From a virus: a stretch of DNA of 43,285 bases. Every line of letters begins with the position of its first letter. Within the stretch, counting starts at the first letter, position 1. The notes beneath the pieces were generated by a model. The model had not been told where the DNA came from and ran no database searches. It worked only from the letters and a program-made list of their open reading frames with translations. The stretch spans positions 1 through 43,285 of the IMG/VR virus record IMGVR_UViG_3300035016_000029; one strand, 5' to 3'. A program made the position numbers and the translations under genes. This document shows positions 1 through 43,285 of the stretch, piece by piece.

Positions 1-159
1 ATGACGTTTTATGTGTACCGCCGCGGATCCGGCTTCGAGCTGTCGAACGGCATCGATACAACCATGCCGGTTGCCGATGAGGCCGCAGCGATCGACGCGG
101 CGGTGCGTATCGCGCAGGACAATGACGTCCTCTACACGATCAACTATTGGCGGCCGTGA
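1..159 (+). CDS. Small hypothetical protein (52 aa)
   Basis: Open frame from the first base of the window, starting ATG ACG TTT and ending TGA; product begins MTFYVYRRGSGFEL and ends YTINYWRP. Because it starts at base 1, the true start could lie further upstream. It resembles small phage or host proteins in composition, but I do not recognise a family. It converges on the methylase gene, and the two are separated by a compact hairpin that could stop transcription from both sides. It may be the last prophage gene on this side or a host gene at the junction. Confidence 0.5.
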   Translation: MTFYVYRRGSGFELSNGIDTTMPVADEAAAIDAAVRIAQDNDVLYTINYWRP

Positions 160-165
160 GCCAGT

Positions 166-183
166 GCTCGCCCCCCGGCGAGC
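166..183. terminator. Hairpin between convergent genes
   Basis: Perfect 7-bp stem GCTCGCC/GGCGAGC with a CCCC loop, lying between the stop codon of the rightward small ORF and the stop codon of the leftward methylase. No T-run follows on either strand, so termination is inferred from position and stem strength. Confidence 0.5.
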
Positions 184-192
184 GCCCTGCGC

Positions 193-987
193 CTAGAAGT
201 TGCTGATCAGCAGCTCGGCCGCGTTGTTCGCGCCCTTCGCGCCAACGGTGTACGTCGTCTCGACCTCATCCATCTTGAACGCGCCGAACACCTCGCGCAC
301 GCCCGGCGTGTCGTTGAGCGAGAGCAGAAACCGCCCCCGGATCCCCGCCAGCTGCGCCGCCAGCGCCTCGAAATCAGCCCGCACAAACACGTCGGGGCCA
401 TAGTCGCCTTCGCACCCCCAATAGGGCGGATCGAGATAGAACAGCGTGCCTGAGCGATCATAGCGGCGGATGAACTCGCCGAACGCCAGCTGCTCGATCA
501 CTACCCCCGCCAACCGCTCGTGAATATCCGCGAGCATCGGCTCCAGCTTGGCGATGTTGAACCGCGCGCCCTGGGTGACATCGACGCCAAAGGTGCGCCC
601 GTTGACCCGCCCGCCAAAGGCGAGCCGCTGCAGATAGAGGAACCGCGCCGCCCGCTGAAGGTCGGTCAACCGCTCACCCGGCAGTGCGCGCAACCGCTCG
701 AACTCGGCCCGGCTCGCCACGCGGAACCGCAGCATGTCGATGAAATAGGGGAAATGCTCCTGTAGCACGCGAAAGAACGTCGCGACGTCACCGGAGACAT
801 CGTTGATGATCTCGGCCCGCGCGCGCCGCCGCCGGCGCAGGAAAATGCCGCCCATGCCGACGAACGGCTCGGCGTAGGCGTCATGGTCGACCGCGTCGAT
901 GATCCGCACGATGCGGGCCGACAGGTTGCGCTTGCCGCCGATATAGCCCGCAGCGGGTGCCACGGGCTGAACGCTGGTACTGGACAT
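193..987 (-). CDS. DNA adenine N6-methyltransferase, D12 class (Dam-like)
   Basis: 264 aa. Predicted to transfer a methyl group from S-adenosylmethionine to adenine N6 in DNA. The sequence shows YIGGKRNL near residue 15, the AdoMet-binding motif AEPFVGMGG at 39-47, INDVSGDV at 61-68 and the catalytic DPPY at 186-189, all in the order of the D12/Dam class. Length is typical. It starts at ATG 987, with only a weak GAGAG upstream as ribosome site. It lies downstream of the portal gene on the same strand, so it may be expressed from the leftward late promoter, though a hairpin at 1107-1136 intervenes. A plausible role is to protect phage DNA from host restriction or to mark it. The recognition sequence cannot be read from the protein. 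Confidence 0.9.
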   Translation of the reverse strand: MSSTSVQPVAPAAGYIGGKRNLSARIVRIIDAVDHDAYAEPFVGMGGIFLRRRRRARAEIINDVSGDVATFFRVLQEHFPYFIDMLRFRVASRAEFERLRALPGERLTDLQRAARFLYLQRLAFGGRVNGRTFGVDVTQGARFNIAKLEPMLADIHERLAGVVIEQLAFGEFIRRYDRSGTLFYLDPPYWGCEGDYGPDVFVRADFEALAAQLAGIRGRFLLSLNDTPGVREVFGAFKMDEVETTYTVGAKGANNAAELLISNF

Positions 988-1106
988 GTTGGAAATCTCG
1001 CTCTCTTAGGACTCCCGCCCGGCATTGCCGGGTGCGGGACGGCCGATCTGGCCAATCTGTCGTGGCGAGCGTAACCTCGTCGGTGAACCGGGCCGCCACC
1101 CGGCTC

Positions 1107-1136
1107 GCCCCCGCCTGGCCGACGCCAAGCGGGGGC
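1107..1136 (-). terminator. Terminator-like hairpin after portal gene
   Basis: Perfect 8-bp inverted repeat GCCCCCGC/GCGGGGGC with a 14-base loop, immediately downstream of the portal stop codon on the leftward strand. A second smaller hairpin (CCCGGC-ATT-GCCGGG) lies further downstream near 1016-1035. Neither has a T-run, so this may be an attenuator or an mRNA 3' stabiliser rather than a full terminator. Confidence 0.4.
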
Positions 1137-1140
1137 AGTA

Positions 1141-2202
1141 TCAGGCCGCGTCCGCGACCGTGATCTTGGTGTTGTCGAACGCGATCAGCTCGCGTCCCAG
1201 ATCCTCGTTGACCTGCAGGAACCGCGCCTGCAGCGCCTGAATCTCCAGCACCACGAACATCATCATCGACTGCAGCGGGTTGCCCGGAGTCGTGCCCTGC
1301 GCCGGCACGATGCCGAGCAGCGCCGGCGGCGTCCGATGCGCCGCGAGCACGTCATCGCGCGTCGCGGTCTTGATGCCCAGAAACTCGTCCTTCGCCGCCA
1401 CCTCGGCGATCGGCAGGATCTTCAGGCTCCCTTCCTTCCCGTTCGGCGCGTGAACGAACAGGTTCTTGAAATTGCCCGGCCCTTTCGACTTGCGCAGTGC
1501 GTCGCGCAGCTTGTCGGTGTCGTCGGCATCGATGTCGCCCGTTGCATAGAGGATATACCCGGCGTGGCTGCCATTGAGGTAGTAGCGGCGGCGGAACAGC
1601 GTCGCCGCCTCGTTGAGCAACGCCGACTGCAGCGCGCTCAGATATTCGGGCACGCCATAAATCTCCTGGTTCACGTCGGGCTGGCGCAGCATGACGACGC
1701 TGCCCGGTCGGAACTCGGTCTCCTGCTGATGCCCCGGCACAAAAAAGAAGCGCCCCGGCTCGACCCCGCGTCGGGTGAACTTGGCGAGCGCGTGCTCATA
1801 GCGCAGCACCCCGCCCAGCACATTGAGCCGCTCCTCCAGATAGCCATAGCCAAAGACCAGATAGTCCTGGGCGAACGCCTCAAACGCCGCCCGGCTAAGC
1901 TGCGGCGACGGGACGAACGACGCGGCGAGCAAGTTGCGCTTGAGGTAGATGGCGGAGCTGTGGTGCGGCGAGACGCGGAACGCGCGGGCCAGCCCATCGA
2001 CGGGAATGGGCGGCTCGAACCAGCGGCCATTGTGCGGGCATTCGAGCATGTCGATCAGCTCGCGCCGGTTCAACACCGGCTCCGGGTCGCCAAAGCTGAA
2101 GGCGGTCATCCCCCCCGCATTCGTCGCCGCGACGATGGCTCCACGGGAAGCCGCCGCCGATTCCTTCGTCGACATCCGCTGCGCTCGATCCCTCTTCGCC
2201 AT
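1141..2202 (-). CDS. Q: Portal protein (P2 gpQ family)
   Basis: 353 aa, close to the usual ~345 aa of P2 gpQ. Forms the dodecameric ring at the head vertex through which DNA enters and leaves. Recognisable stretches include FEPPIPVDGLARAFRVSPHH, VFGYGYLE, PDVNQEIYGVPEYLSALQSA and AHRTPPALLGIVPAQGT, all typical of the PBSX/P2 portal family. ATG 2202 is chosen because a GGAG sits 7 bases upstream and the length then matches the family; the frame stays open upstream to 2343 but that part is low-complexity shadow sequence. The gene follows the terminase gene in the leftward operon, as in P2. The terminase frame stays open 308 bases into this gene. Confidence 0.95.
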   Translation of the reverse strand: MAKRDRAQRMSTKESAAASRGAIVAATNAGGMTAFSFGDPEPVLNRRELIDMLECPHNGRWFEPPIPVDGLARAFRVSPHHSSAIYLKRNLLAASFVPSPQLSRAAFEAFAQDYLVFGYGYLEERLNVLGGVLRYEHALAKFTRRGVEPGRFFFVPGHQQETEFRPGSVVMLRQPDVNQEIYGVPEYLSALQSALLNEAATLFRRRYYLNGSHAGYILYATGDIDADDTDKLRDALRKSKGPGNFKNLFVHAPNGKEGSLKILPIAEVAAKDEFLGIKTATRDDVLAAHRTPPALLGIVPAQGTTPGNPLQSMMMFVVLEIQALQARFLQVNEDLGRELIAFDNTKITVADAA

Positions 2203-4009
2203 CCATAATCTCCATGCGCGTCTTCGGCCGCGCCTTGCCGTCCAGGGGTTCGTTGATGAGGATGTGCATGACCGCCCACGCCAGATCGGCGTGGCCGATG
2301 TCGTCGCTGCGGCTCGCCTTGAACGTGATCGCCGCGCCGCCACGGGTCAGCGCCTTCTTGATCGACAGGAAGCTCGACTGGACGTCGATCCACCCGGCGT
2401 CGAACTCGATGCGGCCACGGGCGAAGCTGTGCTGCGCCTTCATGACCATCGTCGCCTTCGCTTCGAGCGAATATTCGATCTTGACCAGGCCGCGCACATT
2501 CTCGCGCTGCAGGCACTGATAGACGCCGACGCCGCACCCATTGGCGTCGATGCCCAGATAGGTGCAGTTGTAGCGTTTGAGGCGCGCGATGATGAACTCG
2601 GCCTGCGCCTGAAAATCGAGCCCGCGCAGCTGGTGGCGCTCGATCAGGCGGAACTTGCCGCCCGGCCCTTCGGGGGGCAGCGCGATCACGAGCGCCGCAT
2701 TGTCGCCGTCCTCGCTCTCCTGCGGATCATAGCCCGCCCAGACCGCGCGGTTGCCGACAGGGCGCGGGGCGAGCAGATCGACGTCACGCCAATCGACCAT
2801 CGCATCGACGGTCGCGCGCTGCAGCTCGTTGAACTTGAATGCCGACAGGCTGTCATCGACGAACTGGCACAGCAACAGGTTGGCAAATTCGTCGGGCGCA
2901 TATTCGACGCGCAGCTCGTCGATGTCGAACAGGTCGCACCCGCGCGCGGCCGCGTCCTCGATTGTCACGATCTGCCGCCAGATCTTGTCCTCGCACTCCA
3001 CGCCCGCCTTCAACCGTGCATGGCTGACGTCGATCGTGACGCGATCTTCTTTCTTGAGCCGTCGGTTGCGCCGCTCGCCGGTCCAATAGGGGTGCGCCTG
3101 ATGCGCGACCGAGCTGGGTGTCGAGAAATAGGTGCGGCGCCAGCGCTTGTGCATCGCCATCGCGCTCGCGACCTTGTTCAGTTCCTCAAAGCCATAGGTC
3201 CAGAAGAACTCGTCGAAGTAGAAATTGCCGTGATAGCCCTGCGCGGTGCGCGCATTGGTGCCGAGGAAGATCAGCTCGGCCGCCGGTTCGTCATCGGGCA
3301 TCGTGTCGGCGGTGACGACGATCGGGTCGCCCTGCAGTTTGACCCCGACGCGCGCGGCGAACTGGATGATGTAGCCCCGGAAGATATGCGCCTGGTTCTT
3401 CGACGCTGACAGGAAGATCTGGTTGCCGCCCCCGCGCAGCGCGTCGAGCAGCGCCTCGCGCGCGAAATACCAGGTCGCGCCGATCTGGCGCGACTTCAGG
3501 ATCATGCGCGTGCGCTGATCCTTCGCGGCCCACCAATCCTCCTGATATCCGAACAGCTCGTCTTCGAAGATCGCTTCGAGCTGCTCGACCTGTTCCGCGG
3601 TGAAGTGGTTCCTGACTGCCTTCTTCCGCTCGCCGGCGTTGCGGTTGCCAACCTTCTCGTTGAGGTCGCCCTCGTGCCCGCCCGGCGCTTCGTACCGGCG
3701 CACCCGCGCGGCCGAAACCACCGCGCGCATCAGCAGGTCGATCTCCTTGAAATCGCCGCCGGTTTTGCTTTCCTTGGCGATCAGCAAGTTGAGGCGGCAC
3801 TCAAGCGCGTCCTCAACCTTGGCGATCGACGGCGCGTCATCCCACTTCTCGCGATCCTTCCACGCCTGGACGGTCGGCCGCTTCAGCCCCAGCTCGTCCG
3901 AGATCTGGGTTACGCCCCACCCGCGCCAATAGAGACTGCGCGCCTGACGGCGCGCATCGACCGGGATCGGCAGGGTCGATGCGGGAAGTTGTTCGTCGAT
4001 CGGCGCCAT
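1895..4009 (-). CDS. P: Terminase large subunit, ATPase (P2 gpP family)
   Basis: 704 aa as read; P2 gpP is about 590 aa. Packages DNA into the procapsid through the portal. N-terminal helix-turn-helix region with DARRQARSLYWRGWGVTQIS and PTVQAWKDREKW (about 18-56); Walker A-like LKSRQIGATW (171-180); Walker B-like NFYFDEFFW (262-270); nuclease region with AGYDPQESEDGDNAALV. ATG 4009 has an AGG about 9 bases upstream and sits 58 bases from the late-promoter dyad; the frame is also open to a GTG at 4057. Family-like sequence ends near residue 600 (IGHADLAWAVMHILINEPL and a short tail). The last ~103 residues are translated from inside the portal gene in another frame and look like shadow sequence. 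Either the overlap is real or the original stop was lost by an indel. Confidence 0.92.
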   Translation of the reverse strand: MAPIDEQLPASTLPIPVDARRQARSLYWRGWGVTQISDELGLKRPTVQAWKDREKWDDAPSIAKVEDALECRLNLLIAKESKTGGDFKEIDLLMRAVVSAARVRRYEAPGGHEGDLNEKVGNRNAGERKKAVRNHFTAEQVEQLEAIFEDELFGYQEDWWAAKDQRTRMILKSRQIGATWYFAREALLDALRGGGNQIFLSASKNQAHIFRGYIIQFAARVGVKLQGDPIVVTADTMPDDEPAAELIFLGTNARTAQGYHGNFYFDEFFWTYGFEELNKVASAMAMHKRWRRTYFSTPSSVAHQAHPYWTGERRNRRLKKEDRVTIDVSHARLKAGVECEDKIWRQIVTIEDAAARGCDLFDIDELRVEYAPDEFANLLLCQFVDDSLSAFKFNELQRATVDAMVDWRDVDLLAPRPVGNRAVWAGYDPQESEDGDNAALVIALPPEGPGGKFRLIERHQLRGLDFQAQAEFIIARLKRYNCTYLGIDANGCGVGVYQCLQRENVRGLVKIEYSLEAKATMVMKAQHSFARGRIEFDAGWIDVQSSFLSIKKALTRGGAAITFKASRSDDIGHADLAWAVMHILINEPLDGKARPKTRMEIMDGEEGSSAADVDEGIGGGFPWSHRRGDECGGDDRLQLWRPGAGVEPARADRHARMPAQWPLVRAAHSRRWAGPRVPRLAAPQLRHLPQAQLARRVVRPVAAA

Positions 4010-4057
4010 ATCCGCCGACCTCGACCAGGTCAGACCGTCGGGGTAAGCGGGATGCAC

Positions 4058-4076
4058 TGTAGAAACTCATTCTACA
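4058..4076 (-). promoter_or_regulatory. Late-promoter activator site 1 (leftward P-Q operon)
   Basis: TGTAG-AAACTCATT-CTACA, a 19-bp dyad whose arms extend to TGTAGAA/TTCTACA. Its centre is 58 bases from the terminase ATG. It is one of four sites with the same arms and spacing, each ahead of a late operon. P2 late promoters carry a comparable TGT-N12-ACA dyad near -55, bound by Ogr or P4 Delta; here the spacer between TGT and ACA is 13. Confidence 0.85.
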
Positions 4077-4183
4077 TCACCTGGAATAGAGTGTGGTTAC
4101 GGGTCTGGCCTGCGAAGGCCATAAACTCCGTCTTCGACACACTGGCAAAGCAATCGTGCGGCTGAAACCATCGCAAGCGCTCG

Positions 4184-4217
4184 TTCCATTGTGGAATATC
4201 GAATCAAGGTTTGCTAG
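4184..4217 (+). promoter_or_regulatory. Possible promoter of the three-gene cassette
   Basis: TTGTGG at 4189-4194, a 17-base spacer and TGCTAG at 4212-4217 form a passable sigma-70-like pair, 24 bases upstream of the TTG start at 4242. A small palindrome TTCCA-TTG-TGGAA (4184-4196) overlaps the -35 and could be an operator. Pattern match only. Confidence 0.3.
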
Positions 4218-4241
4218 CGAGCGTGTCGGGGAGATCTTTAG

Positions 4242-5783
4242 TTGAGCGATGAAAACGGCCAAACCAAGAAACGAAAGGTCAGCACTAAGGTTGCTCTCCG
4301 AGCACTGGTTCAGAAGGGACTGAGTCGCACATCTGTAGGGATGAAGCGAAGAGAGCAGGCAAAGTTCATGCTCGCAGAAACGTTGGCCAAAAAGCGGATG
4401 CGAATATCCAAAGCGGCGCAAGGGGGAGGCTCAGACCCTCAGCATAACGCGGCAGTACGACGCTTCGCTCGCGACAAGGCGCGCGAGCTCAAGAAACAAA
4501 TTGTGGATAACAACCAGCGGCTGAAAATGAATCAGTCTGCGTTAATGCGCGACCGGATTCCATCCCCTCTGCTCGATAGCCTTGACCCGGACCGCGCTGG
4601 CCGGTGGCGGAGGATTCTCGCCAGAAAGTACCGATCTGAGTATTTACGCCTCAAGCTGACCAGTCTGAATTTCTTGGATGATCCAATCGGCACGATCGAA
4701 AACATATGTGCGCTTTCGAAGATCGATTGCGAGGAAGTGAATGCGTTTCTCGATTTCGACGACCCTTACTGCTACGATATCGGCGCATTTCTCGTAATCT
4801 CCGAGGTTTGGCATCAGCTCAGCCCGATCTACCGGGGAGGCCGAATGAGTGCCCCCATCCAGAAGGTGCTCGATACCGTAGGAGTGGGTCGAGATTTAGG
4901 CATTCGGCTTCTAGGTGTTTCAGATCATGAGGATATCTGGCCATTTGAGATGCGCCGACGCCGGCCGAGAGGAACGACACAATCACCGACTGCGCAATTG
5001 CGCCCACAAGGTCGGGAGCAACTGAACGATAAGCTGGTTGAGCTTATGGACGAGTGGTTGGCGGTCGCCTCTGAAAACGCGCCAAACGTCCCGGATGACG
5101 TGATGTGGGAGCTCACCCTGGAAGGGAAAGCGAACATCGCCAATATGGTCGGAGAGATTCTCGACAATGCCGAGCGACATAGTTCGGGCGATGGGGACGG
5201 CGACTGGACGATGGCCGCTTTCATGGCAAAGCGGTCGGAAGACGGCCAACCCGACGCAATGAAGTGCTACCTGGCCTTTCTCAGCGTTGGGCGATCTATC
5301 GCGCAAACGATCGAGCGGGCGCCGGCGCAAACGCAAGAGTTTTGTAACCGGTATGCTGTACAGCACGCAAGAAAGGGCCAGTCGCGCGATACTCTGATCA
5401 CGATCGCAGCTCTTCAGGATGGCGTAACGTCGGCGCATGAAGCTGTGTCCAACCGCCGAGGAGGAACGGGTTTGCAAGACACTCTCGATCTGATCGGTGA
5501 CCTAGGCGGCGCTCCGGATCCCGGCGCGGACGCGCGCGTGACGATCGTATCAGGCAAATCTTGCATTCGACTCCGGCATCCGATCCTTGTAGGGCGGAGC
5601 GATGGGAATAATCGGCGGGTGCAGTGGTGCAATCAGGCGAACGACCCTAGATACCCACCGGATCGCGACATTGCCTTTGACCTCCCGGCGCATTTTGCCG
5701 GCACGCTCGTTAGTGTTGCGTTCACGTTGGATCCGGGACTTTTCGTCCCCGAAAGCGAACACGATGGACAAGACGATGATTGA
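4242..5783 (+). CDS. Degenerate GHKL-type ATPase-like protein of a three-gene cassette
   Basis: 513 aa. TTG start at 4242, supported by GGGGAG (4228-4233) 8 bases upstream. Residues 1-100 are very basic and predicted helical; the middle region (110-260) is unrecognised. From about 290 a histidine-kinase-like ATP-binding fold can be read: N-box GEILDNAERHS (304-314), a region at 342-356 where the usual DxGxG is degenerate (LAFLSVGRSIAQTI), and a G2-type loop RRGGTGL (405-411), followed by strand-rich sequence ending with HFAGTLVSVAFTL. The histidine phospho-acceptor domain of sensor kinases is not visible. The 3' end overlaps the STAS-like gene by 20 bases, indicating coupled translation. Base composition is visibly less GC-rich than the phage core, suggesting recent acquisition. 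The role is not established; phage defence or superinfection exclusion is inference from location and partners. Confidence 0.7.
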   Translation: MSDENGQTKKRKVSTKVALRALVQKGLSRTSVGMKRREQAKFMLAETLAKKRMRISKAAQGGGSDPQHNAAVRRFARDKARELKKQIVDNNQRLKMNQSALMRDRIPSPLLDSLDPDRAGRWRRILARKYRSEYLRLKLTSLNFLDDPIGTIENICALSKIDCEEVNAFLDFDDPYCYDIGAFLVISEVWHQLSPIYRGGRMSAPIQKVLDTVGVGRDLGIRLLGVSDHEDIWPFEMRRRRPRGTTQSPTAQLRPQGREQLNDKLVELMDEWLAVASENAPNVPDDVMWELTLEGKANIANMVGEILDNAERHSSGDGDGDWTMAAFMAKRSEDGQPDAMKCYLAFLSVGRSIAQTIERAPAQTQEFCNRYAVQHARKGQSRDTLITIAALQDGVTSAHEAVSNRRGGTGLQDTLDLIGDLGGAPDPGADARVTIVSGKSCIRLRHPILVGRSDGNNRRVQWCNQANDPRYPPDRDIAFDLPAHFAGTLVSVAFTLDPGLFVPESEHDGQDDD

Positions 5784-6099
5784 TCTCGACGCGTTGACGG
5801 ATAATGGCAAGGTGCACAACCTAAGTGGCCACGACCGGGGCGTCGCTGCGCGTGTCGCGTTTGAGCTCGACCGACACGATGCTGAGACCGGCGAAGTCGA
5901 GATTGTCGTACCGGAGCATATCTATGCTGTGAGCCCGTCGTTCGTGCAGGGCCTGCTATCCGGCAGTTTCCAGAAGTTTGGCTTAGACCGTGAAAAGTTC
6001 TTTGCGCGCTATCGCCTTGTTGCGACCGATTTGATCAAGCGACAGTTCGACCGCGGCATCTCGGCAATCCTCACCAATCGCGACTTGACAACACACTGA
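5764..6099 (+). CDS. STAS-like protein (DUF4325 type)
   Basis: 111 aa, starting at ATG 5764 inside the 3' end of the ATPase gene; ATG 5776 is an alternative. Recognisable stretch: GKVHNLSGHDRGVAARVAFE followed by a strand-helix pattern (VEIVVPEHIYAVSPSFVQGL, then RYRLVATDLIKRQFDRGI) typical of the STAS-like domain family DUF4325, which often sits next to histidine-kinase-like ATPase genes. By analogy with anti-sigma kinase/STAS pairs such as SpoIIAB/SpoIIAA, it could be the binding partner of the upstream ATPase; that is inference. No membrane segment or signal peptide. Confidence 0.7.
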   Translation: MDKTMIDLDALTDNGKVHNLSGHDRGVAARVAFELDRHDAETGEVEIVVPEHIYAVSPSFVQGLLSGSFQKFGLDREKFFARYRLVATDLIKRQFDRGISAILTNRDLTTH

Positions 6100-6106
6100 G
6101 CCCTTC

Positions 6107-6685
6107 ATGGGAGAGCCAGCTAACGCGATAACAACGGCGCAAGCCGTCGGCTGGTCCGTAACAGGTATCGGGATCGTAATTAGTCTCGGCTGGAATTTCT
6201 ATAACTCTTGGCGAACACGAAAAGTCGCCGAGCAATTGCGAACAGAGCAATACCGCGCTGGGCAGTGGGCACGTGTGCGTGATCGGATTGAAAGCGCGTT
6301 AGACGATCTGGTCGATGCGAGCAGAGTCGTCGTGCACCAAGCACAGCAGCTTGATGAGTCTAACTTTCAGTCCAAAGTGGTTGGCGTCCTTTTGATCCTA
6401 CTCGTCGATGCCCAGGACAAGCTCGCAAGTGCGTTAGAAGAGGCCAAGCTTTCCGCCTACTGCGAAGGGGACCATTGGTACGACGCCGCCAATGGCAAAA
6501 GGCAAGGCAGTGAGACCTCGTGGGACAATGTAATTAGGATCATGGCGGAGGCTGAAGCGGCGGGAAATAAGTCGGACATGGTTGCAGCACTCAAAGCCCT
6601 TAAAAGTCCGATTGGCGAAATTCGCACCGCAGTGAACCAGTGTTGCCGCGCCCAAGACATGCTGCTGGATCCCGAAAAAATCTGA
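6107..6685 (+). CDS. Membrane-anchored helical protein, third gene of the cassette
   Basis: 192 aa; begins 7 bases after the STAS-like gene. One N-terminal membrane segment (about residues 12-32, VGWSVTGIGIVISLGWNFYN) is followed by a basic stop-transfer stretch (RTRK) and a long, mostly helical cytoplasmic part with coiled-coil character. It contains three cysteines, two adjacent (NQCCRAQ). I do not recognise a family. The layout (ATPase, soluble partner, membrane-anchored helical protein) would suit a sensor-effector module acting at the membrane. No clear Shine-Dalgarno precedes the ATG, consistent with translation coupled to the preceding gene. GC is visibly low relative to flanking phage genes. 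Confidence 0.6.
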   Translation: MGEPANAITTAQAVGWSVTGIGIVISLGWNFYNSWRTRKVAEQLRTEQYRAGQWARVRDRIESALDDLVDASRVVVHQAQQLDESNFQSKVVGVLLILLVDAQDKLASALEEAKLSAYCEGDHWYDAANGKRQGSETSWDNVIRIMAEAEAAGNKSDMVAALKALKSPIGEIRTAVNQCCRAQDMLLDPEKI

Positions 6686-6819
6686 ATCCGGCGACGCCGA
6701 TCGAACACAGCGATGTTTTAGAACTTCCGCTCTAGCCAGACATGCCGCGACGACTGCCTTGGTTATCCGGGATGTGTCGGCATTCGGCCCGAAGCCGCCT
6801 CAACCGACCTTCCGATCAA

Positions 6820-6838
6820 TGTAGAACCCCGCTCTACA
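6820..6838 (+). promoter_or_regulatory. Late-promoter activator site 2 (head-lysis operon)
   Basis: TGTAG-AACCCCGCT-CTACA, same arms and spacing as the other three sites. The dyad centre lies 109 bases before the scaffold start at 6938 and 55 bases before an in-frame ATG at 6884. It corresponds to the P2 PO promoter. Confidence 0.85.
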
Positions 6839-6937
6839 ATCCCCCGCGCTTGAGAAGCTGCGCCCCTTCGTCCCCTTTCGCCGATGTCACTGCGGCCATC
6901 GCCGCCAGCATCGCACCGACCAGGGGACCGCATCGCC

Positions 6938-7765
6938 ATGGCCACCAAGAGCAAGTTCTTCCGCGCGTTCGTCGAGGGGCAGACGATCAGCGACGGCCGC
7001 AACGTCACTGCCGAGATGATCGACCAAGCCGTCGAGACGTTCAACGCCGCCACTTACACCCCCGGCATCAACATCGAGCATCTGTCCGGCTTCAGCCCGA
7101 ACCCGCCCTTCAACCGCTATGGCGACATTTGCGCGGTGAAGGCGCAAACCGATGACGTCGTCATCGCCGGCAAGAGCGAGAAGCGCCGCGCGCTCTACGC
7201 CCAGGTCGATGCCCTCGATCAGCTGGTCGAGCTGGCGAAGAGCGGCCAGAAGCCCTTCCCCTCGGTCGAGCTGACCGCCGACTACGCTGGCACCGGCAAG
7301 GTCGGCCTGGTCGGCCTCGCCTTCACCGACAACCCAGCAAGCATCGCCACCGAGAAGCTCGCCTTTTCGCGCTCGGCAACCGTTCATCGCACGATCTATT
7401 CGACTGGCACCGAAGGGGTCGCGATCGAATTCGACGCCAAGGCTGCCGATGCGACCGGCATCACGGATGCGATCACGAACGGCCTGACCGGGTTCTTCGC
7501 CAAGTTTCGCACCGAACCGGCCAAGGAAGAGCCGGCGCCGCCCGCCAACGATAATTTCGACGCGCAGGCATTCGCCACCGCCTTCGCGGCGACGGTCGGC
7601 GAGCAGATCGCCGCTGCGATGAAGCCGGTCACCGAGACTGTCGCGGGCATCCAGACCGAGTTCGCCGACATCAAGGCGAAGCTCGAAAAGTCGCCCGACA
7701 GCAGCTTCGCGCGCGGCCCCGCCACCGGTGCAAGCCCGAACGCCCAGTTCGTCACCGACTGCTGA
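6938..7765 (+). CDS. O: Capsid scaffolding protein and maturation protease (P2 gpO family)
   Basis: 275 aa. Guides capsid assembly and cleaves capsid, connector and itself. The catalytic triad known for P2 gpO (Asp19, His48, Ser107) is visible as D19 (GQTISDG), H48 (INIEHLSG) and S109 (KPFPSVEL). C-terminal scaffolding part is helical (about 200-260). ATG 6938 puts the triad in the P2 register and has AGGGGAC about 9 bases upstream. An in-frame ATG at 6884 would add 18 residues of low-complexity sequence; it is 55 bases from the activator dyad, so a minor longer form cannot be excluded. First gene of the rightward head-lysis operon. Confidence 0.95.
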   Translation: MATKSKFFRAFVEGQTISDGRNVTAEMIDQAVETFNAATYTPGINIEHLSGFSPNPPFNRYGDICAVKAQTDDVVIAGKSEKRRALYAQVDALDQLVELAKSGQKPFPSVELTADYAGTGKVGLVGLAFTDNPASIATEKLAFSRSATVHRTIYSTGTEGVAIEFDAKAADATGITDAITNGLTGFFAKFRTEPAKEEPAPPANDNFDAQAFATAFAATVGEQIAAAMKPVTETVAGIQTEFADIKAKLEKSPDSSFARGPATGASPNAQFVTDC

Positions 7766-7817
7766 TCCAGCCAGCGCGCCAACCCCCAATCGCCCCCCGC
7801 CCCCCGGAGTCGCCCCC

Positions 7818-8873
7818 ATGCAGCCGAACACTCGAGTCCTTTTCAACCGCTACGTCGGCCAGCTCGCGCAGCTCAACCAGCTGCCCGATGACTTCACCGC
7901 CATCCCCGGCGAGCTGAAGCAGTTCGCCGTCGCCCCGGTCATCGAACAGAAGCTGCAGGCGAAGCTTGCCCTCACCTCGGACTTCATGAGCCGCATCAAC
8001 GTTGTGCCTGTTGTCGAACAGCAGGGCGCGCGCGTCGGCGTCGGCATCTCGCGCTCGCTGGCGAGCCGCACCAACCGCGCCGCCGGCAATCGCCGCACGC
8101 CCACCGATCCGACCGGCAGCGACGCGATCGACCAGTACAACTGCAAGAAGACCGACTACGACTATGCATGGGGCTACGCCCTGCTCGACGCCTGGGCACA
8201 CCGCCCGGAATTCCAGCAGCTGTGCCGGGACGCGGTGATCCTGCAGAAGGCCGAGGATGTCATCACCATCGGCTTCAACGGCGTCAACGCCGCCGCCCAG
8301 ACCGATCGCGAAGCCTATCCGCTGCTTCAGGACGTCAACCATGGCTGGCTCTACAAGATGCGCACCTACGCGCCGGGCCGCGTTATGTCGCATGGCACCA
8401 AAGATGCGCTGAAGGTCTATGTCTCGGACGTGGGCGCGGCGGATTATGTCAACCTCGACGCACTCGTCTTCGACGCCATCCAGAACCTGCTGCACGAGCG
8501 CTTCCGCACCGCGACCGACCTGGTCGTGATTGTCGGCTCGGACCTCGTCCACGAGAAGTATTTCAAGATCGTCTCGGAGGCGGGCGACAAGGCGACCGAA
8601 CAGGTCGCGCGCGATATCATCCTGTCGAGCCGCCAGCTCGGCGGCAAGCCGACCATGCAGGTGCCGTTCTTCCCGGCCAACGCGATCCTGATCACCAGCC
8701 TCAAGAACCTGTCCTACTATTGGCAGGTCGGCACCGCCCGCCGCGCGATCCGCGACGAGCCCGCTCTCGATCAGATCGAGAACTATGAGAGCATCAACGA
8801 CGCTTTCATGGTCGAGGAATACGGCAAGGCCTGCCTGATCGAGAACATCCAGCTCGGGGCGTTCGCGCCTTAA
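7818..8873 (+). CDS. N: Major capsid protein (P2 gpN family)
   Basis: 351 aa, near the 357 aa of P2 gpN. ATG 7818 has GGAG 8 bases upstream. The N-terminal helix-rich part (LFNRYVGQLAQLNQ, then GELKQFAVAPVIEQKLQAKL) is the segment cleaved by gpO in P2. The shell domain includes CKKTDYDYAWGYALLDAWAH, DVNHGWLYKMRTYAP and DLVVIVGSDLVHEKYFKIV, all characteristic of this family. Follows the scaffold gene by about 50 bases in P2 order. Confidence 0.96.
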   Translation: MQPNTRVLFNRYVGQLAQLNQLPDDFTAIPGELKQFAVAPVIEQKLQAKLALTSDFMSRINVVPVVEQQGARVGVGISRSLASRTNRAAGNRRTPTDPTGSDAIDQYNCKKTDYDYAWGYALLDAWAHRPEFQQLCRDAVILQKAEDVITIGFNGVNAAAQTDREAYPLLQDVNHGWLYKMRTYAPGRVMSHGTKDALKVYVSDVGAADYVNLDALVFDAIQNLLHERFRTATDLVVIVGSDLVHEKYFKIVSEAGDKATEQVARDIILSSRQLGGKPTMQVPFFPANAILITSLKNLSYYWQVGTARRAIRDEPALDQIENYESINDAFMVEEYGKACLIENIQLGAFAP

Positions 8874-8920
8874 CGGCTCGGCCCCTTCCCTCGTCCGCCC
8901 TCACTCGAACAGGATCGACC

Positions 8921-9775
8921 ATGAGCCCAGCTCGCCACCATCGGGAACGTCACGCCGCCACTGCGACGTCCGCCGATCCCAAGCGCGTCGCATCCACGAG
9001 CGAGGGCGGGCACGCCGCCATCGCGCCGCCGGCCAAGCCGTTCACCATGACGCCAGCGCGCGCCGCGCAGGACCGCAACCTCGCAATCGCCGCCGCCGCC
9101 GTCGTCGCGGAACAGCCCTCCGCTGCGTCGGACTCGGGCACGCCGCAGGAGCGCGCCACCGCCCAGGTCAATCTGCGCCTGCAGCATGATCTGCGCCGCC
9201 TGCGCGACATCGCGTCGATCGAGAAGAAGATCGAGGCGAAGCGCGAAATGCTCCCGCACTACGCGGCATGGGTGCAGGGGCTGGTCGATGCCGGCGTCGG
9301 CCTTGAGGAAGACGTGCTGCCTACCGTCATGATCTGGCGGATCGACACCGGCGACTTCGACGGCGCGTTAGTGCTGATCGAGCATGTTCTCGACCACAAC
9401 CTGCCCCTCCCCGCGCGCTACGAGCGCTCTGCCCCGGCCCTGATCGTCGAAGAGATCGCCACCGCAGCGTCCAAGATTCAGCAGGCCGGCGAAGCCTTCC
9501 CGTTCGAGATCCTCGGGCGAATCGACATGCTCACCGAAAAGGCGGACATGCACGATCAGATCCGCGCCAAGCTCAAGAAGGCGATCGGCATCGAGCAGAT
9601 GCGCAGCGCGCTCAATGACGCGGGCGACGCGATTACCAACCAACCGCTGGCCAAGCTCGCGCTCGAAACTCTCGGCCGCGCCCGCAACCTCGATCAGCGC
9701 GTCGGCGTCACCGACCGGATCAAGAAGCTGACCAAGCTGATCACCGCACTCGAACCGCCGGCACAGACCGGCTGA
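8921..9775 (+). CDS. M: Terminase small subunit/endonuclease (P2 gpM family)
   Basis: 284 aa, somewhat longer than P2 gpM (about 247). Works with gpP to cut and package DNA at cos. The N-terminal 60 residues are Ala/Thr-rich and unlike the family; the core includes NLRLQHDLRRLRDIASIEKK, KREMLPHYAAWVQGLVDAG and LPTVMIWRIDTGDFDGALVL, which are typical. Position after the capsid gene matches P2. An internal start in the low-complexity N-terminus (for example M43, MTPARAAQ) is possible. Confidence 0.93.
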   Translation: MSPARHHRERHAATATSADPKRVASTSEGGHAAIAPPAKPFTMTPARAAQDRNLAIAAAAVVAEQPSAASDSGTPQERATAQVNLRLQHDLRRLRDIASIEKKIEAKREMLPHYAAWVQGLVDAGVGLEEDVLPTVMIWRIDTGDFDGALVLIEHVLDHNLPLPARYERSAPALIVEEIATAASKIQQAGEAFPFEILGRIDMLTEKADMHDQIRAKLKKAIGIEQMRSALNDAGDAITNQPLAKLALETLGRARNLDQRVGVTDRIKKLTKLITALEPPAQTG

Positions 9776-9884
9776 CAGGCTCGCCCCCCGGCGTCGGGGG
9801 CGGATCGCGCATGGCGGGAGGGGCTTCGGCCTGAGGGCCGCCACTGACCCGATCCCCACCCCCGCAATATTCGAAGGACCGACC

Positions 9885-10142
9885 ATGACCATCGCTCGCG
9901 CACTCATCCTCGCCGCGCTGACCGCGATCATTCTGGTCGGTCACTTCTTCCCGCTTGCCTTTGTCGCCCTCATCTCTTCCCTCGTGCTGCTCGCCAGCAT
10001 GTGGGCGGTCGCCGCAGGCCTCGTCTTCACCTTGCTCGCGTCCACCTGGCGCTGGCGCGTCGCCTCGATCGCGCTCAGCGTCCTCGGCTTCGCGCTTTAT
10101 TTCGGCACCGCGTGCGTGCTCGCCTTGGCACTCTCGCGATGA
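9885..10142 (+). CDS. Small membrane protein inserted between M and L
   Basis: 85 aa, almost entirely hydrophobic, with three probable membrane segments (about 5-22, 24-50 and 58-82). Its TGA overlaps the ATG of the head-completion gene (ATGA), so translation is coupled. P2 has no gene here. Candidates are a second lysis-related membrane protein or an inserted membrane gene expressed with the late genes; the sequence does not decide. Confidence 0.7.
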   Translation: MTIARALILAALTAIILVGHFFPLAFVALISSLVLLASMWAVAAGLVFTLLASTWRWRVASIALSVLGFALYFGTACVLALALSR

Positions 10143-10621
10143 GCCACTTCGTCTTCGACGCAACCCCGGTTGCGCCTGCTCCGCCTGAGGCGGAATCGGT
10201 GGTAACCAATGACGGCTGGTTTCCCGACATCGATCCCGCCGATGTTCGCCGCGACAGCCGCGTGCGCGAGAGCGTCACCGCCCCCCGCCTGCGCCGCGCG
10301 ATCATCGACGGCATCATCACCGTCAACCGCCAGCTTGCGGGGTGGAAGGCCGCCCATCTCGCCACCGGCCATGCAACGATGGCGGCGGTCCCGGCGGATG
10401 AGATCGACGGCAAAAGCCAGCTGCTCCAGCTCTACTCGGGCGCAATCTGCGCCGCCGCAAAGGTCGAGCTGGTCGAGCGCTACCGCGACACCGATCTGAC
10501 CGGGGCCGGGCAGCGACAGGTCGATGAACTGGATCCCGCGCTGGGCGAGCTGCGCCGCGACATGATTCACGCCGTCCGCGATATCCGCGGCGAAGGGCGG
10601 ACCGTGGTGGAGCTGATCTGA
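10139..10621 (+). CDS. L: Head completion/stabilisation protein (P2 gpL family)
   Basis: 160 aa, close to P2 gpL (169 aa). ATG 10139 overlaps the preceding stop. Family features: VTNDGWFPDIDPADVRRDSR, RLRRAIIDGIITVNRQL, LLQLYSGAICAAAKVELVER and DLTGAGQRQVDELDP. Plugs filled heads before tail joining. The next start codon overlaps its stop (TGATG). Confidence 0.95.
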   Translation: MSHFVFDATPVAPAPPEAESVVTNDGWFPDIDPADVRRDSRVRESVTAPRLRRAIIDGIITVNRQLAGWKAAHLATGHATMAAVPADEIDGKSQLLQLYSGAICAAAKVELVERYRDTDLTGAGQRQVDELDPALGELRRDMIHAVRDIRGEGRTVVELI

Positions 10622-10836
10622 TGGTCGACACCATCCGCGCCCGCGCGGGCGATACACTCGATGGCCTGATCTGGCGTGAGCGTGGCCTCGGCGCTGAGGC
10701 GCTCCCCGCCGTCATGTCGGCCAACCGTGGCATCGCCGGGCTGGGGGCTGTGCTCCCGATCGGCACGCCGGTCATCGTCCCCCCCGCCGCATCGACGGCC
10801 CGCGCGACCCGCGAACTCGTCCAACTCTGGAGCTGA
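10621..10836 (+). CDS. X: Tail protein X (P2 gpX family, LysM-like)
   Basis: 71 aa, with the GDTLDGLIWRERG opening and ANRGIAGLGAVLPIGTPVIV core of gpX, a LysM-like fold used at the tail. Size and place immediately after gpL match P2. Starts within the gpL stop codon. Confidence 0.95.
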   Translation: MVDTIRARAGDTLDGLIWRERGLGAEALPAVMSANRGIAGLGAVLPIGTPVIVPPAASTARATRELVQLWS

Positions 10837-10837
10837 C

Positions 10838-11194
10838 ATGGAAAACAAACTGCTCGCGCTGGTCGATGCCTTTCTGACCCTCATCTCCGGGCTTTTCCCC
10901 GGTGCGATTGGCGCTGCGGTCGGCATGGCGTGGCGCAAGGGGCTGACGTGGCGAGAGCGCTTCGTGCAGCTCGCCGTTGGCATCGTGGTCAGCTGGTTCG
11001 TTACCCGCGCGATCGGCGCGCTCTGGCCGCTCTGGTTCCGGCATGAACCCGATCCGTTCGTGATGCAGGCCATCGCCTTCACCATTGGCATGATCGCCTT
11101 CGAAGCCACTCCCCGTTTCATCGCCGGCGCGTCGGACGTCATCGGCGGCTTGCCCGCCCTGATCCGCGACCGCCTCATCGGAAAGGGAAAATGA
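10838..11194 (+). CDS. Putative holin
   Basis: 118 aa with three hydrophobic helices (about 7-31, 43-64 and 73-95) and a short charged C-terminus (RDRLIGKGK), consistent with a class I holin. It starts right after gpX, and its stop overlaps the endolysin start (ATGATG over TGA), the usual lysis-cassette order. I do not recognise the exact holin family. Predicted to open the inner membrane at lysis. Confidence 0.75.
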   Translation: MENKLLALVDAFLTLISGLFPGAIGAAVGMAWRKGLTWRERFVQLAVGIVVSWFVTRAIGALWPLWFRHEPDPFVMQAIAFTIGMIAFEATPRFIAGASDVIGGLPALIRDRLIGKGK

Positions 11195-11649
11195 TGCGTG
11201 TCATCGACAAGATCGTGATCCACTGCGCCGCGACCCGCGAGGGGCAGGCGATCACTGCCGCCGATATCGCGCGGATGCACCGCGCGCGCCGCTTCCGCAC
11301 GATCGGCTATCACTTCTTCCTGCGCCTCGACGGGACGCGTGAGGTCGGCCGAGCGATCGAGCAGACCGGCGCCCATGTTGAGGGGCACAATGCCCACTCA
11401 ATCGGCATCTGCTACGCCGGCGGTGTCGATGCCCAGGGCAAGGCAAAGGACACCCGCACGCCCGAGCAGCGCGCCGCCCTGCGCGAGCTGATCGTTGAGC
11501 TCAAACAACGCTTCCCTCGCGCACGGATCTGCGGCCACCGCGACCTTTCCCCCGACGCGGATCGCGACGGCAAGGTCGAACCGCACGAATGGCTCAAGCA
11601 ATGCCCTTCGTTCGACGTGGCGGCATGGCTGCGGGAGGAAGGGCTGTGA
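11191..11649 (+). CDS. Endolysin, N-acetylmuramoyl-L-alanine amidase (amidase_2, T7 lysozyme type)
   Basis: 152 aa. Cleaves the amide bond between N-acetylmuramic acid and L-alanine in peptidoglycan. Zinc ligands of the T7 lysozyme family are in place: H11 (VIHCAAT), H116 (GHRDLSPDADRDGK) and C138 (CPSFDV); the Tyr of GYHFFL (Y40) and K136 correspond to the other active-site positions. No signal peptide, so release depends on the upstream holin. This replaces the P2 lysozyme gpK. Start ATG 11191 overlaps the holin stop; the stop overlaps the spanin GTG start. Confidence 0.93.
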   Translation: MMRVIDKIVIHCAATREGQAITAADIARMHRARRFRTIGYHFFLRLDGTREVGRAIEQTGAHVEGHNAHSIGICYAGGVDAQGKAKDTRTPEQRAALRELIVELKQRFPRARICGHRDLSPDADRDGKVEPHEWLKQCPSFDVAAWLREEGL

Positions 11650-12146
11650 TCAAGACGCTCACCGGCGCGGCCAAGGCCGCGAGCGGCTTTCTCGGGTCGA
11701 GCTGGTGGGTGCTCCTCGCCCTCGCCAGCGTCGCGGCGTGGTTCTACGTCGATGGCCAGCGCGTCCGCGCCGATCGCGATGCCTGGGCGGGATGGGGCGC
11801 TCAGGTCTGCGCCTTCAGCGGCACCACGCCCGAGGCCGTGACGGTCGAGGTCGACAAGGGCAAGCGCCGGGTCAAGAAGGCGCGCGGCCAGCTGTGCAGC
11901 GAGGCGGTGCAGGATCTGGCGTCCTTTAAGGCGCAGACGATCAGCAAGACCGCCGACACCCTCGCCGCCGCGCAGACCGAACGGGACGTCAAGACGGGAA
12001 CCGACGTCGCGACCGCTTCGAGCAACGTGGCGCGGCGGCGCGATGCTGTAACCAAAATGGAGAAAGCCGATGCGCAAATTGGCGATGATGATCGCGTGGA
12101 CGGCAACTGGTTTGCTGGCATCAACGACCTTGGCGGGCTGCGCTAA
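11646..12146 (+). CDS. Putative inner-membrane spanin subunit (Rz-like)
   Basis: 166 aa, GTG start overlapping the endolysin stop (GTGA). One N-terminal membrane segment (SSWWVLLALASVAAWFYV, about 18-35) followed by a periplasmic, helical, lysine- and alanine-rich region is the standard i-spanin design. The o-spanin gene begins inside its 3' end in another frame, which strongly supports the call. Rz proteins diverge widely, so identity rests on topology and context. Confidence 0.8.
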   Translation: MIKTLTGAAKAASGFLGSSWWVLLALASVAAWFYVDGQRVRADRDAWAGWGAQVCAFSGTTPEAVTVEVDKGKRRVKKARGQLCSEAVQDLASFKAQTISKTADTLAAAQTERDVKTGTDVATASSNVARRRDAVTKMEKADAQIGDDDRVDGNWFAGINDLGGLR

Positions 12147-12393
12147 GCCCGACATCCGCCCTGAACCGCACGTCGTCGCGGTCCCGGTCAAGGATACGCC
12201 GCCTGCGGATCTGCTGACCTGTCCCGAACCGGCCAAGCCGTTCCCGACCGATGCCACCGCCACGATCCCGGAAAGCGCTCGCGCGCCGCTGAAGGGGCTG
12301 GCACTCGGCTATCGCGACCTGTTCGACCGCACCCGACGACTGATCAACTGGATCGCGCCGGGCAGCTGCCCCGCGCCCGCGCCCGCGAAATAG
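12070..12393 (+). CDS. Putative outer-membrane spanin lipoprotein (Rz1-like)
   Basis: 107 aa. N-terminal signal peptide ends in the lipobox LAGC (Cys about residue 24), followed by a proline-rich mature part and a C-terminal PAPAPAK. The first 77 bases overlap the i-spanin gene in another frame, a well-known nested Rz/Rz1 arrangement. The pair is expected to fuse inner and outer membranes at the end of lysis. Confidence 0.82.
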   Translation: MRKLAMMIAWTATGLLASTTLAGCAKPDIRPEPHVVAVPVKDTPPADLLTCPEPAKPFPTDATATIPESARAPLKGLALGYRDLFDRTRRLINWIAPGSCPAPAPAK

Positions 12394-12396
12394 CCG

Positions 12397-12867
12397 ATGC
12401 TGCACAAGCCCTCCTCGTTGCGCACGATGCTGCTGGACAAGGTTCCGGCGCTCAAGGCCGACCCGTCCCTGCTCTCGATGTTCATCGACAAGGGCAAGGT
12501 GATCTCGCGTGCGACCGGCAACCCCTCCTTTCAGTATCGCTACACCCTCAACATCGTGGTGCAGGATTATGCTGGCGACATCGACGCGCTGATCCTGCCA
12601 ATCCTGCTTTGGGTCGCGCGCGAAGAGCCGGAACTGCTGGAGCGCGCGCCGCACGAGCCGATCCGCTACGAATCCGAAATCCTTGACGCCAGCTCGGCGG
12701 ACGTCTCGATCTACATCGAACTGTCGGAACGCGTTCTCGTCGTGCGCGACAATGCCAGCGGCACCTATACCACATCGCACCTCGACGATCGCTACGCGCC
12801 GCCGGCATGGGATGCCGAGGGCGCGACGCTGCAGCACCCGGCGTCTGAAGCGTCGATCTGCCCATGA
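12397..12867 (+). CDS. R: Tail completion protein (P2 gpR family)
   Basis: 156 aa, as in P2 gpR (155). Recognisable: KPSSLRTMLLDKVPALKADP, FQYRYTLNIVVQDYAGDIDA, LILPILLWVAREEPELL and DVSIYIELSERVLVV. Required for finishing the tail/connector end. Overlaps gpS by four bases (ATGA). Confidence 0.94.
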   Translation: MLHKPSSLRTMLLDKVPALKADPSLLSMFIDKGKVISRATGNPSFQYRYTLNIVVQDYAGDIDALILPILLWVAREEPELLERAPHEPIRYESEILDASSADVSIYIELSERVLVVRDNASGTYTTSHLDDRYAPPAWDAEGATLQHPASEASICP

Positions 12868-13526
12868 CCGACCAAGGCATCGAACGGATCGAGGAACTGT
12901 GCGGCGCGATGTTGCGCAACCTCGCCGCTGGCGAGCGCCGCCGAATCCTCGGCACGGTCGCGCGCCAACTCGCCGCGTCACAGCGCGCCCGCATCGCCCG
13001 CCAGCGCGCGCCGGATGGATCGGGCTATGCCCCGCGTAAGCCCCGCGAGGCGGCTGAGCCCGGTGCCTATCCGTTGCGCTTCCTCTACCCGAAGGGTGCC
13101 GCCGAGCCGCGCCTCGTCACAATGGCCAGCTGGACGCGCCAGGGTCCGCTGCTCACCGGCTTCGATCAAGAGGCGGGCGGGATCCGCAGCTTCTTTTGGG
13201 ACAAGGTGGCGAAATGGCTTCCGACCGCCGACGTCGCGGGCGGAAAGGGTCGCTATCGCCGCCGTGGCGCGATCCGCCAGCGCGCCATGTTCCGCAAGCT
13301 CAAGAGCGGGAAGTTCCTGCGCGCCGGCGCGACCGACAGCGAGGCATGGATCGGCTTCAGCGGGCATGTCGCCGATATCGCGTGGATCCACCAGGACGGG
13401 CGTCAGGACCGCCCGTCACCGCGCGCACGGCCCGTGCGCTATCCCCGCCGCGAGCTGCTCGGCCTGACGCCGCCGGAACGTGCGACGATGGTCGATCTGG
13501 TGCTGAGCCATATCGCCCCCGATTAG
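12864..13526 (+). CDS. S: Tail completion/virion morphogenesis protein (P2 gpS family)
   Basis: 220 aa, longer than P2 gpS (150 aa). Opens with an N-terminal helix and the SQRARIARQRAPDGSGYAPR motif characteristic of the family; the C-terminal part has VADIAWIHQDG and PRRELLGLTPPERATMVDLV, also typical. The extra length is an insertion around residues 70-145. Last gene of the head-lysis operon before the cargo region. Confidence 0.92.
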   Translation: MTDQGIERIEELCGAMLRNLAAGERRRILGTVARQLAASQRARIARQRAPDGSGYAPRKPREAAEPGAYPLRFLYPKGAAEPRLVTMASWTRQGPLLTGFDQEAGGIRSFFWDKVAKWLPTADVAGGKGRYRRRGAIRQRAMFRKLKSGKFLRAGATDSEAWIGFSGHVADIAWIHQDGRQDRPSPRARPVRYPRRELLGLTPPERATMVDLVLSHIAPD

Positions 13527-13570
13527 CCCCGATGTCCGGTTTCAGGCCGCCTGATCGAGCGGCGCAGTGT

Positions 13571-13600
13571 CGCGAATTTTGGGTGGAAAGCGGTCACTCG
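13571..13600. repeat. Dispersed repeat, partial copy A
   Basis: Matches the 3' part of the repeat described at 17707-17795: a TTGGGTGG core followed by AAGCGGTCACT. Sits just beyond gpS and next to the 3' end of the leftward small gene. Confidence 0.45.
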
Positions 13601-13601
13601 A

Positions 13602-13865
13602 TCAGGCGTCGTCTTCCGCGTAAGCAATCAGCCGCTGGCACCTCTGGTCGGCAGGCCCTGCCAGCCCCTCGATGACTTCGCGAGCAATGAAAGTCTCAAG
13701 GAAATAGTCGAAAAGCACGCCGTCGCGCTCCACCGGTTCAGTGGTGTCCGGCGCTGGCGATACGAGCACCGCATCCGCATCGCATGACCATGGCCGCGCA
13801 ACGTAGATGGTCGTGTCGTCATCGGACCAAGTTGATGCGCCGTCCATAAGTTCGATTAGCCGCAT
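13602..13865 (-). CDS. Hypothetical acidic protein (87 aa)
   Basis: Starts MRLIELMDGASTWSDDD at ATG 13865, with GGAGG shortly upstream. Contains a run of strands (TTIYVARPWSCDADAVLVSP) and an acidic C-terminus ending AYAEDDA. I do not recognise a family; small, strongly acidic proteins like this are common in phage cargo. The frame is open further upstream, but that part is the repeat DNA at 13911-14000. It reads opposite to the late operon and probably has its own promoter. Confidence 0.6.
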   Translation of the reverse strand: MRLIELMDGASTWSDDDTTIYVARPWSCDADAVLVSPAPDTTEPVERDGVLFDYFLETFIAREVIEGLAGPADQRCQRLIAYAEDDA

Positions 13866-13910
13866 GCCGCCCTCCGTCGCTTGCCGGGGTATCGTGGGGC
13901 GTGAATGACC

Positions 13911-14000
13911 GCAACGGGGTCGCTTGCGGCAGGTCCGGTTTCGAGATCGCGTTCCAAGCGCGGGACCCGCTGAAACCGGATTCGCGGAACGGCCGCTTGA
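13911..14000. repeat. Dispersed repeat, long copy E
   Basis: Shares with the copy at 17707-17795 the ordered blocks GCAACGGGGTCG, TTGCGG, a TCGCG block, AGCGCGGGA and CCGCTGAAA. Lies between the 87-aa gene and the SDR gene. No coding potential. Its 3' end diverges, where other copies carry TTGGGTGG. Confidence 0.5.
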
Positions 14001-14036
14001 GAGGGGTGGAGCTGAAAACGAACGGCTCATTCCGCG

Positions 14037-14789
14037 TTAGAGCTTCACAGCAGCGTTGCCGCCGTCAGCCCACAAAGCTGAGCCCGTAACGAAGCTCGCC
14101 ATGTCGCTGGCGAGAAACAATGCCGCCTTGGCAATTTCCTCGGGGTCAGCGATCCGCTTCATCGCATGCAAACCAGCAGCCCATTCGCGCTGCGCTACAT
14201 CGCCAGCCATCTCAGTAGCGGTGCCTCCTGGCAGGAGGGCGTTCACCCGAATGCCCGCGGTGGAATAGTCCGCTGCTATGCCGCGCACCAACCCCATGAG
14301 CCCTGCCTTGGCGGTCGCATAGGCACTCATGCCCGGTAGTCCCACGCTGTTCCCAACAAAGCTGCTGGTAAACACGAGAGCGCCCGTTCCATGCTTCAGC
14401 ATTGCCGGGATTTGTGCTCGGGCCCCCAGGAACGCTGCCGTTAAGTTGGTCGTCAGCACCTCTTGCCATTCCCGAGGCTCTACATCGGCCAAGGGCTTGA
14501 TGGCGCCGACCAAACCCGCGTTGTTGAACCCGATATGCAACCCCCCAAAGGTTGACTGGGCAGCAGCCACGGCCTTCTGGTGCGTGCGCTCGTCGGCTAC
14601 GTCTCCCACTATCGCGAGGGCGCGACCTCCGGCGTCCCGGATGTCGCGGACCAACTGATCCAGCGGTCCGTGCCGGCGGGCAATTAGCACGACGGCGGCC
14701 CCGTTCGCGGCAAACAACGTTGCTGCCGCTTTTCCTATTCCCGAGCTCGCGCCCGTAATGATGGCGACTTTACCGTCGATCAGTCTCAT
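14037..14789 (-). CDS. Short-chain dehydrogenase/reductase (SDR family)
   Basis: 250 aa, normal length for classical SDRs. NAD(P)-dependent oxidoreductase; substrate unknown. Complete signature: TGASSGIG (12-19) for cofactor binding, NNAG (89-92), the catalytic serine near 142 (TSSFVG) and YATAK with Y157 and K161. The C-terminus has the typical FVTGSALWADGGN. ATG 14789 is chosen because MRLIDGKVAIITG is the normal start; the frame stays open to 14855. A metabolic enzyme inside a late tail region is a cargo gene with no phage role; its intact catalytic residues suggest it is functional. Confidence 0.92.
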   Translation of the reverse strand: MRLIDGKVAIITGASSGIGKAAATLFAANGAAVVLIARRHGPLDQLVRDIRDAGGRALAIVGDVADERTHQKAVAAAQSTFGGLHIGFNNAGLVGAIKPLADVEPREWQEVLTTNLTAAFLGARAQIPAMLKHGTGALVFTSSFVGNSVGLPGMSAYATAKAGLMGLVRGIAADYSTAGIRVNALLPGGTATEMAGDVAQREWAAGLHAMKRIADPEEIAKAALFLASDMASFVTGSALWADGGNAAVKL

Positions 14790-15156
14790 TCTGTTGCTCC
14801 GCCTTGAGGGAGCGACCGAATAGGGCGCTCTCAAGATCGAAGCGTCCCAGTTCATGCCTCCAAACCGGCAGAGGCGCCGAAGCCTCGGCCCGAGCGCGAG
14901 GAACTTCCATCTGGAACGAGAGGTTTAGCAGTCATGGGGCGGGGATTTACTCCCATGTTGCCCGTCCTGCGCCTACCCCGATGTGGCCTAACAGCCTTCC
15001 CGGGGCCGCACAGCGGCGCGACCTATCCCCCCGGAACCCGGTCGCGCCGCTGTGCGGATAGCCGCCAGGCGTTGATCGCTAAACGGGGCGGCGGGAAAAT
15101 AGGACCGCCCAGCGCGCCGAGCCGGAAATATCGGGCCACGCTCGCATTGTCCTACG
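14790..15156. other. Gene-poor stretch with a very strong hairpin
   Basis: No convincing gene. It holds the promoter side of the SDR gene, the 18-bp perfect inverted repeat at 15006-15057 and a smaller hairpin (GGGCGG/CCGCCC) near 15085-15110. The open frames here are short and compositionally like non-coding DNA. Confidence 0.5.
15006..15057. repeat. 18-bp perfect inverted repeat
   Basis: Left arm 15006-15023 (CCGCACAGCGGCGCGACC) and right arm 15040-15057 are exact reverse complements, separated by a 16-base loop containing CCCCCC. It is the longest perfect stem I found in the window. It could be a structured RNA, a REP-like element, a strong terminator or a mobile-element remnant. Confidence 0.8.
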
Positions 15157-15393
15157 ATGCCCCGTTATTAATTCCACTCGGTCCATAACGGCGTCGTGCG
15201 CGACGGCGAGGGAATGCAGCTACGTGATATTGATCACGCTAAACGCCATGCCACCCTATTCGCGGGCGATCTGCTCAAGGAAGTGGACGGAGGCGTGTTC
15301 ACCGACGACCTAGGCATCGATGCGACCAATGACCGAGGCGTGCTTCTATTCCGCATTGCGATCAGCGGCAACGTGGCACCAGGTACGGGGTAG
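15157..15393 (+). pseudogene. DUF6894-like gene with an early in-frame stop
   Basis: The frame from ATG 15157 reads MPRY, then TAA at 15169-15171, then FHSVHNGVVRDGEGMQL, DIDHAKRHATLFAGDLL and NDRGVLLFRIAI to a TAG at 15393. DUF6894 proteins usually start MPRYYFHV or MPRYFFHV, so the stop replaces a single aromatic codon. The rest (about 73 codons) is intact and family-like. Expression could restart at GTG 15196, giving 65 aa without the first strand. Probably a recent nonsense mutation; a sequencing error is also possible. Confidence 0.65.
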
Positions 15394-15477
15394 AACGCGA
15401 GACATCCGCTTCGTTTGTTCATTCTGGGTGCTTTTGGTATGTCTGCGCGGTCGGGGGGCGACTCGACGGAGTAGGCC

Positions 15478-15645
15478 ATGTCGGAAACGGCATCCCAGTA
15501 TTACACACGGCGCGCTGCGCAGGCTCGCACGATGGCTGCGAAGGCATCAGACATATCAGCCCGCCAAGCTCACGAGGTTCTAGCAGCGCAGTACGAGCGC
15601 ATGGCGTCCGGGCAGCCCGCGAAGCTGAACATGGTGGCTAGCTGA
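15478..15645 (+). CDS. Small conserved-type protein (55 aa, YYTRRA)
   Basis: ATG 15478 preceded by GGAG about 8 bases upstream. Product MSETASQYYTRRAAQARTMA followed by an alanine-rich helix and AHEVLAAQYERMA. The pattern of YYxRRAxQ, a short helix and AH-x2-LAxxYE resembles a family of tiny helical proteins common in sphingomonads; function unknown. A hairpin follows the stop codon, consistent with a short independent transcript. Confidence 0.65.
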   Translation: MSETASQYYTRRAAQARTMAAKASDISARQAHEVLAAQYERMASGQPAKLNMVAS

Positions 15646-15650
15646 TAGCA

Positions 15651-15681
15651 GAAAGGCCCGGTCGCTGTGATCGAGCCTTTC
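15651..15681 (+). terminator. Hairpin after the 55-aa gene
   Basis: GAAAGGC (15651-15657) pairs with GCCTTTC (15675-15681) around a GC-rich loop, six bases after the stop codon. The right arm carries a short T-run, so it may terminate transcription. Confidence 0.4.
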
Positions 15682-15780
15682 CGGCGTGCCCGCGAAATGC
15701 CGCTATAGTAGACCCGCCACACATGATCCAGGCGATGACCGCTTCTAGGGGGAGGTGGTCACGATTTTGAGGATAGACCT

Positions 15781-15933
15781 TCAAGGATTGGGCGGGTTGC
15801 CCTTCGTGCGCGTGGCCAGGCCAAACCCCAAGCCAAGGGCTGCGCCTATCGCAATTCCCAGTGCGATGTTGTCCATAGCCACGCCTATTGCGACGCCTAT
15901 GGCGACGCCGATCGCGAGATATTTGCCGACCAT
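15781..15933 (-). CDS. Small glycine-zipper membrane protein (50 aa)
   Basis: ATG 15933 with a strong GGAGAAGG directly upstream. Product starts MVGKYLAIGVAIGVAIGVAM and continues with alternating small residues to LGLGFGLATRTKGNPPNP. The repeated G-V-A-I pattern is a glycine zipper, expected to cross the membrane and oligomerise. Possible toxin-like or membrane-stress protein; function unknown. The overlapping longer frame upstream (to 16118) would run into its start. Confidence 0.65.
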   Translation of the reverse strand: MVGKYLAIGVAIGVAIGVAMDNIALGIAIGAALGLGFGLATRTKGNPPNP

Positions 15934-16118
15934 ACCTTCTCCATGCTTTCAGCTAAGCCTAGCTGGCTTGCAGGGTGCTTTTGCCTATCGTCGGCAAGCG
16001 GGCGCTCGTGCAGTTCTGCGAGACGCGCGAGGGCGGCAACCCGCTTTACCGTAGTTCCCACCTGTCCCTGTGATTCGATGGGATCTGCCGGCAGGCAAGT
16101 AGGCGGTTCGGCTGCCAC
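15897..16118 (-). CDS. Uncertain small protein (73 aa)
   Basis: GTG start at 16118 with a poor ribosome site. The central part (VKRVAALARLAELHERPLAD, then QKHPASQLGLAESMEKV) looks like a real helical protein. It overlaps the start of the glycine-zipper gene by 37 bases, as translationally coupled genes can. The ends of the protein look less convincing. No family recognised. Confidence 0.35.
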   Translation of the reverse strand: MAAEPPTCLPADPIESQGQVGTTVKRVAALARLAELHERPLADDRQKHPASQLGLAESMEKVWSANISRSASP

Positions 16119-16296
16119 CTGGGTCGATCCGACTCCGACTAGTCGGCGACGCTCGGACGATGCTCTGGCAACGGGGCGGTGCCATGCGCCTGCGCATGTC
16201 GCCGCTCGTCGCCGTTATGCTTCGGAGCGCAGCAGGCGCATGGCGACATCTTCGGTTGCCTCGCGCCTGCAGCTGCTGCCCGTCGTGCATGACGGT

Positions 16297-16407
16297 TCAC
16301 TGATAACCGCCTTCTTCCTCGCGTCTCTCGGCGGCGTCCTCCTGCGCCTCGACCAGCTCCGTGTCCTCGTTGTTGTCGCGCTCGGTCTCTTCCGGGTTGG
16401 TAATCAT
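16297..16407 (-). CDS. Small acidic protein (36 aa)
   Basis: ATG 16407 with AGGAGA 7-8 bases upstream, an excellent ribosome site. Product MITNPEETERDNNEDTELVE, then AQEDAAERREEEGGYQ: nearly all charged, disordered, strongly acidic. Very short acidic peptides of this style occur widely in sphingomonads. The overlapping rightward frame has no such ribosome site. Confidence 0.55.
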   Translation of the reverse strand: MITNPEETERDNNEDTELVEAQEDAAERREEEGGYQ

Positions 16408-16496
16408 GATCGGTCTCCTTGGTGAGCGAACGCATGAATCCCGCGATAGATGCGGCCTGTCGTTGACCCCGTGAAGTGCGGCGCTAGGACGAAGGT

Positions 16497-16844
16497 GTGG
16501 TGATCTCGATCCTGGACGCTGCCCTGTTAGCGGCTGCCGGACAAGTGCCCATCGGGCCGTGTCAGGTCGTGGACGGAGACACCCTGCGTTGCGGCGAAAA
16601 GCGCATCCGCCTGCTTGGAATCGACGCGCCGGAGAGGGGCAAGTGCCGGGTTGGCCGCAAATGTTCACCCCGCGACCCGTACGCGTCTCAGCGTAGCCTA
16701 GCGGCGGCAACCACAGGCAAGCTAACGATCAAGCGCGTCGGAACCGATCGCTACGGTCGGACGCTGGCACGGGTTCGGGGATCGAAGGGTGACCTATCAT
16801 GCTTGCAGCTCAGGAAGCGTCAGGCGATGTACCGGCGCGACTGA
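16497..16844 (+). CDS. Thermonuclease family protein (SNase-like)
   Basis: 115 aa, GTG start at 16497 (a second GTG follows at 16500) after an AGGACGAAG stretch. Calcium-dependent nuclease fold: VVDGDTLRCGEKRIRLLGID with D26, D28 and R38, DAPE with D43 and E46, and DRYGRTLA with R88, matching the catalytic Arg-Glu-Arg set and calcium-binding Asp residues of staphylococcal nuclease. A hydrophobic start (ILDAALLAAAGQVP) could be a weak signal peptide. It appears intact, unlike the frameshifted relative at 32497-32845. Confidence 0.85.
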   Translation: MVISILDAALLAAAGQVPIGPCQVVDGDTLRCGEKRIRLLGIDAPERGKCRVGRKCSPRDPYASQRSLAAATTGKLTIKRVGTDRYGRTLARVRGSKGDLSCLQLRKRQAMYRRD

Positions 16845-16938
16845 GACAATGGGCTGAGGGTATTTCGCGCATGTCCATCCGCCTTGAGCCTTCATCGCTG
16901 GTAGGAGCAGCCCTGATAGCGGACATAGCCGGACGGCC

Positions 16939-16965
16939 GGAAATGGGTGGTAAGCGGACGCTGTC
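16939..16965. repeat. Dispersed repeat, partial copy B
   Basis: GGAAATGGGTGGTAAGCGGACGC matches the 3' part of the longer copies. Lies between the thermonuclease and DUF4279 genes. (Sequence given here is split: GGAAATGGGTGG, then TAAGCGGACGC.). Confidence 0.45.
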
Positions 16966-16981
16966 GTGGTAGGCTTATGTC

Positions 16982-17392
16982 ATGGGTGAACTGCACAGAT
17001 CGTCTGCGTCTCTCGGCTTCTATGGTGACGACCTTGATCCCCAAGAATTATCCGACCGCTTGGGAGGTGAGCCGACCGTGGGCGTCCGCAAGGGTGGCAA
17101 GTGGCGGACTGAAAGCGGCGTCGAAAAGGTCGCCCACACCGGGTCTTGGCGAGTAAGGGTTCCAGACTGTGCCCCAGCCGATCTCGACGGTCAGATCAAC
17201 GATCTGCTCGACCGCTTCACAGCCGACTTGTTGGCGTGGAGGAGCTTTGCTCGGAAATATCGGGGCCGGATATTTTGCGGGTTATTTCTTGAAACGGGAA
17301 ACGAAGGCATTTCCTTGCAGCCTGAAACGCTGGCTCGCCTTGGCGAGCGTGGCTTGCTGATCGATCTCGACATCTACGGTGCAACGGACTGA
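16982..17392 (+). CDS. DUF4279 domain protein
   Basis: 136 aa. Starts MGELHRSSASLGFYGDDLDP and shows the family pattern: FYGDDLDPQELSDRLGGEPT, a GKWRTESG glycine-rich loop, HTGSWRV, DLDGQINDLLDRF, and a terminal LQPETLARLGERG followed by LLIDLDIYG. DUF4279 proteins are small, cytoplasmic and of unknown biochemical function; some sit near polymorphic toxin systems as possible immunity proteins, which is not shown here. Flanked by repeat copies, suggesting it belongs to a mobile cargo segment. Confidence 0.8.
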   Translation: MGELHRSSASLGFYGDDLDPQELSDRLGGEPTVGVRKGGKWRTESGVEKVAHTGSWRVRVPDCAPADLDGQINDLLDRFTADLLAWRSFARKYRGRIFCGLFLETGNEGISLQPETLARLGERGLLIDLDIYGATD

Positions 17393-17395
17393 ACG

Positions 17396-17520
17396 TCCGC
17401 AATGGGGTCGAAACGAGAAAGTCGGCTTGTAGCAAAATTTGGGACGAAGCTGCCTGACCGGTCTTGGAATCGCGAATGGCCACCGGGAACGGCTGAAATT
17501 GGGTGGTTAGCTGCCATTGC
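17396..17520. repeat. Dispersed repeat, long copy C
   Basis: Contains CGCAATGGGGTCG at the left end and a TCTTGGAATCGCGAATGG block, GGGAACGGCTGAAATTGGG and TGGTTAGCTGCCATTG at the right, in the same order as copy D but with an insertion in the middle. It ends 10 bases from the stop codon of a small leftward gene. No gene seen in it. Confidence 0.5.
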
Positions 17521-17529
17521 CTCAGGCAG

Positions 17530-17676
17530 TCAAAAGAACCACCATATGGCCACGCCGACCATGGCGAATGGGGATAGCGCGAGGATGATCGCAGTGAGCC
17601 AAGCGGCGGGCCGACCAAACCGGTCTTCGGTCCACTCAACGAGGACAGCTAACCAGCGAACTAAGGCGGGCGTCAT
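17530..17676 (-). CDS. Small membrane protein (48 aa)
   Basis: ATG 17676 to TGA at 17530: starts MTPALVRWLAVLVEWTEDRF and ends with a membrane segment (AAWLTAIILALSPFAMVGVA) and IWWFF. Good codon use for the organism and an amphipathic start followed by a hydrophobic helix support a real gene; the ribosome site is weak. It sits exactly between repeat copies C and D. Function unknown. Confidence 0.5.
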   Translation of the reverse strand: MTPALVRWLAVLVEWTEDRFGRPAAWLTAIILALSPFAMVGVAIWWFF

Positions 17677-17706
17677 CGCCGCATCTTACGCGACATCAGA
17701 CCGACT

Positions 17707-17795
17707 GTAACGGGGTCGTTTGCGGTCGGGCCGCTGTTGGGGTCGCGATACGAGCGCGGGAACCGCTGAAATTGGGTGGGAGGCGGTCACTGCGG
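17707..17795. repeat. Dispersed repeat, long copy D (reference copy)
   Basis: Blocks in order: AACGGGGTCGTTTGCGG, GGGCCGCTGTTGGGGTCGCG, GAGCGCGGGAACCGCTGAAA and TTGGGTGGGAGGCGGTCACT. About 90 bases; two other long and two short partial copies lie in 13571-17520. No terminal inverted repeats or target duplication evident, so it is not an obvious insertion sequence. Confidence 0.55.
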
Positions 17796-17921
17796 TTAGC
17801 GGTTCGTAAGCATCAAGCGCGGAGTGAGCCAGTCGCGGGTCTCCCCCGAGCACGGCGATGTGATCAGGCACTTGCTCCCTACGGCCCTGCCGTGCATCCC
17901 ATCTGCCGGGAGGAAGCAAGC

Positions 17922-18710
17922 ATGAGCGGAACAGGGTCGAGCGACGAGGCGTCGGCTACCGATACCGATAGGCCGCCTACGCCGAAGAGGCGATTCATCT
18001 TTGCTGGCTTTGGGCGCAGCAGTGATGGCCAACGCGGCTTCCTGGCCGAGGTGGGCATCATCGTGCTCGGTGTGCTCGTGGCGCTCTCGGGCGAGCAGGC
18101 AGTGCAGGCGCTACGCTGGAGCCATCTTGTCGCTCAGCAACGTGAAGTGCTCTCCGATGAGTTGCGCGGTGTACTCACGGAAGCGTCGGTTCGCCTTCTG
18201 CAGCGGCCTTGCTTCGAGCGAAGACTTCGGGAACTGCGTGTCGTGCTGGAGCGGAACAGGCAGGGTGCGCCGCTCGACCTGCGCGGCAAGCTCGGCGCGC
18301 CAACCTACACGCAGGCATCGACCGGCGCATGGGCCACCGCCCTCAACAGCGAGACACTGGACCACATGCCCCTTGCGGAGCGGCAGGAATGGGGCGGCGC
18401 TTTCGAAGGGGGAGGCGAACTGGCAGAGGTTTACAAGGCCGAGAGCGAGGTCTGGGTAGAGCTGAGCCGGATCGATCACGTCGCCCTCCTCGAATCCGAA
18501 GATTGGGCCGCCCTGCGCACCGCTTTTGCAAGAGCGCACGCGCTGAATGATCGCGCGGTATTTTTGTCAGACTGGGCGCTGGAAAACAATTCGAGGGGCC
18601 TAAGCCCGCATCCAATCACCCTTCAGCAGATCGTGTCGCTCAAGGAGACCACTCGCGCTTTCTGCGAGCCGCTCCTCGCGAAGTCGAGCGTTGATACGAG
18701 TCCCATGTAA
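17922..18710 (+). CDS. Membrane-anchored protein of unknown function (262 aa)
   Basis: ATG 17922 preceded by GGAGG about 9 bases upstream; the open frame continues upstream to 17772 without a better start. Residues 1-38 are polar, then one membrane segment (FLAEVGIIVLGVLVALSGEQ, about 40-59) and a long helical soluble domain. The AEVGIIVLGVLVAL-x-EQ motif recurs in a family of sphingomonad and xanthomonad membrane proteins whose function is unknown. Two cysteines only (PCFERRL, FCEPLL). It ends about 95 bases before the third late-promoter site, so it is cargo between late operons. Confidence 0.7.
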   Translation: MSGTGSSDEASATDTDRPPTPKRRFIFAGFGRSSDGQRGFLAEVGIIVLGVLVALSGEQAVQALRWSHLVAQQREVLSDELRGVLTEASVRLLQRPCFERRLRELRVVLERNRQGAPLDLRGKLGAPTYTQASTGAWATALNSETLDHMPLAERQEWGGAFEGGGELAEVYKAESEVWVELSRIDHVALLESEDWAALRTAFARAHALNDRAVFLSDWALENNSRGLSPHPITLQQIVSLKETTRAFCEPLLAKSSVDTSPM

Positions 18711-18804
18711 ACGGCAAGCAGGGTTCGAACTGCTGTCAATGCCTGCTTTGGGGTCGGGAGCCGTCGGGCAGCTTTTTCCAAAATCTTTCTAGCTAACGCG
18801 GCCT

Positions 18805-18823
18805 TGTAGTAACGCTTTCTACA
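18805..18823 (+). promoter_or_regulatory. Late-promoter activator site 3 (J-I-H operon)
   Basis: TGTAG-TAACGCTTT-CTACA; the dyad extends to CTTGTAG/CTACAAG (18803-18825). Its centre is 56 bases from the GTG start of gene J. Nearly identical to site 4. Confidence 0.88.
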
Positions 18824-18869
18824 AGAGCGCGGGGTCGCATAGCTCCACCCAACCCGCCGACATGGCGGT

Positions 18870-19760
18870 GTGTCAGACACCGCATCCAGCTCGACCGCAA
18901 TCGACCTGTCGCGCCTTCCCGCGCCCAGCTTCCTCGCGCCGCTGTCCTATGAGCAGGAGCGGGCCGACTTGGTCGCGTTCTTCCAGACTGTCCTGCCGGA
19001 ATTCGACGCCACGATTCCCTCCGATCCGGCGGTGAAGCTGCTCGAAGTGATCGCCTATTACGTCATGCTGAAGGGGCAAGAGTTCAACGAACGCGCCCTG
19101 CAGACCATGCTCGCCTATGCGACGGGCGCGGATCTCGATAATCTGGGCGCGCTGGTCAACGTCGAGCGGCTGATCATCGAGGAAGCGAGCGGCTCAGACC
19201 CCGCCGTCTATGAAAGCGACGCGGATCTGCGCCGCCGCATCCAGCTCGCACCCGAGAGCTTCAGCGTCGCCGGTCCCGCGACCGCCTATCGCTTTCACGC
19301 ACTCTCGGCCGACGCGACGATCGCCGATGCGCTCGCGACAAGTCCAACCCCTGGGGCCGTGCTGGTCACGATCCTGTCTCGGCTCGGCGACGGCACCGCC
19401 TCACCCGATCAGATCGCGGCGGTCGAGGCCGTCGTCACCTCGCGAGAGGTGCGACCGCTGACCGACATGGTCACTGTCGCCTCGGTCGAGCTGATCGCCT
19501 TCACCGTCCTCGCGACGCTCACCCTGTTTCACGGCCCCGACGCCGTCGTGGTGCTTGCGGCTGCCGAGGAACGGCTCGACGCCTATATCGCCGATGCGCG
19601 CAAGATCGGCCGCCCCGTGACGCGGTCGGGCATCATCGCCGCACTGCATGTCGAGGGCGTGCTCAACGTCGCGCTGGCGCATCCCGCCGCCGACATCTTG
19701 CCCAACGGCACCCAGCTCGCCCATTGCACCGGTACCGACGTGATGCTGGCCGATGACTGA
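18870..19760 (+). CDS. J: Baseplate assembly protein J (P2 gpJ family)
   Basis: 296 aa, as in P2 gpJ (302). Starts with GTG 18870; a nearby ATG (18862) is out of frame. The opening AIDLSRLPAPSFLAPLSYEQ and later VKLLEVIAYYVMLKGQEFNE, RALQTMLAYATGADLDNLGA and YESDADLRRRIQLAPESFSV are typical. Forms the baseplate wedge with gpI and gpW. No Shine-Dalgarno is visible before the GTG. P2 places J after V and W; here it starts an operon of its own, directly after an activator site. Confidence 0.95.
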   Translation: MSDTASSSTAIDLSRLPAPSFLAPLSYEQERADLVAFFQTVLPEFDATIPSDPAVKLLEVIAYYVMLKGQEFNERALQTMLAYATGADLDNLGALVNVERLIIEEASGSDPAVYESDADLRRRIQLAPESFSVAGPATAYRFHALSADATIADALATSPTPGAVLVTILSRLGDGTASPDQIAAVEAVVTSREVRPLTDMVTVASVELIAFTVLATLTLFHGPDAVVVLAAAEERLDAYIADARKIGRPVTRSGIIAALHVEGVLNVALAHPAADILPNGTQLAHCTGTDVMLADD

Positions 19761-20418
19761 TCTCCTGCCTCCCGCCAGCACACCGCTTGAGCAGGCCTTT
19801 GCGCAAGCCGCCGCGCGCGTCGGCGATATCCCGGTTGATGTCGCGACGCTCTGGAACCCAGCGACCTGCCCGATCGCCAGCCTGCCTTGGCTGGCCTGGA
19901 CCTTGTCGGCGGACCGCTGGAACGCAGACTGGAGCGACGCGGAAAAGCGTGAGGCTGTCGCCGGCGCGATTGCTGCCCAGCGTATCAAGGGCAGCCGCCT
20001 CGCGGTCGAACAGGCGCTGCAATCGCTCGATGACCTTCTGCAGTTGGTCGAATGGTTCGAAGCCTCGCCGCAGCTCGATCCCTACACTTTCGAAGTGCGG
20101 CTGCCGCTGATCGATGCCGAGGGCGTCGCCGGCGGCACGCGCGTCTCGGCTGAGTTCGCCCGCCAGATCATCGCCGATGTCACGCGCGCGAAGCCGGTGC
20201 GCGCCCATTTCGCCCTGGTCCAGCAGCTCGAACTGATCGGGCTCCCCGCCCTGGTCGGCGCGGCCCATGGCGCAGCCTATCGCCGCCTTGATGGCGCCGC
20301 CGCCGCGTCGCCCGTCGGCTTCGATCCCGACACGCCCTGGGGCGACCTGCTCCAGGATGAGAATGGCGAGCCGCTGCAGGACGATTTCGGGAACTTCATC
20401 GACGGGACCGCGCCATGA
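19753..20418 (+). CDS. I: Tail protein I (P2 gpI family)
   Basis: 221 aa. Typical gpI opening (LLPPASTPLEQAFAQAAAR, VDVATLWNPATCPIASLPWL, AWTLSADRWNADWSDAEKRE) followed by IAAQRIKGSRLAVEQAL. Baseplate periphery protein linking J to the tail fibre. The C-terminal ~40 residues (after GAAYRRLDG) are an acidic extension. Overlaps J by 8 bases and H by 4 (ATGA). Confidence 0.94.
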   Translation: MTDLLPPASTPLEQAFAQAAARVGDIPVDVATLWNPATCPIASLPWLAWTLSADRWNADWSDAEKREAVAGAIAAQRIKGSRLAVEQALQSLDDLLQLVEWFEASPQLDPYTFEVRLPLIDAEGVAGGTRVSAEFARQIIADVTRAKPVRAHFALVQQLELIGLPALVGAAHGAAYRRLDGAAAASPVGFDPDTPWGDLLQDENGEPLQDDFGNFIDGTAP

Positions 20419-21923
20419 CCGCACCACTTCAGTTCGTGATCACCGATGCTGGTCGCGCGGCCCTGATCGATGCCGAAGGTGGAGGGACCGCCGCAGCCCT
20501 GATCGCAGAGGTCGGCGTGACTGCTGCGGTCTTCATCGCAGCCCCGACGCTCACCGCGCTGCCCGGCGAAATCAAGCGCATCAACACGATCGCCGGATCT
20601 GCGGCCGATGCCGACACCGTCCACCTGATCGTCCGGGATTCCAGCGACGACGAATATATTGCGCGCGGCCTTGGCTTCTATCTCGAGGACGGGACGCTGT
20701 TTGCCGTCTACAGCCAGGCCGATCCGTTCCTCGGCAAATATGCCGCGTCGCATTTCCTCACCGCGATCGACCTCAAATTCCTTGATGGTGAAGCCGACCT
20801 GATCACGTTCGGCGATTCCAATTTCCTCAACCCGCCTGCGACTGAAAGCGAGAAGGGCGTCGCCTATCTCGCCACGATCGCCGAGGCGCTGGCCGGAGCG
20901 GTCGCGGAAAAGATCATCACGCCCGCGACGATGGCGGCGGTGCTCGCCAGCTATGTCGCGGCGGACCAGCTCGGCGTTGCAAACGGCGTCGCCACGCTCG
21001 GCCCCGATGGCAAACTCCTCCTGTCGCAGCGCCCGCCGATCGACCTGATCGACGTGTTCCCTGCGGCGAGCCAAGCCGCGATGCTCGCGCTCGCCGCCAC
21101 GGTCGGCGACTTCGCTGTCCGAACCGACAACGGCCTCGTCTATGTCCTTCAGGCCGCGCCAGCGACCGTCCTTGCCAACTGGCTTGAAATCTCGACGCCG
21201 GCACCGGTGTCGAGCGTCAACGGCAAGGTCGGCACCGTCGTGCTGACTGCGGCGGACGTTGGCGCTGTGCCGACGGCCCGCTCCATCGGCGTTACCGGTG
21301 GGCTGCTTACTGGCGGCGGAGACCTTTCCGCAAATCGCACCATCGGATTGGTTGCCGCCACCCAAGCTGAATGTTTCGCCGGCGTTGTGGGCGACCGCGT
21401 CGTTACGCCGAGCGGACTTGGGCCGCTCATCGTAGCGCTCGGGACCAAGGCGTCAGCCGGTGCAACCGTCGGGGGAAGCGGCCTGGTCAGTGGGGGGGGC
21501 GAGATCTCCGGTAACCCGGTCCTCTCGGTAATCGCCGCGACCGTGGCCGAACTGGCGGCGCGCGCCGCGAACCGCGCGATCTCGCCGGTGACCCTCGCCA
21601 ACCTGCCCAAAAGCCTCACACCGAATGGCTACCTGACCCTGCCCTTCCCCGACGAAGAAGGCCGGTTCCCGATCCTGCAATGGGTCACCTATCGCAGCGT
21701 GATCCTTCTGGAGAGTGCTCCGTACGTCTCGTGGCCGATCGTCTTTCCCAACGGGATCCTGTTCGGAGGGGCGACCGGCTATCTCGCCGCACCCTCCTCG
21801 GCGCGCAACCTCTGGCCGCAGCTCGCCGCACCCACGACGTTCGGGACTTACGTCCAGCTGCAGCGGGTCACCGACGTCGATCTGCGCGTCGATGGCTTCG
21901 ACGTCTTCATGCTTGGTTATTGA
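20415..21923 (+). CDS. H: Tail fibre protein (P2 gpH-like N-terminus)
   Basis: 502 aa. N-terminal baseplate-attachment domain of gpH type: PLQFVITDAGRAALIDAEGG and GLGFYLEDGTLFAVYSQADP, then KITPATMAAVL-like linker sequence. The shaft has repeated glycine-rich segments (SVNGKVGTVVLTAADVGAVP; GGLLTGGGDLSANRTIGLV; GSGLVSGGGEISGNPVLSV). The last ~100 residues (GYLTLPFPDEEGRFPILQWV, then WPIVFPNGILFG) look like a receptor-binding tip of the gp53-like type. Host range determinant. Starts inside the gpI stop codon. Confidence 0.9.
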   Translation: MTAPLQFVITDAGRAALIDAEGGGTAAALIAEVGVTAAVFIAAPTLTALPGEIKRINTIAGSAADADTVHLIVRDSSDDEYIARGLGFYLEDGTLFAVYSQADPFLGKYAASHFLTAIDLKFLDGEADLITFGDSNFLNPPATESEKGVAYLATIAEALAGAVAEKIITPATMAAVLASYVAADQLGVANGVATLGPDGKLLLSQRPPIDLIDVFPAASQAAMLALAATVGDFAVRTDNGLVYVLQAAPATVLANWLEISTPAPVSSVNGKVGTVVLTAADVGAVPTARSIGVTGGLLTGGGDLSANRTIGLVAATQAECFAGVVGDRVVTPSGLGPLIVALGTKASAGATVGGSGLVSGGGEISGNPVLSVIAATVAELAARAANRAISPVTLANLPKSLTPNGYLTLPFPDEEGRFPILQWVTYRSVILLESAPYVSWPIVFPNGILFGGATGYLAAPSSARNLWPQLAAPTTFGTYVQLQRVTDVDLRVDGFDVFMLGY

Positions 21924-21935
21924 GGGGAAGGCGGC

Positions 21936-22403
21936 ATGTTCTTCAGCCCATCCACCGGCGGCTTCTACGATCCGGCCATCAACCGCGACATTCCCGCCGA
22001 TGCAGTGCGGATCTCGCGCGAACGTCATGGCGAGCTGATCGCCGCCCGAGCCGCAGGAAAAATCATCGCCCCCGATCGCGCGGGCCGTCCGGTTGCTCGC
22101 GAACCGCGCATCGGTATCGACCAGCTCCGCACCCGCGCCGTCGCATCGGTCAAGGGCGAAGCCCGTCGCCGCATTCTGGCGGTCGCCAGCCTTGAGCAAC
22201 AGGCCAATGACAATGCGACCATCGCGATTGAGGCGTTCGCCGGGGTCGGGGCGGATATGGAAGGCGCGCTCGACCGCCGGGCTCGAATCGATGCGATCCG
22301 CACCGCGTCCAACGCGATCGAGGCCCAGATCGCCCGCATGCCCGCCGCGAACCTCACCGCTTTCGATCCTTCCTTACACCCCCTGTGGCCGGAGCATTCC
22401 TGA
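21936..22403 (+). CDS. Tail fibre assembly/chaperone-like protein
   Basis: 155 aa. Starts MFFSPSTGGFYDPAINRDIP and continues ADAVRISRERHGELIAARAA, GKIIAPDRAGRPVA, the layout of phage tail fibre assembly proteins (gpG/Tfa-like) that open with a short description of the fibre tip and a helix. Directly after the fibre gene, as chaperones usually are. The C-terminal half is helical. Its stop overlaps the next start (TGATG). Confidence 0.75.
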   Translation: MFFSPSTGGFYDPAINRDIPADAVRISRERHGELIAARAAGKIIAPDRAGRPVAREPRIGIDQLRTRAVASVKGEARRRILAVASLEQQANDNATIAIEAFAGVGADMEGALDRRARIDAIRTASNAIEAQIARMPAANLTAFDPSLHPLWPEHS

Positions 22404-22624
22404 TGGCGAAGATCTCCGAATTGCCTATCGCGACAGACCCGGATGGCACCGAATGGGTGCCGATTGTTCAGGACAGCATCGCCAAGCGGGTTCGTCTGAG
22501 CAGCATCGGGGGAGGCACCGGCGGCCCGACGATGGTCCCGCTCGTATCCGGCGCCCTGCCTGGCCCCGATTTTCTGGCTGACGATTTCGGCCGCCCGATC
22601 TTCGTTCCTTATGTGGAGTCCTAA
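22403..22624 (+). CDS. Small tail-associated protein (73 aa, MAKISEL type)
   Basis: Starts MAKISELPIATDPDGTEWVP, IVQDSIAKRVRLSSI. This opening (MAKISELP-x-A-x4-G-x-E-x-VPIVQ) recurs in phage fibre proteins as an N-terminal module; here it is a stand-alone small protein ending RPIFVPYVES. Probably a fibre adaptor or part of the second receptor-binding complex. Confidence 0.65.
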   Translation: MAKISELPIATDPDGTEWVPIVQDSIAKRVRLSSIGGGTGGPTMVPLVSGALPGPDFLADDFGRPIFVPYVES

Positions 22625-22627
22625 TCC

Positions 22628-24322
22628 ATGACCCGGCTTTCCGATTTCCACGGCATCGGCCCCCTCGCTGATAGGCCCAGCGCGGCGGCGGCCCATGCGC
22701 TCCGCGCTGATGCGTCGCATCTCGCCTTGACCTGGACGGACAGCGGCACGGGCACCCTTTATGGCTTGAACCTCGCGGGCACCGGATGGATGGCGATTGG
22801 CGGCGGCGGCGGCGGTGGCGTCTCGACGTTCGCGGCGCTCAGCGACACCCCGGCTGGCTACGCGGGCCAGGCCAACAAGCTGTTGCGCGTCAACGCCGGC
22901 GCGAATGCGGTCGAGTTCGCGCAGGCAGTCTTCGCGATGCTGGCAGAGGCGCCCGCCGGCGCGTTCTCGCTGGGCGCGAACAAGATGCTGGTCGGCAATG
23001 AAGCAGGGACCGCGTTCGAGTGGCGGACGCCGCCTGCCGGGCTGAGCGGTCCGTCGCTGGTGCTTTCGCCGCCGGAGCTGACGGCTGGGAACAATTATGT
23101 GACTGTCATCATCGACAGCCCGAAGGCATCCGGCCTCATCAACAGCAATGGCGGAGATGACGGCGTGAGCTGCCGTCTCATTCAGAACGCATCGCGGGTT
23201 ACGAATGGGCCGACCTCGCAGCCGAACTACTATAATGTGGTCTTCGGGCTCGGATACAATTCCACCCCGGCATTCACGCCATCGAACACGGCAATGCCGT
23301 CAGCCTCGTTCCGCATCGAGAGTAAGTTCGCCCAAGGTGGGCCGAGCGATCCGTTCATGGCCGAGTTCCATGCGTCGCTGTTCCCGGCCAGTGATCCGTC
23401 GATCGAGTTCCGCGCCCTGAGCGCGACGGTCCCGCACTTGATCGCCGACTGGAACGGCGCAGGTGCCAGCTATTCGATGCGGTCGAACAACTTCCGCTTC
23501 ATCAGCGGCATTGGCACGGATCGCCTTAGCTTCCGTTTCGGCGGCATGGGTAACGAGGTCGAGTTCATCGATAGCGGTGCCGGACTCCCGCACCCCAAGC
23601 TGTTCTTCGGCACCAACAACCGTCCGACCGTCGAGCAGTGGAACGCGGCCAAGACCGGCTTGCTGCCCGCGCCGTATCGCAACAGCAACGACAACACGCA
23701 TATTGGGGGCGGCGCACTTTATATCGTCGGCACGGCGCAGGCGACCCCGAGCGGTTCGGGCAACTGCGGCATTGACCTGAATATCACGAGCGGTGGGGCG
23801 GCGGGGATGCGCGGCGTCAATGTGCAGATGCCCGCCGTGACCGGCGATGCCTATGGCGCGTTCATCAACGCCAGCGGCGTGACGGGGCGCGTCGATTTCC
23901 ACGTCCTGTCGACCACCGGCAAGCCGACCTTCAACCTGCAGACTGGGGACAACGCCAGCAGCGACATGATGCTGTGCTTCACGAACCAGGGTTCAGGGGC
24001 AAGCTTCACCATCGGCTATGACAACAGCGACGGCGACAAGCTCAAGGTCGAGAAGAGCTTCAAGAGCGTGGGATCGTCGAGCGCCCTGTTCTTCGAGTGC
24101 GATCCTGCGATCAACGTGACCCGTTTCGCCATGCCGCCCAAGCTGCCTAGCTACACGGTTGCGGGACTTCCTGCCGCCGCGACGGTCGGGGCCGGGTCCA
24201 AGGCATATGTCACCGATTTGAACGCCACCACTGCCGCCAGTGTCGCGGCTGGGGGTGGCTCCAACAAGGGCGAGGTCATTTGCGACGGCACCAATTGGCG
24301 CATCGTCGTCGCGTGGGCGTAA
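22628..24322 (+). CDS. Second large tail fibre/structural protein (564 aa)
   Basis: Starts at ATG 22628, four bases after the MAKISEL-type gene. Glycine-rich hinge (IGGGGGGGVSTFAALSDTPA) near residue 57 is followed by GYAGQANKLLRVNAGANAVE and LGANKMLVGNEAGTAFEW, common in phage fibre shafts. The middle is strand-rich and unrecognised; the end (YTVAGLPAAATVGAGSKAYV, then GEVICDGTNWRIVVAWA) is typical of phage fibre C-termini. No enzymatic residues are evident. Likely a second receptor-binding protein or side fibre. Confidence 0.75.
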   Translation: MTRLSDFHGIGPLADRPSAAAAHALRADASHLALTWTDSGTGTLYGLNLAGTGWMAIGGGGGGGVSTFAALSDTPAGYAGQANKLLRVNAGANAVEFAQAVFAMLAEAPAGAFSLGANKMLVGNEAGTAFEWRTPPAGLSGPSLVLSPPELTAGNNYVTVIIDSPKASGLINSNGGDDGVSCRLIQNASRVTNGPTSQPNYYNVVFGLGYNSTPAFTPSNTAMPSASFRIESKFAQGGPSDPFMAEFHASLFPASDPSIEFRALSATVPHLIADWNGAGASYSMRSNNFRFISGIGTDRLSFRFGGMGNEVEFIDSGAGLPHPKLFFGTNNRPTVEQWNAAKTGLLPAPYRNSNDNTHIGGGALYIVGTAQATPSGSGNCGIDLNITSGGAAGMRGVNVQMPAVTGDAYGAFINASGVTGRVDFHVLSTTGKPTFNLQTGDNASSDMMLCFTNQGSGASFTIGYDNSDGDKLKVEKSFKSVGSSSALFFECDPAINVTRFAMPPKLPSYTVAGLPAAATVGAGSKAYVTDLNATTAASVAAGGGSNKGEVICDGTNWRIVVAWA

Positions 24323-24336
24323 CGGAGGAAGTGAAT

Positions 24337-24834
24337 ATGGAAATCAAGACGCGGCAGATTGCGCTCTGCCTTGACGATGCGGGCACTATCACGGGCGTCG
24401 AGGCGCGGCGCGAGGCGGTCTATGCCGATGGCGCGCGGCGCATCCTCGATGCCGAACCGGCGACGACGGAGGAGTTCCTGTCCATTTTGACCGGAGAGGA
24501 TGCCGATCTCGGCGCCGCGCTGGCAACGAAGGTGGCTCAGCTGCAGGGAGCATCCGCGATCAACACGGCGCTGGATGCACAGATTGTCGGCGTTCGTGCC
24601 GAGCTGGCTAATGCTCAGGCGACGATCGACGCCCAGGCCGAAACCATCGCCGCGCAGAATGCGGCCGCTGCTGAGCTCAACGGGCGCGTCGCATCGGATG
24701 AGTCGCAGATCCGCACTCTGCAACGCCTCGTCTCGGTCGAGCAGGAGACCAGCGCCAACTTGCGTGCCGAGGTGGCGAAGCTGCAGGCCAAGGTTGTCGA
24801 ACCGCAGGGAGAAATCGCCGCCGAGCCGATTTAA
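24337..24834 (+). CDS. Coiled-coil protein following the second fibre (165 aa)
   Basis: ATG 24337 with GGAGGAA about 7 bases upstream. Starts MEIKTRQIALCLDDAGTITG; residues 60-155 form a long heptad-rich helix (VAQLQGASAINTALDAQIVG, VRAELANAQATIDAQAETIA and so on). Could be a fibre chaperone or a trimeric coiled-coil stalk. Last gene of the J operon; a hairpin follows. Confidence 0.65.
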   Translation: MEIKTRQIALCLDDAGTITGVEARREAVYADGARRILDAEPATTEEFLSILTGEDADLGAALATKVAQLQGASAINTALDAQIVGVRAELANAQATIDAQAETIAAQNAAAAELNGRVASDESQIRTLQRLVSVEQETSANLRAEVAKLQAKVVEPQGEIAAEPI

Positions 24835-24842
24835 GGTCGTTC

Positions 24843-24871
24843 GCCCGGTGGGACAGAATGCACCGTCGGGC
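24843..24871 (+). terminator. Imperfect hairpin before the V operon
   Basis: GCCCGGTG (24843-24850) can pair with CACCG-T-CGGGC (24861-24871) with one bulged T. It lies between the end of the J operon and the fourth activator site. No T-run follows. Confidence 0.3.
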
Positions 24872-24887
24872 AACACCCCCCTCCCCT

Positions 24888-24906
24888 TGTAGTAACCCTT
24901 TCTACA
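24888..24906 (+). promoter_or_regulatory. Late-promoter activator site 4 (V-W-FI-D operon)
   Basis: TGTAG-TAACCCTTT-CTACA; arms extend to CTTGTAG/CTACAAG (24886-24908). Differs from site 3 at one spacer base. Centre 56 bases from the gene V ATG. TCATAAC at 24940-24946 is a plausible -10 that would start transcription at or beside the ATG. Confidence 0.88.
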
Positions 24907-24952
24907 AGACCGCGCCCGCGCGTGCTTCCGGGGGCGCGGTCATAACGTCGCC

Positions 24953-25516
24953 ATGAGCGACCCCGCCGACTCTCAGCGCATCATTGGCGATCTGTTCCGC
25001 TTGGGGACCGTACTGTCCGTCGATCTCTCGGCGGGCACCTGCCGCGTGCAGATCGGCGACATTGAAACCGGCGATCTCCCCTGGCTCGCCGGATCGGCGG
25101 GGGAAACCCATATCTGGATGCCGCCCAGCGAGGGCGAACAGGTTGCCGTCATCGCGCCCGAAGGCGACACCCGCGCCGGCATCGTGCTGCGCGGCCTCCC
25201 CAGCGACGCCAACCCCGCCCCCGGCGACAGCCGCACCGTCGTCATGATCTTCGCCGATGGCGCGCGCATCTCCTACGATCCCGAGGAACAGTATCTTGAG
25301 GCGCGGCTTCCCGAAGGCGGCCGCGCCAAGCTGCTCTGCGACGTCGAGATCGACGGCAAGCTCAAGGTGACGGGCGACGTCCAGATGGATACCAAGCTCC
25401 ATGTCGATGGCGAGATCGCAAGCGACACCGACGTCAAGGCAGCGGCGATCAGCCTCAAATCCCACAAGCACATTGGCGTGCAGGCTGGCGCTGCCCAGAC
25501 CGGGGCAGCGGTATGA
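24953..25516 (+). CDS. V: Baseplate assembly/spike protein V (P2 gpV family)
   Basis: 187 aa (P2 gpV 211). N-terminal OB-fold region (LFRLGTVLSVDLSAGTCRVQ, then WMPPSEGEQVAVIAPEGDTR), then strand repeats, and a tip with SHKH (H171 and H173), the HxH motif that binds iron in the P2-type membrane-piercing spike. Start ATG 24953 lacks a Shine-Dalgarno and lies 56 bases from the activator dyad. Overlaps gpW by four bases. Confidence 0.95.
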   Translation: MSDPADSQRIIGDLFRLGTVLSVDLSAGTCRVQIGDIETGDLPWLAGSAGETHIWMPPSEGEQVAVIAPEGDTRAGIVLRGLPSDANPAPGDSRTVVMIFADGARISYDPEEQYLEARLPEGGRAKLLCDVEIDGKLKVTGDVQMDTKLHVDGEIASDTDVKAAAISLKSHKHIGVQAGAAQTGAAV

Positions 25517-25881
25517 ACGGCATGGACCGCCATACCGGCAAGCCACTCTCCGGCCTCGATCACCTACGCCAGTCCTGCGGGGACATCATCGGCACGCCGC
25601 TCGGCACCCGCATTTGCCTGCGCGAGTACGGCTCTTTCGTCCCCGAGCTGATCGATCAGCCGATGAACCAGCTCACCCGCACGCGGATCTTCGCGGCGAC
25701 CGCGCTCGCCCTGTCGCGGTGGGAGCGCCGCCTGCGCCTGACCCGCGTCGGCCTTTCTGCGGGCGATCAGCCGGGGGAGTTCGTCCTCGATATCGCCGGC
25801 GACGCGCTCGATCCCAACGGCCGCCGCTCTCCCGTCACCTTCACCCTTCCCGTCCGCGCCCAGAGCGCCCTTGCTAACTGA
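25513..25881 (+). CDS. W: Baseplate wedge protein W (P2 gpW, gp25-like)
   Basis: 122 aa. Typical: MDRHTGKPLSGLDHLRQSCG, DIIGTPLGTRICLREYGSFV, PELIDQPMNQ. The LREYGS motif includes the EYGS-type signature that nucleates sheath assembly in gp25 family proteins. Overlaps V (ATGA). Confidence 0.95.
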   Translation: MNGMDRHTGKPLSGLDHLRQSCGDIIGTPLGTRICLREYGSFVPELIDQPMNQLTRTRIFAATALALSRWERRLRLTRVGLSAGDQPGEFVLDIAGDALDPNGRRSPVTFTLPVRAQSALAN

Positions 25882-25890
25882 GAGGTATCC

Positions 25891-27060
25891 ATGTCGTTTC
25901 AGCACGGAATCAGCGTCACCGAGGTCGCGAGCGCGGCGCGCTCGCTGGCGATCGTCGCCACCGGCGTCATCGGCCTGGTCGCCACCGGCCCCGCCGCCGA
26001 CGCTGCGGCCTTCCCGCTCGACACCCGCGTCAAGATCGCGCCATCCGGCATCGTCGATGCCATTGCCAAGGCGGGCGCGACCGGCACGCTCAAAGCCGCG
26101 CTGCAGGCCATTGCCACCCATGTCCGCACGCCGATCGTCCTGATCCGCGTCGCCTCCGGTGTTGATGAGGCCGCGACCGACGCCAATGTCATCGCCGGGA
26201 TCCAGATGCTGCGCGGTGCCGAGGCTCAGCTCGGCCTGAAGCCGCGTATCCTCGGCGCACCGGGCCTTGATACGGAGGATGTAGCGGATGAGCTGGCGGC
26301 GGTGGCCAAGGATCTGCGCGCCTTCGCCTATGCCCGCTGCCATGGCGCGGACACCGCCGCGCGCATCGCCTATCGCGAAAACTTCGACCAGCGGGAGCTG
26401 ATGCTGCTCTATCCCGACTTCCTCATGGAATCGGGCACCGACATCGTCGCCAGCCCGTCCGTGGCGCACGCGATGGGCATGCGCGCGCGCATCGATCAGG
26501 AGCAGGGCTGGAACAAGACCCTGTCCAACGTCCCGATCGAAGGCGTTGTCGGAATGACCGAGGATGTGCACTTCGACTTCCAGTCGGTCGATACCGAGGC
26601 GAACCAGCTCAACGAGGCGGGGATCACCACCATCGTCGCCATCAACGGATCGCTCCGCTTCTGGGGCAACCGCACCTGCGCGGATCCGGCGAGCGACACC
26701 GGCAAGGATTTCGTGTTCGAAAGCGCGACCCGCACCGCGCAAGTTCTGGCGGACACCTGCGCGCTCGGCTTGATCTGGGCGATCGACAAGCAGATGAACC
26801 CCGGCCTCGCCCGCGACATCATCGAGCAGATCAATGAGCTGTTTCGCAAGCTCGCGCGTCCCGGCGCTGCGCAGATGATCCTCGGCGCTGAGGCGTGGTT
26901 CGACGCGGACGCCAACCCGATCGAGAACCTCAAGGCCGGCAAGCTGCTGATCCGGTACAAATACACGCCGGTCCCGCCGCTCGAAAACCTCCTGCTCCGC
27001 CAGGAGATCACCGACGAGTATCTCGCCGACTTCGCCGAGCTGGTCGCCCTCGCCGCCTGA
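25891..27060 (+). CDS. FI: Tail sheath protein (P2 gpFI)
   Basis: 389 aa, near P2 gpFI (396). Starts MSFQHGISVTEVASAARSLA; other family landmarks are GASGV-like VLIRVASGVDEAATDANVIA, IDKQMNPGLARDIIEQINEL and ENLLLRQEITDEYLADFAEL at the C-terminus. Builds the contractile sheath. In P2 FI begins its own operon; here it continues the V-W operon with GAGAGG upstream of the ATG. Confidence 0.96.
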   Translation: MSFQHGISVTEVASAARSLAIVATGVIGLVATGPAADAAAFPLDTRVKIAPSGIVDAIAKAGATGTLKAALQAIATHVRTPIVLIRVASGVDEAATDANVIAGIQMLRGAEAQLGLKPRILGAPGLDTEDVADELAAVAKDLRAFAYARCHGADTAARIAYRENFDQRELMLLYPDFLMESGTDIVASPSVAHAMGMRARIDQEQGWNKTLSNVPIEGVVGMTEDVHFDFQSVDTEANQLNEAGITTIVAINGSLRFWGNRTCADPASDTGKDFVFESATRTAQVLADTCALGLIWAIDKQMNPGLARDIIEQINELFRKLARPGAAQMILGAEAWFDADANPIENLKAGKLLIRYKYTPVPPLENLLLRQEITDEYLADFAELVALAA

Positions 27061-27101
27061 AGCCCGCCCCTTAGCTTCCTGCCCTTTATTGGAGAACCGC
27101 C

Positions 27102-27617
27102 ATGGGCCTGCCCCGCGTCCTCAAGACCATGACCACCATCATCGACGGCATCGGCTATGTCGGTGAAAGCAAAACGATGAAGCTGCCCAACCTCGATCGC
27201 AAGTTCGAGGGCTGGCGCGGCGGCGGCATGAATCGTCCCGCCAAGATCGACCTGGGCGGCGGCGACGATCTCGATGTCGAGCACAGCTATGGCGGCCCGA
27301 TCCGGGAAGTCATCCGCCAGTACGGCCTGCCCTCGCTCACCGGGGTGCAGATCCGCTGGGTCGGCTCGTTCCAGAATGACGACACGGGTGAGATCACTGC
27401 GGTCGAAGTCGTGGTGCGCGGCCGGCACGAGGAAATCGATCGCGGCGACCAGCAGGTCGGCGAGATGGGCGAGTTCAAGGTCAAGACGGCCTGCGCCTAT
27501 TACAAGGAAATCTGGAACGGCCGCACCGAGGTTGAGATCGACATCCTTGCGGGCGTCGAGATCGTCGGCGGTGTCGATCGCATGGCGGAGCATCGCGCCG
27601 CCATCGGCCAGTTCTAA
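27102..27617 (+). CDS. FII: Tail tube protein (P2 gpFII)
   Basis: 171 aa, as in P2 gpFII (172). Starts GLPRVLKTMTTIIDGIGYVG and contains PNLDRKFEGWRGGGMNRPAK; ends DRMAEHRAAIGQF. Forms the inner tube. GGAGA precedes the ATG. Confidence 0.96.
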   Translation: MGLPRVLKTMTTIIDGIGYVGESKTMKLPNLDRKFEGWRGGGMNRPAKIDLGGGDDLDVEHSYGGPIREVIRQYGLPSLTGVQIRWVGSFQNDDTGEITAVEVVVRGRHEEIDRGDQQVGEMGEFKVKTACAYYKEIWNGRTEVEIDILAGVEIVGGVDRMAEHRAAIGQF

Positions 27618-27632
27618 CCGGAGTCGATTAAC

Positions 27633-27968
27633 ATGACCGAACAGACCCCGCCCGTTGCGGACAATTCGCCGCTATTTCGTCGCTTGACCCTCGACGGCGA
27701 CGTCAAGGTCGGCGACCAGGTGCTGATCCCCGCCGGGACCGTGGTGACCGTGCGCAAGCCCGGCTCGCCCGAGATGCGCGGTCTTACCCTCATGGCGCTT
27801 TCGCAGCTCGACGTGAACGCGCTGCACGAACTGGCACCGCGCATCACCACGCCGGTCATTCACAAGAACGCGATCTGGGAACCTGCCGACCTGATGCAGT
27901 TCGGCGCTGAGGTAATGGATTTTTTGCTGCCGACGGCCGCAAAGCAGGCAGCCTCCCAAACCGCGTAG
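27633..27968 (+). CDS. E: Tail assembly chaperone gpE
   Basis: 111 aa (P2 gpE 91). Contains the family core RLTLDGDVKVGDQVLIPAGT and LTLMALSQLDVNALHELAPR. Partner with the tape measure during tube length control. The codons GAT TTT TTG at 27918-27926 hold the heptamer T TTT TTG; a -1 slip there leads into the E' frame. Confidence 0.93.
   Translation: MTEQTPPVADNSPLFRRLTLDGDVKVGDQVLIPAGTVVTVRKPGSPEMRGLTLMALSQLDVNALHELAPRITTPVIHKNAIWEPADLMQFGAEVMDFLLPTAAKQAASQTA
27920..27926 (+). other. Programmed -1 frameshift site T TTT TTG
   Basis: The heptamer is in the correct phase in the E frame (T of codon 96, TTT codon 97, TTG codon 98). The -1 frame stays open from 27926 through the E' start to 28096. 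P2 uses the same heptamer between E and E'. Confidence 0.85.
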
Positions 27969-28096
27969 AGGACGTCATGGCGGATCTGGCGGTCGTGTTT
28001 CACTGGCCGCCGTCCGCAATGGACGGGATGGACCTCGTCGAACTCATGGCCTGGCGCGCTCAGGCCGAGCGCCGCACCCGAAACGACAAGAGCTGA
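27926..28096 (+). CDS. E': gpE' extension (C-terminal part of the E+E' frameshift product)
   Basis: After the slip the frame reads 56 more residues: 17 linker residues and then MADLAVVFHWPPSAMDGMDL, VELMAWRAQAERRTRNDKS, the typical GpE' segment. Full fusion is about 154 aa (98 from E plus 56). An independent ATG at 27977 would give 39 aa, but lambda- and P2-type tail chaperones use the fusion. The ratio of short to long forms normally matters for tail assembly. Confidence 0.88.
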   Translation, partial: AADGRKAGSLPNRVEDVMADLAVVFHWPPSAMDGMDLVELMAWRAQAERRTRNDKS

Positions 28097-28105
28097 AGCC
28101 GCCCG

Positions 28106-30616
28106 ATGGACCGCAATCTCCGCATCCGCATGCTGCTCGAGGCGGGTGACCGCGTCACCCGCCCCTTGCGCGACATCGCCGGCGGCTCGGCCAAGGCCGC
28201 GCGCGAGCTGAAGGCGACCCGCGATCGTCTCCGCGATCTCGACCGGGCACAGGCCAACATCAATGGCTTCCGCGAGCTGAAGGCTGGCCTGCGATCGACC
28301 GAGGCGCAGATGGGGGAGGCGCAGGCGCGCGTGAACGCCCTCGCCCGTCAGATCGCCGCGACCGACACCCCGACCAAGAAGTTGACCGCCGAGTTCGCCA
28401 AGGCAAAGCGCGAATCCGCTGCGCTCAAGAATGAGCATATCGAGCAGTCCGCGCGACTGCAGCAGCTGCGCGACCGGCTCGGTTCCGCTGGCGTCGCGAC
28501 GGGCAACCTGTCCAGCCACGAGCGCCGTCTGCGCGGTGATATTGCCCGCACCAACGAAGAGCTGGCCGAACAGGAGCGCCGCCTGCGCGCCACCGCCGAT
28601 CGCGCGCAGCGGCTCGGCGCTGCCCGCGACCAGTTCGGCAAGGGCATGAACATGGCCACTGGCCTCGCCGCCGGCGGCTTCTCCGCAATGCAGACCGGTC
28701 AAACGATGCTGCGCCCGATCACCGGCGCGCGCGACGACGCGGCCGTGCACGAATCGGCGATGACCGACATCGCGCAAAAGGCGGACCTATCGCGCGACGC
28801 TGCGCGCCAGATGGGCGACACAGTGCTCGAAGTTGCGGCGAAGGCGAACCAACTGCCCGAAGCGATTCGCGCCGGCATCGACACACTGTCGGGCTTTGGC
28901 CTCGATCCCCGTCAGGCGCTGGCGATGATGCAGCCGATCGGCCGCGCCGCCACTGCCTACAAGGCCGAGATCGCGGATCTGTCCGCCGCCGCCTTCGCCG
29001 CCAACGATAACCTCAAGGTGCCTGTCGCGCAAACCGGCAAGGTAATCGATATCATGGCGGCCGCCGGCAAACGCGGCGCGTTCGAGATCAAGGACATGGC
29101 GAGCCATTTCCCTGCCCTCACCGCCGCCAGTCAGGCGCTGGGGCAGCACGGCACCGCCGCCGTCGCGGATCTGTCCGCCGCGCTTCAGATCGCGCGCAAG
29201 GGCGCAGGATCTTCGGACGCCGCCGCGACCAACGTCGCCAACCTGCTTCAGAAGATCAATTCGCCGGGCACCGTCCGCGCGTTCAAGAAGAACTTCGGAG
29301 TCGACCTGCCCGCCGCGCTCAAGAGGCTCTATTCCGAAGGCAAGACCCCGATCGAGGCGATTGCCGAGCTGGCGAGCAAGACGGTGGGCGGTGACCTGTC
29401 GAAGCTCGGCTACCTATTCGAGGATGCCCAGGTGCAGGGCGCGCTGCGGCCGCTGATCCAGAACCTCGAGGAATATCGGCGAATCCGAGCCGAGGCGGGC
29501 GCGGCGGGCGGCACTTCCGACGCTGACTTTGCCGAGCGGATGAAGGACGCGGCGGAGGAGTCGCGACAGTTCAACGTCGAGATGCAGAACCTGTCGATCA
29601 CGATGGGCGGCCTCCTGCTTCCCGCCGCCACTCAGCTGGCCAAGAAGGTGGGCGGGTATGCCAAGGCGTTCGCCGGATGGGCGCGCGCCAACCCCGGATT
29701 CGCCAAGGGGCTGGCGCTCACCGCCGCGATTCTCGCCGGGCTGTTCATCGTGCTCGGCGGCGGCGCGATCGTCGTCGCCGGCATGGTCATGCCCTTTTAT
29801 GCGCTGGGCGCGGCCGCCGCGTTCCTCAACATCGGCTTGCTGCCCCTGATCGGCATCGTCCTCGCCGTGCTTGCTGCCATCGCGTTGCTCGCTGGAGGCG
29901 CCTATCTGATCTACAAAAACTGGGGCGCAGTCACCGGCTTTTTCTCCAGCCTCTGGGCGGGGATCAAATCCACGGTGAGCACCGGCCTCGCCGCGATCGG
30001 CGGGTTCATTATGAACTTCACTCCGGTCGGCATGTTCATCCGCGCCTTCTCGGCCGTGCTTGCCTTCCTGCGCGGTCCATTGCCTGGGCAGATGATGGAG
30101 GCAGGCCGCAACCTCATTCAGGGGCTGATCCGCGGCGTCATGAACATGCTGGGCGCGCTTAAATCGACCATCATCAACGCGGCCTCGTCCGCTGCAAAAT
30201 GGTTCAAGCAAAAGCTCGGGATCCAGTCCCCGTCCCGCGTCTTCATGGGGTTCGGCGGATACATGATGGAGGGCCTCGATCGAGGTATCGCCTCCGAATC
30301 GCAGCTGCCAATCCGACGCCTCGATCGGCTATCGAAAGAGATCGGCGCGGCAATGGCGGTCGGCATCGCTGCGCCCGCCATCGCCGCCACCCCGGTCCCC
30401 GACAACGCACCGGGAACGAGCACGCGGGCTGCGGCTTCGTCGAGCGTTGCGGCAGGCGGACGGGCCAGCGCCGCACCGGTGACGATCAACATCTACCCCG
30501 CGCCAGGCCAGTCCGCGAAAGAGATCGCCGAGGAAGTCCGCCGCCAGCTTGAGGATCACCACCGCAAGCCCGGCGGCGGCGGCTCGTTCGCCGACGCTCC
30601 CGATTGGGAGGGTTGA
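28106..30616 (+). CDS. T: Tail tape measure protein (P2 gpT)
   Basis: 836 aa, near P2 gpT (815). N-terminal 200 residues are long charged helices (DRNLRIRMLLEAGDRVTRPL, then TRDRLRDLDRAQANINGFRE). The TP901-type core (AAVHESAMTDIAQKADLSRD, GFGLDPRQALAMMQPIGRAA, LSAALQIARKGAGSSDAAAT) is clear, followed by hydrophobic helices (about 530-600) and a C-terminal SPSRVFMGFGGYMMEGLDRG motif. Sets tail length and is ejected into the cell. Confidence 0.96.
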   Translation: MDRNLRIRMLLEAGDRVTRPLRDIAGGSAKAARELKATRDRLRDLDRAQANINGFRELKAGLRSTEAQMGEAQARVNALARQIAATDTPTKKLTAEFAKAKRESAALKNEHIEQSARLQQLRDRLGSAGVATGNLSSHERRLRGDIARTNEELAEQERRLRATADRAQRLGAARDQFGKGMNMATGLAAGGFSAMQTGQTMLRPITGARDDAAVHESAMTDIAQKADLSRDAARQMGDTVLEVAAKANQLPEAIRAGIDTLSGFGLDPRQALAMMQPIGRAATAYKAEIADLSAAAFAANDNLKVPVAQTGKVIDIMAAAGKRGAFEIKDMASHFPALTAASQALGQHGTAAVADLSAALQIARKGAGSSDAAATNVANLLQKINSPGTVRAFKKNFGVDLPAALKRLYSEGKTPIEAIAELASKTVGGDLSKLGYLFEDAQVQGALRPLIQNLEEYRRIRAEAGAAGGTSDADFAERMKDAAEESRQFNVEMQNLSITMGGLLLPAATQLAKKVGGYAKAFAGWARANPGFAKGLALTAAILAGLFIVLGGGAIVVAGMVMPFYALGAAAAFLNIGLLPLIGIVLAVLAAIALLAGGAYLIYKNWGAVTGFFSSLWAGIKSTVSTGLAAIGGFIMNFTPVGMFIRAFSAVLAFLRGPLPGQMMEAGRNLIQGLIRGVMNMLGALKSTIINAASSAAKWFKQKLGIQSPSRVFMGFGGYMMEGLDRGIASESQLPIRRLDRLSKEIGAAMAVGIAAPAIAATPVPDNAPGTSTRAAASSSVAAGGRASAAPVTINIYPAPGQSAKEIAEEVRRQLEDHHRKPGGGGSFADAPDWEG

Positions 30617-30618
30617 TC

Positions 30619-31002
30619 ATGATCTTGATGTCGCTCGGCATGTTCGCCTTCCACGTCCCGACCCTCGCCCATGATGAGCTGCAGCGCCGCTGCGACTGGC
30701 GGCACGCCCGCTCGGCACGCATCGGCACCCGCGACGCGCTGCAATTCGTGGGCCCCGGTGAGGACAGCATCTCGGTTTCCGGCACCTCCTTTTCGGAGCT
30801 GTCGAAGGGCGTGCTGTCCCTCGACGAACTGCGCGGCATGGCCCCCACGGGCGAGGCATGGCCGCTGGTCGATGGCGCGGGCCGCGTGTTCGGGGAATTC
30901 GTGATCACCGCGATCGATGAGCGCCAGAAATACCTGCTCGATGACGGCACCCCGCGCCGGATCGACTTCGCGATCGACCTGCTCCGCGTCGATGAGGGCT
31001 GA
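30619..31002 (+). CDS. U: Tail protein U (P2 gpU)
   Basis: 127 aa, starting MILMSLGMFAFHVPTLAHDE; the next part LQRRCDWRHARSARIGTRDA, FVGPGEDSISVSG and VFGEFVITAIDERQKYLLDD match the family. Caps the tail tube end near the baseplate or terminator. ATG 30619 overlaps no gene and has GGGAGG upstream. Confidence 0.95.
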   Translation: MILMSLGMFAFHVPTLAHDELQRRCDWRHARSARIGTRDALQFVGPGEDSISVSGTSFSELSKGVLSLDELRGMAPTGEAWPLVDGAGRVFGEFVITAIDERQKYLLDDGTPRRIDFAIDLLRVDEG

Positions 31003-31005
31003 TCG

Positions 31006-32040
31006 GTGAGCAACGTTCCCGACTTCCGCCTGACGATGGCGGGGCAGGATCTGCGCGGTGCGATCTTCGGCGCGGCGGCCGAGTTGCTCGACATCACCGC
31101 CAAGGTCCGCCCGCGCCTGATCTCGCTGACTTTGACCGAAAAGCGGGGAGATGAGGCCGACCAGCTCGAACTGACCCTCGACGACAGCGACGGCCTGCTC
31201 GAAATGCCAAAGCCCGGCGCGGTGCTGCGCGTTCAGCTCGGTTGGCTGCGCGGCCGCGACGTTGTGCCCGGCCTGATCGACAAAGGTAGCTTCAAGGTCG
31301 ATGAGGTCGAACATCGCGGCCCGCCCGACCAGGTGCGCATCACCGCGCGCTCGGCCGACTTCACCAGCGACCTCAAGAAGCGCCGCGAGCAAAGCTGGCA
31401 CGATACCACCCTCGGCACGATCGTTGCCGAGGTCGCCGGTCGAAATGCTTTGCAGGCGCGCTGTGCGCCCGCTCTGGCGTCGATCCGGCTCAAGACCGTG
31501 GTGCAGAGCCGCGAGAGCGACATGGCGCTACTGCGCCGTTTGGGGCGCGAACATGATGCGGTCGCGACGATCAAGGGCGGGTCGCTGATCTTCGCCCCGG
31601 TCGGGTCGGGCCAAACTGCCACCGGCAAGCCCCTGCCCGTCGTCACCCTCCGCAAACGCGACGGCGACCGCCACAGCTACCGCCTCGCCAAGCGCGAGGA
31701 TGCCGGCGGCGTCACCGCCTCATGGCACGATCGCAGGGAAGGGAAGAAAAAGTACGTGACCATTGGCGAGGAGAAGGGCGCGCGCAAGCTGTCCCGGACC
31801 TATGCCAGCGAGGCCGATGCCCGCGCCGCCGCCCAAGCCGCGCAGAACCGCGCCAAGCGCGCGCCCGCGACATTCGACTACACCCTCGCCCTCGGCCGCG
31901 CGGATCTAGCTCCCGAGCAGAAGGTGACAGTGCAGGGCTTCAAGGCCGAGATCGACGGCACCGCCTTGCTGATCAGCGAGGTGGCGCACAGCCTTGGCGA
32001 TCGAGGGTTCGCGACGTCGCTGAAGCTGGAGCGGGCGTGA
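31006..32040 (+). CDS. D: Tail hub protein D (P2 gpD)
   Basis: 344 aa; GTG start at 31006. Hub domain similar to T4 gp27: LISLTLTEKRGDEADQLELT, LDDSDGLLEMPKPGAVLRVQ, VDEVEHRGPPDQVRITARSA, and C-terminal ALGRADLAPEQKVTVQGFKA. Last gene of the tail operon. Its final codons form the left arm of a 10-bp terminator-like hairpin. Confidence 0.95.
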   Translation: MSNVPDFRLTMAGQDLRGAIFGAAAELLDITAKVRPRLISLTLTEKRGDEADQLELTLDDSDGLLEMPKPGAVLRVQLGWLRGRDVVPGLIDKGSFKVDEVEHRGPPDQVRITARSADFTSDLKKRREQSWHDTTLGTIVAEVAGRNALQARCAPALASIRLKTVVQSRESDMALLRRLGREHDAVATIKGGSLIFAPVGSGQTATGKPLPVVTLRKRDGDRHSYRLAKREDAGGVTASWHDRREGKKKYVTIGEEKGARKLSRTYASEADARAAAQAAQNRAKRAPATFDYTLALGRADLAPEQKVTVQGFKAEIDGTALLISEVAHSLGDRGFATSLKLERA

Positions 32041-32062
32041 CGATCCAGTCAGCGCCCGCTCC
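32028..32062. terminator. Bidirectional terminator-like hairpin
   Basis: GGAGCGGGCG (32028-32037) and CGCCCGCTCC (32053-32062) form a perfect 10-bp stem; the loop has an inner TGAC/GTCA. It lies between the convergent D gene and the leftward gene at 32072-32464 and includes the D stop codon. ATATTG follows the right arm. Confidence 0.65.
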
Positions 32063-32071
32063 ATATTGATC

Positions 32072-32464
32072 TTAGCTACGGAAATAGGCGTAAACCGGAC
32101 CGGATAGAGAACCATTGCAACGCCGACCGTTCGGCCAGTCCTCCCACTTACGACACTCGCCGCTGGCGGCTCCCCACCCGCGCGATACAAACGTCAGCGT
32201 GGGGTGAGCCGCCTTCTGCTGCTCCACCCACCGAGCCACGCCAGCGCTCCATTCCCTGTTGACGCGGTCTTGGTCACAACAGCCCGAAGTACCGCGCCAA
32301 GTTACCGAGACAGTGCCGTCGACCTTGATTAGTTCGCTGTCCGCGCTCTTCTCTGTCTGTCCCTCGCCCTCCTCGGCGAGATTGAGGTCATGAGTTTCAG
32401 TGGGTTCCCCCCAATCGGTGTCCTTTTCACCTTCGGGAATTTGATCGCCTTGCTCGATGGACAT
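32072..32464 (-). CDS. Hypothetical protein (130 aa), post-tail cargo
   Basis: ATG 32464 with GGGAGAGG directly upstream. The first 40 residues are acidic and disordered (MSIEQGDQIPEGEKDTDWGE), then a strand-rich part with CCDQDRVNREWSAGVARWVE, TLTFVSRGWGAASGECRKWE, and RRCNGSLSGPVYAYFR. Four cysteines may pair. No family recognised. Located where P2-like phages often carry accessory genes, after the tail operon and in the opposite direction. Confidence 0.6.
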   Translation of the reverse strand: MSIEQGDQIPEGEKDTDWGEPTETHDLNLAEEGEGQTEKSADSELIKVDGTVSVTWRGTSGCCDQDRVNREWSAGVARWVEQQKAAHPTLTFVSRGWGAASGECRKWEDWPNGRRCNGSLSGPVYAYFRS

Positions 32465-32496
32465 GTACCTCTCCCTCTATTGGATCGAAATACGCG

Positions 32497-32845
32497 TTAC
32501 ACGGCCGGCGGCCATCGAACTGCAAAACCCAGTCTCAATTGCTCGCCGCCGAGATCTTTACCACCGCTCCAACAGCGTGCAACCCGACGACCAAATCGAT
32601 CAGTATTTTGAAAGCCAGACCGTCGCGGATCTGCATCCACTACGACAGATTACTGGCCCAGTGAGCATTTGACGGAGATTTTCTTGCGCGGCTCGGCCAC
32701 CCCCCGAGACACAACGGCGACGCGGGGGGCAACCGTTTAACTCCGGCGCGTCGATGCGCGCCAAACGCACCCGCCCAATGTCGCTGCAACGCAGAGTGTC
32801 GCCGTCAACCGCCACAGCGGCAAGGCAAAGGAAAGTCAGGGACAT
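32497..32845 (-). pseudogene. Thermonuclease-like gene broken by one frameshift
   Basis: From ATG 32845 the frame reads MSLTFLCLAAVAVDGDTLRC, GRVRLARIDAPEL, then CVSGGGRAAQENLRQMLTGP and VICR, after which it runs off into a stop near 32600. A second frame from about 32640 continues with ADPRRSGFQNTDRFGRRVAR, CWSGGKDLGGEQLRLGFAVR and WPPAV to a TAA at 32497. Together these make a complete small thermonuclease of the VDGDTLRC type. The break lies around 32640-32646. Sequencing error is the alternative. Confidence 0.7.
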
Positions 32846-32851
32846 CTTCGG

Positions 32852-33304
32852 CTATTGCACCCGGATTTCTCTCGGATTGCTTGTCTCATAGGGACCCGCC
32901 CCCTCACCTACGCGCAGCTCGGCGACACGGCATCCCTTAGGATTGAACGCCCCCACGGCGTACATCAACACCGGTGCCTCATCGCGGGCACCAACGCGGA
33001 AGCGAAGGATTGCCTCGCGGTTCTTGCCTTCGAATCCATCGGTGACGCTGAAATCCTCGAACTTGAAGGTCACCAGACGATCCGGGGCGACGCCCTTCCG
33101 AACACGACTAATGAGCGCCTGTAGGAATTCAGGGTCGGTTGACCGGCAAATGTCACTGGGCACCTCTCGGTAAAGATCGGCCGGATAGATCGAATACGTA
33201 GCGGGAGCCTGGGTCACAGTCGCGTTAGTTGGCTCGGCGTTCTCGTCGCACGCAACGACCGCGCAGGGCAGAGCCAGCGCAACAAAGCGAAACATCCGCG
33301 TCAT
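32852..33304 (-). CDS. Putative lipoprotein (150 aa)
   Basis: ATG 33304 with GAGGAG five bases upstream. Starts MTRMFRFVALALPCAVVACD: basic start, hydrophobic core and a cysteine at the expected lipobox place (VVAC). The mature part has two further cysteines (DICRST and KGCRVAE) and strand-rich sequence (LVTFKFEDFSVTDGF, EAILRFRVG). Phage-encoded lipoproteins in lysogeny regions often block superinfection at the envelope; that role is inferred only. Confidence 0.7.
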   Translation of the reverse strand: MTRMFRFVALALPCAVVACDENAEPTNATVTQAPATYSIYPADLYREVPSDICRSTDPEFLQALISRVRKGVAPDRLVTFKFEDFSVTDGFEGKNREAILRFRVGARDEAPVLMYAVGAFNPKGCRVAELRVGEGAGPYETSNPREIRVQ

Positions 33305-33484
33305 CAGGACTCCTCTCGTTCGGCTCAATTAGGACCTTCGCTCGCCGCGACGCGCCCCAAAATCCGCAAGATTTCGACGCCCGATTTCAGGCATGGTTGG
33401 AGGGAAACGAAAAAGGATATTTCCTACAAACCTTGCACCGTGCCAGCAGAACACAATGAGAACAACGTGTCGAGTCGGTCGCGA

Positions 33485-33778
33485 ATGAGCAAGCCCGTTT
33501 TCCGTGCCTCCCCTGGTTGCGACCAGGCTTGCGCCCGCTGCGACGTCATGTGCTCGGTCATTGCCGCGACGCGGGACGATCTGTGGCGAGAGCTGGAGGA
33601 TCTGCATCGGCTTCGCGCGCTTCGACCGTCACGGGTGTCGGCAGCAGATCTCGAAGCTGCGCAAGACCGGTTGGCAGCCGCCGAGCGAGAATTTGAGCGA
33701 GTTCGGCCGCGCCCAGATTTTGATGATCGACCGGTCGCAACAGCCCTTCGAACATCCGCGCGAGCGCAGCTTCACTAG
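33485..33778 (+). CDS. Uncertain cysteine-rich protein antisense to the repressor 3' end
   Basis: ATG 33485: MSKPVFRASPGCDQACARCD, VMCSV, then a helical stretch DDLWRELEDLHRLRALRPSR with coiled-coil character. It overlaps the repressor gene antisense by 221 bases. The cysteine cluster and coherent helix suggest it may be translated, but there is no good ribosome site. Confidence 0.3.
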   Translation: MSKPVFRASPGCDQACARCDVMCSVIAATRDDLWRELEDLHRLRALRPSRVSAADLEAAQDRLAAAEREFERVRPRPDFDDRPVATALRTSARAQLH

Positions 33779-34043
33779 GAAGCGCGACCTGCATCGTCAC
33801 GAACTGGATAGGCGGAGGTGGAGGCGCAACATAGCCCTCAGCCGGATCATCGACTTCCCCCTCCAGGTAGGCGGGGGTTGTCTCAAGAATGCGGGCGAGC
33901 TGGATCAGCTTCGAAGTGTTCCGCGTCTCGCCATGAATCAGCTTGCCGACCGCTTGCTGCGACACGCCCAGAGATCTCGCCACCGCGCTCTGAGAAGTGC
34001 CAATCGCGTCGATGCGCGCGGCAATGCGGTCCCCTCTGATCAT
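33558..34043 (-). CDS. Lysogeny repressor (XRE family, P2 C-like position)
   Basis: 161 aa. N-terminal helix-turn-helix: IDAIGTSQSAVARSLGVSQQ, AVGKLIHGETRNTSKLIQLA (about 12-51), then a proline-rich linker (APPPPPIQ near 73-80) and a helical C-terminus (LPSEAALARMFEGLL and on). No S24 peptidase residues are seen, so SOS-type self-cleavage is unlikely, as for P2 C. ATG 34043 lies 13 bases from the operator at 34056-34069. Faces the divergent Cro-like gene across the operators. Confidence 0.85.
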   Translation of the reverse strand: MIRGDRIAARIDAIGTSQSAVARSLGVSQQAVGKLIHGETRNTSKLIQLARILETTPAYLEGEVDDPAEGYVAPPPPPIQFVTMQVALPSEAALARMFEGLLRPVDHQNLGAAELAQILARRLPTGLAQLRDLLPTPVTVEAREADADPPALATDRPASRQ

Positions 34044-34055
34044 ATCAAAATACCT

Positions 34056-34069
34056 ACAACCTTGGTTGT
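34056..34069. promoter_or_regulatory. Switch operator OR-like site 1
   Basis: ACAACC-TT-GGTTGT, a 6+6 inverted repeat with a two-base spacer, immediately upstream of the repressor start. Almost the same sequence recurs at 34103-34116, and a GGTTGT half-site lies at 34088-34093. Confidence 0.75.
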
Positions 34070-34102
34070 TGTGCCATAGGGAAGAATGGTTGTTGACCGA
34101 TC

Positions 34103-34116
34103 ACAACTTTGGTTGT
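34103..34116. promoter_or_regulatory. Switch operator OR-like site 2
   Basis: ACAACT-TT-GGTTGT, identical to site 1 except one base. It ends 12 bases before the Cro-like ATG at 34129, so binding would block that gene's promoter or translation start. Site centres are 47 bases apart. Confidence 0.75.
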
Positions 34117-34128
34117 AGCTGTCTGGTC

Positions 34129-34443
34129 ATGGTCACGCACCGAACCCCCTCTGAAGCGCTTGAAGCGGCAGTCGATCATGCTGGTTCACAAGCCGCATTT
34201 GCGCGCCTCTGCGGCGTGTCACAGGCCGCGGTCTGGAAATGGCTTGCGAACGGAAAGTGGCTCCCTCCGCAGCACGCGATCCCCGTCGAAGCGGCAACTG
34301 GCGTGTCGCGCCATGACCTTCGTCCCGACATCTATCCTCACGACGCCACGGCTTCCTTCCAACCGGATAGTAACGCCGTACCCTTCGGCGCGCCGGGCGT
34401 CGCGTGCGATCGAAACGCCATTTTGCACCGGGGGGCGCAGTGA
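34129..34443 (+). CDS. Cro-like regulator (YdaS-type helix-turn-helix)
   Basis: 104 aa. TPSEALEAAVDHAGSQAAFA, RLCGVSQAAVWKWLANGKWL, PPQHAIPVEAATGVSRHDLR is the YdaS/Cro pattern; the C-terminus (after 65) is disordered. ATG 34129 is chosen because upstream codons cover the operators and are unlike protein. Predicted to repress the lysogenic direction or serve as the early regulator. Stop overlaps the next start (GTGA). Confidence 0.8.
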   Translation: MVTHRTPSEALEAAVDHAGSQAAFARLCGVSQAAVWKWLANGKWLPPQHAIPVEAATGVSRHDLRPDIYPHDATASFQPDSNAVPFGAPGVACDRNAILHRGAQ

Positions 34444-34934
34444 CCCTCGTCCGCGACCCCCTCACCTTTTCGAAGGCGATCAGCACGATCGCCGGGCGCA
34501 TCGACTTTCCGGCGATGGCCGCAATCGTCGGGCGCAGCGAGCGGCTCGTGCGCAAATGGTCGCACCCGCAGTCGAACGCGCATCCGACGGTCGCACAGGG
34601 GGTCGCCCTCGACCTCGCTTACATCGAGGCGGGCGGCGACACCGCGCCGATCTCCGAAACCTATCTCCAGCTGCTCGATCGCGGCATCGGTGAGCGCATG
34701 GCCAACCGGCTTGCCCTCACTGCCGCTGTGGCGAACGCGGTGAAGGAAAGCGGCGACGCCTTTGCGGCCGTGCTTGCCGTCACCCATCCCGGTGCCGGGC
34801 CTCGCGAGGTCCACCGCGCCGAACATGAACTAGAAGAAGCCCAATCTGCGATGGCGGTCGTTGGCCGGCGTCTCTCGTCTTTCCATCCTCTCGGCGCGGG
34901 GCCGGGCGGGGAAACTGTGGGGGGAACCCAATGA
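34440..34934 (+). CDS. Putative phage regulatory protein (CII-like)
   Basis: 164 aa, GTG start overlapping the Cro-like stop. N-terminal helix-turn-helix-like part: FSKAISTIAGRIDFPAMAAI, VGRSERLVRKWSHPQSNAHP, VAQGVALDLAYIEAGGDTAP; then a helical region (MANRLALTAAVANAVKESGD). This resembles CII/CP76-type phage regulators. Could control integration, replication or the switch. Stop overlaps the Ogr-like start (ATGA). Confidence 0.65.
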   Translation: MTLVRDPLTFSKAISTIAGRIDFPAMAAIVGRSERLVRKWSHPQSNAHPTVAQGVALDLAYIEAGGDTAPISETYLQLLDRGIGERMANRLALTAAVANAVKESGDAFAAVLAVTHPGAGPREVHRAEHELEEAQSAMAVVGRRLSSFHPLGAGPGGETVGGTQ

Positions 34935-35245
34935 CTGCCAAGAAACCACGTCTTCCGGGGATCCACTGCCCCCATTGCGGCGATCGTTCGATCGTGCGCG
35001 ACAGCGTCCAGGTGACGCCGATCGTGCGTGAGCTGCGCCTCGTCTGCGACAACATCGATTGCGGCCATTATTTCGTCGCGCAGCTCAGTGTGATCCGCAC
35101 CGTGCGGCCCAGCGCCTGCCCGAACCCCGACATCCACCTCCCGACCGGAAAATGGGCCAGCCAGCCGGCGAACGACGACACGCCCGCGCCTGCCAACGAT
35201 GAGCGGCCGCCCGCGGCGACCGAGGCCGCTCCCATGAGCGGCTGA
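34931..35245 (+). CDS. ogr: Ogr/Delta-like late transcription activator
   Basis: 104 aa. C13-x2-C16-x22-C39-x4-C44 reproduces exactly the cysteine spacing of P2 Ogr, which binds one zinc. After the finger, GHYFVAQLSVIRTVRPS matches the conserved Ogr segment that follows. Ogr activates P2 late promoters by binding a dyad near -55 and contacting RNA polymerase alpha. It is the expected activator of the four TGTAG-N9-CTACA sites here. The protein is about 30 residues longer than P2 Ogr because of a Pro/Ala-rich tail. It is in the early regulatory operon, which differs from P2 where ogr lies near gene D. Confidence 0.88.
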   Translation: MTAKKPRLPGIHCPHCGDRSIVRDSVQVTPIVRELRLVCDNIDCGHYFVAQLSVIRTVRPSACPNPDIHLPTGKWASQPANDDTPAPANDERPPAATEAAPMSG

Positions 35246-35255
35246 TCCCAACCCC

Positions 35256-35271
35256 GCGCCGGTGACGGCGC
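35256..35271 (+). terminator. Small hairpin after the ogr-like gene
   Basis: GCGCCG-GTGA-CGGCGC, perfect 6-bp stem with a four-base loop, 11 bases after the stop. May separate the regulatory operon from the replication gene. No T-run. Confidence 0.4.
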
Positions 35272-35349
35272 ACCTGACTGAACAATCCCCCCGGTCGCCA
35301 TGCGCTTCCGGGAACGCCCTCCGCTTGCCCGAAAGAACCGACCCTCCCG

Positions 35350-38073
35350 ATGCGCGACGATCTGCTCACAGAAGTGCTGAAGCGCCTGCAGAACGATTAC
35401 AAGTTCAAGGCCAAAGGCGCGTGGCTGCAGGAGGGCAAGTGCGACGCCTGCGGCAAGCGCGAAGCCTATGCCCGCGCCGATGCGCCTTGGGTCGTGAAAT
35501 GCGGTCGCGTGAACCGCTGCGGCGTCGAGAAGCACGTTAAGGAACTCTACCCCGACATCTTCGACAACTGGTCGAAGCGGCACAAGCAGACCCCGGAAAA
35601 CCCCCACGCCGCCGCCGACGCCTATCTCGCCGCAGCGCGGGGTTTCGACCTCATGCGCCTGCGCGGAGCCTATACGCAAGAATGGTATCGTGACCCGGAG
35701 CTTGGCATCGTCTCAGCGGCGGTGCGCTTCCCGATCCCCGGCGGCGGGCACTGGCAGCGGCTGATCGATCAGCCGGGCCGGTTCGGGAAGAAGAAGGCGA
35801 CCTTCTCCTACGGCTCCAGCTATCGCGGCCATTGCTGGATGTACCCCGGCGTCACGCTCGAGGATCTGGCGTGCGCTGATGAGCTTTGGCTTGCCGAAGG
35901 CATCTTCGACACGATCGACCTGGTTCAGAAGGGCAAGGTCCGCGCTGTCTCGACGCTGACCTGCAACGTCTATCCCGAGCACTTCCTCGCCGATCTGCGG
36001 CGGGTCTGTGGTGCCCAAAACCTCGCCGGGCCGCGCCTGATCTGGGCCTTCGACGTCGGCCGCGCCGGCGTCCACTTCACGCGCAAGTTCCACGAGCGTG
36101 CCACCGCCGAGGGCTGGCGCTCCGGTGCCGCCCAGGTGCGCCCCGATGGCGAAGGCGACAAGCTCGATTGGAACGACCTCGGCCAGCGCGACAAGCTGAA
36201 GCCCGAGGATCTGGTCACCTATCGCTGGAATGGCGAGGTGACGATCGCGCCGACCGCCACCGCCAAGGCGCTGCTGATCTACGAGCGCGAAAAATTCGCG
36301 AACTTCCCGATCACCTTCGGCGGCCGCCAGCTGTGGGCGAACTTCTCGATCGACCGCATCCAGACAGAACTGCAGGCGATGCTGGAAAGCGACGAGCCCG
36401 AGTTCGAGGACTTCAAGGCGCTCCCCTTCACCCAGCAATGGCAGCGCGCGGCCGAGCGCGCGGTCGAGATCGAAGAGGTTGCGAACTGCACCTTCCGCAC
36501 CCTCTATTACCAGCGCGACCCGAACCTTGAGGAGGGCGCATACTTCCTCCGCGTCGATTTCCCGTCCGACCGCGCCAGCGTGAAGGCGACATTTTCCGGC
36601 GCGGCCTGCGCCGGCTCCGGCGACTTCATGAAGCGGCTCGCCTCGGTCGCCCCCGGCGCGCTGTGGACCGGCAATCAGTTTCAGATCGTCCGCCTGATGC
36701 AGCGCCAATGGGCGAATATTCAGGTGGTCGAGGCGATCCAGTTCACCGGCTACTCGATCGACCACGAGGCGTGGATCCTCGGCGACATCGCGGTTCACAA
36801 GGGCCGCGTCTACGAGGCCAACGACGAGGATTATTTCGTCCTCGGCAAGCGGTCGGTGAAGCTGCGCACGTCGGAGCGAATGCTCCGCATCGCCTACGAC
36901 CCCGAGAAGCTCAACCTCGATTGGACCCGCCCGCTGATCACCGCCTACGGCCCCAAGGGGCTTGTGGTGCTCGCCTTTTGGGTGCTGGCGCTCTTTGCCG
37001 AACAGATCCGCGCGAAGCAGGAAAGCCTCGGCTTCCTTGAGATGACCGGCCCGCCGGGCAGCGGCAAGACCACGCTGCTGGAGTTCCTTTGGAAGCTGCT
37101 CGGCCGCGTTTCCTACGAAGGGTTCGACCCGACCAAAGGCACCAACGCGGGCATCTCGCGCACGCTCGGACAGGTCGGCAATCTCCCCGTCGTGCTGATC
37201 GAGGGCGACCGTGGGCAGGACACGCCGCACGCCAAGCGCTTCGAATGGGACGAGTTGAAGACCGCCTATAACGGTCGGGCAGTCCGCACCCGCGCCATCG
37301 CCAATGGCGGCATGGAAACCTTTGAGCCGCCTTTCCGGGGCGCGATCGTCATCGCCCAGAATGCGACCGTCGAAGGATCGCCGGCGGTGACCGAGCGCAT
37401 CATGGGCCTGCACTTCGACAAGGGCCGCTTCTCGCCTCAGGGCAAGGCCGCAGGCGAGGCACTCAAGACCGCCGACGTCAAGGATCTGTCGGGCTTCCCG
37501 ATCCATATCGCGCGCCGCGAAGAGGCGATCCTCGTCCGCTATGCCGAGGCATTCGCTCACCACGAAGCGAAGATGCTCAAGCACCCCGGCTGCGGCGATT
37601 ACCGCTTCGCCAAGAACCACGCCCAGCTGGCGGCGATGCTCGACGCGCTGCGGCTCGTGGTGACCAACCTGTCCGATCACGACGTCACCGACGCGCACGG
37701 GCTGATCCTCGACATGCTGGCCGAGCGGCACCGGGTGACCGAGCAGGATCACCCCCATGTCATCCTGTTCTGGGAGCGGTTCGACCACTTCAACGCCCAG
37801 GACTCGAGCCAACTCGCCCCCGAACACCCGATCAACCATTCCCGCACGTCCGACGTGCTGGCGATCAGCCTCGTCCAGTTCGAGGCGCGCTGCTCCGCCA
37901 ACGGCCTGCGCATGCCCTGCACCAATCAGGAGCTGAAGCGCCTGCTCAAGACCTCCAAGGCCCGCCGCTTCATCGAGGTGAAGGCCGTCAATTCCCGCGC
38001 CGCCGGCAAGACCGTCGACTGCTGGGTCTTTCGCAACCCCGACTCCGACACCGTGAAGAAAGGAAACAGCTGA
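35350..38073 (+). CDS. Replication protein: zinc-binding TOPRIM primase fused to P-loop helicase
   Basis: 907 aa. N-terminal zinc motif C31-x2-C34 ... C51-x5-C57 (CDAC, CGRVNRC), TOPRIM domain with the catalytic glutamate in LWLAEGIFDTIDL (E183) and a DVG motif in WAFDVGRAG (D235), and a C-terminal ATPase with P-loop GPPGSGKTT (567-575) and a Walker B-like VVLIEGD near 615. It can therefore prime and unwind. Typical P2 phages instead carry gpA, a rolling-circle nickase; its HUH and Tyr motifs are absent. The mode suggested is theta replication with its own primase, as in P4 alpha, though domain order differs. Starts at ATG 35350; stop overlaps the next ATG. Confidence 0.9.
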   Translation: MRDDLLTEVLKRLQNDYKFKAKGAWLQEGKCDACGKREAYARADAPWVVKCGRVNRCGVEKHVKELYPDIFDNWSKRHKQTPENPHAAADAYLAAARGFDLMRLRGAYTQEWYRDPELGIVSAAVRFPIPGGGHWQRLIDQPGRFGKKKATFSYGSSYRGHCWMYPGVTLEDLACADELWLAEGIFDTIDLVQKGKVRAVSTLTCNVYPEHFLADLRRVCGAQNLAGPRLIWAFDVGRAGVHFTRKFHERATAEGWRSGAAQVRPDGEGDKLDWNDLGQRDKLKPEDLVTYRWNGEVTIAPTATAKALLIYEREKFANFPITFGGRQLWANFSIDRIQTELQAMLESDEPEFEDFKALPFTQQWQRAAERAVEIEEVANCTFRTLYYQRDPNLEEGAYFLRVDFPSDRASVKATFSGAACAGSGDFMKRLASVAPGALWTGNQFQIVRLMQRQWANIQVVEAIQFTGYSIDHEAWILGDIAVHKGRVYEANDEDYFVLGKRSVKLRTSERMLRIAYDPEKLNLDWTRPLITAYGPKGLVVLAFWVLALFAEQIRAKQESLGFLEMTGPPGSGKTTLLEFLWKLLGRVSYEGFDPTKGTNAGISRTLGQVGNLPVVLIEGDRGQDTPHAKRFEWDELKTAYNGRAVRTRAIANGGMETFEPPFRGAIVIAQNATVEGSPAVTERIMGLHFDKGRFSPQGKAAGEALKTADVKDLSGFPIHIARREEAILVRYAEAFAHHEAKMLKHPGCGDYRFAKNHAQLAAMLDALRLVVTNLSDHDVTDAHGLILDMLAERHRVTEQDHPHVILFWERFDHFNAQDSSQLAPEHPINHSRTSDVLAISLVQFEARCSANGLRMPCTNQELKRLLKTSKARRFIEVKAVNSRAAGKTVDCWVFRNPDSDTVKKGNS

Positions 38074-38525
38074 TGCTGCATACCCCGAGTTTCGGGCGCG
38101 CCGTTCCGCGCCCTGTGCCCGCCGCCCAACCGAGCACGCTGGATCCGCTGACGCCGCAGGCATATCTGGCCCTGCGCCGCCGCGCCGCGCGGCTGTCGAT
38201 CGATGATGCTGCCGCACTGATCGTCGAGAACGTCACGCCCCCGCGCTTCCTGCCGCGCTCGGAGCGGCTCGCCGAAGCGCGCGAGTTGATCCGACAGCTC
38301 GAAACCCCCGGCGTCCTCGCTCGCCACGTCACGACGATCGACCTGCTCGCCGTCGCCTTCCCGCTTGATCCCAACGTTTACTACCAGCTCGCGCACGAAC
38401 CCGCCGATCGCCACCCGGCGGTCTGTCGCGGATGCGGCTGCAGCCAATGGGATCGGTGCGAAGGCGCGAGCGGTGCCTGTGCCTGCGCGAGCTCCGATCT
38501 CTGCAGTAGCGGAGACGTCCTTTGA
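38073..38525 (+). CDS. Hypothetical protein with C-terminal cysteine cluster (150 aa)
   Basis: Helical part (PLTPQAYLALRRRAARLSID, DAAALIVENV) in the first 110 residues, then CRGCGCSQWDRCEGASGACA, CASSDLCSS: seven or more cysteines arranged as a small metal-binding module. The family occurs in phage early regions; function unknown. Overlaps its neighbours at both ends (stop/start overlaps), consistent with one operon. Confidence 0.7.
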   Translation: MLHTPSFGRAVPRPVPAAQPSTLDPLTPQAYLALRRRAARLSIDDAAALIVENVTPPRFLPRSERLAEARELIRQLETPGVLARHVTTIDLLAVAFPLDPNVYYQLAHEPADRHPAVCRGCGCSQWDRCEGASGACACASSDLCSSGDVL

Positions 38526-38656
38526 TCGCGCCCGTTCTGCAGGGCTGCTCGTGCAGCGACTGCGCCAAGCGCGAGGAGCGGGCGCGCACCGCCCGCCGCT
38601 GGCTCGCCGTCGCGCTGGTCGCGACCTTCTACCTCGCTGGAGCGATGCTCCCATGA
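38522..38656 (+). CDS. Small cysteine and membrane protein (44 aa)
   Basis: TTG start overlapping the preceding stop (TTGA). Product: MIAPVLQGCSCSDCAKREER, then ARTARRWLAVALVATFYLAG and AMLP. Three closely spaced cysteines followed by a membrane segment. Stop overlaps the next ATG (ATGA). Real by context; function unknown. Confidence 0.55.
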   Translation: MIAPVLQGCSCSDCAKREERARTARRWLAVALVATFYLAGAMLP

Positions 38657-39018
38657 ACGCGATGACGATGCGCATGCAGCGCGGCGCGGACGGCACCATG
38701 CGCCATGTTCCCGCCCCGATGGCACCCGCCGCACCGGCGCGCGGTCGCAAAAAGCCCGTGGTGCCTGATCCGATCAAGACCAACGGCGAAAGCGCGGCCG
38801 AGCAGTTGCGCCTCCTGATCGAGCGAGCGGAACGGCTCGCCGAGGAAAAGCGGGGCATCGCCGACGACGAAAAGGATGTGTTCGCCGAGGCGAAGGCGAT
38901 CGGCTTCGACCCGCGCACCATGAAGACCATCATCAAGTTGCGCCGGATGGAATCGCATCACCGCGAGGAAGCCGAGGTGATGCTCGAAACCTACCTCATC
39001 TCGCTGGGGATGAAATGA
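38653..39018 (+). CDS. GapR-like DNA-binding protein (DUF2312)
   Basis: 121 aa. A basic, proline-rich 45-residue N-terminus is followed by AEQLRLLIERAERLAEEKRG, IADDEKDVFAEAKAIGFDPR, TMKTIIKLRRME and YLISLGM, clearly the DUF2312/GapR fold. GapR in Caulobacter is a nucleoid protein that binds overtwisted DNA and helps topoisomerases during replication. A phage copy next to the replication gene likely manages supercoiling of replicating phage DNA; that link is inferred. ATG overlaps the preceding stop. Confidence 0.85.
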   Translation: MNAMTMRMQRGADGTMRHVPAPMAPAAPARGRKKPVVPDPIKTNGESAAEQLRLLIERAERLAEEKRGIADDEKDVFAEAKAIGFDPRTMKTIIKLRRMESHHREEAEVMLETYLISLGMK

Positions 39019-39146
39019 TGGCCGCGCCCGTCACCCCCCGCCGCTGGCGTCGCCTCGCCCAGATCGCATTCGTCGGCCTCGCCGCGATCGTCGCAATCCC
39101 CTTCATCATCGTCGCGCTGTTCGGCGCGGCGGGAGGGCGGCGTTGA
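39015..39146 (+). CDS. Small membrane protein (43 aa)
   Basis: ATG 39015 (a second ATG follows directly) overlaps the GapR-like stop. Basic N-terminus (MMAAPVTPRRWRRLAQ) then one membrane helix (IAFVGLAAIVAIPFIIVALF). Stop overlaps the next ATG. Function unknown. Confidence 0.55.
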   Translation: MMAAPVTPRRWRRLAQIAFVGLAAIVAIPFIIVALFGAAGGRR

Positions 39147-39418
39147 TGCCGAGCATCTGTGACGTCCCCGGCTGCGATCACGCCCGCCGCCGCAACCAGC
39201 GCCTGTGCGGCCGCTGCTTCGGTCGACTCCCCGGCGAGCTGCGCATCGCGATCAACGAAGCGCATCACCAGCGCCGCTGGCCCGATTGGCGCGAGGCACG
39301 CCGCCGCGCCGCCACATTCCTCAACCTCGACCGCGCCGCCCCGGCTCGGCCCACGACCTCACCCCAACGCGCCTACGAACTGCAGGCGCGCATGCTCGGC
39401 GAAAGGAGCGATCTGTGA
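39146..39418 (+). CDS. Small zinc-finger-like protein (90 aa)
   Basis: Starts MPSICDVPGCDHARRRNQRL and continues CGRCFGRLPGELRIAINEAH: four cysteines (C5, C10, C21, C24) that could bind zinc, plus a helical rest. An in-frame TTG sits three bases upstream. Typical small protein of phage early operons. Function unknown. Confidence 0.65.
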   Translation: MPSICDVPGCDHARRRNQRLCGRCFGRLPGELRIAINEAHHQRRWPDWREARRRAATFLNLDRAAPARPTTSPQRAYELQARMLGERSDL

Positions 39419-39663
39419 CCGACACCCTCGCCCTTGAGGTACCGCCGCAGGTCCTGCGCTCGCATCAGGTCCACACGCTCCCCTCGCTACAGATGGCGAT
39501 CGACGATCTGCTCCGCGCCGCCCGCGACGCCGGGAACAGTGGCCCGATCAACCTCGCCGACTTCGATCCGAAGGACGGGCTGACCGTCGCCCTCACCCGC
39601 GACGATCGCGGCATGATGGCGATCACGTTCCGGCGGGGGAAGCGACAAGGAAAGGTCGCATAG
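39415..39663 (+). CDS. Hypothetical protein (82 aa)
   Basis: GTG start overlapping the preceding stop (GTGA). Product: MTDTLALEVPPQVLRSHQVH, LPSLQMAIDDLLRAARDAGN, then strands DGLTVALTRDDRGMMAITFR. No family recognised. Ends directly before the next ATG. Confidence 0.6.
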   Translation: MTDTLALEVPPQVLRSHQVHTLPSLQMAIDDLLRAARDAGNSGPINLADFDPKDGLTVALTRDDRGMMAITFRRGKRQGKVA

Positions 39664-39903
39664 ATGGCCCGCCCAAAGAAATATGCCAGCCGCCGCGCAT
39701 GCGCGAGCAAGCGCGTCTACTCGACCGAGATCGCCGCGCGCATGGGCGCGCAAGCGGCGCTTTCGACGCAAAGCCGCGCCCTCCCAATCCTGTTCGTCTA
39801 TCCGTGTCCGGCGTGCATGAAGTGGCATGTCACGCGCGATGGCAGCACCGGCCTGGGCGTCACCCGAACCAATCTGTTCGCGGAGCTGAACGGCGACGCA
39901 TGA
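39664..39903 (+). CDS. Hypothetical protein with a CPxC motif (79 aa)
   Basis: MARPKKYASRRACASKRVYS, TEIAARMGAQAALSTQSRAL, then VYPCPACMKWHVTRDG: a basic start and a CPAC-x3-H cluster that may bind zinc, like small phage proteins that interact with tRNA or polymerase. Function unknown. Confidence 0.65.
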   Translation: MARPKKYASRRACASKRVYSTEIAARMGAQAALSTQSRALPILFVYPCPACMKWHVTRDGSTGLGVTRTNLFAELNGDA

Positions 39904-40115
39904 CCCCCGCCGCGCGCCCTGACCTGGTGGCCTTTGTCGAGGCACTTGCGCGCGCCGCCGCGAATCGTGACTATGACGAACAGATGAGTCGCGCCCGCGC
40001 GGCTGAGGCCAAATCCCATGATGACGGTAATCTACGCCCGCTACAGCTCGGACCGACAGAATGCGCGATCCATCGACGCGCAGATCGCCGACTGTCGCGC
40101 GCGCGCCGAGCGTGA
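39900..40115 (+). CDS. Hypothetical protein overlapping the recombinase start (71 aa)
   Basis: ATG 39900 overlaps the previous stop (ATGA). The first 40 residues (MTPAARPDLVAFVEALARAA, ANRDYDEQMSRARAAEAKSH) look like a real helical protein; the rest is read through the first 98 bases of the recombinase gene in another frame. Ending within the recombinase is unusual, but translation coupling would explain it. Confidence 0.5.
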   Translation: MTPAARPDLVAFVEALARAAANRDYDEQMSRARAAEAKSHDDGNLRPLQLGPTECAIHRRADRRLSRARRA

Positions 40116-41586
40116 AGGCTGGCCGGTCGAGGCAGTCTTCACCGATTACGAAACCAGCGGCGGCGCGGGCATCAGTGAGGAGCAGCGCCCCGGCATCGCC
40201 GCCATGCTCACACGGGTCGAAGCGGGCGGAATCGACCAGGTGCTCGCCGATTCCACGAGCCGCATCGCCCGCGATGAGGTTGACGCAATCAACATCCGTC
40301 GCCGCATCCAGTTCGCCGGCGCGCGCCTGTTCACCCTGTCGATCGGCGAGATCGACGACATCCGCGGCCTGATCACCGGCTTTGTCGACCAGCAACAGCG
40401 CAAGGATCTGGCGCACAACATCCGCCGGGGACAGCGGGAAGTGGTGCGCGAGGGCCGCGCCCCCGCCGGCATCGCCTATGGCTATCGCCAGGACAATCGG
40501 CTCGACGATCGCGGCAACGTGATCCGGGGGCTGCGCCGCATCGATGAGCGCGAGGCGGCGATCGTGCGCCGCATCTTCGAAGAGATCGCGGCGGGCAAGA
40601 GCGCCCGCGCCGTCGCGATCGGCCTCAACGCCGACGACGTCCCCGGTCCGCGCGGTAAATGGCGCGGCAACAGCATCTGGGGCGATCCGACCCGCGCGAA
40701 CGGCATACTGCGCAACCGGCTTTATAATGGGGAGCTGGTGGTCGGCCGCACAAGCAAAGTGCAGAACCCGGCATCGCGCCGCTATGTGATCCGCGCCCAT
40801 GCCGCCGACAGCTGGACGGTGGAACCGGCTGAGCATCTGCGCATCGTCGAACCTGACCTGTTTGCCCGCGTACAACAGCTGCTGGCCGAAGCCGCGCACG
40901 CCCTCCCCGAAGCGCAGCGCCGCGCCAAATATCTGCTGTCCGATCTGGGGGTGTGCGGCGTCTGCGGCGGCGGGTGGATCAAGTCGCGCCCGACATCATG
41001 GGGCTGCGGTCGCCACCGCGCCGGGGCCTGCACCAACGGTGCGACCATCTCGCACCGAAAATATGAGCGCCGCGTCCTGGCCGAACTCAAAGCCCAGCTG
41101 ATCGACCCCGATCTGCTCGCCGCCTATCTCCGCGCCTATCGCGAACAGCACGCCCGCCGCGTGGCCGACGCATCGCGCGACCGCGACGATCTGGACGCCA
41201 AACTAGCCCGCCTCAACCGCAAGATCGACCGCCTCGTGACGGCCATCGCCGAGGATGGCGCGTTCGCCGAAATCCGTACCGCCCTGGCCGATGCCCGCCG
41301 CGACCGCGAAGACATAGAACAGCGGCTGTCGGTGCTGGCGAAACCGAACGTCATCGGCCTGCTGCCTAACCTCGCCGACCAGTATCGCCGCGAAATCGAA
41401 AACCTTGAACGCCTGCTCGCCACCCCGGAAGCGCAGCCCGAAGCGGTCCCCGGCTTCCGCCGCCTGATCGCCCGCATCGTCATCACCCCGGCGGACCGCG
41501 GCGTCGATCTGCGCGTCGAAACCCGCATGGACCAGCTGCTCGAGCTGGCTGGCGCAGACCCCCAGTTGCGCCGCCACGCCGGTTGA
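40018..41586 (+). CDS. Large serine recombinase (phage integrase)
   Basis: 522 aa. N-terminal resolvase domain: VIYARYSSDRQNARSIDAQ with nucleophile S10, and DSTSRIARDEVDAI with the catalytic arginine. A recombinase domain (GYRQDNRLDDRGNVIRGLRR, GNSIWGDPTRANGILRNRLY) is followed by a zinc ribbon CGVCGGGWIK ... CGRHRAGACTNG (about 313-341) and a coiled coil (about 385-450). Integrates and excises phage DNA at non-identical att sites, normally alone for integration. Its attP would be expected close to the gene, so the right prophage end is probably within 41587-42086. ATG 40018 or 40021. Confidence 0.93.
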   Translation: MMTVIYARYSSDRQNARSIDAQIADCRARAEREGWPVEAVFTDYETSGGAGISEEQRPGIAAMLTRVEAGGIDQVLADSTSRIARDEVDAINIRRRIQFAGARLFTLSIGEIDDIRGLITGFVDQQQRKDLAHNIRRGQREVVREGRAPAGIAYGYRQDNRLDDRGNVIRGLRRIDEREAAIVRRIFEEIAAGKSARAVAIGLNADDVPGPRGKWRGNSIWGDPTRANGILRNRLYNGELVVGRTSKVQNPASRRYVIRAHAADSWTVEPAEHLRIVEPDLFARVQQLLAEAAHALPEAQRRAKYLLSDLGVCGVCGGGWIKSRPTSWGCGRHRAGACTNGATISHRKYERRVLAELKAQLIDPDLLAAYLRAYREQHARRVADASRDRDDLDAKLARLNRKIDRLVTAIAEDGAFAEIRTALADARRDREDIEQRLSVLAKPNVIGLLPNLADQYRREIENLERLLATPEAQPEAVPGFRRLIARIVITPADRGVDLRVETRMDQLLELAGADPQLRRHAG

Positions 41587-41617
41587 CCCGCGCCCGCCGG
41601 CGCACGATCTTGATTGA

Positions 41618-41836
41618 ATGCCGCGCCAGCGCCTCTACTTCCTGACCGAGCAGGCCGATCGCGTCGAAGCACATGTGATCGACGCCGGCGGCAGCCTCGC
41701 GATCGAGCTACTCTACCATCCCCCGCGCGAGCCAGACGCCATCCCCTGCGACGACAGCGACGCGGCGGCCGACGCGCTTGAACAGCGCGTTCTCGGACAC
41801 TTCACCGACCACGGCACCGCCTATCTCGTATTCTGA
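41618..41836 (+). CDS. Hypothetical protein (72 aa)
   Basis: MPRQRLYFLTEQADRVEAHV, IDAGGSLAIELLYHPPREPD, DALEQRVLGHFTDHGTAYLVF. Compact alpha/beta pattern, acidic. No family recognised. Sits between the recombinase and the likely attachment region; it could be phage or host DNA. Confidence 0.55.
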   Translation: MPRQRLYFLTEQADRVEAHVIDAGGSLAIELLYHPPREPDAIPCDDSDAAADALEQRVLGHFTDHGTAYLVF

Positions 41837-42086
41837 TCGACGGCGACCAAGCCCCGTTCGACATCGCGAACCTAGGGCGCTTCGGCGTCCCCCTCCTCCC
41901 CGCAAACCGCTCCCGCGACTAGATTTTTTCGGCGGCGAACGCGCGCAATTCGGCTCCTAAAAAATCATGTGTTAGCGCCTGATCGGCTCTACCCGCTCCA
42001 CCCGCTACCCAATTCAGTAAAAGTGCAGATCTACGCCAGCGTTTTGCCGGCAGAGTGGCCGACTGCGATTCGAGGGAATCTCAGAC
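41837..42086. other. Non-coding stretch, likely right prophage junction
   Basis: No gene seen. It lies between the last probable phage gene and host-like sequence, as expected for attR of a serine recombinase. The inverted repeat at 41932-41966 is the only clear structure. The junction position cannot be fixed without the other end. Confidence 0.35.
41932..41966. repeat. GATTTTTT/AAAAAATC inverted repeat
   Basis: Perfect 8-bp arms at 41932-41939 and 41959-41966 around a 19-base GC-rich centre. Its AT-rich arms stand out in GC-rich DNA; could be a terminator for both directions or part of an attachment site. Confidence 0.5.
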
Positions 42087-42278
42087 ATGGCGCATTTCGG
42101 CGACGTCATGTTGTCCTATGGCTGGCCGCTGGCACTCGGCGCGGCCATGGTTGCGACCAGTGTCGTGGTGGCCTGGGGCGCACGAGCGCGGCGCGCGCCG
42201 CAACGTATGTGGGACTGGCCGATGATGCGGCCGAACGTCCGTCGGCTGACGCACCAACCCGAGCACGACCAGGTCTGA
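42087..42278 (+). CDS. Small membrane protein next to tRNA-Tyr (63 aa)
   Basis: ATG 42087 with GAGGGAA about 9 bases upstream. MAHFGDVMLSYGWPLALGAA, MVATSVVVAWGARARRAPQR: one membrane segment and a basic tail. Probably a host gene. Function unknown. Confidence 0.5.
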   Translation: MAHFGDVMLSYGWPLALGAAMVATSVVVAWGARARRAPQRMWDWPMMRPNVRRLTHQPEHDQV

Positions 42279-42296
42279 GCGACCGGTCCGGGGTGG

Positions 42297-42382
42297 TGGT
42301 GGAAGGGACTGGATTCGAACCAGTGTACGCTCACGCGGGCAGATTTACAGTCTGCTGCCTTTAACCACTCGGCCACCCTTCC
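42297..42382 (-). tRNA. tRNA-Tyr (anticodon GTA)
   Basis: On the reverse strand, acceptor stem GGAAGGG/CCCTTCC, discriminator A and encoded CCA (42297-42299), D arm GGCCGAGTGGTTAAAGGC, anticodon loop CTGTAAA with GTA, long variable arm (class II) and T loop GTTCGAATCC. Intact, so if phage DNA integrated here, the tRNA end was restored or not used. Confidence 0.95.
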
Positions 42383-42529
42383 ATGCGGCACGCCGAAGCG
42401 AGTGCGCGCCAATGCCGAAGCGGCGCGGCGCTGTCAACGCCTTGCGCAGTGCATTCGCGCCTTCTAAGTCGTTTCCGCGATGCTGAACCGCTGCGGTGCC
42501 GGTTCCGCGTGAGCGGAACAGAGAGAGCT

Positions 42530-43285
42530 ATGAGCCAGAGGCCAAGACGCGGGCATCGTCCCCAGACCGGATCGAACAGCAACCGTCCCCGTTTTTGGGG
42601 CCGCCACGCCGTGACTGCGGCGCTGGCCAATCCCGAGCGGCGGGTGCGCAAGATATGGGGGACGCGGGAGGCGCTCGGCGCACTCGACCTGCCCCCGGTG
42701 CTGCCGATCACCTATGCCGATGTCGCCGATCTGGCGCGCATGGTGCCGGCCGATGCGCCGCATCAGGGCATCGTGATCGAGGTCGATCCGCTCGAGGAAA
42801 TCTGGCTGGGCGATCTGCTGGAGCAGGGCGCGAATGATCGCCGCCCGCTGCTGGTGCTCGACCATGTCACCGATCCGCATAATGTCGGCGCGATCCTGCG
42901 TTCGGCCGCGGCGTTCGACGCGCTCGGCATCGTGACGCAGGATCGCCACGCTCCGCCCGAATCGGGTTCGCTGGCGCGCGCAGCGTCGGGCGCGCTCGAG
43001 CTGGTGCCGTGGGCGCGGGTGGTCAATCTTGCCCGCGCGCTCGACGAGATCGGCGAAGCGGGCTTCTGGCGCATCGGCCTTGCCGGTGAGGCCAAGGGGA
43101 CGCTGAGCGAAGTGATGGGCGACACCCGCCCGGCTTTGGTGCTCGGCGCCGAGGGCGAAGGCATGCGCCACAACACCGCGGCGCATTGCGACGAACTGGC
43201 GCGCCTGCCGATTTCGCCGCGGGTCGAGAGCCTCAACGTATCCAATGCCGCGGCCATCGCGCTGTACGCAGCTATCTCGCGCTGA
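42530..43285 (+). CDS. rlmB: 23S rRNA 2'-O-methyltransferase, SpoU/TrmH family (RlmB-like)
   Basis: 251 aa. Knotted methyltransferase with an N-terminal substrate-binding part (FWGRHAVTAALANPERRVRK) and the three family motifs: DHVTDPHNVGAILRSAAAFD, ALVLGAEGEGMRH and LPISPRVESLNVSNAAAIAL. RlmB methylates G2251 of 23S rRNA; TrmH-type tRNA substrates are the alternative. ATG 42530 matches the usual start and has a GAGAGAG 3 bases upstream. Ends with the last base of the window. Host gene. Confidence 0.92.
   Translation: MSQRPRRGHRPQTGSNSNRPRFWGRHAVTAALANPERRVRKIWGTREALGALDLPPVLPITYADVADLARMVPADAPHQGIVIEVDPLEEIWLGDLLEQGANDRRPLLVLDHVTDPHNVGAILRSAAAFDALGIVTQDRHAPPESGSLARAASGALELVPWARVVNLARALDEIGEAGFWRIGLAGEAKGTLSEVMGDTRPALVLGAEGEGMRHNTAAHCDELARLPISPRVESLNVSNAAAIALYAAISR

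Follow-up and report, generated by a model that had tools for sequence, protein, structure and literature searches.

Late promoters of P2-like phages

The closest described precedent is found in phage P2, in whose record (NC_001895 / AF063097) the transcription start annotated for the V operon, 10308, coincides with the first base of V. A leaderless V message is thus already recorded for P2 and, in that sense, known; no paper stating it was found in the literature searched, and the claim rests on this GenBank feature. The dyad of the P2 V promoter lies about 57 bp from the V start, with TAGC at -36 and the sequence CAATCT about 7 nt upstream of the ATG, and TAGC at -36 is also present at P2 F. 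The annotated transcription starts of P, O and F of P2 are 55–59 bp from the annotated activator-site centres, and the messages made from PP, PO and PF carry leaders of 23, 40 and about 25 nt, respectively.

In Stenotrophomonas phage Smp131, the annotators proposed two Ogr-type promoters, PJ′ and PV′ (PMC3931495). They demanded an upstream ribosome-binding site and annotated V at an internal GTG (PMC3931495), and the proposed PJ′ site, which falls inside annotated J, could not be confirmed. Leaderless messages are also common from the chromosomes of alphaproteobacteria, with 119 in Zymomonas (leaders of 5 nt or less; PMC7566282) and 171 in Sinorhizobium meliloti (PMC3616915). These likewise start at the initiation codon, but from host promoters and not from phage Ogr promoters. 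The Zymomonas TSS-seq reads were aligned to plasmids as well, pZM36 included (PMC7566282).

Activator dyads in the window

The window analysed here is an entire virus record of 43,285 bp with a P2-like late region, in which portal, terminase P, scaffold O and capsid genes are followed by J, I, H, G / V, W, FI and others. J, V, O and P were identified by Pfam and PHROGs, and each of the promoters described below sits before a late structural operon. Judged by the relatives of the phage, whose named hosts are Sphingomonas, Novosphingobium, Sphingobium, Erythrobacter, Croceicoccus, Altererythrobacter, Brevundimonas and one Pseudoxanthomonas, the host is a sphingomonad. The window also encodes a late activator of the Ogr/Delta family (34931–35245, plus strand) with a CX2C...CX4C zinc-binding domain, for which the PF04606 match at 34964–35104 scored above the cut-off (57.1 bits, E 9e-17).

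An exact dyad, CTTGTAG-N9-CTACAAG, occurs on the plus strand before both J (18803–18825, centre 18814, CTTGTAG-TAACGCTTT-CTACAAG) and V (24886–24908, centre 24897, CTTGTAG-TAACCCTTT-CTACAAG). With up to 3 mismatches allowed, the 23-bp dyad has 3 matches in the window where 0.29 would be expected, and searches of the window with the P2-type pattern TGTTGT-N12-ACAACA and with plain TGT-N18-ACA returned nothing above chance. Before P, a degenerate version (10 of 12 half-site bases) is located on the minus strand at 4057–4077 (centre 4067), and before O a better one (11 of 12) on the plus strand at 6819–6839 (centre 6829). The dyads are predicted to bind an Ogr-family activator and to drive transcription of the late operons, those before J and V as Ogr-type promoters.

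Measured from the dyad centre to the first base of the start codon, the distance is 56 bp for J (GTG 18870), 56 bp for V (ATG 24953) and 58 bp for P (ATG 4009, minus strand), and for O it is 55 bp to an in-frame ATG at 6884 and 109 bp to the canonical ATG at 6938. The initial annotation had given these same values, all of which were exact on recomputation. It had also reasoned from P2 geometry that a dyad centred at about -55 would bring the transcription start onto the start codon, a reasoning supported by the P2 record, where the annotated V transcript begins on the first base of V.

The window thus resembles the P2 V promoter in its dyad distance, and it resembles Smp131 both in having separate J and V operons and in the spacing at V, the Smp131 dyad centre being 56 bp from the V ATG. 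It differs from P2 in operon structure, since V-W-J-I form one operon there, without a separate promoter for J; the dyad half-sites of P2 are also looser.

The V promoter

Gene V (24953–25516, plus strand; Pfam Phage_base_V and Apex) encodes the baseplate spike, and its ATG at 24953 is the predicted transcript start. TCATAAC, which had been pointed out in the -10 position, is present at 24940–24946. The -10-like box CATAAC within it (24941–24946) begins 12 nt 5′ of the ATG and ends 6 nt before it, which matches the 6–8 nt spacing of a -10 box at a leaderless start. When ATG, GTG and TTG were sought between 20 and 140 bp downstream of the dyad centre (c+20 to c+140), the only alternative in-frame start of V was a TTG at c+104.

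Related loci were gathered with V and J queries and by aligning V against viral and genome contigs; the J query retrieved zero relatives from the genome contigs, and the V alignment did retrieve some. The loci from the scan with P2 V (L111–L190) are near-identical to one another and contribute little. The comparison at V comprised 82 non-redundant upstream regions from related phages and prophages, with start codons picked by homology and not by the dyad. A TGT...ACA dyad was present within 130 nt upstream in 49 of the 82 loci, and all 49 centres lie 55–62 bp from the start, 48 of them at 55–58 (55, n=2; 56, n=17; 57, n=10; 58, n=19; 62, n=1). Because dinucleotide shuffles of the same regions give 0.22 dyads expected in total, the distance cannot be put down to chance. 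It recurs in relatives whose proteins are about 40–94% identical. A palindrome search without any sequence requirement placed most unique-best centres at 55–58.5 bp from the V start. About 40% of the V loci have no detected TGT..ACA dyad, many of these having other palindromes or none.

The region between dyad and start is also constrained. A box of the form CA[TA]NGT has its C 12–14 nt before the ATG in 53 of the 82 loci (background rate, 0.006 per position) and is missing in 26; its forms are CATGGT, CATTGT, CAATGT and CAAGGT, with CATAAC in the window. In loci whose dyad lies 58 rather than 56 bp from the start, the box is still 12–14 nt from it, which indicates that box and V start codon shift as a unit. 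The simplest reading of these alignments puts the transcription start on the first base of V or no more than about 2 nt away from it, predicted positions being good to about ±2 nt, and the V message of this phage is very likely leaderless.

The J promoter

Gene J (18870–19760, plus strand; Pfam Baseplate_J), a baseplate gene, starts with GTG, and its message is predicted to be leaderless or nearly so. In the interval c+20 to c+140, the reading frame of J contains no ATG, GTG or TTG other than the GTG at 18870, and upstream it is closed by a stop at c+26. The -35 region contains TCGC at c+21 (18835–18838), an element conserved among J promoters: TAGC or TCGC stands at c+21 across the loci, the same place at which P2 V and P2 F have TAGC. 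The -10-region sequence CGACATGG (18858–18865, c+44 to c+51) is conserved too, but is a weak match whose exact hexamer register is uncertain.

Among 57 non-redundant J loci a dyad was detected in 39, and in 35 of these it is centred 56–62 bp from the start. The other four dyads, at 48–49, belong to loci in which the start-picking rule took an ATG inside a conserved CATGG box. Around 30% of the J loci lack a detected TGT..ACA dyad, and many of these have other palindromes or none. The start codon is GTG in the clade of the window, and most relatives have ATG in its place. All 171 leaderless starts of S. meliloti are AUG, and non-AUG starts on leaderless messages are reported to be inefficient in E. 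coli (PMC3616915), so the GTG counts against a leaderless J message. The message is nevertheless likely to be leaderless or near-leaderless, with a predicted leader of 0–6 nt, and some relatives may have a J leader of a few nucleotides (2–6 nt), as their distances range from 56 to 62.

The P and O promoters

The terminase large subunit gene P (1895–4009, minus strand) has its ATG at 58 bp in the window, and the corresponding distances in the relatives L209, L211 and L009 are 57 (to a GTG), 58 and 59. With four phages at 57–59, P fits the proposed geometry better than had been claimed at first. Unlike the P2 message, with its 23-nt leader, the P message of this alphaproteobacterial group is probably leaderless or preceded by a leader of about 0–3 nt, if the spacing is a guide.

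The scaffold/protease gene O (6938–7765, plus strand) would be transcribed from the same kind of promoter, yet it is leadered. Its conserved start is 109 bp from the dyad and is preceded by AGGGGA, a Shine-Dalgarno-like sequence at the end of a leader predicted at about 50 nt, and in the relatives the O start is found at +104 to +111, in most cases behind an AGGG(GA)-type Shine-Dalgarno sequence. A leaderless O message beginning at the +55 ATG was considered and rejected, as this codon occurs only in the closest clade: L207 has GTG in its place and L009, L209 and L211 lack it, and the leadered start is conserved. Of the initial proposal that at least two late operons may begin with leaderless messages, the part concerning V and J is supported by dozens of relatives, by the lack of Shine-Dalgarno sequences and, for V, by the box 12–14 nt upstream; O, which had been listed with them at 55 bp, does not belong there.

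Translation signals

In the window, the J and V starts have no Shine-Dalgarno sequence at usable spacing, as had been stated initially, and such sequences are rare in the homologous loci too. Shine-Dalgarno-like 4-mers precede V in 11% and J in 10% of the loci, compared with 98% for FI and 100% for FII in the same loci. The second genes of the two operons overlap the first, I with the end of J (ATGACTGA) and W with the end of V (ATGA). Their Shine-Dalgarno sequences are weaker too, as expected for coupled genes, and W and I are probably translated by coupling to V and J.

Proposed mechanism and alternatives

Taken together, the alignments make it highly probable that these are Ogr-activated late promoters with transcription starts at or near the first base of V and of J, that P probably behaves likewise, and that O is leadered. 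An Ogr/Delta-family protein would bind the dyad, centred at about -56, and bring the host RNA polymerase to a promoter whose -10 box is weak. The transcript would then begin on the first base of V or no more than about 2 nt from it, on the first base of J or a few nucleotides away, and probably similarly at P. The V mRNA and, slightly less surely, the J and P mRNAs would lack a Shine-Dalgarno leader, and the ribosome would read the 5′-terminal start codon directly.

A different account would place the promoters further upstream and have J and V translated from messages with normal, short leaders, whose fixed length would account for the constant distance. The J distances of 56–62 do permit leaders of a few nucleotides; a leader with a Shine-Dalgarno sequence, however, needs at least 20 nt and would put the transcription start no more than about 36 nt from the dyad centre, against the 55–59 of P2. 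V and J moreover lack such sequences, and the V box and start codon shift together. We regard this account as unlikely.

Translation of J and V mainly from read-through transcripts of upstream operons, with the dyad promoters contributing little, is very improbable. The late genes do share a strand, and transcripts of the O operon might conceivably continue into J, but the dyads and their spacing are conserved in dozens of loci and internal initiation would find no Shine-Dalgarno sequence. Hardly credible, finally, is that V truly starts four codons upstream, about 44–46 bp from the dyad, at the ATG of the CATGGTC box: this ATG is in frame with V in 21 of the 56 boxed loci, and KL3 is annotated so, but 24 loci have it out of frame and 11 lack it (CAAGGT, CATTGT, CATAAC), the window with its CATAAC among the latter, which argues that the box is not coding.

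Distribution of the dyad geometry

The distance from dyad to start codon on which the preferred reading is built is also found with other half-sites. In the Zymomonas mobilis phage-plasmid pZM36 (L194), the late-promoter dyads (1240–1264 and 5920–5944) have a different activator half-site, TTCCCATC...GATGGGAA, and the J and V starts are both 57.0 bp from the centre; here V is taken to start at an in-frame ATG 30 nt upstream of the annotated start. Seven gamma- and betaproteobacterial Peduoviridae (Yersinia 42.18, Klebsiella phi3.1, RE2010, KS5, FLC10, Mana and Dobby) have their V start 55.5–57 bp from the centre of a TGT-N12/13-ACA dyad, and in Burkholderia phage KL3 the distance is 57 if the start is taken as the ATG nine bases 3′ of the annotated one. 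The same TGT-N12/13-ACA search found no clear V dyad in EtG, SEN1, SEN4, Shewanella M16-3, PHL101 and E. coli 520873. The spacing between dyad and V start thus appears to be a broad rule across P2-like phages, universality not being implied.

Going by the literature searched, the conservation across the family and the extension to J and P appear to be new. What was a single old annotation, that the P2 V message starts at its own AUG, becomes an apparently conserved property of a phage family, extended to J and probably to P, with exact start sites now predicted. It is possible, though doubtful, that a family-wide rule applies, by which P2-like phages give a leaderless message to the first, low-copy gene of a late operon (V, J, P), across alpha-, beta- and gammaproteobacterial hosts and unrelated half-sites and including a functional leaderless GUG at J, and Shine-Dalgarno leaders to genes for abundant proteins that open an operon (O, FI). 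Start-proximal promoters may in that case set virion stoichiometry.

Variant half-sites, GTGTGG...CCACAC, are seen at the same distance in sphingomonad relatives such as L052, L060, L068 and L077, which suggests Ogr specificity classes among them. The V start appears to be misannotated in pZM36 (L194:5989, CP023680 position 7377), KL3 (L192:1198) and Smp131 (L110:5406); in all three, homology and the dyad rule favour a different ATG. For Smp131, the N-terminal portion of V is read in another frame than the coding sequence annotated in the record. Such misplacement is explained by annotators demanding a ribosome-binding site.

Additional genes beside the late promoters

In the relatives L009, L209 and L211, as in P2, P and O share one activator dyad. 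In the window (4057–6839) about 2.4 kb of extra genes (open reading frames at 4242–5783 and 6107–6685) part P from O, with a degenerate dyad on each side, and this looks like a cargo insertion at a shared P/O promoter. The extra genes gave no convincing match to a defence family. A further 5 kb or so of genes (13602–18710), which have no PADLOC assignment as far as tested, separates the tail completion genes from the J promoter and is likely a second cargo region.
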